Assembly: GCA_024682835.1 (NCBI GenBank) | Contig: JAIKYU010000019.1 | Location: 1 to 43,891 of the forward strand | Reading direction: 5' to 3' | DNA length: 43,891 nucleotides | Source of the DNA: Lachnospiraceae bacterium | GTDB taxonomy: Bacteria; Bacillota; Clostridia; Lachnospirales; Lachnospiraceae | Part shown: positions 1-43,891 of the stretch, piece after piece | How positions within the stretch are numbered: position 1 is the first letter of the stretch | How the letters are laid out: every line of letters starts with the position of its first letter | Notes under the pieces: model-generated | Database searches by the model: none | Told to the model about the DNA's origin: nothing | Seen by the model: only the letters and a program-made list of their open reading frames with translations | Translations under genes and position numbers: made by a program

Positions 1-172
1 GGTGATGCATGCCGTAGCTGCCGCGCTTCCAGACGAGCAAAATCCGTTCCTGCACGCCGTCGCCGTTCAGATCCAGAATCAGTTTCTGCTGCACAAGACA
101 GGCTCCTGAAAAATAAAGCTCCAGCAACAGCGCAGCGCACACGATCAGAACCGCTGCAAGTCTTTCCTTCAT
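1..172 (-). CDS. Partial secreted protein with an Asp-rich loop, cut by the window edge
   Basis: Reading the minus strand from an ATG at 170-172 gives 57 codons open to the window edge. The product starts with MKERL, then a hydrophobic stretch of about 20 residues typical of a signal peptide or anchor, ending near a Cys (SGAC) that could be a lipobox. It continues with DLNGDGVQER, an EF-hand-like Asp/Asn/Gly loop often seen in FG-GAP/VCBS-type repeat proteins. It starts 32 bp after the DUF3160 lipoprotein gene on the same strand, so it is probably the next gene of that operon. No strong ribosome site is visible (only a GGGG run). Function unknown; the C-terminal part lies outside the window. 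Confidence 0.55.
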   Translation of the reverse strand, partial: MKERLAAVLIVCAALLLELYFSGACLVQQKLILDLNGDGVQERILLVWKRGSYGMHH

Positions 173-204
173 CTGCACGACAGCAAAGCCCCGGTTCTCA
201 TCGT

Positions 205-2592
205 CTAATCGAACTGATAAAACACCCGGTAATCCATGGTCCAGGCGGGCTTATCGGGGACGTTTTCACGCTCCCAGTGGAAATTCCCGTCGTCATCCTC
301 GTCAATTCCCAGCATCACACGCCACTCACGATCCGTAAGCCGGTCATCCATCGGATGGGCAAACTGGTAGAAGCTGTAGACACTCCCGCGGGCGATTCTG
401 AGCGTGTTATCAACCGGGACAACCACATAGATGACCGCCGGATCATCCGTGGCCAGCTGGAGCACTGATCCGTTCGGATCCGTCGCTACGTCCACCACCA
501 CGGCGGCCGGGAATTCCTCGCTCGAAAAGTACTGGGGATTTTTCGCATCCTCCTTGTAGGCCTCCGCCCAGAAGTGCTCTATTTCGCCGCCGTAGCAGCG
601 GATAAACTCAAATTCCTCATCCGTCAGCATCTCGTCAGCCAGCTCCTTTACGGCAATCGCCGAAAGCGTACGCCCGATGTTTTCGAGCCGTTCCAGATCC
701 CGCTCTGCATCCTCGGTCAACAGTCCCAGATTCTTCAGCCCCTTTCCGGTTCCCTGTGCAAGCTTCGCGAAGCGGTCGAACACGAGCGGCTCCGGTTCCA
801 CATAGCCCCTGTCGTCCATGATTTCCTCATCACCGCCGCCCATCTCCGCGATGACCTGCTTGGAGTAAAGAACCGTGTCGTGCTTCAGCTCCGTGTAGCT
901 GCCGAGGAAGCTCTCCAGATTCTTTTTGTTCCACTTTTCACCCTGCATGAACAGCGGGTATCCCTTTCCCTTTTCCGTAAGCAGCGGCCGCAGCGTATCA
1001 ATCCAGCCGGAATAGAGAGAGGCATTCCAGAGATCTGAGGACGACTGTTGTATGGTATTTCGCAATTTCGTCATATTTTCTTCGTAATTTTGATACTCCA
1101 TGGCGCCGAGATCCTCCCTGAGGATTTTTTCGGCCGTCCGGCTTCCCAAAGCCGCCGGCACATCCAGCGCATCCGGAAGCATCCGGTTTTCTCCCTTCTT
1201 GTTTTCGAGAACCTGTGAATAGATCAGTCGCTGGAAGATCGCCGCGTCGATGGAAAAACGCTGTCCCATAAACCGGAACCCGGCATTTTCCTCCATCTTG
1301 TCCGTCTGTCCGTCGTCGTCCCACATCGGAACGGAATTGATGGCCGGAGCCGGAAGCGTCGCCGTCAGGTCATGAAAACGCCGCCAGCCGTCCTCATCCC
1401 CGACGACCTCGAGTCCGGTCAGTTCCTTAAGCGGTCTGCCATAGGCCTGCTCAATAAGCGGACGATATTCACAAATGCCGTTGTCGTCGCTGGCGCCGGC
1501 AAAAAAGCTCGTCACCGCGTAGATCGTCGACCACTCGTCATACGCCTCCTCATCCATCGCCAGCGTCATAAGCATCGCGCTTTTGTCCAGCGAGGAATCC
1601 TTCCGGGAAAAGTTCATCCTGCCGTACCACATCATCGCACGGAAGTAGCGGGAAAGCTTTTCATCCGTGTCATAATACCCGCGCGGTTTATACTGGGAAT
1701 AATCCTCCATGACATCCGCTTCGCCCATCAGCGGCGAATAATCGATTCCGTCCGCCGCGTTGATCATGGAGAGTTCCTTCTCAAGCTTCTTCTTCGATTC
1801 CTCCGAAAGTGCATAATCCCCATCATCCGGCTTCCATGAGGGATCAAGAAGCGATTTGGCGACCGCGAAAAAGACGGTGTTTCTCTCCTGCGCCTTCATC
1901 ATGTCGTCCGAGACACCGGAAAGGGTCGAAGACAGCATCATATCCATCCGCTGCTTTTCACTGGCCGCAAGCATCCGGTCCGTGAGGCGCGTAAGGCGGT
2001 CAAAGAGTTCCTGCCGTTCAATGCTTTTCATCAGATATGCAAAATACAGATGGTAGCTGTGCATGAGGGAATCGACCGTGATGAAATTGGGAACCATCAT
2101 GTAGCGGTTGCCCTCATAGATCTCGAAAAACTCCCTGCCGCCGTTGTCCGACACGCAGAAACCGTCACTGGCCAGCTGTTTTTTCCAGGCATCCTGGATC
2201 CAGAGCTGCTCGACATTGACGACATTGCTCAGATCCGGCTCGATCGAATATTCCGGCACCTTTGCTTCCACCGGGGAGGATATCGCGGAGGAATCCTCAC
2301 TGCCCGCGGCCAGAAGTGTCGGCCTGGCAGACCGGGCGCTGTCGGACGAAACCGCCGTCGCCGTCTGCCCGGACTGTGTGTCCGTCTCCTCCTTTTTCGC
2401 GTCATCGTTAGAAGCGTTCTCCTGCTTCCCGTTTTCTTCCTGTCCAGCCGAGTGGTTGGCGACCTCCGCCTGCTGCGCGGGGCCCTGCATTCCACAGGCA
2501 GCAGATGAAATCACAAGCATTCCGCATAGCGCGATGCCTGACACCCGTCTGATTAAGCGGTTTCCAGAATGACCTTCCATTTCCGACCTCAT
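205..2592 (-). CDS. DUF3160 family lipoprotein
   Basis: The 795-residue product begins with basic residues, a hydrophobic stretch and a lipobox ending at Cys33 (ISSAAC), so it is probably exported and lipid-anchored on the outer face of the membrane. Residues 40-115 are a low-complexity linker rich in Glu, Ser, Thr and Gln, as expected for a spacer across the wall. The rest, about 120-795, matches my recollection of the DUF3160 family: long, helical and rich in Tyr and Trp, with an FITVDSLMHSYHLYF segment near residue 168. No biochemical function is established for the family. The ATG at 2590-2592 is chosen because AGGAGG lies 6 bases upstream. It follows the CapA-like gene by 38 bp on the same strand and is followed by another exported protein, suggesting an envelope-related end of the operon. 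Confidence 0.8.
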   Translation of the reverse strand: MRSEMEGHSGNRLIRRVSGIALCGMLVISSAACGMQGPAQQAEVANHSAGQEENGKQENASNDDAKKEETDTQSGQTATAVSSDSARSARPTLLAAGSEDSSAISSPVEAKVPEYSIEPDLSNVVNVEQLWIQDAWKKQLASDGFCVSDNGGREFFEIYEGNRYMMVPNFITVDSLMHSYHLYFAYLMKSIERQELFDRLTRLTDRMLAASEKQRMDMMLSSTLSGVSDDMMKAQERNTVFFAVAKSLLDPSWKPDDGDYALSEESKKKLEKELSMINAADGIDYSPLMGEADVMEDYSQYKPRGYYDTDEKLSRYFRAMMWYGRMNFSRKDSSLDKSAMLMTLAMDEEAYDEWSTIYAVTSFFAGASDDNGICEYRPLIEQAYGRPLKELTGLEVVGDEDGWRRFHDLTATLPAPAINSVPMWDDDGQTDKMEENAGFRFMGQRFSIDAAIFQRLIYSQVLENKKGENRMLPDALDVPAALGSRTAEKILREDLGAMEYQNYEENMTKLRNTIQQSSSDLWNASLYSGWIDTLRPLLTEKGKGYPLFMQGEKWNKKNLESFLGSYTELKHDTVLYSKQVIAEMGGGDEEIMDDRGYVEPEPLVFDRFAKLAQGTGKGLKNLGLLTEDAERDLERLENIGRTLSAIAVKELADEMLTDEEFEFIRCYGGEIEHFWAEAYKEDAKNPQYFSSEEFPAAVVVDVATDPNGSVLQLATDDPAVIYVVVPVDNTLRIARGSVYSFYQFAHPMDDRLTDREWRVMLGIDEDDDGNFHWERENVPDKPAWTMDYRVFYQFD

Positions 2593-2630
2593 ATTTTCTC
2601 CTCCTTTGTGCCATCAATTGCACGTGGACA

Positions 2631-3758
2631 TCATCCGTCTATAATCCACTGCATGTCCTGCCACACCTGTTTGGTCAGAATCTGGCAGGCATCCAGCGAG
2701 AATGCGGCATCCTTTTCCCTAAACCGGTTCTCCTCTGCCAGCTCCTCTGTATAATCCGAAAGGAGGTAGGCCGTGACCGTATCCCCGGTCAGATGGCAGA
2801 TCACCGGCTTAAGCGTAAGCTCCTTCACGCACACGCTTCCGTCGGAACCCCTTCCGATCCGTGCCAGTGCTTCTCCGCCCACCGCCCGGTTCATCACACC
2901 GTTTCCCCTGCCCGAGGTATCGTTCACAAAATTCCCGATCGAGTAGCAGACGGGCATCCTGCGGCCGTTTTCATCCGTCAGGATCTCCACCGGTTCAATC
3001 ACATGCGGATGCGTCCCGATGACCAGGTCGACTCCCGTGGAGAGAAAGATCTGCGCCCATTTTTTCTGGAAGGAATCCGTCGTCAGGGAATACTCTGTTC
3101 CCCAGTGCGGACAGACCAGGGTGAAATCCGCCGCCTCCTCAGCACGGGCAATCTGCTCACGGACGCGTTTCTCATCCATTACATCGACCAGATAGCCCAT
3201 CCCGGCGGGCATCTGGATGCCGTTTGTGCCGTATGTGCAATTGATGATGGCAATCCGCAGGCCCTTACAGGAGACGATGCAGAGCCTCTCCCGGTCTTCC
3301 TCGCTGTCATGAATGCCCAGCACAGAAATCTCCGGATGATCCTGTCTCCAATAAGAAAGACAATTCATGATCCCGGAGGCTTTTCGGTCCAATGCGTGAT
3401 TGGTGCCGTGCAGCACCACGTCAAAACCGGCCTTTGCCTCGGCATCGCCCAGCTCAAAGGGCGAATTGAAGGAGGGATAGCCGGTGTAGCCGCCAAGCTC
3501 CTTTCCGCCCAGAATCGTCTCCTGATTGACGATGGCGATATCGGCAGCCGAGGTATCGTCGCACACATGGGCGAAAAGATGATCATAGGTATAGCTGCCG
3601 TCGTCCTGGAGACCGCTTTTGATGACACCCGTGTGCATCAGCATATCGCCGACCATGACGATGGTCACATCCTCCGCGTCCGCCCGGTCACTCCCCGCGC
3701 CCCCGGCTGCAACGAGCAGCCCCACAAGGAGTGCCGCTGCCTGAGTACAAACTGCCAT
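2631..3758 (-). CDS. CapA-family metallophosphoesterase-like protein, exported
   Basis: The 375-residue protein has a short hydrophobic N-terminus (about residues 6-25) that reads as a signal peptide, then a CapA/PgsA domain. The metal-site motifs of that calcineurin-like fold are present in order: VGDMLMH near residue 36, NQETI, GTNHALD, HWGTEY and GTHPHV, followed by YSIGNF. In Bacillus CapA/PgsA takes part in poly-gamma-glutamate synthesis or export, but no capB or capC is present here, so a different envelope role is likely. The ATG lies 3 bp past the stop of the receiver gene with no convincing ribosome site, so it may depend on re-initiation. Fold assignment is firm; substrate unknown. 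Confidence 0.85.
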   Translation of the reverse strand: MAVCTQAAALLVGLLVAAGGAGSDRADAEDVTIVMVGDMLMHTGVIKSGLQDDGSYTYDHLFAHVCDDTSAADIAIVNQETILGGKELGGYTGYPSFNSPFELGDAEAKAGFDVVLHGTNHALDRKASGIMNCLSYWRQDHPEISVLGIHDSEEDRERLCIVSCKGLRIAIINCTYGTNGIQMPAGMGYLVDVMDEKRVREQIARAEEAADFTLVCPHWGTEYSLTTDSFQKKWAQIFLSTGVDLVIGTHPHVIEPVEILTDENGRRMPVCYSIGNFVNDTSGRGNGVMNRAVGGEALARIGRGSDGSVCVKELTLKPVICHLTGDTVTAYLLSDYTEELAEENRFREKDAAFSLDACQILTKQVWQDMQWIIDG

Positions 3759-3761
3759 ACG

Positions 3762-4517
3762 TCAGAACTTCTGTTTCTGGAAAAAGTCATCCAGCTTCTT
3801 CAGCAGTCCCACCTGGTCGATGCTTTTCAGAAGATAATCCGCCGGCTTTAAGGCCAGCACCTTCATGATGCTTTCCTTGTCCCCGCGACCCGTCAAAAAC
3901 ATGACGGGAATCCGGCTGGTGGACAATTCGCTCTTCAGCATCTCCAGCACCTGCGGCCCGGGGGTCACAGGCATTTCATAATCGAGCAGAATCAGATCGA
4001 CATGGTTTTTTGCGAGCCACTGGATCGCCTGAAGACCGGACGACGCCATGGACACACGATACTGCGGCTGCAGCCAGTCGCGGATCACCAGCATGTAGGT
4101 CGTGTCATCATCCACCACGAGAATGCTTTTCTTTCGCAGCTCGACCTGCTCTTCATCCACATATTTTCTCGTTGTCTCGATAATCGCAGGAAGATTCATC
4201 GGCCGGTCAAACCACGCCAGCAGATACTGTTCCGGAAAGAATTTCATCACATAATCTCTTTCCAGTTTGGTGGCAATCAGCAGCATCCGCTTTTCGTCCT
4301 CGATACACTGATCCTTCAGGAAAACGATGGATCGGCGGATCTCATCCACCGATTCGTCGGTAATCAGGACAAAAAGCTCCGTATCATAGGCGGTAAACTC
4401 AAGTGCCTCGAGACTGGGCACACAGAAGCCAGCCTGGATTCCCAGTTCCCCCAGCTTTTTGATCAGCCCCATCACCGTAAAGGTTTCCGCTCTGCTGATA
4501 ACTGTCACATTTTTCAT
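3762..4517 (-). CDS. Response regulator with a degenerate first receiver and no output domain
   Basis: The 251-residue protein has two parts. Residues 1-125 look like a receiver fold that has lost its acidic pocket (no DD pair after the first strand). Residues 130-250 are a normal receiver: acidic DDD at 136-138, phospho-acceptor Asp179 in LLDYEMP, Thr209 in FLTG and Lys231 in YLLK. No DNA-binding or enzymatic domain follows. It starts 16 bp after the DegV-fused kinase stop with AGGAGAAGG as ribosome site, so it is probably a partner of the two hybrid kinases upstream. It may act by protein contact or as a phosphate sink. Confidence 0.88.
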   Translation of the reverse strand: MKNVTVISRAETFTVMGLIKKLGELGIQAGFCVPSLEALEFTAYDTELFVLITDESVDEIRRSIVFLKDQCIEDEKRMLLIATKLERDYVMKFFPEQYLLAWFDRPMNLPAIIETTRKYVDEEQVELRKKSILVVDDDTTYMLVIRDWLQPQYRVSMASSGLQAIQWLAKNHVDLILLDYEMPVTPGPQVLEMLKSELSTSRIPVMFLTGRGDKESIMKVLALKPADYLLKSIDQVGLLKKLDDFFQKQKF

Positions 4518-4533
4518 CGTGCACCTTCTCCTG

Positions 4534-7203
4534 TCATGACTTCATCAGATACACAAAAGCGATCGCATTCGGTCCCCAGATCAGCGAAGTAGCAGCGCTT
4601 GCCTGCAGGTATATCACTTCCTCAAAAGGCGTTTTGCGTCGGATGAGTTGTTCCATTTTCCCTCTGTCCTCAGGCGCCAGATTCGGTGAAATGACCAGCA
4701 GTCTCGACCGGTCCACGCCGCCGGAAGGAATCGTCTTACTGATAAACTGTGTGAGGTACTGCCGCCTGGGACCTGCCGCAAATCCTCTCACTCCGTACTT
4801 TCCGCCACGGGGCGTGAATATCGGGCGCAGCATAAAGCTCTGACAGATCGTGTGGAACCGCGGTGTGATCCTGCCGGTCGCCAGAAACCGATTCGTTGAT
4901 TCCGCGGCGATAAAGGTTCGCACCTGCTTCTTCAGATCACGCATGGCCGACTCCAGTGCCGCCGGAGGGAGATTCTCCGTCTCGGTGATCCGGGACGCCA
5001 GAATGGCCAGCATTCCGATGCCACCGGAGAGCTGCCCCGTGTCAATCACCGTCACGTTGCCGAAGGAATGGGCGGCTTCGGATGCGTTACGGTATGCCTG
5101 CTCTCCGCCCGCAGAGGTCGTCAGATGGAACACATGATCCGCATGAAGAAGCTTTCCTGCGAAAAACTCCTCGTAATCCCCGATAGTCGGAGAGAGCACC
5201 TCAATGGTGCGGTCCGGATTCTTGCCCAGATAGGCCAGCGCCTCTCCTGTGCCGGTTTCCTGATAGTCAATGAAGATTCCCTCCTGCGTCCGGATCCGGT
5301 AAGGCAGCATGCCGATCCGATGCGCGGAAAGCATCTGTTCCGGCAGGTCGCAGACCGAATCTACGGTGATGACCATGCTGTCCTTTCGTTTGTAAACATC
5401 TACTGTCTTCTCTTCGCCAGTCCGCACCGTGGCAATTCCGGTAAAGGTCAGAAGCTGCTGGGGCAGTTTGTCCATCACAGCCCCTTCCAGCTGCGCGCCC
5501 GTCACAGGCTTAAGCAGATAACCGTCAAAGCCGCTCCTGCGATAAAGAGCCTGATTCTCTGATCCGGCATTGGCTGTGAGGACAATCACCGGCGTCGTGC
5601 GGTTCATTCCGCCCTTTTGCTCCCGGATGGCCCCCAGCGTCTCGATGCCGTCCATATCCGGCATCACATGATCCATCAGAATCACATCATACCGGTGATC
5701 CTGCGTCAGCGTCAGACAGTCCGCACCGGAAAACGCCGTGTCGATGTGCATCTTTGTGTCCTGCAGAAGCTTTGCCGCCACGCTGGCGTTTAACTCATTG
5801 TCATCCACGATCAGGATGTACGCTCCCGGCGCCTCAAAGCTGTGATGCCAGGTGTCGGACTCCCCGGACTGTCTGCCCGACCGGAGCGTCAGTTTGCCGA
5901 TGGCTTCATCCTCAGCGATGATCTGCGGGATCCGTACCCGGAAGGTGGAGCCCTTCGTGTAGACACTGTCAACGGTGATTTCGCCGCCCATCAGATCCAC
6001 CAGCTGCTTCACGATGGAAAGCCCCAGACCCGTTCCCTCAATGTAGCGGTTCTTCTGCTCATCCACCCGGCGGAACACATCAAACAGCATCGGCATGGAT
6101 TCCTTTTTTATGCCGGATCCGGTATCGATCACCGTGCAGATCAGATCAACCTTCTTCTCCGTCTGCCGTCTTCTGCACTCCACGGAAAAGGTGACGCTTC
6201 CTTCCCTGGTGTATTTCACCGCATTGTTCAGGAGGTTGATGAGGATCTGCTTGATCCGGATGTCATCGCCGATCAGACTTCTGGGCATGGTCTCGTCGAC
6301 ATCGACATGAAGCTCCAGACCCTTTTCCCTGGCCGGAGACCAGATCATATTCACCACCTCGGCAATCATGTTTCCGACGGAATAGGAATTCGGCACCAGC
6401 TCCATTTTGCCCGATTCGATCTTGGACATGTCCAGAATATCATTGATCAGGGCAAGAAGCATCTGACCGGCTCCCTGTATGCTCCTGGCGTCCTCCGCCA
6501 CATCCGCCGTGACCGCCTCCCGCATGATCATCTCATTCAGACCGATGATGGTGTTGACCGGCGTACGGATCTCATGACTCATATTGGAAAAGAAACGGTT
6601 CTGCGCCCGGTTAATTTCCTCGATCTGTTTTGTGGTCTTCGCCGCAATCCGCTGCTCCTCCACATAGAGATTGGTCTCAAAGATGACCATCAGACTCACG
6701 AACACCCCAACGATCAGCGTGGATGCGAGAGAGTCCGTATAGGCCATTCTGGCCGTATGGGGCGTAATCAGATCGGGATAAAACCACTGGATGAGATAGC
6801 AGGAGCTCAGGACCACTGCGATGGAGATCAGGAAAATGATGCGCCTGCGTCCGCGCACCACCATACTGACAAATATGGCGCCGAAAAGAAACCACATGGG
6901 CGTTCCGCCGTACATTCCTCCGGATGCGACAAACACGCCCGGAAGCATGACAAAAATCAGAATGCATGAAATGACGGTTGCCCCCGTCTGCACCCGGTGA
7001 AATCTTAACGACAGGGCAAAAATCACCCAAAACACCACCAATCCCGCATAGATCAGCAGAATATCGAGCACGCTCTCCCGCATGATGATGGACAGCAGGG
7101 ACATGACGACGAGTGCAAGAAGGCCGAAGATGCCCACCAGGTGGAAGGTTCTCTCCTGCAGGTCGATCCGGTGATCAAACAGCGCTTTTATCCATTTATT
7201 CAC
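4534..7203 (-). CDS. Hybrid sensor histidine kinase fused to a C-terminal DegV (fatty-acid-binding) domain
   Basis: The 889-residue protein has, in order: about six membrane segments (residues 20-180), a HisKA dimerisation helix with His210 in NMSHEIRTP, an HATPase domain with the GTGLGL box near 390, a receiver at about 460-575 (Asp511 in LMDHVMP, Lys565), and a DegV/EDD domain from about 609 to the end. The DegV part shows ITVDS.CDLP, a VTVIDTG.LSGG.G strand, ATGRI and a terminal WGP. The usual lipid-head contacts are altered: TSQP is read as VLSP, SS.LSG as TTSAGG, and the His of H.GPG is missing. The start is GTG at 7201-7203, overlapping the previous stop as GTGA with AGGAGG 9 bases upstream; an upstream ATG at 7269 is in frame but lacks this site. 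In FakB proteins DegV binds a fatty acid for phosphorylation by FakA; here it could sense lipid or act as output. Domain calls firm, role inferred. Confidence 0.9.
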   Translation of the reverse strand: MNKWIKALFDHRIDLQERTFHLVGIFGLLALVVMSLLSIIMRESVLDILLIYAGLVVFWVIFALSLRFHRVQTGATVISCILIFVMLPGVFVASGGMYGGTPMWFLFGAIFVSMVVRGRRRIIFLISIAVVLSSCYLIQWFYPDLITPHTARMAYTDSLASTLIVGVFVSLMVIFETNLYVEEQRIAAKTTKQIEEINRAQNRFFSNMSHEIRTPVNTIIGLNEMIMREAVTADVAEDARSIQGAGQMLLALINDILDMSKIESGKMELVPNSYSVGNMIAEVVNMIWSPAREKGLELHVDVDETMPRSLIGDDIRIKQILINLLNNAVKYTREGSVTFSVECRRRQTEKKVDLICTVIDTGSGIKKESMPMLFDVFRRVDEQKNRYIEGTGLGLSIVKQLVDLMGGEITVDSVYTKGSTFRVRIPQIIAEDEAIGKLTLRSGRQSGESDTWHHSFEAPGAYILIVDDNELNASVAAKLLQDTKMHIDTAFSGADCLTLTQDHRYDVILMDHVMPDMDGIETLGAIREQKGGMNRTTPVIVLTANAGSENQALYRRSGFDGYLLKPVTGAQLEGAVMDKLPQQLLTFTGIATVRTGEEKTVDVYKRKDSMVITVDSVCDLPEQMLSAHRIGMLPYRIRTQEGIFIDYQETGTGEALAYLGKNPDRTIEVLSPTIGDYEEFFAGKLLHADHVFHLTTSAGGEQAYRNASEAAHSFGNVTVIDTGQLSGGIGMLAILASRITETENLPPAALESAMRDLKKQVRTFIAAESTNRFLATGRITPRFHTICQSFMLRPIFTPRGGKYGVRGFAAGPRRQYLTQFISKTIPSGGVDRSRLLVISPNLAPEDRGKMEQLIRRKTPFEEVIYLQASAATSLIWGPNAIAFVYLMKS

Positions 7204-9650
7204 TGCTGCGCCCCTCCTTCCTCCAGACGGGAACGAATCCTCTGCACGCAGGCCGTGTAGACCGTACACAGCTCCATGTGCTCCTTCTGAATCCGCTTTC
7301 CGTCTCCGTCTGCAATCGCCAGTTCCAGGCGCCTTGCCTGCTTGGTCAGGCTCTCCTCTCCGAGAATGGCGGCCCCGTCACGCAGTGCCCTGAGACGGAC
7401 GGTATACGGTTCCATGGTCCCCGTGGCATAGGCCGACTTGAACACCCGCATATTATGCGGCAGTTCCTGCACGAAGATGCTGCAGAGGTTCCGGTAGAAG
7501 CCCTCATCCCCCAGGCAGTGCTCGATGCCCAGCGGTTCACCGGTCAATGCCTTGGGCATCTGTCTGGATCCGGAAGCGTCATCCAGCCGCTCCTTCCGAA
7601 CCTTGGCGGACGGCAGGATTCTGCTCAGGATATGCTCCAGCTCCGTCGTTTCAATCGGCTTGGGCAGGAATCCGTCAAATCCTTCCGCGAAGAACATCTC
7701 TCTCGCCCCGCTGACCGCGTTGGCCGTCAGCGCAACAAAACGCGTATCTCTGTTCTTGACCTGAGCGATCTGCCGGAGTGCCTTCATCGCCTCAATTCCG
7801 TCCATCTCCGGCATCATATGATCCATAAAGACCACATCGAAGTTTTCCTTTTCGTACATGGCGAGCGATTCTCTACCCGAGAGTGCCGTCTGCACACGCA
7901 TGCCATAACCCGAAAAGATTCCGTTCGCAACGACCAGGTTCATTTCCTCGTCGTCCACAACCAGCGCACGCACGCCGGGGAAGGAGACGCGGTATTCCGT
8001 TTTGAGCGGGTCAATCTCCCCGCCGATATTGAGCGTGTTCAGAATCCCGGCGATGGGGAAGCCATAGAAAGGCTTGCGCAGCACGGTGATTCTGCTCTCC
8101 TCCGGCGGCATATATTTCTGATCGGCAACCACGATCACCTCGGTGGATTTTGCCAGCCTCAGGAAGAATGCGGAGTCCTCATCATATTCTTCACGAGCCG
8201 TAAACACATGTGTCGGCTTGTCATACTCCGCAATTTTCTTCATATCCTCCAGACTTCCCGCCCGTTTGATCGGTATATGAAGTCCCCGCACCAGATGATT
8301 GATCATGGCCTCATAGTAATCCCGCACCAGCGGTACCTTAAACTTCTCCGACTTCAAGTAGCAGGCAATGATCAGCTTGTCCGTATCGGCCACGCTCATA
8401 CAGGGCGACGGATCGACCACGGTCTGCGGCACGGAGAGCCTTACTGTGGTTCCCTGTCCCGGAACGGAGGAGATCGTCACAAAGCCTCCCATCGCATGAA
8501 CAAAGCCGTAGACAATGGACAATCCCAGGCCGATCCCTCCGGCACTTCTGGTTCTGCCGGAATCCGCCTGATAATACCCGCGTGAAATCTTTGTCAGCTC
8601 ATCCGGCAGAATGCCGGCACCCGTGTCGCTCACCTCTATGGACAGATTGACGCCGTACGCCCGTTTCTCCGCCATAATGCGGACATAAATGCCGCCCTCT
8701 TTGGTAAACTTGTATGCATTGTCAATCAGATGCCAGAGGATCTTCTTGAGCCGTCTCGGATCTCCCTTGAGCTTGCAGGGAACCGAAGCATCCACATCAA
8801 TGACCAGATCCAGTGTCAGTTCTGCATTCTGTGCACGAAAGATGCTGATGACATCGTTGACCACAGAGTAGATTTCGTAGATTTCCTCCGATAGAATGAT
8901 TCTGCCTGTATCGATCTCCGTATAATCCAGAATGTCTCCGACCTGCTCCGACAGGCGGTGACCGGCGCGGTAGATGGACATCATTTCCTCGTCATCCGCA
9001 CCGTTTCTCTCGATAATCAGCGCTGAAAGACCGGTGACCGCGTTGATGGGCGTCCGAAGCTCATGCGAAATATTGGCCATGAAATCCTCCGTCCGCCGGT
9101 TCATCTCCGCCAGCTGACCGATGGCCCGCCCCTGCATTTCATTGGTGCGCTGTCTGCCGCTGATCATCGATTTGGCAAAGCGGGCTGACAGAATGACGAT
9201 CATGATGTGCAGGATCATCCGGGAAAACGTCAGGGTATCGGAAAACACTGTCAGTCCCTGATGCACAATGATCTGATAGAGAACGGTCAGAAAATAGACA
9301 ATCAGCCCGATATCAAACACACGCAGATCATCCGCAAGAGAAAACAGGAAAAAGACGAAACAGATAATCAGTGACACGTCAAACAGGCTGGATTCGTGAA
9401 CACCCTGGTAAAACGTGATCGAGTAATACACCGTCGCAAGCGCGTAGATTCTTGCCTTCTCGGAAAACGGCTGTTTCAGGTGAATCCACCAGGCAAAGAG
9501 AATGCTCAGCAGCAGATACGGAATCGCCCAGGGTTCCCAGCCAACCACAAGACTTTCTATCATCAGCCCCAGCGCACAGGCGCTGTAGGAAAGGGTCAGA
9601 ACAAAGATGACATATCGGTTTCTTTCACGTCTTCCCTCATCAGGATTCAT
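7200..9650 (-). CDS. Hybrid sensor histidine kinase with receiver and a degenerate Hpt domain
   Basis: This 816-residue membrane kinase has about six hydrophobic segments (residues 12-160), HisKA with His196 in NISHELRTP, HATPase with IGLGLS near 373, a second receiver-like fold without acidic pocket (about 425-540), and a true receiver (560-680) with Asp610 in FMDHMMP and Lys664. The C-terminus aligns by eye with the Hpt of the gene just upstream: YTVRLRALRDGAAILG against YTIKVHALKSSARIIG. Arg754 stands where the phosphorylated His should be, so this Hpt cannot accept phosphate. The ATG at 9648-9650 has AAGGAGGT 8 bases upstream and overlaps the preceding gene by 11 bases. It probably needs the Hpt of its neighbour for phosphotransfer. 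Confidence 0.9.
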   Translation of the reverse strand: MNPDEGRRERNRYVIFVLTLSYSACALGLMIESLVVGWEPWAIPYLLLSILFAWWIHLKQPFSEKARIYALATVYYSITFYQGVHESSLFDVSLIICFVFFLFSLADDLRVFDIGLIVYFLTVLYQIIVHQGLTVFSDTLTFSRMILHIMIVILSARFAKSMISGRQRTNEMQGRAIGQLAEMNRRTEDFMANISHELRTPINAVTGLSALIIERNGADDEEMMSIYRAGHRLSEQVGDILDYTEIDTGRIILSEEIYEIYSVVNDVISIFRAQNAELTLDLVIDVDASVPCKLKGDPRRLKKILWHLIDNAYKFTKEGGIYVRIMAEKRAYGVNLSIEVSDTGAGILPDELTKISRGYYQADSGRTRSAGGIGLGLSIVYGFVHAMGGFVTISSVPGQGTTVRLSVPQTVVDPSPCMSVADTDKLIIACYLKSEKFKVPLVRDYYEAMINHLVRGLHIPIKRAGSLEDMKKIAEYDKPTHVFTAREEYDEDSAFFLRLAKSTEVIVVADQKYMPPEESRITVLRKPFYGFPIAGILNTLNIGGEIDPLKTEYRVSFPGVRALVVDDEEMNLVVANGIFSGYGMRVQTALSGRESLAMYEKENFDVVFMDHMMPEMDGIEAMKALRQIAQVKNRDTRFVALTANAVSGAREMFFAEGFDGFLPKPIETTELEHILSRILPSAKVRKERLDDASGSRQMPKALTGEPLGIEHCLGDEGFYRNLCSIFVQELPHNMRVFKSAYATGTMEPYTVRLRALRDGAAILGEESLTKQARRLELAIADGDGKRIQKEHMELCTVYTACVQRIRSRLEEGGAQQ

Positions 9651-10653
9651 CCTGCTTTACCTCCTTCCGGATGGCATCCCAGTCAAGCGCCAGCAGCGCA
9701 GTCCGGATGCGTGACAGACGTTCCGCATCCGGAGAATCCAGATTATATTCCTCCATGGAATGCAGAACCATCTCCACCAGGTCGTAGTCCATCTGTTCAG
9801 CGAACTCCTCGATGGAACGATAGGCATCCGCCAGCTTGTCCGCCTCCGCATAAGGACGGACATCCACGCTTTCATCCGCTGCAAACAGCGGCAGAAGCTT
9901 CTCTCTGAAGCTTCGGTACGTTTCCAGCATGGCCGGCGTCTCATCACGGATCAGCCGGATATCGTCCCTGTTTCCGGCCTCTTCAAGTTCCGCAGCCTGC
10001 TCCGAGAGCGCCGTCGCTCCGATGATGCGGGCGCTGGATTTGAGCGCATGAACCTTGATGGTATAGGTTTTCCATTCCTCGCGGTCCAGATATCCCTCAA
10101 TCTCATCTGACTTGGTGCGGATGGTATCGTAAAAGATCTTCAACGCCGCGTAGTAGTTTTCCTCCGAGCCGCAGTTGGCAATGCCTGTTTCCACGCTCAG
10201 GCCATCCACAACAGCCAGAAGCTCCATTCTGTCAACGCCGGTATCCTCCCCGGGCGAAGGTTCCTGCTCCTCCGGCGCCTGTTCTCCCGAGGTGAAAAAA
10301 CGTAGCCGGTTGACGTCCACCGGTTTTTCGAGAAAGTGCGAAAACCCGTTTTCCCTGAAGTGCTGTGCACTGACATCCCGCGCGTCTCCGAGAAGATACG
10401 CCTCCGGCTTCTCGTCACGATCCGTCGGCAACGCCCTGAGAAGCTCCTGAAGCGTCGCCGCTCCGTCTGCCCCCGTCATCCGGTCATCAATGAACAGGCA
10501 GTCAAAACGCATGGTCTTGATGATGGCTGCCGCATTCGGCGCAGAAGCAGCGGAGCGCACGGCAAATCCGTTGCGCATCAAAAGCTCCGTCAGGTATTCC
10601 CGCTCCAGATAATCGTCGTCAACCACCAGTGCCGTCTGTAGTGTCTGCGTCAT
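9640..10653 (-). CDS. Receiver-Hpt phosphotransfer protein
   Basis: The 337-residue soluble protein has a receiver (residues 6-120; acidic DDD at 12-14, Asp56 in FIDDRM, Lys110 in LEKP), a Pro/Glu linker, then an Hpt four-helix domain from about 142 to 255 with an intact phosphohistidine site, His202 in VHALKSSAR. A further helical stretch of about 70 residues follows. The start chosen is ATG 10651-10653, which places the receiver at the N-terminus and has AGAGG about 9 bases upstream; a longer frame upstream lacks family similarity. It is the only intact Hpt visible among the relay genes here, so it may connect both hybrid kinases. It begins 40 bp after the topoisomerase gene. Confidence 0.87.
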   Translation of the reverse strand: MTQTLQTALVVDDDYLEREYLTELLMRNGFAVRSAASAPNAAAIIKTMRFDCLFIDDRMTGADGAATLQELLRALPTDRDEKPEAYLLGDARDVSAQHFRENGFSHFLEKPVDVNRLRFFTSGEQAPEEQEPSPGEDTGVDRMELLAVVDGLSVETGIANCGSEENYYAALKIFYDTIRTKSDEIEGYLDREEWKTYTIKVHALKSSARIIGATALSEQAAELEEAGNRDDIRLIRDETPAMLETYRSFREKLLPLFAADESVDVRPYAEADKLADAYRSIEEFAEQMDYDLVEMVLHSMEEYNLDSPDAERLSRIRTALLALDWDAIRKEVKQDES

Positions 10654-10693
10654 ATCCCGTTCCTCTCTGTCCGTGACTGTCGCTATCCGCCTG

Positions 10694-12628
10694 CTAGACG
10701 TCCAGCATCGCCTCCACCGCATGCGTCCGTATGTACTCCCTGCGCGGCGGCACATCCACTCCCATTAACAACTCCGTCATTTCCGATGCCATGCGCGCAT
10801 CCTCAATGGCGACCGATTTCATCATTCTGCGCGCGGGATCCAGCGTGGTCTCCCACAGCTGCTCCGGATCCATTTCTCCCAGTCCCTTATATCTCTGAAG
10901 CGTGAAGCCGCCTTTATGCGTCTTGCGGTATCTGGCGAGCGCCTCGTCGTCATAGAGATACTGTTCCTCTCCCCTGCCCGGAATCGCCTTGTAAAGAGGC
11001 GGCATGGCGATATAGACATGCCCCTCGTAGATCAGATCCGGCATGAAACGGTAGAACAGCGTGAGCAGCAGCGTCGCGATATGCGACCCGTCCACATCCG
11101 CATCCGCCATGATGATGATCTTGTCGTAACGCAGCTTTTTGATGTCGAAATCGTTGCCATATCCCTCTGAGAATCCGCAGCCGAACGCGTTGATCATCGT
11201 CTTGATCTCCGCATTGGCAAGCACCTTGTCGATCGACGCCTTTTCCACGTTGAGGATCTTGCCGCGGATCGGCAGGATCGCCTGATAATTCCTGTCTCTC
11301 GCCATCTTGGCGCTGCCGCCGGCGGAATCTCCCTCCACAATGAATATCTCGCATTTCGAAGCATCCCTGCTGATGCAGTTGGCCAGCTTTCCGTTTGAAT
11401 CGAACGAATACTTCTGTTTGGAAAGCATATTGGTCTTGGCTTTTTCCTCGGTTTTGCGAATCTTAGCCGCCTTCTCCGCACAGCCGATGACCGCCTTGAG
11501 GGTCTCCAGATTGCGGTCGAAAAAACGGACAATCTCGTCTCCGGCGACCTTGGAGACAACCTTTGCCGCATCCTGATTGTCCAGCTTGGTCTTCGTCTGA
11601 CCCTCAAACCGCGGATCCGGATGCTTGATGGAAATCACGGCCGTCAGACCGTTGCGCACGTCGGCACCCGTGAAATTGGCATCCTTATCCTTAAGGAAGC
11701 CGAGCTGTCTGGCATAATTGTTGATAACCGTCGTGAAAACGGTCTTAAATCCCGTCAGATGGGTGCCTCCCTCCGCATTGTAGATATTGTTGCAGAAGCC
11801 GAGAACCTCCTCCCGGAACTCGCCGATATACTGGAAGGCACAGACGACCTCTATTCCCTCGCTCTCCCCGCGGAAGGACACGACATCCGTCACTGTCTCA
11901 TGGCCTTTGTTCAACGCGCGCACAAATCCGACGACCCCCTCCGGCTCGTGAAAAGTGAGCACTTCCTCCGTTCCCGGGCGTTTGTCCTCGTAGTGGATCG
12001 TGAGCTCCGGATTCAGATACGCCGTTTCGTGGAGGCGGGACTTGATGTCATCCTCCTTGAATCTCGTTTTCTCGAAAATCGTGTCATCCGGAAGGAAGTT
12101 GACCCGGGTACCGGTTTCTTTGGTGTCGCCGATGGGCGTAAGCAGTCCCATCACCAGCGGCGTGGTGGGTTCACCCCGCTCATAGGTGTCCTGATAGATA
12201 TGACCGCCCGTCCTGATCAGAACCGTCATATGAGAGGATAGCGCGTTCACCACGGAGGAGCCCACGCCGTGCAGTCCGCCGCTCGTTTTGTAGGAGTTGT
12301 TGTCGAATTTTCCGCCGGCATGCAGCGTCGTATAGACAATACGCTCCGCGGAGATCCCCTTGGCATGTCTGTCAACCGGCACACCGCGTCCGTTGTCCTC
12401 CACGGTTGCCGATCCGTCCGTCTCCAGCGTCACCCGGATCTCCGTGCAATATCCGGCCAGATGTTCATCCACGGCATTGTCTACAATTTCATAGACCAGA
12501 TGATTCAAACCCCGCGTCGTGGTTGAACCGATATACATCCCCGGGCGGACACGTACCGCCTCCAGTCCTTCCAGTACAGTGATACTGGAAGCGTTGTAAT
12601 CATTCTGCGTGCTTGTCATATTACTCAT
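10694..12628 (-). CDS. Type IIA DNA topoisomerase subunit B (ParE/GyrB family)
   Basis: The 644-residue protein carries the full B-subunit layout: GHKL ATPase (EIVDNAVDEH, VEDNGRGVP, GGLHGVGSSVVNALS), transducer domain, TOPRIM (IVEGDSAGGSA, and the metal site in ADADVDGSHI) and the C-terminal QRYKGLGEM box with QLWETT. It supplies the ATP-driven gate of a gyrase or topoisomerase IV. GyrB and ParE are hard to tell apart by eye in Firmicutes. Location away from dnaA/recF genes hints at ParE, but no A subunit lies beside it. ATG 12626-12628 has GGAGAG upstream and overlaps the DegV stop as ATGA, so the two genes are translationally coupled. Confidence 0.93.
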   Translation of the reverse strand: MSNMTSTQNDYNASSITVLEGLEAVRVRPGMYIGSTTTRGLNHLVYEIVDNAVDEHLAGYCTEIRVTLETDGSATVEDNGRGVPVDRHAKGISAERIVYTTLHAGGKFDNNSYKTSGGLHGVGSSVVNALSSHMTVLIRTGGHIYQDTYERGEPTTPLVMGLLTPIGDTKETGTRVNFLPDDTIFEKTRFKEDDIKSRLHETAYLNPELTIHYEDKRPGTEEVLTFHEPEGVVGFVRALNKGHETVTDVVSFRGESEGIEVVCAFQYIGEFREEVLGFCNNIYNAEGGTHLTGFKTVFTTVINNYARQLGFLKDKDANFTGADVRNGLTAVISIKHPDPRFEGQTKTKLDNQDAAKVVSKVAGDEIVRFFDRNLETLKAVIGCAEKAAKIRKTEEKAKTNMLSKQKYSFDSNGKLANCISRDASKCEIFIVEGDSAGGSAKMARDRNYQAILPIRGKILNVEKASIDKVLANAEIKTMINAFGCGFSEGYGNDFDIKKLRYDKIIIMADADVDGSHIATLLLTLFYRFMPDLIYEGHVYIAMPPLYKAIPGRGEEQYLYDDEALARYRKTHKGGFTLQRYKGLGEMDPEQLWETTLDPARRMMKSVAIEDARMASEMTELLMGVDVPPRREYIRTHAVEAMLDV

Positions 12629-13503
12629 TCTTCTCTCCAATGCTGTCTTTTCGTCGCCGTGACGGCAATCGCTCCCGGTCCGATATGACACCCGACCGAA
12701 AGGGAAAGCGGGTCATAATGAATCTCTCCTGCCCACGGCATCGCCTCCATGACCTCATCCCGAAACGCAAGCAAAGCTGTCTCATCGCCGGAACAGGCCA
12801 TATCAATATCCACATCATGCGCACGAAGCCCGCCGAAGCGGGTTTCAATGTCATCCAGAATGGCCTGAATCATAATTTTGCATCCCTGGGCGTGGGTTCT
12901 TGCCTTGGCAAAGGCATCAAGCTTTTCGCCCTGAATCTGCAGGACAGGACGGATGCGCAGCAGGGTGCCGATCGCTGCAGCGGTCGGCGTGATCCGGCCG
13001 CCTCTTTTCAGATAAGTAAGGGTATCCAGCATGATATAGATGCCGGATTCCAGACCCGTCCGCTCCAGATTCTCACGGATTTCAGCTGCCGACATGCCCT
13101 TCCGGGCCAGAGCAAGCGCATCCAGACAGGAACGGCGCAGCGTCACGGAAATGCGTTTATTGTCCACCACCTCCACGCGGCCGTCGTAATCCTGCGCAAG
13201 AATTCTCGCGCTCTGGCAGCTTCCTGACAAACCGCTGCTCATCGGGATATGAACGATCTGATCGTGATCCTTGAGCACCTGATCCCAGAGCGCCGTCACA
13301 TCGGTGGGGGCCGGCTGTGAGGTGCTGATGCTTTTTCCCTCGTCAATCAGGCGGTAAAACATCTCCTGGGTGATATTGACGTCCTCGAAATAATCCTGAT
13401 CTCCGATGCGAAACGGCATCGGTAGAACAAAAAGCCCCAGTTCCTCAGCACTTTTTCTGGTGATTCCGCTGTTGGAGTCGGTTACAATGGCTACTCCCGG
13501 CAT
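12625..13503 (-). CDS. DegV family fatty-acid-binding protein (FakB-like)
   Basis: The 292-residue protein has all hallmarks of DegV/FakB: VTDSNSGI at residues 7-14, STSQP near 60, MSSGLSGS near 90, VVDNKRIS, YLKRGGRI near 170 and CHIGPGA near 278. These motifs form the acyl-chain tunnel and the head-group contacts that bind a fatty acid and present its carboxylate to the kinase FakA. A FakA-type gene lies about 2 kb upstream on the same strand, beyond recG. It is the first gene after a consensus promoter (13574-13602) and has a G-rich ribosome site (AGGGGGG). Family assignment is strong; the acyl preference cannot be read from sequence. Confidence 0.92.
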   Translation of the reverse strand: MPGVAIVTDSNSGITRKSAEELGLFVLPMPFRIGDQDYFEDVNITQEMFYRLIDEGKSISTSQPAPTDVTALWDQVLKDHDQIVHIPMSSGLSGSCQSARILAQDYDGRVEVVDNKRISVTLRRSCLDALALARKGMSAAEIRENLERTGLESGIYIMLDTLTYLKRGGRITPTAAAIGTLLRIRPVLQIQGEKLDAFAKARTHAQGCKIMIQAILDDIETRFGGLRAHDVDIDMACSGDETALLAFRDEVMEAMPWAGEIHYDPLSLSVGCHIGPGAIAVTATKRQHWREE

Positions 13504-13573
13504 ATTCCTGTCCCCCCTGACTCTTGCACGTCAACCGCACAGGCGAAGAAACCGCATACAAACCCAACTGTAT

Positions 13574-13602
13574 ATTATAGCATCAGATGGTTCTTAAATC
13601 AA
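13574..13602 (-). promoter_or_regulatory. Sigma-A-type promoter for the degV-topoisomerase-phosphorelay operon
   Basis: On the minus strand TTGATT (13602-13597) and a perfect TATAAT (13579-13574) are separated by exactly 17 bases. The -35 box lies inside the last codons of recG. Transcription would start near 13567, giving a leader of about 65 bases before the degV ATG. This gives the nine downstream genes a start independent of recG. Confidence 0.75.
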
Positions 13603-15634
13603 TGTGAGATTCCGTCCGAACAGCCTCACGAACCGCTGCATTCTCCTGCTTCTCCAGTCCGGGATCCTCCGTAAGCAGGGCATCAGCGTCCTCGGCTGCC
13701 ATACGAAGAAGATCCGCATCCGCATACAGATCCGCAACGCGGAAGGCGATCTCTCCGCTCTGCCTCACCCCAAAAAGATCTCCCGGTCCGCGCAACTTCA
13801 GATCCTGATCCGCGATGACGAAGCCGTCATTCGTCGTGTTCAGAATTTCCAGCCTCTCCTTCGCTTCCTCGCTCCGGGAGGTGTTGACAAAAATGCAGTA
13901 GGACTGGTTCTCTCCCCGTCCCACCCGACCTCGCAGCTGATGAAGGGACGCGAGGCCGTAACGCTCCGCATTCTCAATCATCATCACAGTCGCGTTCGGG
14001 ACATTTACACCCACCTCCACCACGGTCGTGGACACCAGCACATCAAATTCCCGTGCGGCAAAACGCTCCATCAGACGGTCCTTTTCCTCCGGCTTCATTC
14101 TCCCGTGCATCCGTTCCACACGAACCGTGTCCGGCAGCGCCTGCCGGAGCTTGTCTGCGTAGTCGGTCACGTTTTCCGCATCGGTAAGTTCCCCCTCCTC
14201 CACCATGGGACAGATCACATAGCCCTGTCTGCCTTCCGCGGCCTCTTTAGCCAGAAAGCGCCAGGCGCGCTCCCGGTACTCCGGTCCCACCACCGCGTTC
14301 CGGATTCTCCTGCGGCCGGCCGGTAGCTCATCCAGCAGGGATACCTGCAGATCCCCGTACAGAATCAGGGCAAGCGTCCTCGGGATCGGTGTCGCGCTCA
14401 TCACAAGAATATGCGGCATCTGTCCCTTGCCGGCCAGATACTCGCGCTGCCTTACACCAAACCGATGCTGCTCATCCGTGATCACGAGTCCCAGACGATC
14501 ATAGGACAATTCCTCCTGCATCAGCGCGTTCGTCCCGATAATGCAGTTCACCTCTCCCGCGGCAATCGCTTCATAAGCCGCACGCCGCTCCTTTGCCCTC
14601 TGCGCGCCGGAAAGCAGCACCGTTCGAAACGGCAGATGATAGGTCTTTGTCATTTCCGCAAAATAGGCCGCATGCTGTGCCGCCAGCACCTGTGTCGGCG
14701 CCATCAGCGCCGCCTGATACCCGTTTTCCACACAGATGAGCATGGCAAGCAGAGCCAGAATGGTTTTGCCGGATCCGACATCCCCCTGAATCAGTCGGTG
14801 CATCTGTCTGCCCCCCGCCATATCCGCCGCGAGTTCATGAAGCACCCTCTGCTGTGCATTCGTGAGTGCATAGGGAAGTGCCTCCAGGAAGCCGTCCACG
14901 CTCTTTGGCTGCGGCATCGGGATCCCCGCCGCATCCTCTCCGACCGCGTTTTTCAACAGCCGGATGCCCATCAGAAACCAGAAGAATTCGTCGTAGGCAA
15001 GTCTCCTTCTGGCTTCGAGCAGCCTCTTTTCGTTCTCCGGAAAATGAATGCCGGACAATGCCCCGGAAAGGTCCAAAAGCCCCCGTCTCTCAAGGATGGA
15101 GGCCGGCATCGGATCCTTCTCCATTGTCACATGGGAAAGAGCGTCCTGCACAGCCCGGATCACCGTATTGTTTTTTAACCCGTGAACGAGCGGATAACGC
15201 GGCAGAAGCTTCCCCGACAGGGCCGCATAGTCCTCCGGGGAACTGATGGCCGGCTGCTCCATCAGAAGCGATCTGCCCTTTCTGCGGACATGGCCGCGAA
15301 ACACATATTCCCTGCCGGCATAGAGCGAGTTTTTGAGATAAGGCTGGTTGTACCAGGTGACGGAAAGGGTATCCGTCCCGTCCGTCGCCTCCCCGGTGAG
15401 GATCGCATACCGTCTGACATACTTGAGAGCCGGAACACTTAACAGTCTGCACCGCACGGCGCAAACCTCCCCCTCTCTGCATTCCCTCACGGAAACAGCC
15501 GGGGTGAAGCTGTCATAGTTTCGCGGATAGTAATGCAAAAGCTCTCCGACGGTGCGAATTTCGCACGCGTCAAAGAGCTTCTTCGTCTTTTCTCCGATTC
15601 CCTTGCAGTCAGTGACAGGTGATGAAAAATCCAT
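13583..15634 (-). CDS. recG: ATP-dependent DNA helicase RecG
   Basis: The 683-residue protein is a full-length RecG, which remodels stalled replication forks and Holliday junctions. It has an N-terminal wedge/OB region (CKGIGEKTKKLF, then an OB-type strand pattern to about residue 150), Walker A GDVGSGKT, the DEQHRFG motif II, SATPIPRTL motif III and the QLRGRVGRG motif VI, ending in the RecG-specific GPGDLFGVRQSG segment. ATG 15632-15634 starts 4 bp after the FakA-like stop. No clear ribosome site is visible, so translation may be coupled to that gene. An in-frame extension upstream to 15697 lies within the upstream gene and was not used. Confidence 0.95.
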   Translation of the reverse strand: MDFSSPVTDCKGIGEKTKKLFDACEIRTVGELLHYYPRNYDSFTPAVSVRECREGEVCAVRCRLLSVPALKYVRRYAILTGEATDGTDTLSVTWYNQPYLKNSLYAGREYVFRGHVRRKGRSLLMEQPAISSPEDYAALSGKLLPRYPLVHGLKNNTVIRAVQDALSHVTMEKDPMPASILERRGLLDLSGALSGIHFPENEKRLLEARRRLAYDEFFWFLMGIRLLKNAVGEDAAGIPMPQPKSVDGFLEALPYALTNAQQRVLHELAADMAGGRQMHRLIQGDVGSGKTILALLAMLICVENGYQAALMAPTQVLAAQHAAYFAEMTKTYHLPFRTVLLSGAQRAKERRAAYEAIAAGEVNCIIGTNALMQEELSYDRLGLVITDEQHRFGVRQREYLAGKGQMPHILVMSATPIPRTLALILYGDLQVSLLDELPAGRRRIRNAVVGPEYRERAWRFLAKEAAEGRQGYVICPMVEEGELTDAENVTDYADKLRQALPDTVRVERMHGRMKPEEKDRLMERFAAREFDVLVSTTVVEVGVNVPNATVMMIENAERYGLASLHQLRGRVGRGENQSYCIFVNTSRSEEAKERLEILNTTNDGFVIADQDLKLRGPGDLFGVRQSGEIAFRVADLYADADLLRMAAEDADALLTEDPGLEKQENAAVREAVRTESHIDLRTI

Positions 15635-15638
15635 GCAG

Positions 15639-17306
15639 TTATTCGGCTGAAACAATATATGCGTACACCGGCTGCCCGCCGTACTGGAGTTCCACATCCA
15701 CCTGCGGGAACTTCTCGCCGATGCGCTCCATCAATGTCTGTGCTTCCTGTTCCTCGACGTCCGCTCCGTAATACAGGCTCACCAGCTCCTGGCCGTTCTG
15801 CATCATTTTTTCAAGCATGGAAACCGTCACGTCCACACGGTCGCTTCCCACCTGAAGAATCCCGTTGTCGCCGATCCCCATGTAGTCTCCCTGACGGATC
15901 TTCAATCCGTCAAGCACCGTGTCCCGGACAGCGTAGGTCACTTCACCGGAGGATACCGTGGAAATGGCATCACGCATCATGGACTCGTTTTCCTCGGCCG
16001 CGTCGTCGGGAATGAAATTGACCAGTGCGGCGATCCCCTGAGGAACCGTCCTGGTGGGTATGACGACCAGCTTTCTGTTTTCGCTCATTTTGCTGGCCTG
16101 CTCCGCTGCCAGGATAATGTTTTTGTTGTTGGGAAGGATGAATACCGTGTCCGCATTGACCCGTGATGCAGCCTGCAGCAGATCATCCGTGCTCGGGTTC
16201 ATGGTCTGTCCCCCCTCGATCACCTGATCACAGCCGAGACTCTTGAAGATCTCCACCATTCCGTCTCCCGCGCAGACAGACACAAAGCCGATGCTCTTGT
16301 GCTCTCCCTGCTCCTCCGCACCGCTTTCCTCCGTTGCATCCAACTGGAGCGTCTTAGCGGTGAGCGGCTTTCCGGAAGGGATGTCGACATGTCCCTCCGT
16401 CCGGATATCACGCACGCTGACATCCCTGAGGCTGCCGTACATCAGTGCGCGCTGCAGCACCAGTCCCGGATCGCCCGTATGAATGTGGAGAGACACCCCC
16501 TCTTCCCCCTCGGTCACGGACACATCATCGCCGACGGAGGTCAGAAATCCGCGGATATCATTCATCTGTTTGCGGTTGAGGGGCTGGCTGAGAATGGTCC
16601 TGAGCACCACGCAGTACGCGTATTTCAGCTGCTTCTCCTGCTCTCTTTCCTCGCTCTCCTCGGGCGAGTTTTCAAACGGAATTCCCTTTCCGAGATACCC
16701 GTCATAGGCGCCCTTCAAAAACTCCAGAAGCCCCTTTCCACCCGAATCGACAACGCCCGCTTCCTTAAGCACCGGAAGCATATCCGGCGTGCGCATAAGC
16801 ATCTCGTCCGCCGCGCCGAGAATTCCCAGGAAAAACGTGTCCGGATCCGTCTCGCCCGCGTCCGCAAGCTCCCGCACCCGGTCGCTCGCGCCCTTGGCTA
16901 CCGTCAGGATCGTGCCCTCCTTGGGAACCATGACCGCCTTATATGCTGTCTCCACCGCCTTCTCAAAGGCATCCGCCAGAATGGCGCCGTCAATGGAGGC
17001 ATGCTTCTTTGCCACCTTGGTAAAGCCACGCAGCAGCTGTGAAAGTATGACGCCCGAATTGCCTCTTGCTCCGCGAAGGGAACCGGATGAGATCGATTTG
17101 CATACCGCCTCCATGTCGGCTCCGGGCTCCGCGGCCACTTCCCTGGCTGCGGACATAATCGTCGCTGTCATGTTCGTCCCGGTGTCGCCGTCCGGCACAG
17201 GAAACACATTCAACTCGTTGATGAGTTCCTGCTGCGATTCCAGCTGTTTGGCTCCCGCCAGAAACATCTGCGCCAGCATTCCGGCATCAATTGCTATTCC
17301 GCTCAA
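15639..17306 (-). CDS. DAK2-domain fatty acid kinase (FakA/YloV family)
   Basis: The 555-residue protein starts with a DhaL/DAK2 nucleotide-binding domain whose ligand motif PDGDTGTN (Asp39, Asp41, Asn45) binds Mg-ATP, followed by GSLRGARGNSG near 85. The middle and C-terminal thirds match the FakA layout. FakA phosphorylates fatty acids held by a FakB/DegV protein so that exogenous acyl chains enter phospholipid. The TTG at 17304-17306 is chosen: AGGAGG lies 8 bases upstream and the protein then begins just where the family does. An in-frame ATG at 17390 overlaps the Asp23 gene and would cross a palindrome. It precedes recG, the usual Firmicutes order. Confidence 0.9.
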   Translation of the reverse strand: MSGIAIDAGMLAQMFLAGAKQLESQQELINELNVFPVPDGDTGTNMTATIMSAAREVAAEPGADMEAVCKSISSGSLRGARGNSGVILSQLLRGFTKVAKKHASIDGAILADAFEKAVETAYKAVMVPKEGTILTVAKGASDRVRELADAGETDPDTFFLGILGAADEMLMRTPDMLPVLKEAGVVDSGGKGLLEFLKGAYDGYLGKGIPFENSPEESEEREQEKQLKYAYCVVLRTILSQPLNRKQMNDIRGFLTSVGDDVSVTEGEEGVSLHIHTGDPGLVLQRALMYGSLRDVSVRDIRTEGHVDIPSGKPLTAKTLQLDATEESGAEEQGEHKSIGFVSVCAGDGMVEIFKSLGCDQVIEGGQTMNPSTDDLLQAASRVNADTVFILPNNKNIILAAEQASKMSENRKLVVIPTRTVPQGIAALVNFIPDDAAEENESMMRDAISTVSSGEVTYAVRDTVLDGLKIRQGDYMGIGDNGILQVGSDRVDVTVSMLEKMMQNGQELVSLYYGADVEEQEAQTLMERIGEKFPQVDVELQYGGQPVYAYIVSAE

Positions 17307-17321
17307 CTTCCCTTCCTCCTC

Positions 17322-17340
17322 TATAAAACATAGTTTTATA
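17322..17340. promoter_or_regulatory. Perfect palindrome in front of the FakA-like gene, candidate operator
   Basis: TATAAAACATAGTTTTATA reads as two perfect 8-base inverted arms around ATA. It lies between the Asp23 stop and the FakA-like TTG start, one base before the AGGAGG ribosome site. A DNA operator for a dimeric regulator or a small RNA hairpin near the ribosome site are both possible. No regulator gene is adjacent. Confidence 0.5.
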
Positions 17341-17382
17341 TCTGACTTACTCCGTTCGGATGCCGATCCCGTAATATCGCGA

Positions 17383-17745
17383 TTAATCAATCACCCGCAC
17401 ACCGTCGACATAGATATTGATCTTCTCGACCTCCATGCCCGTAAAATCCTCCACCTTATATTTGACATTTTCGATCAGATTCTCCGCAACCGCCATGATA
17501 CTCACGCCGTAGGAGACAAACACATGAAAATCCAGCCTGAGCTTGTGTGCGGGAGTCACGACGACCTGTATCCCCCTCGTCATGTTTTCCCCCTTCAGAA
17601 GCTTGGCCAGTCCCTCTCTGACGCTGAAGCCGGCCATTCCGACCACACCGAAGCACTCATTGGCCACCACGCCGGCATACTGCGCAATCACTTCGTTTCC
17701 GATCTGGATGCTGCCGATATGTGTGTTTATTGAAGAAGCTTTCAT
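17383..17745 (-). CDS. Asp23/Gls24 family envelope stress protein (YloU-like)
   Basis: The 120-residue protein contains the whole Asp23/Gls24 (DUF322) fold: GSIQIGNEVIAQYAG at the start, then alternating strand and helix to VNIYVDGVRV-like KINIYVDGVRV near the end. Members lie under the cell membrane and respond to envelope stress, though the molecular role is not settled. The ATG has GGCAGGAGGG 8-9 bases upstream. It is divergent from rpmB and is followed by the FakA-like kinase, the gene order of rpmB-yloU-yloV in Bacillus. The minus strand has a perfect TATAAT at 17811-17806 with only a weak -35, the likely promoter. Confidence 0.92.
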   Translation of the reverse strand: MKASSINTHIGSIQIGNEVIAQYAGVVANECFGVVGMAGFSVREGLAKLLKGENMTRGIQVVVTPAHKLRLDFHVFVSYGVSIMAVAENLIENVKYKVEDFTGMEVEKINIYVDGVRVID

Positions 17746-17805
17746 TCAACCGCCCTCCTGCCAGACGTTCCCTGTTGCATTGGACTTTTGACGCTGGTAT
17801 CATCC

Positions 17806-17811
17806 ATTATA
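17806..17811 (-). promoter_or_regulatory. -10 box (TATAAT) for the Asp23-FakA-recG transcript
   Basis: A perfect minus-strand TATAAT lies 60 bp before the Asp23 ATG in the divergent region with rpmB. The matching -35 position is T-rich and weak, so strength may depend on an activator or UP-type element. Confidence 0.5.
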
Positions 17812-17846
17812 GTCAAGAATTTTCAAAAAAGAAAGCATGTTTTTGC

Positions 17847-17875
17847 TTGCATTCCCATTAAATTTCTGTTATCAT
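17847..17875 (+). promoter_or_regulatory. Sigma-A-type promoter for rpmB
   Basis: TTGCAT (17847-17852) and TATCAT (17870-17875) are spaced by 17 bases, about 37 bp before the rpmB ATG. The surrounding stretch is AT-rich, as expected for a strong ribosomal-protein promoter. Confidence 0.65.
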
Positions 17876-17912
17876 TCACTCTGTTGTGTAAAAGAAAGGG
17901 AGGTTATTCATC

Positions 17913-18098
17913 ATGGCAAAATGTGAAATCTGCGGCAAGGGCGTTCACTTCGGCAACAACGTCAGCCATTCGCACAGAAGATCCAACAAAGCCTGGCACG
18001 CCAATGTTCAGCATGTCTCTGTTCTGCTTAACGGCGCCAAGAGACGCATGAATGTCTGCACAAGCTGCCTGCGTTCCGGTAAGGTCGAGCGTGGCTGA
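17913..18098 (+). CDS. rpmB: 50S ribosomal protein L28
   Basis: The 61-residue product is a complete bL28: it starts MAKCEICGKG, contains SHSHRRSNKAW and NVQ, and has CTSCLRSGKV at the end. The CxxC pairs (CEIC and CTSC) mark the zinc-binding form of L28. The ribosome site is AAAGGGAGG about 9 bases upstream of ATG. It is transcribed alone, divergent from the Asp23 gene, and ended by a strong hairpin. Clostridia with zinc-type L28 may depend on zinc supply; whether a zinc-free paralogue exists elsewhere cannot be seen here. Confidence 0.97.
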   Translation: MAKCEICGKGVHFGNNVSHSHRRSNKAWHANVQHVSVLLNGAKRRMNVCTSCLRSGKVERG

Positions 18099-18127
18099 TC
18101 GTCTTCCGATCTGAATACTATGACAGC

Positions 18128-18152
18128 AAAAGCGGCCTTCCGGCCGCTTTTT
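18128..18152. terminator. Rho-independent terminator between rpmB and the J-domain gene
   Basis: Seven perfect pairs (AGCGGCC and GGCCGCT) around a TTCC loop are followed by TTTT on the plus strand and preceded by AAAA, so it can also end transcripts on the minus strand. It lies between two convergent genes. Confidence 0.88.
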
Positions 18153-18162
18153 CATTGCCTGC

Positions 18163-18726
18163 CTACGCGCCGTACTCGCTGGTAAGCTCCTCATACTCGT
18201 GATTGATCATCTGAATGATCTCATGGTCTCCGCCCGCATTGTCCGGATGGAAAATCTTGATCAGATCCCGGTAGCGCTTGCGCAGCGTCCACGAATCGCA
18301 GACCCCGCGAAACAGAAACTCCCCGCTGCCGAGACGGGCACGCTCCACGACCTCCCGTTCCGCTTCCAGCATCATCCGCTCCTGCTCCAGCTGCTTCTTG
18401 TCAGCCGCAAGCTGGTCAAAGCCGTTTTTCAGCACACCCAGACGCTTGTCAAAGAGATCGCTTTCCTCGCGCAGACGCCTGCGGTCGCGCTCCAGCTGCT
18501 TGTTGAGGTCACGCATTTCCTCGCGAAACTGCCTGCGCTCGGTCTCGAAGCGTTCAACCTTGTCGTTGATCGACCTCTCCACGCCGTCCAGCCGGACGCT
18601 CTCACGGAACAGCCAGCAGCGCAGATCATGGAGCTCGTCCTCCGTGCCGGTTCCGATAATTTCCTCCTCCCGCTGTCTGATTTCCTCCTCCGTCATCTCT
18701 TCAAAACTTTCCAATAACGCGGACAT
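18163..18726 (-). CDS. Coiled-coil protein with C-terminal J-domain
   Basis: The 187-residue protein has a long charged coiled coil (residues 10-125, rich in Glu, Arg and Gln) and a J-domain-like C-terminus: LRKRYRDLIKIFHPDN at about 148-163 with the HPD tripeptide that stimulates DnaK-type chaperones. It lacks the Gly/Phe and zinc regions of DnaJ, so it is a J-protein of specialised use. The ATG overlaps the GerW stop by one base (TAATG) and has GGAGG 10 bases upstream, so it is co-translated with the sporulation gene. A role in targeting DnaK to a client is inferred; no client is known. Confidence 0.75.
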   Translation of the reverse strand: MSALLESFEEMTEEEIRQREEEIIGTGTEDELHDLRCWLFRESVRLDGVERSINDKVERFETERRQFREEMRDLNKQLERDRRRLREESDLFDKRLGVLKNGFDQLAADKKQLEQERMMLEAEREVVERARLGSGEFLFRGVCDSWTLRKRYRDLIKIFHPDNAGGDHEIIQMINHEYEELTSEYGA

Positions 18727-19127
18727 TACTTATCATCCTCCGGAAACGCGATATCCATCACTTCTTCATCATCTGGAAGATCCTTTTTGCCTGCCATGAA
18801 TTTATTCACCAGATCCGGAACCAGATCAATCACCTTGGTAACCGCATCCTGATCCTTGACATTGACAACTTTTGTCACGCCGTCCTTAATCACCAGCACC
18901 GCCGCGGGAGACATCTTGGCCGAAAAGCCGCCTCCGCCGCCACCCTTTTTGTCGGTAAGGGAGGAGCCTGCACCCGCGCCCACCGTCACATCCACCAGGG
19001 GAATAATCGTCACGTCCCCCAGGATTGTCGGCTGTCCGACGACCGTCTTGGAACTGAGAATCCCGTCCATACCCTTGATCAGGGATCCCATCACCTCGCT
19101 GAAGGCATTTTCTTCTTTTTCAGCCAT
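18726..19127 (-). CDS. gerW: GerW/YtfJ family sporulation protein
   Basis: The 133-residue product matches GerW (YtfJ): a conserved N-terminal helix, KTVVGQPTILGDVTIIPLVDV, a Gly-rich block (GGGGGG near residue 63), then AAVLVIKDG and a charged tail. In Bacillus, YtfJ/GerW is a spore protein needed for normal germination. The start is ATG 19125-19127, 5 bases after GGAGG; an in-frame GTG two codons upstream overlaps the ribosome site. It overlaps the DUF2953 gene by 8 bases, the same pair order known in Bacillus (ytfI-ytfJ). Presence of this gene suggests a spore-forming lineage, although relatives that no longer sporulate also keep it. Confidence 0.9.
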   Translation of the reverse strand: MAEKEENAFSEVMGSLIKGMDGILSSKTVVGQPTILGDVTIIPLVDVTVGAGAGSSLTDKKGGGGGGFSAKMSPAAVLVIKDGVTKVVNVKDQDAVTKVIDLVPDLVNKFMAGKKDLPDDEEVMDIAFPEDDK

Positions 19128-20217
19128 GTGCACCTCCCCGGCCGTCCTTGCCGAACTTCTTCATCCGTCTCACCAGCTTTCTCACGTCTTTGTTGAAATA
19201 GCAGCGGAGGAAGGAAACAACCGGCACCACCAGCATCACGCGTCCCCGAATCCGCACCGTACCGGCGAGCGTCTCCCGGTCAAAAACAGGAACCATCTGT
19301 ACGCGGTCCTCCAGAATCGGATACAGCATATAAACCTTGGCCATCACATCCGCGGTACTCTTCGGATCCGCCGCGCCGTAGACAAACTGCACCCGGCATT
19401 TCCGCGGTATGATGTGCCGCAGACTCCGGCCGACCTCGCGCAGCACCCGTTCCTTCGCACGCGAAAAAATATCACTCGTTACCGTCGCGCGCACGTAGAG
19501 TATTTTATCATATGTTCCAGATATTGTATAGTAAATTTTTTTAATCACAAGTTCTGGATTGGGGATCGACGGTTTTTTCCACTTTCGCCTGTTTTTTGCG
19601 CCCCCGTCCGGCGCCCGCTGCCCGGCTTCCTCTTCGGGTGACTCCCCGCCTTCGTCCTCGGCGGACTCCACGCCTTTGACCTCGGGCGGCTCTTCGGCTT
19701 CGCCCCCGGAGGACGCTTCGATTTTATCCTCGGAGGACTCCCCCGCTTCATCCCCGGAAAACTCTCCGGCTTCGCCCCCGGCGGACGCTTCGGTTTTATC
19801 CTCGGAAGGCTCCCCGCCTTCATCTCCGGATTCACCTTCCGCTTCGTCGTCACCTTCTTCAGGTGTCCCGGGTTCCGGCCGCTCGTCTTTCCGGTGCTGT
19901 TCCTTCCTCCTGCGCGGAAACAGGCGGAAAAAGGCGAACTTTACCACAAAGATCTCCCCGTTCTCTCCCTCCGCCGGATATCTGAAGATTCCGGAAAACA
20001 GATGTAGCAGCCAGGAAAACCCTCCCCGGGCAGTCAGGCGGTCAGGGATCCCCTCCTGTTTTCCGTCCTCCGTCTCCCCGGGTTCACGGAGATCCGCATG
20101 GATTTCGTATCGAACCGGCACAAACAGCACCAGCAACAGAATAAGAAGAATCAGCCCCACCAAACAAAGGAGGATGATCCCGATGATTTTCAGAATGGTC
20201 AGTATCACCGCGAGCAA
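19120..20217 (-). CDS. DUF2953 membrane protein (YtfI-like) with acidic repeat insert
   Basis: The 365-residue protein has one long N-terminal membrane helix (residues 4-34) and a conserved DUF2953 core: FVPVRYEI near 33, then TARGGFSWLLHLF near 62, and after the insert YVRATVTSD, CRVQFVYGAADP and RGRVMLVVP. Between residues 105 and 215 lies an acidic Glu/Gly/Ser/Asp insert containing two 24-residue tandem copies. The core of the family lies together with gerW in spore formers and is thought to act with it; function unproved. The start is TTG at 20215-20217 with AGGAGG 8 bases upstream; GTG three codons later is too far from that site. It overlaps the preceding gene by 13 bases. Confidence 0.85.
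   Translation of the reverse strand: MLAVILTILKIIGIILLCLVGLILLILLLVLFVPVRYEIHADLREPGETEDGKQEGIPDRLTARGGFSWLLHLFSGIFRYPAEGENGEIFVVKFAFFRLFPRRRKEQHRKDERPEPGTPEEGDDEAEGESGDEGGEPSEDKTEASAGGEAGEFSGDEAGESSEDKIEASSGGEAEEPPEVKGVESAEDEGGESPEEEAGQRAPDGGAKNRRKWKKPSIPNPELVIKKIYYTISGTYDKILYVRATVTSDIFSRAKERVLREVGRSLRHIIPRKCRVQFVYGAADPKSTADVMAKVYMLYPILEDRVQMVPVFDRETLAGTVRIRGRVMLVVPVVSFLRCYFNKDVRKLVRRMKKFGKDGRGGAHG
19696..19817 (-). repeat. In-frame tandem repeat, 72-bp period, in the DUF2953 gene
   Basis: A block beginning GGCTTCGCCCCCGG on the plus strand at 19696 recurs at 19768, with a few changes over about 50 bases. The period of 72 bp equals 24 codons, so copy number can change without a frameshift. 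The translated units both contain EDK.EAS.GGEA. Shorter, imperfect CTCGG/TCCCCGG units flank it. Confidence 0.7.
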
Positions 20218-20555
20218 CGCTGCTGCCTCCTGCTCTCCAGATATCCGCGCAGATTCCCCGTAAGGCCTGCCCGGTGAGCCCGATCGGCTATCCGGCGCAC
20301 CAGCTCAAAGGCGCCATTTCTCGTCCTCGCGACACCGTATACCGTCACGGGGTGATCCTTCAGGCGCTCATTGAACAGGTAGGCGCTGTGGACAATCTCC
20401 AGCTGCTCGTTCGGATTCTCGGCCAGCAGCACGCAATAGCTGAACACGCCGGCTTTTCCGCGAAGAATCCGCGCCTTCTCGCGCATCGGTCTTTTGATTT
20501 CACTGCTGAAGAGACAGTCCTTATGAAATTTGCAAAAACACCTTTTCTTCCGCAT
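20205..20555 (-). CDS. Unknown 116-residue protein with a Cys/His cluster at the N-terminus
   Basis: I do not recognise this family. The product starts MRKKRCFCKFHKDC, a C-x-C-x3-H-x2-C cluster that could bind a metal, then a mixed domain (residues 25-110) with FSYCVLLAEN, VHSAYLFNERL and HPVTVYGVARTRNGAFEL followed by an Arg-rich end. A strong promoter sits so close that the mRNA would start at or within 2 bases of this ATG, with no ribosome site: either a leaderless message or a start at the second ATG (20486), giving 92 residues without the Cys cluster. It heads the DUF2953-gerW-J-protein operon and overlaps DUF2953 by 13 bases. Confidence 0.6.
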   Translation of the reverse strand: MRKKRCFCKFHKDCLFSSEIKRPMREKARILRGKAGVFSYCVLLAENPNEQLEIVHSAYLFNERLKDHPVTVYGVARTRNGAFELVRRIADRAHRAGLTGNLRGYLESRRQQRCSR

Positions 20556-20563
20556 CAATATTC

Positions 20564-20592
20564 TTTATACTAGGTAACGGATGTTTCGTCAA
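20564..20592 (-). promoter_or_regulatory. Sigma-A-type promoter for the DUF2953-gerW operon
   Basis: On the minus strand TTGACG (20592-20587) and TATAAA (20569-20564) are separated by 17 bases. The predicted first base falls at about 20557-20555, on the ATG of the first gene. Confidence 0.75.
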
Positions 20593-20688
20593 TCCGGACG
20601 CTGAACAGGAACATACCGTTTCACCTGATTCTCTGCCAGGGCCGGGGATTCCCTGCGCTGCGGACACCAAACCTTTGGGGAGCATAAA

Positions 20689-21750
20689 ATGAAAACGGTT
20701 GCCAGGCTTGCTTTGAAACCGGGTATGATCACCGGCGAGGATGCCGTCAATTTCAACGGCGACGTCATCGTCCCCGCCAACACCGAGCTGACAAGTATCA
20801 AGATCGCAAAGCTCGCGCGGCATGATATCATGGCCGTCACCATCAAAGAAAAAATCGATCTAGCTACCACCCACTTTGAGCGCGTCCGTTGCTCTGAAGG
20901 CTTTCAGAGTTTTGTTTCCGTCTATCAGAAATTCTTTCCGGTCTACAAGACGCTCCTGATGAACTTTGTCCTCTACCGGCAGACCTTCAACATCGACGAT
21001 CTGATGAAGGTCTACGACAACATCACCGCAGCTGCCGGCACACAGGAGCTGCTGCTGGATTATCTTTACAACATGGTTCCGTCCGAGGACGACATGACCC
21101 ACGCACACTGCCTGAACGCCGCTCTCATCGCCGGCGTATTCGGCAACTGGCTCAATCTCTCTGAGGGGGATCGCACCATCCTGATCCAGACCGGCTTTGT
21201 GTACGATATCGGCAAGCTCAGAATCCCTGATCAGATCCTCTGGAAAACGGGTAAACTGGAGGATTCAGAGCGGAATCTTCTGCGCAAGCATGCCCGTATG
21301 GGGTATGACATGGTGAAGAACCTGCCGCTGAATGTACACATCCCCATTGCCACGCTTCAGCACCACGAACGCATCGATGGAAGCGGCTACAGCGAAGGTC
21401 TTAAGGGCGACGCCATCAATCCCTTTGCCAAATACATCGCCATCGTGGACACCTATGAGGCAATGACCAGCGCCCGCGTCTACAGACAGTCGCTCAACCC
21501 CTTCCAGGTCATCGCCCATTACGAGGAGAGCCGCGGTTACGAACGGTATGAAAGGGACGCGCTCAAGACCATCCTGTCAAGGATTGCACACACCCAGCTG
21601 GGCTTAAACGTGCGCCTGCATGACGGCACGGAGGCCGAGGTGGTCAGCATCAATGAACATGCGCTCTCTCTGCCGCTCGTGAAAATCCTTCGAAACAACA
21701 CGCTGTATGACACCGCGCAGAACGGAAACCCCGTCGAAGCAGTGCTGTAG
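20689..21750 (+). CDS. HD-GYP domain protein with altered HD pair
   Basis: The 353-residue soluble protein has an N-terminal region (1-130) common in Firmicutes HD-GYP proteins and an HD-GYP domain from about 130 to 300. Visible landmarks are H138/H140, YDIGK at 172-176, H201, HHERIDGSGY at 225-234 and VDTYEAMTSARVYR. HD-GYP enzymes hydrolyse c-di-GMP. Here the first residue of the HD pair is Tyr172 (codon 21202-21204), so one metal ligand is missing while Asp173 remains; activity is doubtful and a ligand-sensing role is possible. Ribosome site GGGGAG lies about 7 bases before ATG. It is divergent from the DUF2953 operon and convergent with the next gene. Confidence 0.85.
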   Translation: MKTVARLALKPGMITGEDAVNFNGDVIVPANTELTSIKIAKLARHDIMAVTIKEKIDLATTHFERVRCSEGFQSFVSVYQKFFPVYKTLLMNFVLYRQTFNIDDLMKVYDNITAAAGTQELLLDYLYNMVPSEDDMTHAHCLNAALIAGVFGNWLNLSEGDRTILIQTGFVYDIGKLRIPDQILWKTGKLEDSERNLLRKHARMGYDMVKNLPLNVHIPIATLQHHERIDGSGYSEGLKGDAINPFAKYIAIVDTYEAMTSARVYRQSLNPFQVIAHYEESRGYERYERDALKTILSRIAHTQLGLNVRLHDGTEAEVVSINEHALSLPLVKILRNNTLYDTAQNGNPVEAVL

Positions 21751-21784
21751 CACCCGTTCTTCGTCGGAATCCTGAGATCCCCGC

Positions 21785-23647
21785 CTACGTCATATGCCTT
21801 TTCAGAAAACTGACCAGTTCCGGGCCGGGAATCGGCCTTGAGAAATAGTAACCCTGAATATAATCGATGCCAAGACTGACCATCGCATCATACTGTTCCC
21901 TGGATTCCACACCTTCCGAAACAATCTTCATGTCCATGTCGTGGATAATATTGACCATCCCGTTCATCACATGTCTGATCCTGTCGTTTGTAAAATATCC
22001 CTGGGTAAAGCTTAAATCGAACTTGATATTCCGGGCAGGCATACTGACGAAATAATCCAGATTGGAGCGGCCTGTTCCGAAATCATCCAGTGAAAAGCTC
22101 ACGCCCATATTGATCAGTTTTTCCATGTTGTGCATCAGCAGATGCTTCAGCCCATTATCCGCCGTCTCGGTAATCTCCAGATTGATTCTGGTCGGGTCAA
22201 TTTTGTAGGTTTCCATATGCTTCTTGATAAAGCCTGCCGGGTTTTCGTGGTCAAACTGGGCAACCGAAATGTTGACCTCGATGTTTTCAATCCCGAGCCC
22301 CGTTAATTCCCCTGAAGCCCACAATTCACACACCTTCTGGAATACGCTCATCCCGAGCGGAATGATCTGGCCGTTTTCTTCGGCAACCGGTATGAAATCA
22401 CCCGGCGGCACCATGGATCCGTCCTCCCTTTTGATCCGCACAAGCGCCTCAGCGGAGGTAAACCTCCCTTCCTTCACATTATAGATGGGCTGATAATACA
22501 CCTCTACCCTGTCGTCCCGGAGCGCATTTTCAATGAGATTATAGATCTCACTTCTGTTGCGCATTTTTTCGATCAGTTGCTTGTTGCAGACAAGCATACT
22601 GTCTGCGGAATCCTCGTAACAGTGGATGAAACTAAACACCTCATCGGGTCCCGACAGCATATTGCTGTCCGGGAAATAGATAAATTTTGCTTCGACGGGA
22701 ATATCTGTGACGCCGTCCGCCTGCGCCTTGATGTCCATCAGTTTTTCATGTGCTCTTTCCGGCGAATCGTAGACCAGGCAGAACATATCATCACCGATCC
22801 GGAATACCGGCTCCTTTCCCAGCTTCAGAAAGGCTCTCGCGGAGCGGTTCACGGCATTTTTCATAATATCCAGTCCCGCAGTGGGAACCAGATATTTGAT
22901 CCTGGCGGTAAAAAATGAAAAGGATTTCCTGTACGTATATCTGTCCTGCAGATACAGGGACAGCGCATTCTGCGTAAACAGTCCCGTGGCACGGTCTATA
23001 TGCTCATTCGGGTTCTCCAGCTGGGAATAAAGCACCACCATACCAAGCGCAGCCGCAAACCCCACAAGCAGCGTCTGCTTGGAAAAGAACTGAATAATGG
23101 CAGCAATGAGCCACAAGCCCTGCCAGGTAAACAGCGCTATGAGTCTCCTGTGGGGGATATCCCTCTTATGCCTGATCGAGAGAAACAGGGTAGCACAAAT
23201 GTAGAATACAGCCAGCGCATATGTGCATAAGGCGGCAGGGCCGTATGAATAAACAATCCTGCCGTCCATGTAATAATTCAGAGGCAAAAAGACAATCAGA
23301 AGCTCACCGACAGCATACAGGAAAATGGCAAGCGTCCTGATCAGCCTGTTTTTAAACTGAACGGCGATATCCAGACAGGCATACAGGAAGCCGCAGTAAC
23401 CCTGTGTCACAAGCAGCATAATATAAAACTTGCAAACGCCCCTCGTGATTAACGGAGAAAAGCCATGGTAAACAGCCATATGGATGCATACGATCGAAGC
23501 GATATCAAATATGAGACAAACGATGCACACACCAAAGGCTGCGACGAACAGAAGTCTGTTCTTCACATTCAGCTTTCTGTCACGCTCGATCAGCACCCCG
23601 AATATAATGAGCATGACCAGTCCACAGATCTGCAGTTCAATATTCAT
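21785..23647 (-). CDS. Membrane c-di-GMP phosphodiesterase: degenerate GGDEF plus EAL domain
   Basis: The 620-residue protein starts with about seven or eight membrane helices (residues 5-215), then a GGDEF-like region whose signature reads RIGDDMF, so it is not a cyclase, and a complete EAL domain from about 380: the EAL of AEALVRI, N in VNISVAQF, E in LEITET, DDFGTGRSN, K in IKFDLSF, E in SEGVES and Q in IQGYYF. These residues bind metal and c-di-GMP, so it should cleave c-di-GMP. The ATG at 23645-23647 has GAGGGAG upstream. Promoter boxes TTGCAT and TAGAGT lie 23-51 bp before it. It ends 34 bp from the convergent HD-GYP gene. Confidence 0.92.
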   Translation of the reverse strand: MNIELQICGLVMLIIFGVLIERDRKLNVKNRLLFVAAFGVCIVCLIFDIASIVCIHMAVYHGFSPLITRGVCKFYIMLLVTQGYCGFLYACLDIAVQFKNRLIRTLAIFLYAVGELLIVFLPLNYYMDGRIVYSYGPAALCTYALAVFYICATLFLSIRHKRDIPHRRLIALFTWQGLWLIAAIIQFFSKQTLLVGFAAALGMVVLYSQLENPNEHIDRATGLFTQNALSLYLQDRYTYRKSFSFFTARIKYLVPTAGLDIMKNAVNRSARAFLKLGKEPVFRIGDDMFCLVYDSPERAHEKLMDIKAQADGVTDIPVEAKFIYFPDSNMLSGPDEVFSFIHCYEDSADSMLVCNKQLIEKMRNRSEIYNLIENALRDDRVEVYYQPIYNVKEGRFTSAEALVRIKREDGSMVPPGDFIPVAEENGQIIPLGMSVFQKVCELWASGELTGLGIENIEVNISVAQFDHENPAGFIKKHMETYKIDPTRINLEITETADNGLKHLLMHNMEKLINMGVSFSLDDFGTGRSNLDYFVSMPARNIKFDLSFTQGYFTNDRIRHVMNGMVNIIHDMDMKIVSEGVESREQYDAMVSLGIDYIQGYYFSRPIPGPELVSFLKRHMT

Positions 23648-23669
23648 TCATCCGTCTCCCTCACATCCT

Positions 23670-23698
23670 ACTCTACTACGTATCGGCTTATCATGCAA
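23670..23698 (-). promoter_or_regulatory. Candidate promoter for the membrane EAL gene
   Basis: Minus-strand TTGCAT (23698-23693) and TAGAGT (23675-23670) have a 17-base spacer. The -10 box matches four of six consensus bases, so a weaker promoter is expected. Confidence 0.5.
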
Positions 23699-23776
23699 CA
23701 AAACTCCGTTTGAAAAAGGCTTTCCGTGCATTTTGGCAGCGCACCCACAGGACTGGTCAAACAGGCTGCGGGGTTG

Positions 23777-23802
23777 TATAATCAAATCCGTATACGTTTG
23801 AT
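23777..23802 (+). promoter_or_regulatory. -10 box and overlapping palindromic site before the small anchored protein
   Basis: A perfect TATAAT (23777-23782) is followed by ATCAAA (23781-23786), the 8-base palindrome CGTATACG (23789-23796) and TTTGAT (23797-23802). The nested inverted repeat would cover the transcription start, which is a usual place for a repressor. No good -35 was found. Confidence 0.4.
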
Positions 23803-23826
23803 TGCACCCCATCAGGAGGCAAGCTC

Positions 23827-24165
23827 ATGGAAGCCATCTTTCTTGCCATCACGGCTCTCATTCTCTGGCAGCTCTATAAGAAGGGCCTGCTGACGCGTTT
23901 TCTTAACAAATCCATTACCCCAAGGGAAAGTGCCCCCAGGGAGAATCTGAAACAGGAACGGATCGCCTCCGACGGCCATATCATTCCTGCCAGAGACGAT
24001 ATCTCCTGTGCCCGCTTCGGTCATCGTCACGAAAAGAGCAGAGATCCCGAATTTCCGGAGGAGCCGTTCATTGTCCACGATGAACCGACGGAGGGCTATA
24101 TCAACCTGAACGGCAAAACCCTCAAGCGCTCAGAGGCGGATGAATATATGAGAAAGCACGGCTGA
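23827..24165 (+). CDS. Small membrane-anchored protein of unknown function
   Basis: The 112-residue product has one N-terminal membrane helix (residues 2-17) with basic residues after it (YKKGLLTRFLNK), so the bulk should be cytoplasmic. The rest is polar, Pro/Glu-rich and probably disordered, ending in a compact piece, GYINLNGKTLKRSEADEYM. I do not recognise it. ATG has AGGAGG 8 bases upstream, strong evidence that it is translated. It stands alone between the divergent EAL gene and the convergent arabinofuranosidase. Confidence 0.7.
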   Translation: MEAIFLAITALILWQLYKKGLLTRFLNKSITPRESAPRENLKQERIASDGHIIPARDDISCARFGHRHEKSRDPEFPEEPFIVHDEPTEGYINLNGKTLKRSEADEYMRKHG

Positions 24166-24173
24166 CCGACGCA

Positions 24174-25769
24174 TCAGGAAAAAACAAATACATTCCACGA
24201 GAGCGGTTCCACACGGATCTGAAGGATCCCGTCGGCAAAGGTGCAGGCCGTGATCTCCTGCGGCGCAATGAGGCGGTCATTGCCATATGAATTCTTCGCA
24301 TCCGGATCATCGGACCGCATGGTGTATGCGGCGAGTGGCCGGCAGTCTGCAAATCCCTTCAGATCGATCTGCAGGGGATAGGCCGTTTCCTCATTCCGGT
24401 TGATGACAAAAACGGTCACCCGGCCGTTTTCCCGGTCCCATGCAGCCGCAGCATCGATAAACGGAACCCCTTCCTTTCCCGGATACTGGGATGTGTCATC
24501 AATCGCATATCCTGCCATATCATAGGTTTCGCATTCCACTCCTGTCCGGAGAGAAACGCCCCTCGCATACTGCATCAGCTGGGTAAACACATAGTGCGAT
24601 GCCGATTTCCAGACGTGGTCATGATCCGCCGAAGCGAGCGCATCCAGTCCGCCGGTCATGCACCCGATCTTTACCCTGTCGGCGTGCCGCAAAAATGCCA
24701 GCTGTATGGATGCCATCGAAAGGGCATGAATCATATCGCCGCCAGGGAAGGTGTGCTCCGGCATGTTGTCGGGATCATGCAGCACATACTGTCTCTCAGG
24801 ATCAAACCGGTAATGAACCCGCGCCATGTTATATCTGCCAAGACCCGGATGAAGCGGCTCGTTCGGCCTCATCCACGCGCCGTACTCATCAAAGGACAGC
24901 ATCATCTTTTTCGGCGAGCGGTGTTTGGCTGCCACATAGTCCATCATGGCGACCTCTGTGTTGATAAAGTCCTCGTAATAAAGCGACCCGCCCAGCAACG
25001 CTCTGACATCGCCGGGAGGCGCTCCGTGATAGTGGTGTACGGACACATAATCCACCACGTCGTAGCACACATCCAGCACAGCCTCGTCCCAGGCCGGGAA
25101 GCCCTCCATGAAGGAGGCGGAGGATCCGCACACGCCGGTTTCTATGGACTCGTCAATCCATTTGATGGCTTTGGCCGTCTCCAGCACCTTACTGCCGTAC
25201 CCTTGCGGGTCGCTCGAAAAGGACCCCAGCTGCCAGGGACCGTCCATCTCATTTCCCAGATACCACATCTTTACGCCATAGGGCTCCTCGTGACCGTTTT
25301 TTCTCCTGAGATCAGACCAGTAGGTGCCGCTCCGGTGATTGGTGTACTCCACCAGATCCATGGCGTCCTGAATCGTACCGGTTCCCATATTGACAGTAAC
25401 AAGCGGTCTGGTTCCCACCTTTTGGGCCCATTGCAGATATTCATCGTACCCCACTTCATTCGTGATCACCTGATGCCACGAAGGATCCAGATGAACCCTT
25501 CTCTCCTTCAGAGGACCGATGGAATCTTTCCACTGCCAGGAGGAGACGAAATTGCCGCCCGGCATCCGAACCGCCGGAAGGCCTGTTTCTCTCAGCGCAT
25601 CAATGAAATCCCTTCGGAAGCCCTGGTCATCCGCCGTCGGATGCTTCGGATTATACATGGTTCCGTTTACCATGGTTCCGATGGGCTCCAGAAAAGCAGA
25701 GAAGAGCCTTTCGGAGATTTCCCCTGTCTGAAAAGCTGGATGTATGGTGATTTTTGCCTCCTTCGCCAT
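24174..25769 (-). CDS. Alpha-L-arabinofuranosidase, GH51 family
   Basis: The 531-residue protein lacks a signal peptide, so it acts in the cytosol, releasing L-arabinose from short arabino-oligosaccharides. GH51 features are clear: RMPGGNFVSSW.W near residue 68, the acid/base Glu in WYLGNEMDG near 175, the nucleophile Glu in SFDEYGAWM near 295, and a C-terminal beta domain ending in PLSWNVFVF. Length fits the family (about 500). ATG 25767-25769 has AAAGGAGAT upstream; the open frame continues 43 codons further without support. No transporter or other pentose gene adjoins it. It is last in the minus-strand block after the SEDS-PBP gene. Confidence 0.92.
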   Translation of the reverse strand: MAKEAKITIHPAFQTGEISERLFSAFLEPIGTMVNGTMYNPKHPTADDQGFRRDFIDALRETGLPAVRMPGGNFVSSWQWKDSIGPLKERRVHLDPSWHQVITNEVGYDEYLQWAQKVGTRPLVTVNMGTGTIQDAMDLVEYTNHRSGTYWSDLRRKNGHEEPYGVKMWYLGNEMDGPWQLGSFSSDPQGYGSKVLETAKAIKWIDESIETGVCGSSASFMEGFPAWDEAVLDVCYDVVDYVSVHHYHGAPPGDVRALLGGSLYYEDFINTEVAMMDYVAAKHRSPKKMMLSFDEYGAWMRPNEPLHPGLGRYNMARVHYRFDPERQYVLHDPDNMPEHTFPGGDMIHALSMASIQLAFLRHADRVKIGCMTGGLDALASADHDHVWKSASHYVFTQLMQYARGVSLRTGVECETYDMAGYAIDDTSQYPGKEGVPFIDAAAAWDRENGRVTVFVINRNEETAYPLQIDLKGFADCRPLAAYTMRSDDPDAKNSYGNDRLIAPQEITACTFADGILQIRVEPLSWNVFVFS

Positions 25770-25854
25770 GTCGATCTCCTTTCTATCCCTTTCAATCAAC
25801 CCCCGTTTCATCTGTTTCAGTTTCGCTGCCTGCGGCAGGTAATCTGACTCACGC

Positions 25855-28704
25855 TCAATCTGTGCTCCCCGCATCCTCTGCCTCAAACCAGGCGTCAAAA
25901 ATCCGTTTTGCCATGGGAACAGCGTACTCCCCGCCGCCGCCTGCCTGCTCCATAATGACCGTCACAGCGATCTCCGGATCCGTAACCGGAGCAAAGCCGG
26001 TAAACCAGGCATGACTCTCCGTCTTCTGACTGGAATCAAATTCCGCCGATCCGGTCTTGCCCGCCGCCTGATAGGGCGCATCCTCGAGACGTTTGGCCGT
26101 GCCGCCGTTCACCACCAGTTCCATCATTTCCGTGAGAACCGCTGCCTCCTCCCTGCTCATCACGCGACCGATCTCCTCCCCCGGCTTCTCTGAAACCAGG
26201 TTCTTTCCGTCCGCACTGTCCACCGACTTCACCAGATAAGGTTTAATCATTACACCGCCGTTTGCAACCGCCTGCGTGATCATATTCAGATGAAGAGGGG
26301 AAATCGCCGTCGCGCCCTGGCCGATCGAAAGCTGCATCACATCCCCTGCGGCGGTGCTGTCGGTAAGCTCTGCGCGGCTCTTGTTATAGGGAAAATCCAG
26401 CGGGAGCTCCTCATTGAATAGCAGACGCTTCAATGTCTCCGCAAAGGCTTTCCGGTCGCACATCACACCGATATTGGCAAAGGAGGAGTTGCAGGATTTC
26501 TGAAAGGAGGTGTAGAAATCAAGACTCCCGTGGTTGACTCCGTGGAAGCAGTGGATGGTTTCCCCGTCGTTGGTGTAGGAGCCGTTGCACTGAAAACGAT
26601 AATTTTTAACCTGATCCCTGTTTTCCCGGATGTATTCAAGCGCCGTAACCATCTTAAATGTGGAGCCCGGCGGATAGAGTCCCTGCGACACGCGGTTGAG
26701 CAGCTTTGAATCCTCTGTGTTCAGACGAATGGTATCCCAGATCTCATCAATCTCATTCGGATCAAAATCCGGCTTCGAAACCATCGCAAGAATCTCCCCT
26801 GTTCTCACATCCGTCACCACAATGGCGCCGCGCCAGGCGCTTAATGCCCGGCAGGCCACCTCCTGCAGCGGAACGGATAGCGTAGCGGTCACGTTATTAC
26901 CCGGATTCTTCGTCTCTCCGGCATCAGACAGGCGTGCCTTCTCCGCCAGCGAAATGTCGGAACGGATGAGGTAATAGTTTTCCTGGGCCTCGATCCCCGA
27001 CTTTCCCTTTGTAGCAAAGCCCACCGCCTGGGCGAAGGTGCTGCCGTACGGATAGACTCTCTGTTCCCTGCCGTTCTCATCGACCGAGCTCATTGCCAGA
27101 ACCTCCCCGTCACGCGCATAAATGGTTCCGCGGCTGTTCTGCTCCAGCAGGATCTTCTGCCTGCTGTTGAAGCTGTTGCTCATCATCACCTGCCTGTTGG
27201 TGTAGGCATAGCGGCAGAGGTAAATGCTCATCACAAAAAAGAGGAAGATGAAGATCCCTTCCGTCACATGGATCGGTGTGAAAAGATAGCGGCTGCGGGT
27301 CTTTGGATGCGCCGTCTCCTCCGACGCGCTTACGCCCTCCTGCGCACACTCCTCCTTCTCCGTCCTGCTTTTTCGCTCTGTCAGCCTTTCCACCGCCTCG
27401 CGGTGTTCCTCGGCACGGATCAGCACAATCCCCTGCAGGATACCGAACATGAGGATGGTCGAGAGCACAGATGATCCGCCGTAGCTCACCAGCGGAAGCG
27501 TCACGCCGGTGAGCGGAATAAACTTTGTCCCTCCGCCCACCGTGAGGAATACCTGAAAAATGTAGATGATACCGAAGCCCGCGCTCAGCAGTCTGTAGAA
27601 CGGATGTCGAAGTCTCTCCGAAATCCAGAGAATCATCAGAAAGGTGGACAGGCAGACCATCAGCATGGAAACGGCAAAAACAATCCCCAGTTCCTCGGCG
27701 ATGGCGGAAAAGATAAAATCCTGCTCCGCAAAGGGAATGGAGGACGGCTTTCCTCCGTAGAGTCCCAGTCCGAACGGGCCGCCCACGCTGATGCCGAACA
27801 GGGACTGCGCCACCTGATAGCCGGCACCCTCGATGGCGCTCCAGGGATCCTGCCAGGCGGCGACCCTTGTCCGCACATGGGCAAACAGACGGTAGGCCGT
27901 GACACAGGCACCGGCTCCCATGAAAAGTCCCGCGAACAGATATCCCGCCCGATCCCTCGCAATGTAGAGCATCAGGAAAAATGCGACAAAATAGATCAGT
28001 CCGGCGCCGAGGTCCCTGGAGAGCACGAGGATCAGCACATGTACGGCCGCAATGATCCCCGTCAGAAAAATCTGTGTGAGATGCTCCGCCTTAGCAAGCG
28101 ACGCCGCAAGAAAGAATACAAACAGAACCTTGATGAATTCCGACGGCTGAAAGGTCAGACCGAAGAGGGAGTAATTCAGATTGGATCCGTTCACCGCGCG
28201 TCCGAGAATCAGGACAACCATGAGCGCTCCGATGCCGACGGCGGCATAAACCCAGGTCAGATCAGCCAGGATTTGCAGTCTGTACACCACCGTGGGCAGG
28301 ATCAGCGCCACCAGGAGGGAGGCCACCGCGATGATGAACTGCCGGATCGCCTGATTGCCGGACAGTCTCGTGAGAATTGCCATGCTGATCATCAGCAGCA
28401 GACACATGTTGTTGACAATCAGGCGGTTGGCGTCCGGATAGATCAGGCGATACATCATGATCGTGGAAAAAACCACCACCGCCTGGAAGGCAAAGAAAAA
28501 AAGATACCGCAGATCCTGTGTTTTCAGCGTCATCTGCATGAACAGAAGCGCCTGCACGCCGATCATCAGAACGATCTGTGCCGCGTAAAAGCCGCTCCGC
28601 TTTCTCTCCGTGCGATACAGAAACACAAGAAAAGAAAGCACCGCATAGATCAGCATGAACAGTGCCACACCCACTCTTGCAATTTCCGACAGATAAACCC
28701 GCAT
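25855..28704 (-). CDS. SEDS glycosyltransferase (FtsW/RodA/SpoVE) fused to a class B penicillin-binding protein
   Basis: One 949-residue chain holds both halves of a peptidoglycan synthase. Residues 1-450 are a polytopic SEDS glycosyltransferase: FQPSEFIKV, SRDLGAG, GGPFGLGLYGG, the catalytic-region EQDFIFSAIAEE and PLVSYGGSS. After a charged linker (450-495) and one more membrane helix, residues 515-945 form a class B PBP: dimerisation part with RGTIYARDGEVLA, then transpeptidase motifs GSTFK (Ser nucleophile), SCN and KTGSAE. SEDS proteins polymerise glycan and bPBPs cross-link it. Usually they are separate, paired proteins; here they are fixed at 1:1. The frame is uninterrupted. Ribosome site is weak (AAAGAGCGGAAG). 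Confidence 0.93.
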   Translation of the reverse strand: MRVYLSEIARVGVALFMLIYAVLSFLVFLYRTERKRSGFYAAQIVLMIGVQALLFMQMTLKTQDLRYLFFFAFQAVVVFSTIMMYRLIYPDANRLIVNNMCLLLMISMAILTRLSGNQAIRQFIIAVASLLVALILPTVVYRLQILADLTWVYAAVGIGALMVVLILGRAVNGSNLNYSLFGLTFQPSEFIKVLFVFFLAASLAKAEHLTQIFLTGIIAAVHVLILVLSRDLGAGLIYFVAFFLMLYIARDRAGYLFAGLFMGAGACVTAYRLFAHVRTRVAAWQDPWSAIEGAGYQVAQSLFGISVGGPFGLGLYGGKPSSIPFAEQDFIFSAIAEELGIVFAVSMLMVCLSTFLMILWISERLRHPFYRLLSAGFGIIYIFQVFLTVGGGTKFIPLTGVTLPLVSYGGSSVLSTILMFGILQGIVLIRAEEHREAVERLTERKSRTEKEECAQEGVSASEETAHPKTRSRYLFTPIHVTEGIFIFLFFVMSIYLCRYAYTNRQVMMSNSFNSRQKILLEQNSRGTIYARDGEVLAMSSVDENGREQRVYPYGSTFAQAVGFATKGKSGIEAQENYYLIRSDISLAEKARLSDAGETKNPGNNVTATLSVPLQEVACRALSAWRGAIVVTDVRTGEILAMVSKPDFDPNEIDEIWDTIRLNTEDSKLLNRVSQGLYPPGSTFKMVTALEYIRENRDQVKNYRFQCNGSYTNDGETIHCFHGVNHGSLDFYTSFQKSCNSSFANIGVMCDRKAFAETLKRLLFNEELPLDFPYNKSRAELTDSTAAGDVMQLSIGQGATAISPLHLNMITQAVANGGVMIKPYLVKSVDSADGKNLVSEKPGEEIGRVMSREEAAVLTEMMELVVNGGTAKRLEDAPYQAAGKTGSAEFDSSQKTESHAWFTGFAPVTDPEIAVTVIMEQAGGGGEYAVPMAKRIFDAWFEAEDAGSTD

Positions 28705-28742
28705 CTTCCGCTCTTTACCGCCCGTTCACGGTTTCCTTAAGG

Positions 28743-29606
28743 TTACTCCACGCCGTCTTTAAAGCGCCCGGCCGTCGTCTCCCCGGGATACCTCCCGGCC
28801 AGCACGGCCGCCGCTTCCTCCGATGACTCCACGGTCAGATCGATCCTGAACCTGCCGACCGCCAGACGCTCTGCCTCCTTACGATATCTGTGCAGCGACG
28901 TGGGCACCGCATTCCGGATTACATTATAGCAGGCTCTGCAATCCGTTGTCACCGTAAGAAGCTTTCCCTTTCTGTCACGAAGCACCTCCGTGTGCCGCAC
29001 TTCCCTCTCCGTTCCCCGGCAGACTCCCGCGGTCTTTCTGACACAGCCGGCGCTCACCATCATCGGCACTCTGCCGTAAACAACCAGCGCCGCATGACGC
29101 TGCGGATTCTCTCCGTCGGATAAGGCAGCCTCGCGCAGCAATTCCTCCATTTCGTGCCAGTCAAGCTCCGGGGACAGCGTCCACTCATCAAAGAGAGCGC
29201 TTGCTTCCGCCAGTGCAGCCGCATTCCAGATCGGCACGGTATAATCCGCCTCCAGCGTCCCGGGATACCCTGCATCCCTGAGATAGGCCAGCTCCTCCAG
29301 ATTGCGCGCGAGAGCCCCTCTGACCGGGAGGCCGCTTTCTCTTTCCAACAGAAGCACCTCTGTGATATCCGAAAGTCCCTGTTTGCCCTGTTCCTCACGC
29401 AGAACATACGGCAGTGCCGCGAAAAGCTCCGTTTTTTCCACCCGGGAAAGCCTGGGAAGCTCCTGATTCCAGCCCTCAGAATTCCTTCCCGCACCGGAAA
29501 GAAAAGCAGACAGCGGAAGATAAAGCCTCTCCGGCATTTTCCCGGCATCGAGAACCGCTTCCAGCTGCCCCGGTGTCTCTACACTGACACACACACGCGC
29601 GCTCAT
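28743..29606 (-). CDS. C-terminal part of a long-form U32 peptidase, as a separate gene
   Basis: The 287-residue product corresponds to the distal part of the roughly 780-residue U32/DUF3656-type proteins: a TIM-barrel-like region (LYLPLSAFL, YLRDAGYPGTLEADY), then YGRVPMMVSAGC, a Cys-containing block (LRDRKGK, TTDCRACYNVIRNAVP). The ATG at 29604-29606 overlaps the stop of the preceding U32 gene as ATGA, with GGGAG about 8 bases upstream, so both are translated from one message. The Cys spacing suggests metal or Fe-S binding. It is either a natural split of the long protein or the result of a -1 frameshift; the frame stays open for 16 codons upstream. Confidence 0.75.
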   Translation of the reverse strand: MSARVCVSVETPGQLEAVLDAGKMPERLYLPLSAFLSGAGRNSEGWNQELPRLSRVEKTELFAALPYVLREEQGKQGLSDITEVLLLERESGLPVRGALARNLEELAYLRDAGYPGTLEADYTVPIWNAAALAEASALFDEWTLSPELDWHEMEELLREAALSDGENPQRHAALVVYGRVPMMVSAGCVRKTAGVCRGTEREVRHTEVLRDRKGKLLTVTTDCRACYNVIRNAVPTSLHRYRKEAERLAVGRFRIDLTVESSEEAAAVLAGRYPGETTAGRFKDGVE

Positions 29607-31006
29607 CTTTTCCGCTCCCATTGGGAAAGGATCAGAGAAGCCAACTCTTCGCACGCTCTTCGTCTTAACGCATTGAGTTCGGAGGAAGGGATAAAAACAC
29701 CCTCTCCCGCCTCTATCTCCATCCTGACCGGCGAAAAATCACTCCCGCCGAAGCGGTTCAACTGGGTGCGAAGGGTTTCCTCCGTCGCAGCGTGTCTGGA
29801 TGCGCGCTGTACCGGCTCTCCCATGACCGTCACAGAGGGCGCCGCTTCTCCCCCATGCCTTCCGGCTGCTTTCAGCGTAAGCTGCAGGGGTTCCCCCTCC
29901 ACTGCCCTGAGAAGAACCTCCGCCTCCACACCGAATTCCCGTGTCGGCATCTTTTTCTTTACCTCTTCAATCACCGCCCCATCACTTCCGATATAGCCCG
30001 GTGCAGCACCGGTGAGCATTTCATCTCCGTTATGTCTGAAAAAATAGCCCTCACAGAGATCCGTGCGGAGATAAAGCCCTTTCAGCAGTGCAAGATCCCG
30101 TTCGGAAATCCGGTAGTCCCTATCCTTCCTGTCGCAGATCGCATCCACCGCTCGTCGGTATACACCGGTCACCCCCGCGGTGTAGACCGGATCCTTCATC
30201 CTCCCCTCGATCTTCAGGGAATCGATCACCCCGTCTTCAAGCCCCTGCGGAACAAGAAGCTTCCGCAGCACCGGCAGCGTACACATGTCCCGAAGACTTA
30301 AGGGATAGCAGATCCTGTCCTTCCCGGTCTTCTCTTCAGGCGATCGCGGACTGCTGACGGCATCTGTTCCGGGACGGTCCCGCACAATGGTATACGGAAG
30401 CCTGCAGGCGCCGGCGCAGCGTCCCCGGTTTCCGCTTCTGCCGCCCAGCATGGCAGAAAAAAGGCACATACCCGAATAGGAGTAGCACATCGCGCCATGA
30501 ATAAAGGCTTCGATCTCAATCCCGCCGTCTCCGTCATCCGTCTCCTTTTTGATGTGGATCAGTTCTTCCAGAGACAGCTCTCTGGCGGGGACCACCCGCA
30601 TGACCCCCCTGTGCTTCAGATATTTCGCCCCGTATGCGCCGGTGACGGCCATCTGCGTGCTTGCGTGGATGCGGATACGCGGAAAGGTGCTGCGCACCAG
30701 GGCAAGCACACCCTGATCCTGCACAATGATTCCGTCAAGTCCCGCTTCATCAAGCGGCTGCAGATACGCCTCCAGCTCCGGATATTCCCGTTCCTTGATC
30801 AGGGTGTTAAGCGTGAGATAAATTCGTCGTCCGTGCAGATGGGCAAACCGCAGCCCGCGGATCAGTTCCTGCGTGGTAAAATTAGGCGCATAAGCGCGGG
30901 CACCGAAGCGCTCTCCGCCCAGATAGACGGCATCCGCCCCGGCCGCCACTGCGCCGAGAAGTCCCTCATATTCTCCCGCGGGAGCCAGCAATTCCGGTTT
31001 TTTCAT
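29603..31006 (-). CDS. U32 family peptidase, N-terminal part
   Basis: The 467-residue protein begins MKKPELLAPAGEYEGL and shows the U32 signature: GADAVYLGG, LNTLIKE, IVQDQG, HASTQM and the cysteine-rich E-x-FIHGAMC-YSYSGMCLFS, GGRSGNRGRCAGACR block. U32 proteins include collagenase-like peptidases and RNA/cofactor hydroxylation partners with Fe-S clusters, so the substrate is uncertain. It ends where the long-form family continues into the next gene. It follows zapA after a hairpin with a short T run; the ribosome site (GGGCAGAAAA) is weak. Confidence 0.88.
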   Translation of the reverse strand: MKKPELLAPAGEYEGLLGAVAAGADAVYLGGERFGARAYAPNFTTQELIRGLRFAHLHGRRIYLTLNTLIKEREYPELEAYLQPLDEAGLDGIIVQDQGVLALVRSTFPRIRIHASTQMAVTGAYGAKYLKHRGVMRVVPARELSLEELIHIKKETDDGDGGIEIEAFIHGAMCYSYSGMCLFSAMLGGRSGNRGRCAGACRLPYTIVRDRPGTDAVSSPRSPEEKTGKDRICYPLSLRDMCTLPVLRKLLVPQGLEDGVIDSLKIEGRMKDPVYTAGVTGVYRRAVDAICDRKDRDYRISERDLALLKGLYLRTDLCEGYFFRHNGDEMLTGAAPGYIGSDGAVIEEVKKKMPTREFGVEAEVLLRAVEGEPLQLTLKAAGRHGGEAAPSVTVMGEPVQRASRHAATEETLRTQLNRFGGSDFSPVRMEIEAGEGVFIPSSELNALRRRACEELASLILSQWERKR

Positions 31007-31031
31007 TTTTCTGCCCGGTCCGTAACGGAAA

Positions 31032-31051
31032 GGGCCGCCCGCAGGCGGCCC
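31032..31051 (-). terminator. Hairpin between zapA and the U32 gene, partial terminator
   Basis: Eight perfect pairs (GGGCCGCC with GGCGGCCC) around a 4-base loop are followed on the minus strand by TTT then CC. The short T run suggests attenuation or incomplete termination rather than a full stop, letting some transcript reach the U32 gene. Confidence 0.6.
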
Positions 31052-31057
31052 CGATTC

Positions 31058-31468
31058 TCACTTTTTATCATGATTTTTTTGCAGAGCCTCCAGAAGCAGC
31101 AGCTTTTTATTGGCCTCCTCCAGCTCTGATTTCAGGGAATCCGTCTTTTTTTCCGTATTCTCCTGCTTGATCTGCGCCGCGATCAGCTCATGCTTCAGAT
31201 CGTAGAGCTCCTTGTCCTTTTCATCCAGCTGCTCCTGAAGCTCGTCGATCTGCTTCTTTGCCTTGAAATAATCATCGCTGATATTGAGCTGCACGAGGAT
31301 GGACTGCATATCGATGGGCTGATGTCTGAATCCCTCCGTCTGACTGCACTCAGCCAGCTTGCTGTTCAGATAGGAGGCCACCCTCTGCAGATACTCTTCG
31401 CTTTCAAAGCCGCTCAGCGTAATGACCCGCCCGCCGATGATGACCTCGGTATCAGTTTTTGCCGCCAT
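31058..31468 (-). CDS. zapA: Cell division protein ZapA
   Basis: The 136-residue protein has the ZapA layout: an N-terminal globular domain (TDTEVIIGGRVITLSG, then EEYLQRVASYLN) and a C-terminal coiled coil from about residue 65 to the end. ZapA binds FtsZ and bundles its filaments at the division ring. The coiled coil is longer than in the ~90-residue Bacillus protein, as is common in clostridia. ATG 31466-31468 has GGAGGAG 6 bases upstream; an in-frame extension upstream crosses the ruvB end and was rejected. It follows ruvB by 34 bp. Confidence 0.88.
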   Translation of the reverse strand: MAAKTDTEVIIGGRVITLSGFESEEYLQRVASYLNSKLAECSQTEGFRHQPIDMQSILVQLNISDDYFKAKKQIDELQEQLDEKDKELYDLKHELIAAQIKQENTEKKTDSLKSELEEANKKLLLLEALQKNHDKK

Positions 31469-31502
31469 GTTGTCTCCTCCTCTGGACTGTTGTTCGTTAC
31501 AG

Positions 31503-32537
31503 TTATTGTACCTTATCCATGAAGCCAAATGCAATACCAAGATGGCGATAGGCTTCCTCGGTTGCCACCCGTCCGCGGGGGGTACGGTTGATCAGCCCGT
31601 TCTTGATCAGATAGGGCTCATAGACATCCTCGATGGTGCCGGCATCCTCCCCAATGGCTGCCGCAATGGTATCCAGACCCACCGGCCCGCCGGAAAACTT
31701 TTCAATCATGGTGTTCAGAAGATTCCTGTCCGTGTGATCCAGTCCCAGCTTGTCGACATCCATGAGATCGAGCGCCGTCACAGCGACCTCCTTCGTGATC
31801 ACACCGTCATACCTCACCTCGGCGAAGTCGCGGACACGCTTCAGAATCCGGTTGGCGATACGGGGTGTTCCTCTGCTTCTTCTGGCCATCTCCTCCGCAC
31901 CGTCCTTCTCTACGCGCACCCTGAGCACACCTGCCGATTGCAGAATGATGGCGCGAAGCTCGTCCACATCGTAGAATTCCATACGGTGCAGCATCCCGAA
32001 GCGGTCCCTGAGCGGTGCGGAGAGCATACCGGCCCGTGTGGTCGCGCCGATCAGGGTAAAATGCGGCAGATCCAGCCGAATGGAACGGGCGGTCGGCCCC
32101 TTGCCGATCATGATATCGATGCAGAAATCCTCCATTGCCGGATACAGCACCTCCTCCACCTGACGGTTCAAACGATGGATCTCATCGATGAACAGCACGT
32201 CCCCCTCCTGGAGATTGTTAAGAATGGCCGCCATCTCTCCCGGCTTTTCAATCGCGGGCCCGCTGGTGATTTTGATATGGACCCCCATTTCCGCCGCAAT
32301 GATCCCGGCCAGGGTCGTTTTGCCCAGTCCGGGCGGACCATAGAACAACAGGTGATCCAGTGCCTCTCCCCGCTGCTTTGCGGCGGCAATGTAGATATTC
32401 AGACTCTCCTTGATCTTTTTCTGTCCGATGTAATCGCTTAATCGTTTTGGCCTTAACGAATTTTCGATTTTGTTATCCTCCGGTATCTGGTCGGCCTCCA
32501 GTGTGCCGCCTGTCCGGATGGTTCTTTTCTCCGCCAT
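31503..32537 (-). CDS. ruvB: Holliday junction branch migration helicase RuvB
   Basis: The 344-residue protein is a complete RuvB, the hexameric motor that drives branch migration with RuvA. Motifs are [16 protein letters not shown] near residue 25, Walker [11 protein letters not shown] near 65, Walker B LFIDEIHR near 115, sensor [18 protein letters not shown], and the winged-helix end with [18 protein letters not shown] 32535-32537 comes one base after the ruvA stop, with AAGGAG in the ruvA end as ribosome site, so the two are coupled. Confidence 0.98.
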
Positions 32538-32538
32538 G

Positions 32539-33147
32539 TCACATCAACTCCTTCAGCGCCGCCTTCAGAATCAACTCCGTATCCGCGTTTTCCGTTTTCC
32601 CCATTGCAGCGCGGACCGCACGCATGGCCTCCTGTCCGCCATAGCCCAGTGCAACCAGTGCTTCCATCGCTTCCTTTCCGGGATCGTCTGCCGCCATCTG
32701 CGGCACAGCCTCACTCTGCGTGGCCATATGGGATGTCAGTTCCTCATCGGAAAACTTATCCTTCAATTCCAGAATAATCCGCTCCGCGATCTTCTTGCCG
32801 ACCCCCGGTGCAGCGGTGATGGATTTTGTGTCACCGGTCAGAATGGCAAACCGAAGCTCGTCAGGCGTCATGACCGACAATATGGACTGCCCGCCTTTGG
32901 GTCCCAGACCGCTCACGGTAATCAACCGTCTGAAAATCTGCAGATCATCACGCGACAGGAAGCCATAGAGACGCTGCACATCCTGTGCGACCTGAAAATA
33001 CGTGTAGAGCTTGATCTGCTCGCCGGTTGAGGGAAGCCTCGCGATGGTGTCCCCTGACACCGTCACCTCAAATCCGATGCCCCCCACATCAACGATCACC
33101 GCATCCTCCGTGATCTGTTCCAGAATGCCTGATACGAATGAAATCAT
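32539..33147 (-). CDS. ruvA: Holliday junction branch migration protein RuvA
   Basis: The 202-residue protein shows the RuvA order: OB fold ([39 protein letters not shown]), two helix-hairpin-helix motifs ([16 protein letters not shown] and [22 protein letters not shown]) and a C-terminal domain III ([16 protein letters not shown]) that regulates RuvB. GGAGGAGA lies 5-6 bases before the ATG. No separate promoter is evident in the 18 bp before it, so it is probably read from the operon that starts upstream of the HD-domain gene. Confidence 0.98.
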
Positions 33148-33165
33148 TCTCTCCTCCGATCAATC

Positions 33166-33681
33166 TCAACTCTCTGTCAATACAAACGCGCGGATCGCCG
33201 GCAGCGCCGCCCCCGCGGTCACACCGATCACAAAGCCGGTTACCGCCCCTGCAGCCACGAGTACGGGTGCATAATACCAGATGCCTGATGTGCGCACCAC
33301 AAAGGCTGCGACGACCAGCTGTCCCAGATTATGTGCGACCCCGCCTCCGATGCTGACCCCGGGAATGCCGAACCGGCCGGATTTCATCAACAGCAGCATG
33401 ACGACGTAGCTCACCGCGGCTCCTGCGATGCTGAACAGGATGCCGTACAGGGAACCGAACAGAAATCCTGACAGAAGGATGCGAAGCACGTTGACGGCAA
33501 GCGCACCCACCGGGTCTCCCAGACCAAGCAGCACCACCACTGCCAGGTTCGGCAGTCCCGGCTTCATCCCGGGAACTCCGAAAAACGCGGGGATAAGGGA
33601 CTCTGCATAGGACAGAATGAGCGCCAGCGTCGTGCTCACGCCCATAAATGCCACCCGTTTTCCCCTACTGCGCAACGGCAT
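33166..33681 (-). CDS. Gx transporter family membrane protein
   Basis: The 171-residue protein is nearly all membrane helices (about five) with the conserved AESLIPAFFGVPGMKPGLPNL head (split by Gly/Pro) and a Gly-rich GGGVAHNLGQ centre. Members are sometimes annotated as heptaprenyl diphosphate synthase component I; many sit next to NusG-domain-II proteins, as here, and near Rnf or ApbE genes, but their substrate is unsettled. The start could be ATG 33681 (used, as it keeps the usual basic N-terminus RGKR), or GTG 33654, which has AGGGG 6 bases upstream just after the previous stop. Confidence 0.82.
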   Translation of the reverse strand: MPLRSRGKRVAFMGVSTTLALILSYAESLIPAFFGVPGMKPGLPNLAVVVLLGLGDPVGALAVNVLRILLSGFLFGSLYGILFSIAGAAVSYVVMLLLMKSGRFGIPGVSIGGGVAHNLGQLVVAAFVVRTSGIWYYAPVLVAAGAVTGFVIGVTAGAALPAIRAFVLTES

Positions 33682-34051
33682 CCACCCCGCTCTCTTCTCC
33701 TCCCTCAATCCGGATCACCAGCCGGTGCGGAAGACAGACAATTGTTTCGCCGTCCCTGCGGATCCGTCCCCGCCGGACACAGATTTCATCCGGGCAGTCC
33801 GCCTCACGGACAAAACAGGCTCCGTTTTCAATGACCACCGTATTTTTTCCGCCGTCCGGCGATTCCACAACAAACGTTGCGTTCCTGTCAAGGGCATATC
33901 TGCCGATTTCTGTCTGATCCTGCGTCACCACCACCATCTGTCCGTCCGGCGCCTGCATCATAAGGAGACGGACACCTGCGATCATCGCACTGCACAGCAG
34001 CACGCCAGATAACAACAGGAGATCATTTTTCCGGATCAGCTGCTTTCCCAT
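33665..34051 (-). CDS. NusG domain II-containing exported protein
   Basis: The 128-residue protein has one N-terminal membrane helix (residues 9-30) followed by a small beta domain of the NusG-II type, with FVVESPDG, NTVVIENG and the characteristic DCPDEICVRRG.I and IVCLPHRLVIRI strings that include two Cys. It is probably anchored with the beta domain outside. The start is ATG 34049-34051; GTG one codon before is also possible, and the ribosome site is poor. It overlaps the Gx transporter gene by 17 bases, the usual pairing of these two families. Confidence 0.82.
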   Translation of the reverse strand: MGKQLIRKNDLLLLSGVLLCSAMIAGVRLLMMQAPDGQMVVVTQDQTEIGRYALDRNATFVVESPDGGKNTVVIENGACFVREADCPDEICVRRGRIRRDGETIVCLPHRLVIRIEGGEESGVDAVAQ

Positions 34052-34086
34052 CACCAGCCGCAGTTGTCACAAAACCGGAGACCGCA

Positions 34087-35976
34087 TCATAACTCCATCT
34101 CCTGCAGCTCGCGAAGAAGCAGCCAGGTGTTGCGATACTGGGTTTTCCGTCCCTCTGAGAGAATGGAAAGCAGTCCCTGTCTGACTTCGGGTTCCTTCAA
34201 AAGAGTCCGGAAGCGGGGATCGTATCGCGTGCCGCTTCCCTCCGCCAGCTCCTGCTCAAACATCTCGAAGCTCTTGCCGCGGCTGTAGCTGCGCCCGATG
34301 ATATCCGTTGCGGCATCCATGCAGTCCGCCACGGTGATGATATGAATAATGGGCTTCAGCGGACTCTTTCCCGTGTCAAAGTCCTCCGGATATCCCTCGG
34401 AATTGTCGTACCAACGGTGATGTCCAAGAATCACGTCCACATAAGCACGGGTGGATTCGTGGCCCCCGGCAAGATCCGCTCCCAGCGCAGGATGCTGGCG
34501 GATGATGTCAAATTCAAAATCAAGGAGACGCCGCCCGTAGATGAAGATCGTGTCCAGGATGGAAATCTTGCCGAAATCATGGCATACGGCAGCGTGCCAG
34601 GTGAATTTCTCGATTTCCGTCGCCTTTTCCCTGACCTCCTCAGGCGTCCTGCAGCCGCAAACCCCCACGAAACGGTCAGGCTCCCGCTCAATCAGTCTTG
34701 CGCAGAGGAAACGGGAGATGGTTGCCACCATCATCGAATGCACGTAGGTCGGCGGATGGAATGCCGCCATGGTGGATAGACACATCTCCTCAAAGGTGAT
34801 TCCTCCGGGGATCTCACGAAACTCTCTGATCAGGCTGATATAGGAATCCAGCATCGTGGACATCAGGCCAAGCTTCGGCATGCGGAAAGCATAGGAAACA
34901 GCCAGGCGATAATAGGCGTCGATGCGTTTTCTGTCCAGCTCGGAAGGCTCCTCTCCGGAAAGGGAACGGATGTAATAAAGCGGGCCGTCCAGATGGGCGC
35001 ACTGCCCCGCCGTGCTGTAACCGCTGGATGCGCCATCCCGGATCAGCCGGGCCATCTCCTCCCTGAAATCGCTGCCGGAGAGCTGACCTGCCATAAAACG
35101 GATATAAAGGACGGCGCAATGAACCTCCAGCCAGTCACGAAACTGTCCGTAGTAAGCAGGGTCCGATTTCCAGAGATCCTCCCAGGCGACAGCATACCGG
35201 GCCACCTGTTCCCGTGTGTCCGCATCGGCACCCCTGAGATCCGTTCGGTTGAAATATTCGTAGATACGGAATAAATGATAGTTCCATGGATAATCCGGCA
35301 TCGCATCCCGATAAAAAGGATCCTCGGAGATCTCAAGTGCACGGATCAGGAACGCCGTCCGCTCCGCACAGATTTCCCGCGGCAGCACCGTCTGCTGCTC
35401 ATATATCGCGACACCGTATCTGGCATTGACCATGACGATCTGCCGGCATCTGCCGTCCAGTGAAAGAAAGCGATCCCTGTCCAGCCAGGCAAGGAGTCGG
35501 TCAAGAGCATTTCGGGCGCGTTCTCTGAAATGAGCGCTGATTTCAGGCGCTACGGTTATCCGTTCTGTCAGATTCAGCAGAAGATAGTTGTTCTCATATT
35601 CCTTGTCAAGCTGCTCGATGATATAGCATGGGTCCTGCTTGGATTCCGCATCCAGTGTCAGACGCTCCGAGAGAAGCACCGCGATGGGCAGATCAATGAG
35701 TTCTGTTTCCTTTGCATCAATCAGCAGCTCGTTGAGCTGGCGGATCGCTGCTACGGTATCTTCAGGCAGAAGCTCGCCGGAGTGCAGAAGGGGTTCGATG
35801 GTCGCCTCGATGAAGGCGCGGTTTTCTCCGGCAAGCTCACCGATATGGCGGAAATTATCGATCAGGATGGCGCTGTACGCATCCGCAGTGGTTGTTTCGT
35901 CCAACTGCGGAGAGGACAGAAGCCGGATTTTTGTCATCCGCTCGACGTAGCCGGCAAATTCCTGTTCCAAAGACAT
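34087..35976 (-). CDS. HD-GYP-like domain protein with helical N-terminal region
   Basis: The 629-residue protein has no membrane segment. Residues 1-400 are helical with no motif I recognise; residues 400-600 hold an HD fold: HSMMVATIS near 418, CHDFGK near 480 (intact His-Asp pair), GHHRWYDNSEGYP near 525 and ADCMDAATDIIGRSYSRGK. The order resembles HD-GYP phosphodiesterases but the GYP region is YP rather than the full motif, so c-di-GMP cleavage is likely but not certain. ATG 35974-35976 has AGGAGA 9 bases upstream. It opens the minus-strand block to ruvAB and is divergent from an EAL gene. Confidence 0.8.
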   Translation of the reverse strand: MSLEQEFAGYVERMTKIRLLSSPQLDETTTADAYSAILIDNFRHIGELAGENRAFIEATIEPLLHSGELLPEDTVAAIRQLNELLIDAKETELIDLPIAVLLSERLTLDAESKQDPCYIIEQLDKEYENNYLLLNLTERITVAPEISAHFRERARNALDRLLAWLDRDRFLSLDGRCRQIVMVNARYGVAIYEQQTVLPREICAERTAFLIRALEISEDPFYRDAMPDYPWNYHLFRIYEYFNRTDLRGADADTREQVARYAVAWEDLWKSDPAYYGQFRDWLEVHCAVLYIRFMAGQLSGSDFREEMARLIRDGASSGYSTAGQCAHLDGPLYYIRSLSGEEPSELDRKRIDAYYRLAVSYAFRMPKLGLMSTMLDSYISLIREFREIPGGITFEEMCLSTMAAFHPPTYVHSMMVATISRFLCARLIEREPDRFVGVCGCRTPEEVREKATEIEKFTWHAAVCHDFGKISILDTIFIYGRRLLDFEFDIIRQHPALGADLAGGHESTRAYVDVILGHHRWYDNSEGYPEDFDTGKSPLKPIIHIITVADCMDAATDIIGRSYSRGKSFEMFEQELAEGSGTRYDPRFRTLLKEPEVRQGLLSILSEGRKTQYRNTWLLLRELQEMEL

Positions 35977-36050
35977 GTCATTGTCTCCTGTGATAGTGGT
36001 GTTACGGGCAAAGGCTTTTCCCTCACCGATTGCAAAAGGAACCGAATCTG

Positions 36051-36079
36051 ATTATAACCCAAGGAAGCCGGGAGCACAA
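36051..36079 (-). promoter_or_regulatory. Promoter for the HD-domain to ruvAB operon
   Basis: Minus-strand TTGTGC (36079-36074) and a perfect TATAAT (36056-36051) are spaced by 17 bases, about 75 bp before the HD-domain gene. Confidence 0.65.
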
Positions 36080-36149
36080 CAAGCATTCACCGTCTGTTTG
36101 CTTTGCCCGTTTACTTTGTCGGTTATTCTGTACAAAGAAGTCCGTTCTA

Positions 36150-36158
36150 TGGTATGAT
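36150..36158 (+). promoter_or_regulatory. Extended -10 promoter for the EAL-PAS gene
   Basis: TGGTATGAT is an extended -10 element (TG, one base, then TATGAT), 40 bp before the chosen ATG. No good -35 is present, which is acceptable with the extended element. The divergent HD-domain promoter lies about 70 bp to the left. Confidence 0.45.
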
Positions 36159-36198
36159 GGAAATGATATCTCGGTGGCTCTATATGAGGGAGTTTGTG

Positions 36199-38748
36199 AT
36201 GGGGGATACTAGACCGGCCGGTGATGATCTGCGAAAACATGTAATTGAAAATATCGACCGCGCAATCGCGGAAGACTGGATTCAGGTGTACTATCAGCCA
36301 GTCATGCGCACGCTCACAAAAGAAATCTGCGGCATGGAGGCACTTGCCCGTTGGGTGGATCCGGATTTCGGCATGCTCTCCCCCGCTGATTTCATCGTCA
36401 CGCTGGAGGAGGAGCGCCTCATTCACAAGCTGGACATCTGCATCATTCAAAAGCTCTGCGCAGCCTATGCCGAAGCCATGTCCGTGGACGAATCCCCGGT
36501 TTCCGTCTCATTTAACCTCTCCCGCCTCGATTTCGAGCTCTGCGATATCCACGAAATCATCGAGGAGGCCGTCGTGAAGAACCGGATCCCCCGAGCCGCA
36601 CTCCGCATCGAAATCACGGAGAGCACGATGGAGCATGAGGAGACGCATATGCAGGATGTGATCGACCGTTTCTGGGATCGCGGACTGCGCGTGTGGATGG
36701 ATGATTTCGGCAGCGGCTACTCCTCCCTGAACGTCCTGAAGGATTATCACTTTGACACCCTCAAGATCGATATGATCTTCTTAAACAATTTCAATGACCG
36801 CTCCCGGGAGATCGTCAAATCTGTAGTCGATATGTCCAAGCGGATCGGCGTCCACACCCTGGCGGAGGGCGTTGAGACCGTCGAGCAGCTGGATTTTCTG
36901 CGCAGCATCGGCTGTGAAAAGGCACAGGGCTATCTGATCGGAAAGCCCGCTCCTTACGGGGAATGCCTTAAGCAGCTTAAGGAAAAGGGCTATCCGCTGG
37001 AGGCGCCGGCCAAGCGGCAGTATTATCACGATATCGGAAGAGTGAATGTGCTGAGCGCCACGCCTTTTCAGACTGTGGCCGACAACGAAACCGGACCGGT
37101 CTATCAGGAGGGGCAGATCCCCCTCTCACTGATTGAATATACCGACGACGGAAAGCTGATCTATCTCTTTGCCAACGAAAGCTACCGGAACACGCTGCAG
37201 CATCTCGGCATCCGTTCCACCAGGGAAATCGAACAGGAATTCACAAATGCTGACTCCAGTCTTCATCATAAGTTTCTGAATATGATCCTGAACGCAAAAC
37301 AGACCAGAGAGATTCAATCCATCGATTTTATCAGGGATTCCAAGCACTGCATCGCCCAGGTGCACTGGGTCGCGGGTTATGCCTACGGCGATGCCTATCT
37401 GTGCGTCCTGCAGAATCTGTCAGAGGATGCCGTTCTCATAAAGAACTCCCTTCTGGAGGATCACATCCGTAACCTCCGTGCCATTTATGATCGGATCGAG
37501 CTCGTGGATATGAACACCGGTTTCTCCAGCAACCTTTTCTCCAGCGAGCAGACAAAACGGGAATACAACCGGCTTCCGGCACAGGAGGAGCTTCTTTTCT
37601 ACGCCGATGAGGAAATCTATCCAGAGGATCGGGAACAATTCCGCAGGTTTGCCGATCTGCACACGATCGAGAGCCGCATGAAGGACAGCCTGACCGGTTA
37701 TCTTTCAAAGCCCTTCCGCACCCGGATGGTCGGCGGCTCCTACGCATGGACGCTGTACATCTGGCTTTTTGCGGGAGATCCGTCCGAGCGCAGACTCTTG
37801 AGCTGCTACCGCCGGCTCAGTCAGGACGAACTGGAATTCATGCACGGCAGAGCACGACTGGCTCCGCTTTCCTCTCCCGACTCCACGGATCAGCTGTTCA
37901 CGCCGGCGCTCCTGTGGCAGAACTTTACCTTTTATTCTGACACCTGCTTCTTCTGGAAGGACAAAAAACGCCGATTCGTCGGCGTGAATCAGAAGTTTCT
38001 CGAATATTTCGGTCTGCCGAATGCGGACAGTCTCATCGGCAAAACCGACGAGGAACTTGGCTGGCATGTGGATCCCGAACCGTACAGACTGGATGAGGAG
38101 CGCGTGCTCACCATGGGTGAGCAAACCTTTCTGATCCCCGGCACATGCATCTGCCGCGGCACGATGCGCAACATCATGGCCAGCAAAATGCCAATCTACC
38201 GGGATGGAGAGATCATCGGTCTGATGGGATATTTTCTGGATCTTACGGACGCATCCAACGGCGGCGTACAGATGGATCGTATCTCCCGTCTGGATCCGGT
38301 AACGGGATCCTTAAGTCTCCTGGGGCTTGTAGATGCCGTTCTGCATTTCCAGGACAGCTACGTGTTCCGGGGCAGGGATTTCGCCATGATCCTGTTTGAT
38401 ATCCATCATTTCCACCTGTTCAGGCAGAATTACGGCACGGAATGGTGCAATCATCTGCTTGCCGAGATTTCCCGGCGCATCCGGCACGTGGTGGACCGCG
38501 AGGGCGTGACCGGTCGTCTGAACGGGGATCATTTTCTGGTGATCCGCCAGTTCCGGGCCATCGATGAGATTCACAACCTGATCAGCCGGGTGACAGAGGA
38601 GATTGACGGGCTGCGTGAAGTGGACGGCGTCCCCTGCACGATTTATCTGTTCAGCAGTCACTCGGTTTACACGGAGACGAAGAATCTTCAGCAGATGCTG
38701 CTGGATGCGGAGGAGCGGCTGCACAGGCACCCGAAAAAGCCGAAGTGA
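36199..38748 (+). CDS. EAL-PAS-degenerate GGDEF signalling protein
   Basis: The 849-residue soluble protein has an unusual order: a complete EAL domain at the N-terminus (residues 20-265) with EAL at 47-49, SFNLSRL, IEITES, DDFGSGYSS, LKIDM, AEGVET and AQGYLIGKP, then PAS-like regions (about 290-420 and 600-700, with FFWKDKKRRFVGVN) and a C-terminal GGDEF fold whose signature reads RLNGDHF near 774. It should therefore degrade c-di-GMP and not make it. The start is ATG 36199-36201, with AGGGAG 8-9 bases upstream; an earlier in-frame ATG at 36103 would include the promoter. It is convergent with the ROK kinase gene, 3 bp apart, with no terminator seen. Confidence 0.88.
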   Translation: MGDTRPAGDDLRKHVIENIDRAIAEDWIQVYYQPVMRTLTKEICGMEALARWVDPDFGMLSPADFIVTLEEERLIHKLDICIIQKLCAAYAEAMSVDESPVSVSFNLSRLDFELCDIHEIIEEAVVKNRIPRAALRIEITESTMEHEETHMQDVIDRFWDRGLRVWMDDFGSGYSSLNVLKDYHFDTLKIDMIFLNNFNDRSREIVKSVVDMSKRIGVHTLAEGVETVEQLDFLRSIGCEKAQGYLIGKPAPYGECLKQLKEKGYPLEAPAKRQYYHDIGRVNVLSATPFQTVADNETGPVYQEGQIPLSLIEYTDDGKLIYLFANESYRNTLQHLGIRSTREIEQEFTNADSSLHHKFLNMILNAKQTREIQSIDFIRDSKHCIAQVHWVAGYAYGDAYLCVLQNLSEDAVLIKNSLLEDHIRNLRAIYDRIELVDMNTGFSSNLFSSEQTKREYNRLPAQEELLFYADEEIYPEDREQFRRFADLHTIESRMKDSLTGYLSKPFRTRMVGGSYAWTLYIWLFAGDPSERRLLSCYRRLSQDELEFMHGRARLAPLSSPDSTDQLFTPALLWQNFTFYSDTCFFWKDKKRRFVGVNQKFLEYFGLPNADSLIGKTDEELGWHVDPEPYRLDEERVLTMGEQTFLIPGTCICRGTMRNIMASKMPIYRDGEIIGLMGYFLDLTDASNGGVQMDRISRLDPVTGSLSLLGLVDAVLHFQDSYVFRGRDFAMILFDIHHFHLFRQNYGTEWCNHLLAEISRRIRHVVDREGVTGRLNGDHFLVIRQFRAIDEIHNLISRVTEEIDGLREVDGVPCTIYLFSSHSVYTETKNLQQMLLDAEERLHRHPKKPK

Positions 38749-38751
38749 CAA

Positions 38752-39633
38752 TCAGCCTTCTTCGGCCGCGTCGATCGCCAGCTTTACGGCTCCCATAATC
38801 CCCTGATCGTCGTGGAGGGATGCGGGGACAATATAGTGCTCCATGTCGGTCAGCTCTCTGGTTTTCAGATAGCCTGCAATCTCTTTTTCTACACGTTCCC
38901 GGATCATCGGAAACAGCTGCAGCTGGTGCATCACACCGCCCCCGAGTATGAACCGCTGCGGACTTAAGATCATCGTCAGGGATGTGATTGCCTGCGCGAT
39001 ATAGGCAGCTTCCAGTTCCCACACTTCCGGTCTCTCTGCCAGTTCTCTGCCCGGCTTTCCCCATCGTTCTTCAATCGCCGGTCCGGATGCCAGCCCCTCA
39101 AAGCAGGTTCCGTGATACGGACATTTTCCTGCGTACCTGTCGCCGGGCTGAACCTGCAGCCGCATATGCCCGGCTTCCGGATGCAGCATCCCGTGTACAA
39201 GATGTCCGCCGGACAGGATACCTGCGCCGATCCCCGTGCCGATGGTGATGTAGACCACATCTGTCAGGTTTTTAGCCGCGCCGTAGGTCACTTCACCAAG
39301 AAGCGAGCCGTTGACATCCGTGTCAAAGCCGATCGGCAGCTGCAGTTTTTCCGCAAGCACACGGCCGATCGGGTACTGCCGCCAGGCGAGCTTTGGCGTG
39401 TCAAGTATGGTACCAAAGGCGGGTGAGTCGCGATGCACGTCAATAGGGCCGAAGCATCCGATGCCCAACGCCTCGATCTTCCGGTTCCGGAAATAATCGA
39501 TGATGGACGGCATTGTCTCTTCCGGGGTCGTCGTAGGGATGCTCGTCTGCTCCATAATCTGTCCGGATGCGTCACCGATTGCGCATACCATTTTGGTGCC
39601 GCCGGCCTCCAGCGCTCCATATCGTTTTTCCAC
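38752..39633 (-). CDS. ROK family sugar kinase, fructokinase-like
   Basis: The 293-residue protein starts at GTG 39631-39633, with GGGAGGAGGG just upstream and the phosphate loop GALEAGGTK right after. It shows the ROK catalytic Asp in DTDVNGSLLGE near 108, ITIGTGIGAGI near 130 and a zinc site of the fructokinase type, GHMRL then GKCPYHGTCFEGLASG. These features fit ScrK/GmuE-like fructokinases, which phosphorylate fructose with ATP; mannose or another hexose is possible. It is a single gene; the remnant gene upstream ends 29 bp before it. Confidence 0.88.
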   Translation of the reverse strand: MEKRYGALEAGGTKMVCAIGDASGQIMEQTSIPTTTPEETMPSIIDYFRNRKIEALGIGCFGPIDVHRDSPAFGTILDTPKLAWRQYPIGRVLAEKLQLPIGFDTDVNGSLLGEVTYGAAKNLTDVVYITIGTGIGAGILSGGHLVHGMLHPEAGHMRLQVQPGDRYAGKCPYHGTCFEGLASGPAIEERWGKPGRELAERPEVWELEAAYIAQAITSLTMILSPQRFILGGGVMHQLQLFPMIRERVEKEIAGYLKTRELTDMEHYIVPASLHDDQGIMGAVKLAIDAAEEG

Positions 39634-39662
39634 GTCTGCCCTCCTCCCTGACAGTCTTTGAC

Positions 39663-40290
39663 TTAAACCGCTACGAGTGTAGCATGCGGATGGCTGGAAC
39701 ATGAAACGACGATCTTGTATTTCTCGTAGAGGTGTTTCCTTTCTTCGCTCGTTCCATTGATCGCAGTGGTATAGTCTTCGCTGTTCGGAGAAACCGTTCT
39801 CAGAAGTCTGGCCAGTCTATCCTCGCCGAGAGGTATGCCTTGTTCTAATCCTTGTTCCAGACCTTCTTTCCGGCCTTCCTCTTTTCCATCTTCACGGACC
39901 GCCCACTCCCAGCCTTCTTCATCAAATTCAGTCAACAGCATACGCTTCGCCTCCCTTCGCAGCTTCTGCAGATAATCTGCCAGATAGCCTTCCTCTATGC
40001 AGCGTTCTACTGCCATATCAACAGCCTGATCGTCGGAATAACCCAGTCTTTTATAATCACGAATATACTGAATCAGCGTTGCATACCCCTTCAGCTCCGG
40101 GCATTTTCCCATAAGTTCCCGGTTCCTTCCGGCATTGATGTTCAGCATGTGTGCTGTCCACTCATAGCCGTCCGTCGGGCGCGAAAATGCATCCGATAAC
40201 CGCAGATCCATTTTCTCAGGGCATTCCCTTTCACCGTTATATAGTACATAGTACGCCGGTTCCGGGATTTTTACAATGGTTCTATCACGT
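39663..40290 (-). pseudogene. 5'-truncated Rpn/PD-(D/E)XK nuclease-family transposase-like remnant
   Basis: The reading frame contains the middle and C-terminal parts of the Rpn/YhgA-like family common in Clostridia: RTIVKIPEPAYYVLYNGE, LRLSDAF, MLNINAGRN, CPELKGYATLIQYIRDY and the EFDEEGWEW then EGRKEGLEQGLEQG tail. The N-terminal nuclease part with its catalytic residues is absent: before about 40290 the frame has no family similarity and runs into the 3' end of the PfkB gene. No start codon with a ribosome site is visible. It is most likely a dead fragment, left at the joint between the conserved block and the cassette to the right. Confidence 0.7.
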
Positions 40291-40359
40291 ATTATTGGCC
40301 CGCGAGGGGCGCGACAGCAATAGACAGCCTGGGGGCCTGCTGCGGGATACTGTTTACCT

Positions 40360-41337
40360 TTATCCCCATACACCGCCTTTTGTTCCGGTCCGGCCGGTGA
40401 CATTTTCTTTTATGAACCGCATAACCTGCTCTTTGTTTTTAAGCGCAGTATCGGCGCCGACGGCTGTCGTACATATTGCGCCGCATGCGTTGGCAAAGAC
40501 AAGTGCTTCTTCCGGACTGTAGCCGTCCAGCAGGCGGGAGATGAAACCTGCGACAAAGTTGTCGCCTGCACCCGTCGCATCGACCGCCTCTATATCACAG
40601 GCATCAAGTCTGATATTCCTGTCCCTGTTTTCAAAATAACATCCCCTGCTCCCGAGCTTGATGATGACATTTTTAACACCGTTATCCAAGAACACCCCTG
40701 CCATTCCGGAAGGGTCATTCTTTCCGGTGAAATACGCAGCCTCGTCCTCGTTGGGAGTTATATAATCTATATACGGCAGAGCCGTTTTTATATCGTCAAG
40801 CGTGAGGAAACTGAAATTGGGGAGCTTGGTGTCCGCTGCCGTTAACAGGCCTGCTCTCTTTGCGTCCTTTAATACGGCTGTTATGATATCGGGATCATCA
40901 AAGGGCGCCCTGAAGAGGGATCCCAGGATAACTGCCGAGAAACCTTTAATGACATCTGTGTATCTCTCCGGATGGAAATTATATCTGTGGGCGGTGTTGG
41001 TGATTGACTTTCTCGTCCCGTCGTCATTTACGAACATGGTAGTCACGGGTGTCGAATGATCATTTCCTCTTATGACCAGGTGAGTATCGACACCGTTTCT
41101 GTCGAGAGCCGATAAAACGGTATCTCCTGCGGCATCATTCCCCAGAGCGCACATGATCGCCGTTTTCTGACCCAGTTTTGAAGCCGCCATGGCCTCATTT
41201 ACAGCTTCCCCGCCGACATTAAGCGATCCGGACGCCGCTCTGAAGCCTGTCGCAGAGACAGGCTCAGGATCAAAGCCTTTGATTATGGAATCCACCAGTG
41301 CCATTCCTATGCACAGGATGCCTTTGTTATCTGCCAT
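40360..41337 (-). CDS. PfkB family carbohydrate/nucleoside kinase
   Basis: The 325-residue protein is a complete ribokinase-fold kinase: GMALVDSIIKG at the start, GSLNVGGEAVNEAMAASKLG (signature 1), PNEDEAAYFTG and the anion-hole signature DATGAGDNFVAGF with the catalytic Asp. Sugar or nucleoside is the likely substrate; this cannot be fixed from motifs. ATG 41335-41337 has AAGGAGTTGG 8 bases upstream. It overlaps the preceding membrane-protein gene by 11 bases. Codons such as ATA and AGA occur often, unlike most genes in the window. Confidence 0.9.
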   Translation of the reverse strand: MADNKGILCIGMALVDSIIKGFDPEPVSATGFRAASGSLNVGGEAVNEAMAASKLGQKTAIMCALGNDAAGDTVLSALDRNGVDTHLVIRGNDHSTPVTTMFVNDDGTRKSITNTAHRYNFHPERYTDVIKGFSAVILGSLFRAPFDDPDIITAVLKDAKRAGLLTAADTKLPNFSFLTLDDIKTALPYIDYITPNEDEAAYFTGKNDPSGMAGVFLDNGVKNVIIKLGSRGCYFENRDRNIRLDACDIEAVDATGAGDNFVAGFISRLLDGYSPEEALVFANACGAICTTAVGADTALKNKEQVMRFIKENVTGRTGTKGGVWG

Positions 41338-42747
41338 ATCTTTCCAACTCCTTGTAGATATCATTGGTGTCCTCTGCCGTTTCACCGCTTATATAATAAC
41401 ACTTGCCGTCAGCTGTCTCTATGCGGATATATGCCTTGCCGGCCGGGTTCATGAAGAACTTGCAGCCGCTCTTACCGTCGACCGTGAAATCACCCTTCAG
41501 CAGATTTCCCATACCCACACCGAATGTGCGGTAGATCTTGTGCTCACTGAGCTCATCATCCAGCTCGGCGCTTACTATATCATCAAGCACTATCACATAC
41601 TCGTCCCTTAGCTGATGGCATATAAGCTTATCATCCTCCAGACGCAGGCTGACGGGTACCACATCGAGCATACCCAGCCATATGAGGAGCAGGGCCGTAG
41701 CTGCAAGTATCAGCACCATAAACACGGCCGATACCTTTCCCAGAGGATGTCCGTAATTCACGGTCGTTCCGATACCCGCTCGCTTTTCAACCATGGCACG
41801 GGTGTCTGTCGGATTGTAATATATGAGCCCCCCTATCCAGTATTCGTCATCATCGGATACCAGGGAGAGCTCCTTTATGTAACGCGCCTCTATCCTTGAG
41901 TTCCCGCGTACAAAAAGCGCCATATAGATCATCATGATGGCAATATAGATCCCGATGCTGAACATCAGCATCATCTCGGAACAGCCCATCATAAACAGGA
42001 GATAAACTGCAAAGATAAGGATCGTATTGAGCCAGAGAAATAAGACATTCAGATCCGCGAGATTTTTCTTTTTTGCGCGGTTGTAGTTCGCGTTGATATC
42101 ACTGTCCGTGGAGATCACGGTATTCTTCATGTTGCCCATAAGATACGCGAAGAAGGTGATAAGCACGCCGGTGAGCCAGTAGGTTGTGACCATGATCGTC
42201 CCGAGAAAGCTTCCCTTCGCGGTCACCGTATCCATGTTTATCACACCCAAATCCACGAGCAGTGCAAAAACAACAACCGCAAGCCCCAGAAGATTTGGTA
42301 CAAGCACTCTTCCGGGCTTCAGTGCGTGAACGCTCCCTGCGGCTTTCAGATCGGCAAAGCTTATACCTTTACCGGACGCGATCCCCAGCCGCCTTTTCAC
42401 CGCCATCAGATCCCTGTGGCCCATGATAAAGGGGACTGTCTCGGCAAATATGGCAGCAAAGATAAATACGGTCCAGATAAACGTCTGCAGGATCATTCCG
42501 TGAAGGAAGAGCAAAATGACCGACAGCGCCGTACAGCCCTTTGTGATATACAGCGCACGCCTGCGGGCTGTCGTAACGATACGTTCCACTTCATCTGCCG
42601 CCGGAGCCGTCCTGAACTCCTCGCGGTTGTTCAACCCGAGGATCAGCTTACGGTTCTGCCATTTCGCCGGATACATATAAAAAACGATATCCAGAGAGCA
42701 GGCACAACACTGATAAACATGATGATACCGAAGATAATACCGAACAT
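41327..42747 (-). pseudogene. DUF5808 membrane protein with a frameshift near the N-terminus
   Basis: From ATG 42676 a 449-residue frame encodes several membrane helices, a DUF5808 segment (YWIGGLIYYNPTDTRAM then GIGTTVNYG) and a C-terminal PH-like beta domain. However, that ATG has no ribosome site. A proper one (GGGGAGGG) precedes ATG 42745-42747, whose frame reads MFGIIFGIIMF, another membrane start, then stops after 34 codons. The frames join at a run of six A on the plus strand (42679-42684): one extra base would give a continuous protein whose junction reads SFFYMYPAKWQNRK, as in relatives. So the gene is frameshifted, or the base is missing from the sequence. It is paired with a GntR regulator 22 bp upstream. 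Confidence 0.75.
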
Positions 42748-42769
42748 TTATCCCTCCCCGAAGCTCAGC

Positions 42770-43138
42770 TCACTTATCACCGTAGAGTTCTTCAACAAGC
42801 GTTATCAGTTCGCTCTTCGTTACGCCTGAGAGTCTTGCCTCCGAAACGATACGTTTCAGCCCCGTCCTGTTCTGCCCGCTGATGCCTTTCTGTTTATCGA
42901 TCTCAATACGCACCCTGGCGCCGTTTTTACGGTTGGTCATGATATAGCCCTCCAGCTTCAGCTGCTGGTAGGCCTTGCTCACTGTCATGATATTGATGCC
43001 CAGCTCCAGAGCCAGCGCCCTCACTGTAGGGAGCTGCTCACCCGGCGAGAGGCTTCCATCGGATATCCCCATTACGATCTGATTCCTGATCTGCTGATAG
43101 ATCGGAACATCCGACAGCTCATCGATACGTATGATCAT
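42770..43138 (-). CDS. GntR family regulator, YtrA type
   Basis: The 122-residue protein has a winged-helix GntR domain (IYQQIRNQIVMGISDGSL, PTVRALALELGIN.MTVSKAYQQL, then GYI), followed by a short C-terminal tail of about 40 residues instead of a large effector domain. That is the YtrA subfamily, which usually represses its own operon of membrane or ABC-transport genes. ATG 43136-43138 overlaps the CPBP stop as ATGA; AAAGGAAC lies about 12 bases upstream. The flanking CPBP and DUF5808 genes are likely its targets. Confidence 0.9.
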   Translation of the reverse strand: MIIRIDELSDVPIYQQIRNQIVMGISDGSLSPGEQLPTVRALALELGINIMTVSKAYQQLKLEGYIMTNRKNGARVRIEIDKQKGISGQNRTGLKRIVSEARLSGVTKSELITLVEELYGDK

Positions 43139-43891
43139 ACTCGGTCTTTGTTCCTTTCCCTTAAAGATATCGCAACCGCAAGCGCTGCCATGGGGATCAT
43201 GGAGATGAGTCCCACAACATGGGGACCGAAGATCATGCGGTCCATGTATTCCTCCTTCAAAAGGTATGCGTATATGGTCCAGGCATTGACAGCTCCGTGG
43301 AAAAGAGCAGGCATCCATATAAGCCCTGTTTTTTCATAAACATGGTCGTGAAGGATGCCCATGAATACTGTGCAGCAGCAGAATGCTATGAGGCCAAGGA
43401 CAGGAGCTCCGACATAGTTCAAGCCATACTCGTAGCCTGCCAGTATCATAATGGGCCAGTGCCACGCACCCCAGATGATACCGCCGATGACGCGGCCTTT
43501 TGTTTTGCCGAAATGCTCTTTCAGATAAGGATAGAGCGCTCCCCTCCAGCCGACCTCCTCTCCGATCGAGGTTATGATGCTCATAAAGGGCGCGTATGTC
43601 AGCGCCGCCACAGAGGTTGTGATCACATAGAGTTTAAGCGTCATGCCCTGACTCTCCATCATTGCAATCGTCTCCTCTCCCATGGAAGCCCTCAGAGTAT
43701 TCAGCTCCCCATCGAACTGTCCGGGAAAGATCAGGAAATACAGCAGCGCGCCTGCAAGTGCCAGCAGTGCCGGGACCCAGAGCGAGAAGAATATCCAGCG
43801 CACCTTACCCTTCAGATGCGGCATCCAGCCCATACCCGCAAGAGGTATCCTCGCTGTAAGTACAGCCAGAAAAGGTATATACATACTGCCT
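43135..43891 (-). CDS. CPBP family intramembrane metalloprotease, N-terminus cut by the window
   Basis: The visible 249 residues are rich in membrane helices and carry the CPBP (Abi/CAAX protease-like) motifs: EEVGWRG, GAWHWP and HGAVNAW, whose Glu and His residues form the metal site. The frame stays open to the window edge through GS before the first ATG (43884), and relatives have one more helix, so the start lies outside. Members cleave prenylated or other membrane peptides and often protect against bacteriocins. It is coupled to the GntR gene by an ATGA overlap. Confidence 0.85.
   Translation of the reverse strand, partial: GSMYIPFLAVLTARIPLAGMGWMPHLKGKVRWIFFSLWVPALLALAGALLYFLIFPGQFDGELNTLRASMGEETIAMMESQGMTLKLYVITTSVAALTYAPFMSIITSIGEEVGWRGALYPYLKEHFGKTKGRVIGGIIWGAWHWPIMILAGYEYGLNYVGAPVLGLIAFCCCTVFMGILHDHVYEKTGLIWMPALFHGAVNAWTIYAYLLKEEYMDRMIFGPHVVGLISMIPMAALAVAISLRERNKDRV

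Follow-up and report, generated by a model that had tools for sequence, protein, structure and literature searches.

The window analysed here, a whole stretch of 43,891 nucleotides from a Lachnospiraceae bacterium (contig JAIKYU010000019.1 of assembly GCA_024682835.1), carries at positions 4534..7203 of the (-) strand a single open frame for an 889-aa protein, hereafter the DegV kinase. Membrane segments (residues ~1-195; five by hydropathy) are followed by the Pfam domains HisKA (200-265, 64 bits), HATPase (312-427, 96.7 bits) and REC (463-575, 85.1 bits), all above the Pfam cut-offs, and finally by a DegV domain (611-886) that scores 81.7 bits against a cut-off of 27. This last moiety, the DegV/FakB-fold domain, comprises residues 605-889 and is encoded at 4537..5391 (-). 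The initial annotation had read the gene as an unbroken frame running from a membrane sensor into a complete DegV domain, and both parts of that reading hold: Pfam matches extend throughout the 889-aa ORF, and the predicted model of the domain displays the whole, intact FakB-like fold. The frameshift or merger of two genes at the fusion point, which the same annotation had raised as a danger, was not found there; the three paralogues in the same genome and two relatives (54-55% identity in the DegV part) share the domains, the two relatives also having the same start position. Translation begins at a GTG within a GTGA that overlaps the stop of the upstream kinase gene, HK2. Residues His210, Asn327, Asp360, Asp467, Asp468, Asp511 and Lys565 are invariant in the DegV kinases of an alignment of 49 chosen rows (A4), and a motif scan for phospho-sites in the DegV kinases of annotated loci recovered the His in 107/112 and the Asp in 106/109.

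The surrounding genes lie on the same strand. HK2 (7200..9650 (-), 816 aa) is a partner hybrid kinase which, by Pfam and our own Hpt profile, consists of membrane segments (again five by hydropathy), HisKA, HATPase, an interval of residues ~412-560 with no Pfam match, REC (563-674) and an Hpt-like end. That C-terminal end matches the self-built profile at 30 bits, is without a Pfam Hpt match and has Arg in place of the His. The interval between HATPase and REC is perhaps a worn receiver. Upstream lies a 371-aa REC-Hpt protein (9640..10755 (-)), assigned by Pfam and by its Hpt sequence, in which the Hpt His is intact. Directly after the DegV kinase comes a gene for a 251-aa protein with a C-terminal REC (3762..4517 (-)), in which Pfam recognised no output domain and matched nothing in the N-terminal half; by synteny, it has its equivalent place in loci L074-L076. 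Further upstream, the window encodes a canonical separate DegV/FakB protein (12625..13503 (-); Pfam 204.7 bits, NCBIfam DegV 224.4 bits) with the motifs TSQP, GGR, KART and HIGPG, which served as our internal control, and the 583-aa subunit A of fatty acid kinase, FakA (15639..17390 (-); TIGR03599 578 bits, with the Pfam domains FakA-like_C, Dak2 and FakA-like_M). Elsewhere in the window, a 949-aa ORF at 25855-28704 (-) joins FtsW/RodA/SpoVE and penicillin-binding transpeptidase domains in one SEDS-PBP protein.

Published work on FakB offers a residue-level yardstick for the fused domain. In these studies, Thr62, Ser95, Ser171 and His270 of FakB1 form the network around the fatty-acid carboxylate (PMC8892158, PMC9136124), mutation of which destabilises the protein (PMC8892158), and Arg173 and Arg205, called completely conserved in FakB, act respectively in catalysis and in docking to FakA and the membrane (PMC9136124, PMC8892158). 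FakB1 numbering was moved to the canonical DegV of the window by our own counting on the alignment of the two. When 83 fused, 5 separate-gene and 16 solo domains were aligned, Arg205 was found in 15/16 solo domains, 2/83 fused and 0/5 separate-gene domains, a column whose register depends on the alignment, since 47/120 proteins of the database set described below have an Arg one position off (0/120 when anchored on the KYRG of a solo row) and a HMMER profile alignment to 4x9x places the equivalent of Arg205 one residue later. His270 is present in 14/16 solo domains but in only 2/83 fused ones, where Asn takes its place in 68/83, as it does in 5/5 separate-gene forms; Arg173 falls from 16/16 to 35/83 (lost in 48/83) and Ser95 from 16/16 to 46/83. 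The counts vary with the alignment: an earlier one of 75 fused and 17 solo domains, which left out seven duplicate loci and two contig-cut domains, gave Asn270 in 54/75, His270 in 3/75 and Arg173 in 27/75. Because the separate-gene forms already have Asn270 and lack Arg205, the change in residues seems tied to the move next to HK2 and not to the fusion itself. The window copy reads Val62, Glu95, Arg173, Ala205 and Ile270. It displays the changes that the initial annotation had pointed out (VLSP for TSQP and Ile for the His ahead of GP) and, judged by its sequence, its head-group site has worn away further than in the majority of copies, so that the ligand of its clade may differ or be gone. 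Taken as a family, the coupled domains evidently descend from FakB, and their residues argue that they no longer serve FakA.

How far does this protein type extend? The window's genome (3.22 Mb in 154 contigs) contains nine DegV matches, of which five fall in short frames (286-305 aa) and four in long ones (902-1238 aa); the four long proteins all have HisKA, HATPase, REC and DegV by Pfam, and two of them end in an Hpt. Across 61 related genomes, profile A1, which represents the fused type, gave 55 matches that score 266-446 bits and lie in frames of 821-1238 aa; they came from 24/37 genomes of the genus and 0/24 genomes of other families. The remaining 28 matches at E <= 1e-30 did not exceed 192.5 bits and had frames of 282-347 aa. 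A restriction of the fusion to the genus had to be rejected, as the coupled type occurs across the family sample: 81/397 Lachnospiraceae genomes have a match at E <= 1e-50 and 74 were counted as coupled, mostly with DegV inside kinases. The seven set apart have separate DegV genes only (172.7-192.2 bits); the loci of three were inspected (L205-L207), G115, G221, G225 and G315 being left out. Restriction to the family is nearly true, the exception being G1044, a genome of another family of the order with a 924-aa frame, found in an order sample of 295 genomes whose other six matches outside the family do not exceed 210 bits and have frames of 289-366 aa. Outside the family, a phylum sample of 398 genomes gave 20 matches, none above 204 bits, in frames of 284-397 aa. 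In these large searches, only the best candidates of each genome were scored (six for family and phylum, eight for the order, two for the HK2 search below), which undercounts copies per genome and may miss presence.

Database proteins extend the picture. In a set of 5.8 billion proteins, 319 of kinase length match one class, and the 120 listed among them all have HATPase, REC and DegV domains; in these 120, Asn270 occurs in 119, the Cys of the motif Asn-Cys-Gly-Pro in 117, Ser95 in 118, Arg173 in 6 and Arg205 in 0. The 20 named loci that contain a DegV ORF come mostly from Lachnospiraceae and also from Ruminiclostridium, Eubacterium, Mageeibacillus and Lachnobacterium, several being of rumen origin. 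The coupled DegV relay is widespread in rumen and gut Lachnospiraceae. Relatives with the domain order of the window protein, which the initial annotation had suggested looking for, are plentiful: TM-HK-REC-DegV is the commonest order, seen in 80/123 DegV-type ORFs. The same annotation knew of no characterised protein of this design, and in agreement with it we found no publication describing a DegV-kinase relay or fusion among the papers listed from open-licence PubMed Central, judged by title and abstract.

We then asked what lies beside these genes, in a sample of 122 loci made up of four from the window's genome, the 20 named loci with a DegV ORF above 150 bits, and 98 chosen from the matches in family and related genomes, some on short contigs or with low scores having been left out. 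Domains in these loci were called by profiles built from a few proteins at Pfam positions, not by Pfam itself. Among the DegV-type ORFs above 150 bits (123 in all), 107 of the 116 with upstream sequence present directly follow a same-strand histidine kinase ORF, and 104 of these 107 kinases match the HK2 of the window at >= 300 bits, the others being L110 and the tandem locus L140. A 90% identity filter, which keeps 122/123 ORFs, barely alters the result (106/115 follow a kinase, 103 of them of the HK2 type). Paired genes are separated by <= 20 bases in 103/106, and "overlap" was measured on stop-to-stop frames and so overstates the true overlap. The nine exceptions comprise the plain separate DegV genes of L205-L207, two loci in which HK2 is disrupted (cut by a contig end in L142, split into two ORFs in L151), one with a short ORF between HK2 and DegV (L118), and three in which HK2 is absent directly upstream (L080, L192 and L196). 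L192 and L196 encode diverged kinase-DegV proteins with no recognised REC, each gene having behind it a 463-aa ORF to which our self-built profiles gave no match. In L140 (G444:C29:7750-19919), two tandem DegV kinases come after one kinase gene that matches HK2 weakly, at 254 bits. A sodium:alanine symporter gene adjoins the DegV kinase of the Hpt class in L012, L122 and L127.

As loci chosen by their DegV would make the pairing circular, HK2 was searched for independently in the same 397 genomes. It occurs in 73, and these include 70 of the 74 genomes with coupled DegV (Fisher p 6.5e-69). Of the three HK2-only genomes, two have contigs that stop at HK2 or within the kinase that follows, and the third has a DegV kinase scoring under the cut; as for the four genomes with DegV only, contig ends interrupt the locus in G223 and G234, G071 has its gene on a 4.5-kb contig and G163 carries the odd type of L192. 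The window's genome has four HK2 genes (548-1836 bits, the next match scoring 145) and four DegV kinases, three pairs of which are linked; the fourth HK2 takes up the greater part of a contig of 3.1 kb and the fourth DegV kinase reaches the end of its contig, and these two likely belong together. Beside HK2, the position of DegV varies, being a separate gene in L111-L113 and L204, part of a DegV-Hpt protein with no second kinase in L116 and L117, and N-terminal in L114 and L198. DegV thus looks like a binding partner and not an output, since any position works, always beside the same kinase. Our motif patterns for HK2 were narrow, matching the glycine box in 23/109 and the receiver Asp in 85/106.

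Nearly every pair, judged by profile, furthermore has a single phosphotransfer domain. By profile, the Hpt of 107 pairs lies at the end of HK2 in 78 and with DegV in 25, never at both, and is found at neither in four, so that 103/107 pairs have exactly one match. Among the four, L149 breaks off at a contig end, an Hpt ORF of its own adjoins the pair in L171, L140 is the tandem locus, and L110 has a kinase followed by a free-standing DegV gene, HK2 lying one gene upstream of that kinase. A profile match does not guarantee a functional Hpt, because 10/79 HK2 matches were without the His in a motif scan. In the clade of the window, the Hpt-like end of HK2 has Arg for His and the separate REC-Hpt protein at 9640-10755 keeps it; the latter would thus preserve one working Hpt per system. 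A rule of one Hpt per kinase pair could help to pair kinases elsewhere.

Candidate outputs cluster at one position. The gene just before HK2 encodes a REC-HD-GYP or REC-GGDEF protein in 35/105 loci and a lone receiver in 18/105, the remainder being another gene (47/105) or one on the opposite strand (3/105); one gene further up, receiver-joined enzymes drop to 0/72 and lone receivers to 1/72. Receiver-joined HD-GYP or GGDEF proteins occupy the second and third gene after HK2 in 3/105 and 2/98 loci, respectively, and Pfam confirms such enzymes after the pair in, for example, L112, L113 and L116. Where a receiver is joined to such an enzyme in the sampled loci, the enzyme's motifs are intact in 26/27 HD-GYP and 16/16 GGDEF proteins. 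Because GGDEF genes are common in the window's genome (59 matches), position counts for more than presence. In some loci, a chemotaxis receptor is a neighbour (confirmed by Pfam in L088 and L186), and L088 has CheA and CheB as well. In the window, no GGDEF or HD-GYP response regulator adjoins HK2, where the REC-Hpt gene stands, with the receiver-only gene downstream. Three other genes of the window are of c-di-GMP type: 20689-21750 (+) encodes an HD domain of the HD-GYP type, 21785-23647 (-) an EAL protein, and 36103-38748 (+) an EAL-PAS-GGDEF protein in which EAL precedes GGDEF.

The order in which this arrangement arose was addressed with two trees of DegV domains, a quick one of 104 domains and a careful one of 54. 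Each of them sets the coupled DegV domains as a whole apart from the solos by a branch with full support (100/100 in the careful tree). The separate-gene domains of L111-L113 and L204, located directly behind HK2, fall outside the fused clade with support of 92/98, below the star limit, in the 54-domain tree and 99 in the 104-domain tree, and the separate-gene domain of L110 falls inside it. Seen from the solos, and with moderate support, DegV was first a neighbour of HK2 and was later fused to a second kinase.

Starting from the architecture, the gene pairing, the single Hpt per pair and the loss of FakA-docking residues, as the sequences give them, and from the predicted intact fold, we favour the explanation that a FakB duplicate became a ligand-binding partner or subunit of a two-kinase phosphorelay, to which we assign a probability of roughly 0.6. 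A fatty-acid carrier protein would probably have been built into the relay as a lipid sensor. The window would thus hold one copy of a Lachnospiraceae relay in which HK2 is followed by the DegV kinase, with one Hpt and with response regulators beside them. HK2 and the DegV kinase would form one complex, in which DegV serves as a cytoplasmic ligand-binding subunit that may hold an acyl chain or a related lipid; its loaded state would shift, in either direction, how active HK2 and the fused kinase are. Phosphate would then pass from REC to Hpt and on to separate response regulators, the putative targets in other loci being HD-GYP or GGDEF enzymes or single receivers.

The main rival explanation, unlikely in our judgement, holds that DegV is an empty docking or dimerisation module that joins the two kinases free of ligand. 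Loss of Thr62, Arg173 and His270 could indeed mean that the domain binds nothing, and the membrane segments of both kinases could be the real sensors. Yet the Asn-Cys-Gly-Pro head-group motif, though altered, is conserved both in the 120 listed proteins and, for its Asn, in most of the 83 fused domains, which suggests that a binding site was kept, and the retention of Ser95 (nearly universal in the former, in about half of the latter) likewise speaks against an empty module. It is more doubtful still that DegV is an output which phosphorylation of the receiver opens or closes, and which thereby controls lipid delivery. The commonest domain order, with DegV directly after REC, would suit such a role, but the Arg that docks FakA and the membrane survives in hardly any fused domain, more than half of these domains lack the catalytic Arg, separate response regulators with intact outputs often adjoin the pair, and DegV is also found N-terminal, receiver-less or as a separate gene. 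The interpretation offered by the initial annotation stands in part; its alternative of phosphorylation-controlled lipid delivery is disfavoured.

We consider it very improbable that the fused DegV is a working FakB, tethered to a kinase and still feeding FakA. The window does have its canonical FakB 5.4 kb and its FakA 8.4 kb upstream, the predicted fold is FakB-like and the window copy keeps Arg173; nevertheless, the FakA-docking Arg205 is gone from 81/83 fused domains and from the window copy, and among the annotated loci recG and the canonical fakB lie beside the pair only in the window and in L074-L076. Finally, a fusion produced by an assembly or frameshift artefact that merged two genes is hardly credible: an assembly in 154 contigs is fragmented, but DegV and histidine kinase share one frame in 112 ORFs of annotated loci, and the kinase-length class of 319 database proteins, with its three domains in all 120 listed, repeats the arrangement.

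The proposed ligand-binding partner of the two kinases differs from known systems in several respects. In the FakB/DegV family (PF02645), the domain is the fatty-acid subunit of fatty acid kinase, whereas here it lies inside a kinase and is tied to HK2; compared with FakB, it has lost the docking Arg205 and the carboxylate-binding His270 and often lacks Arg173. In the related fold of DhaQ and DhaK-DhaR, a substrate-binding kinase subunit, or its copy, acts as a regulatory partner; PDB titles name a 'co-activator Dha-DhaQ' (2iu4) and a DhaR(N)-DhaK complex (4lry). RpfC of Xanthomonas has, to our knowledge, neither a DegV domain nor a second kinase, and its partner RpfG is reportedly a REC-HD-GYP enzyme, a type common among the HK2 neighbours here. 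RpfC is described as a membrane-bound hybrid receptor kinase that binds the fatty acid DSF via a 22-residue N-terminal region (PMC5391125). The likeness to RpfC would be one of working principle and not of family membership, an analogy only. As for SaeRS of Staphylococcus aureus, we know of no DegV domain in its kinase. Both fatty acid kinase and free fatty acids influence this two-component system, the link being an indirect one via the fatty-acid pool (PMC5539427).

What is new is the receptor on the one hand and the pairing on the other, the kinase parts being ordinary, and the relay would be a case of the carrier subunit of a metabolic kinase turned signalling part. More tentatively, and at somewhat under even odds, we propose a class of intracellular lipid receptors for phosphorelays: a duplicated FakB would have been drawn in as the obligate partner of one hybrid kinase and later fused to a second, and would read the acyl pool of the cell or community and set c-di-GMP and chemotaxis, as a counterpart of RpfC/RpfG whose receptor is a carrier protein. 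Fatty acids surround the Lachnospiraceae of gut and rumen, and a conserved two-kinase relay with a domain derived from FakB, present in 74/397 sampled genomes of the family, would offer a direct way into how these bacteria sense lipids. Since one genome can hold several copies (four in that of the window), different copies may read different lipids. Among the names shown, database records read 'DegV family EDD domain-containing protein' or similar, so that the kinase half is hidden from name searches.
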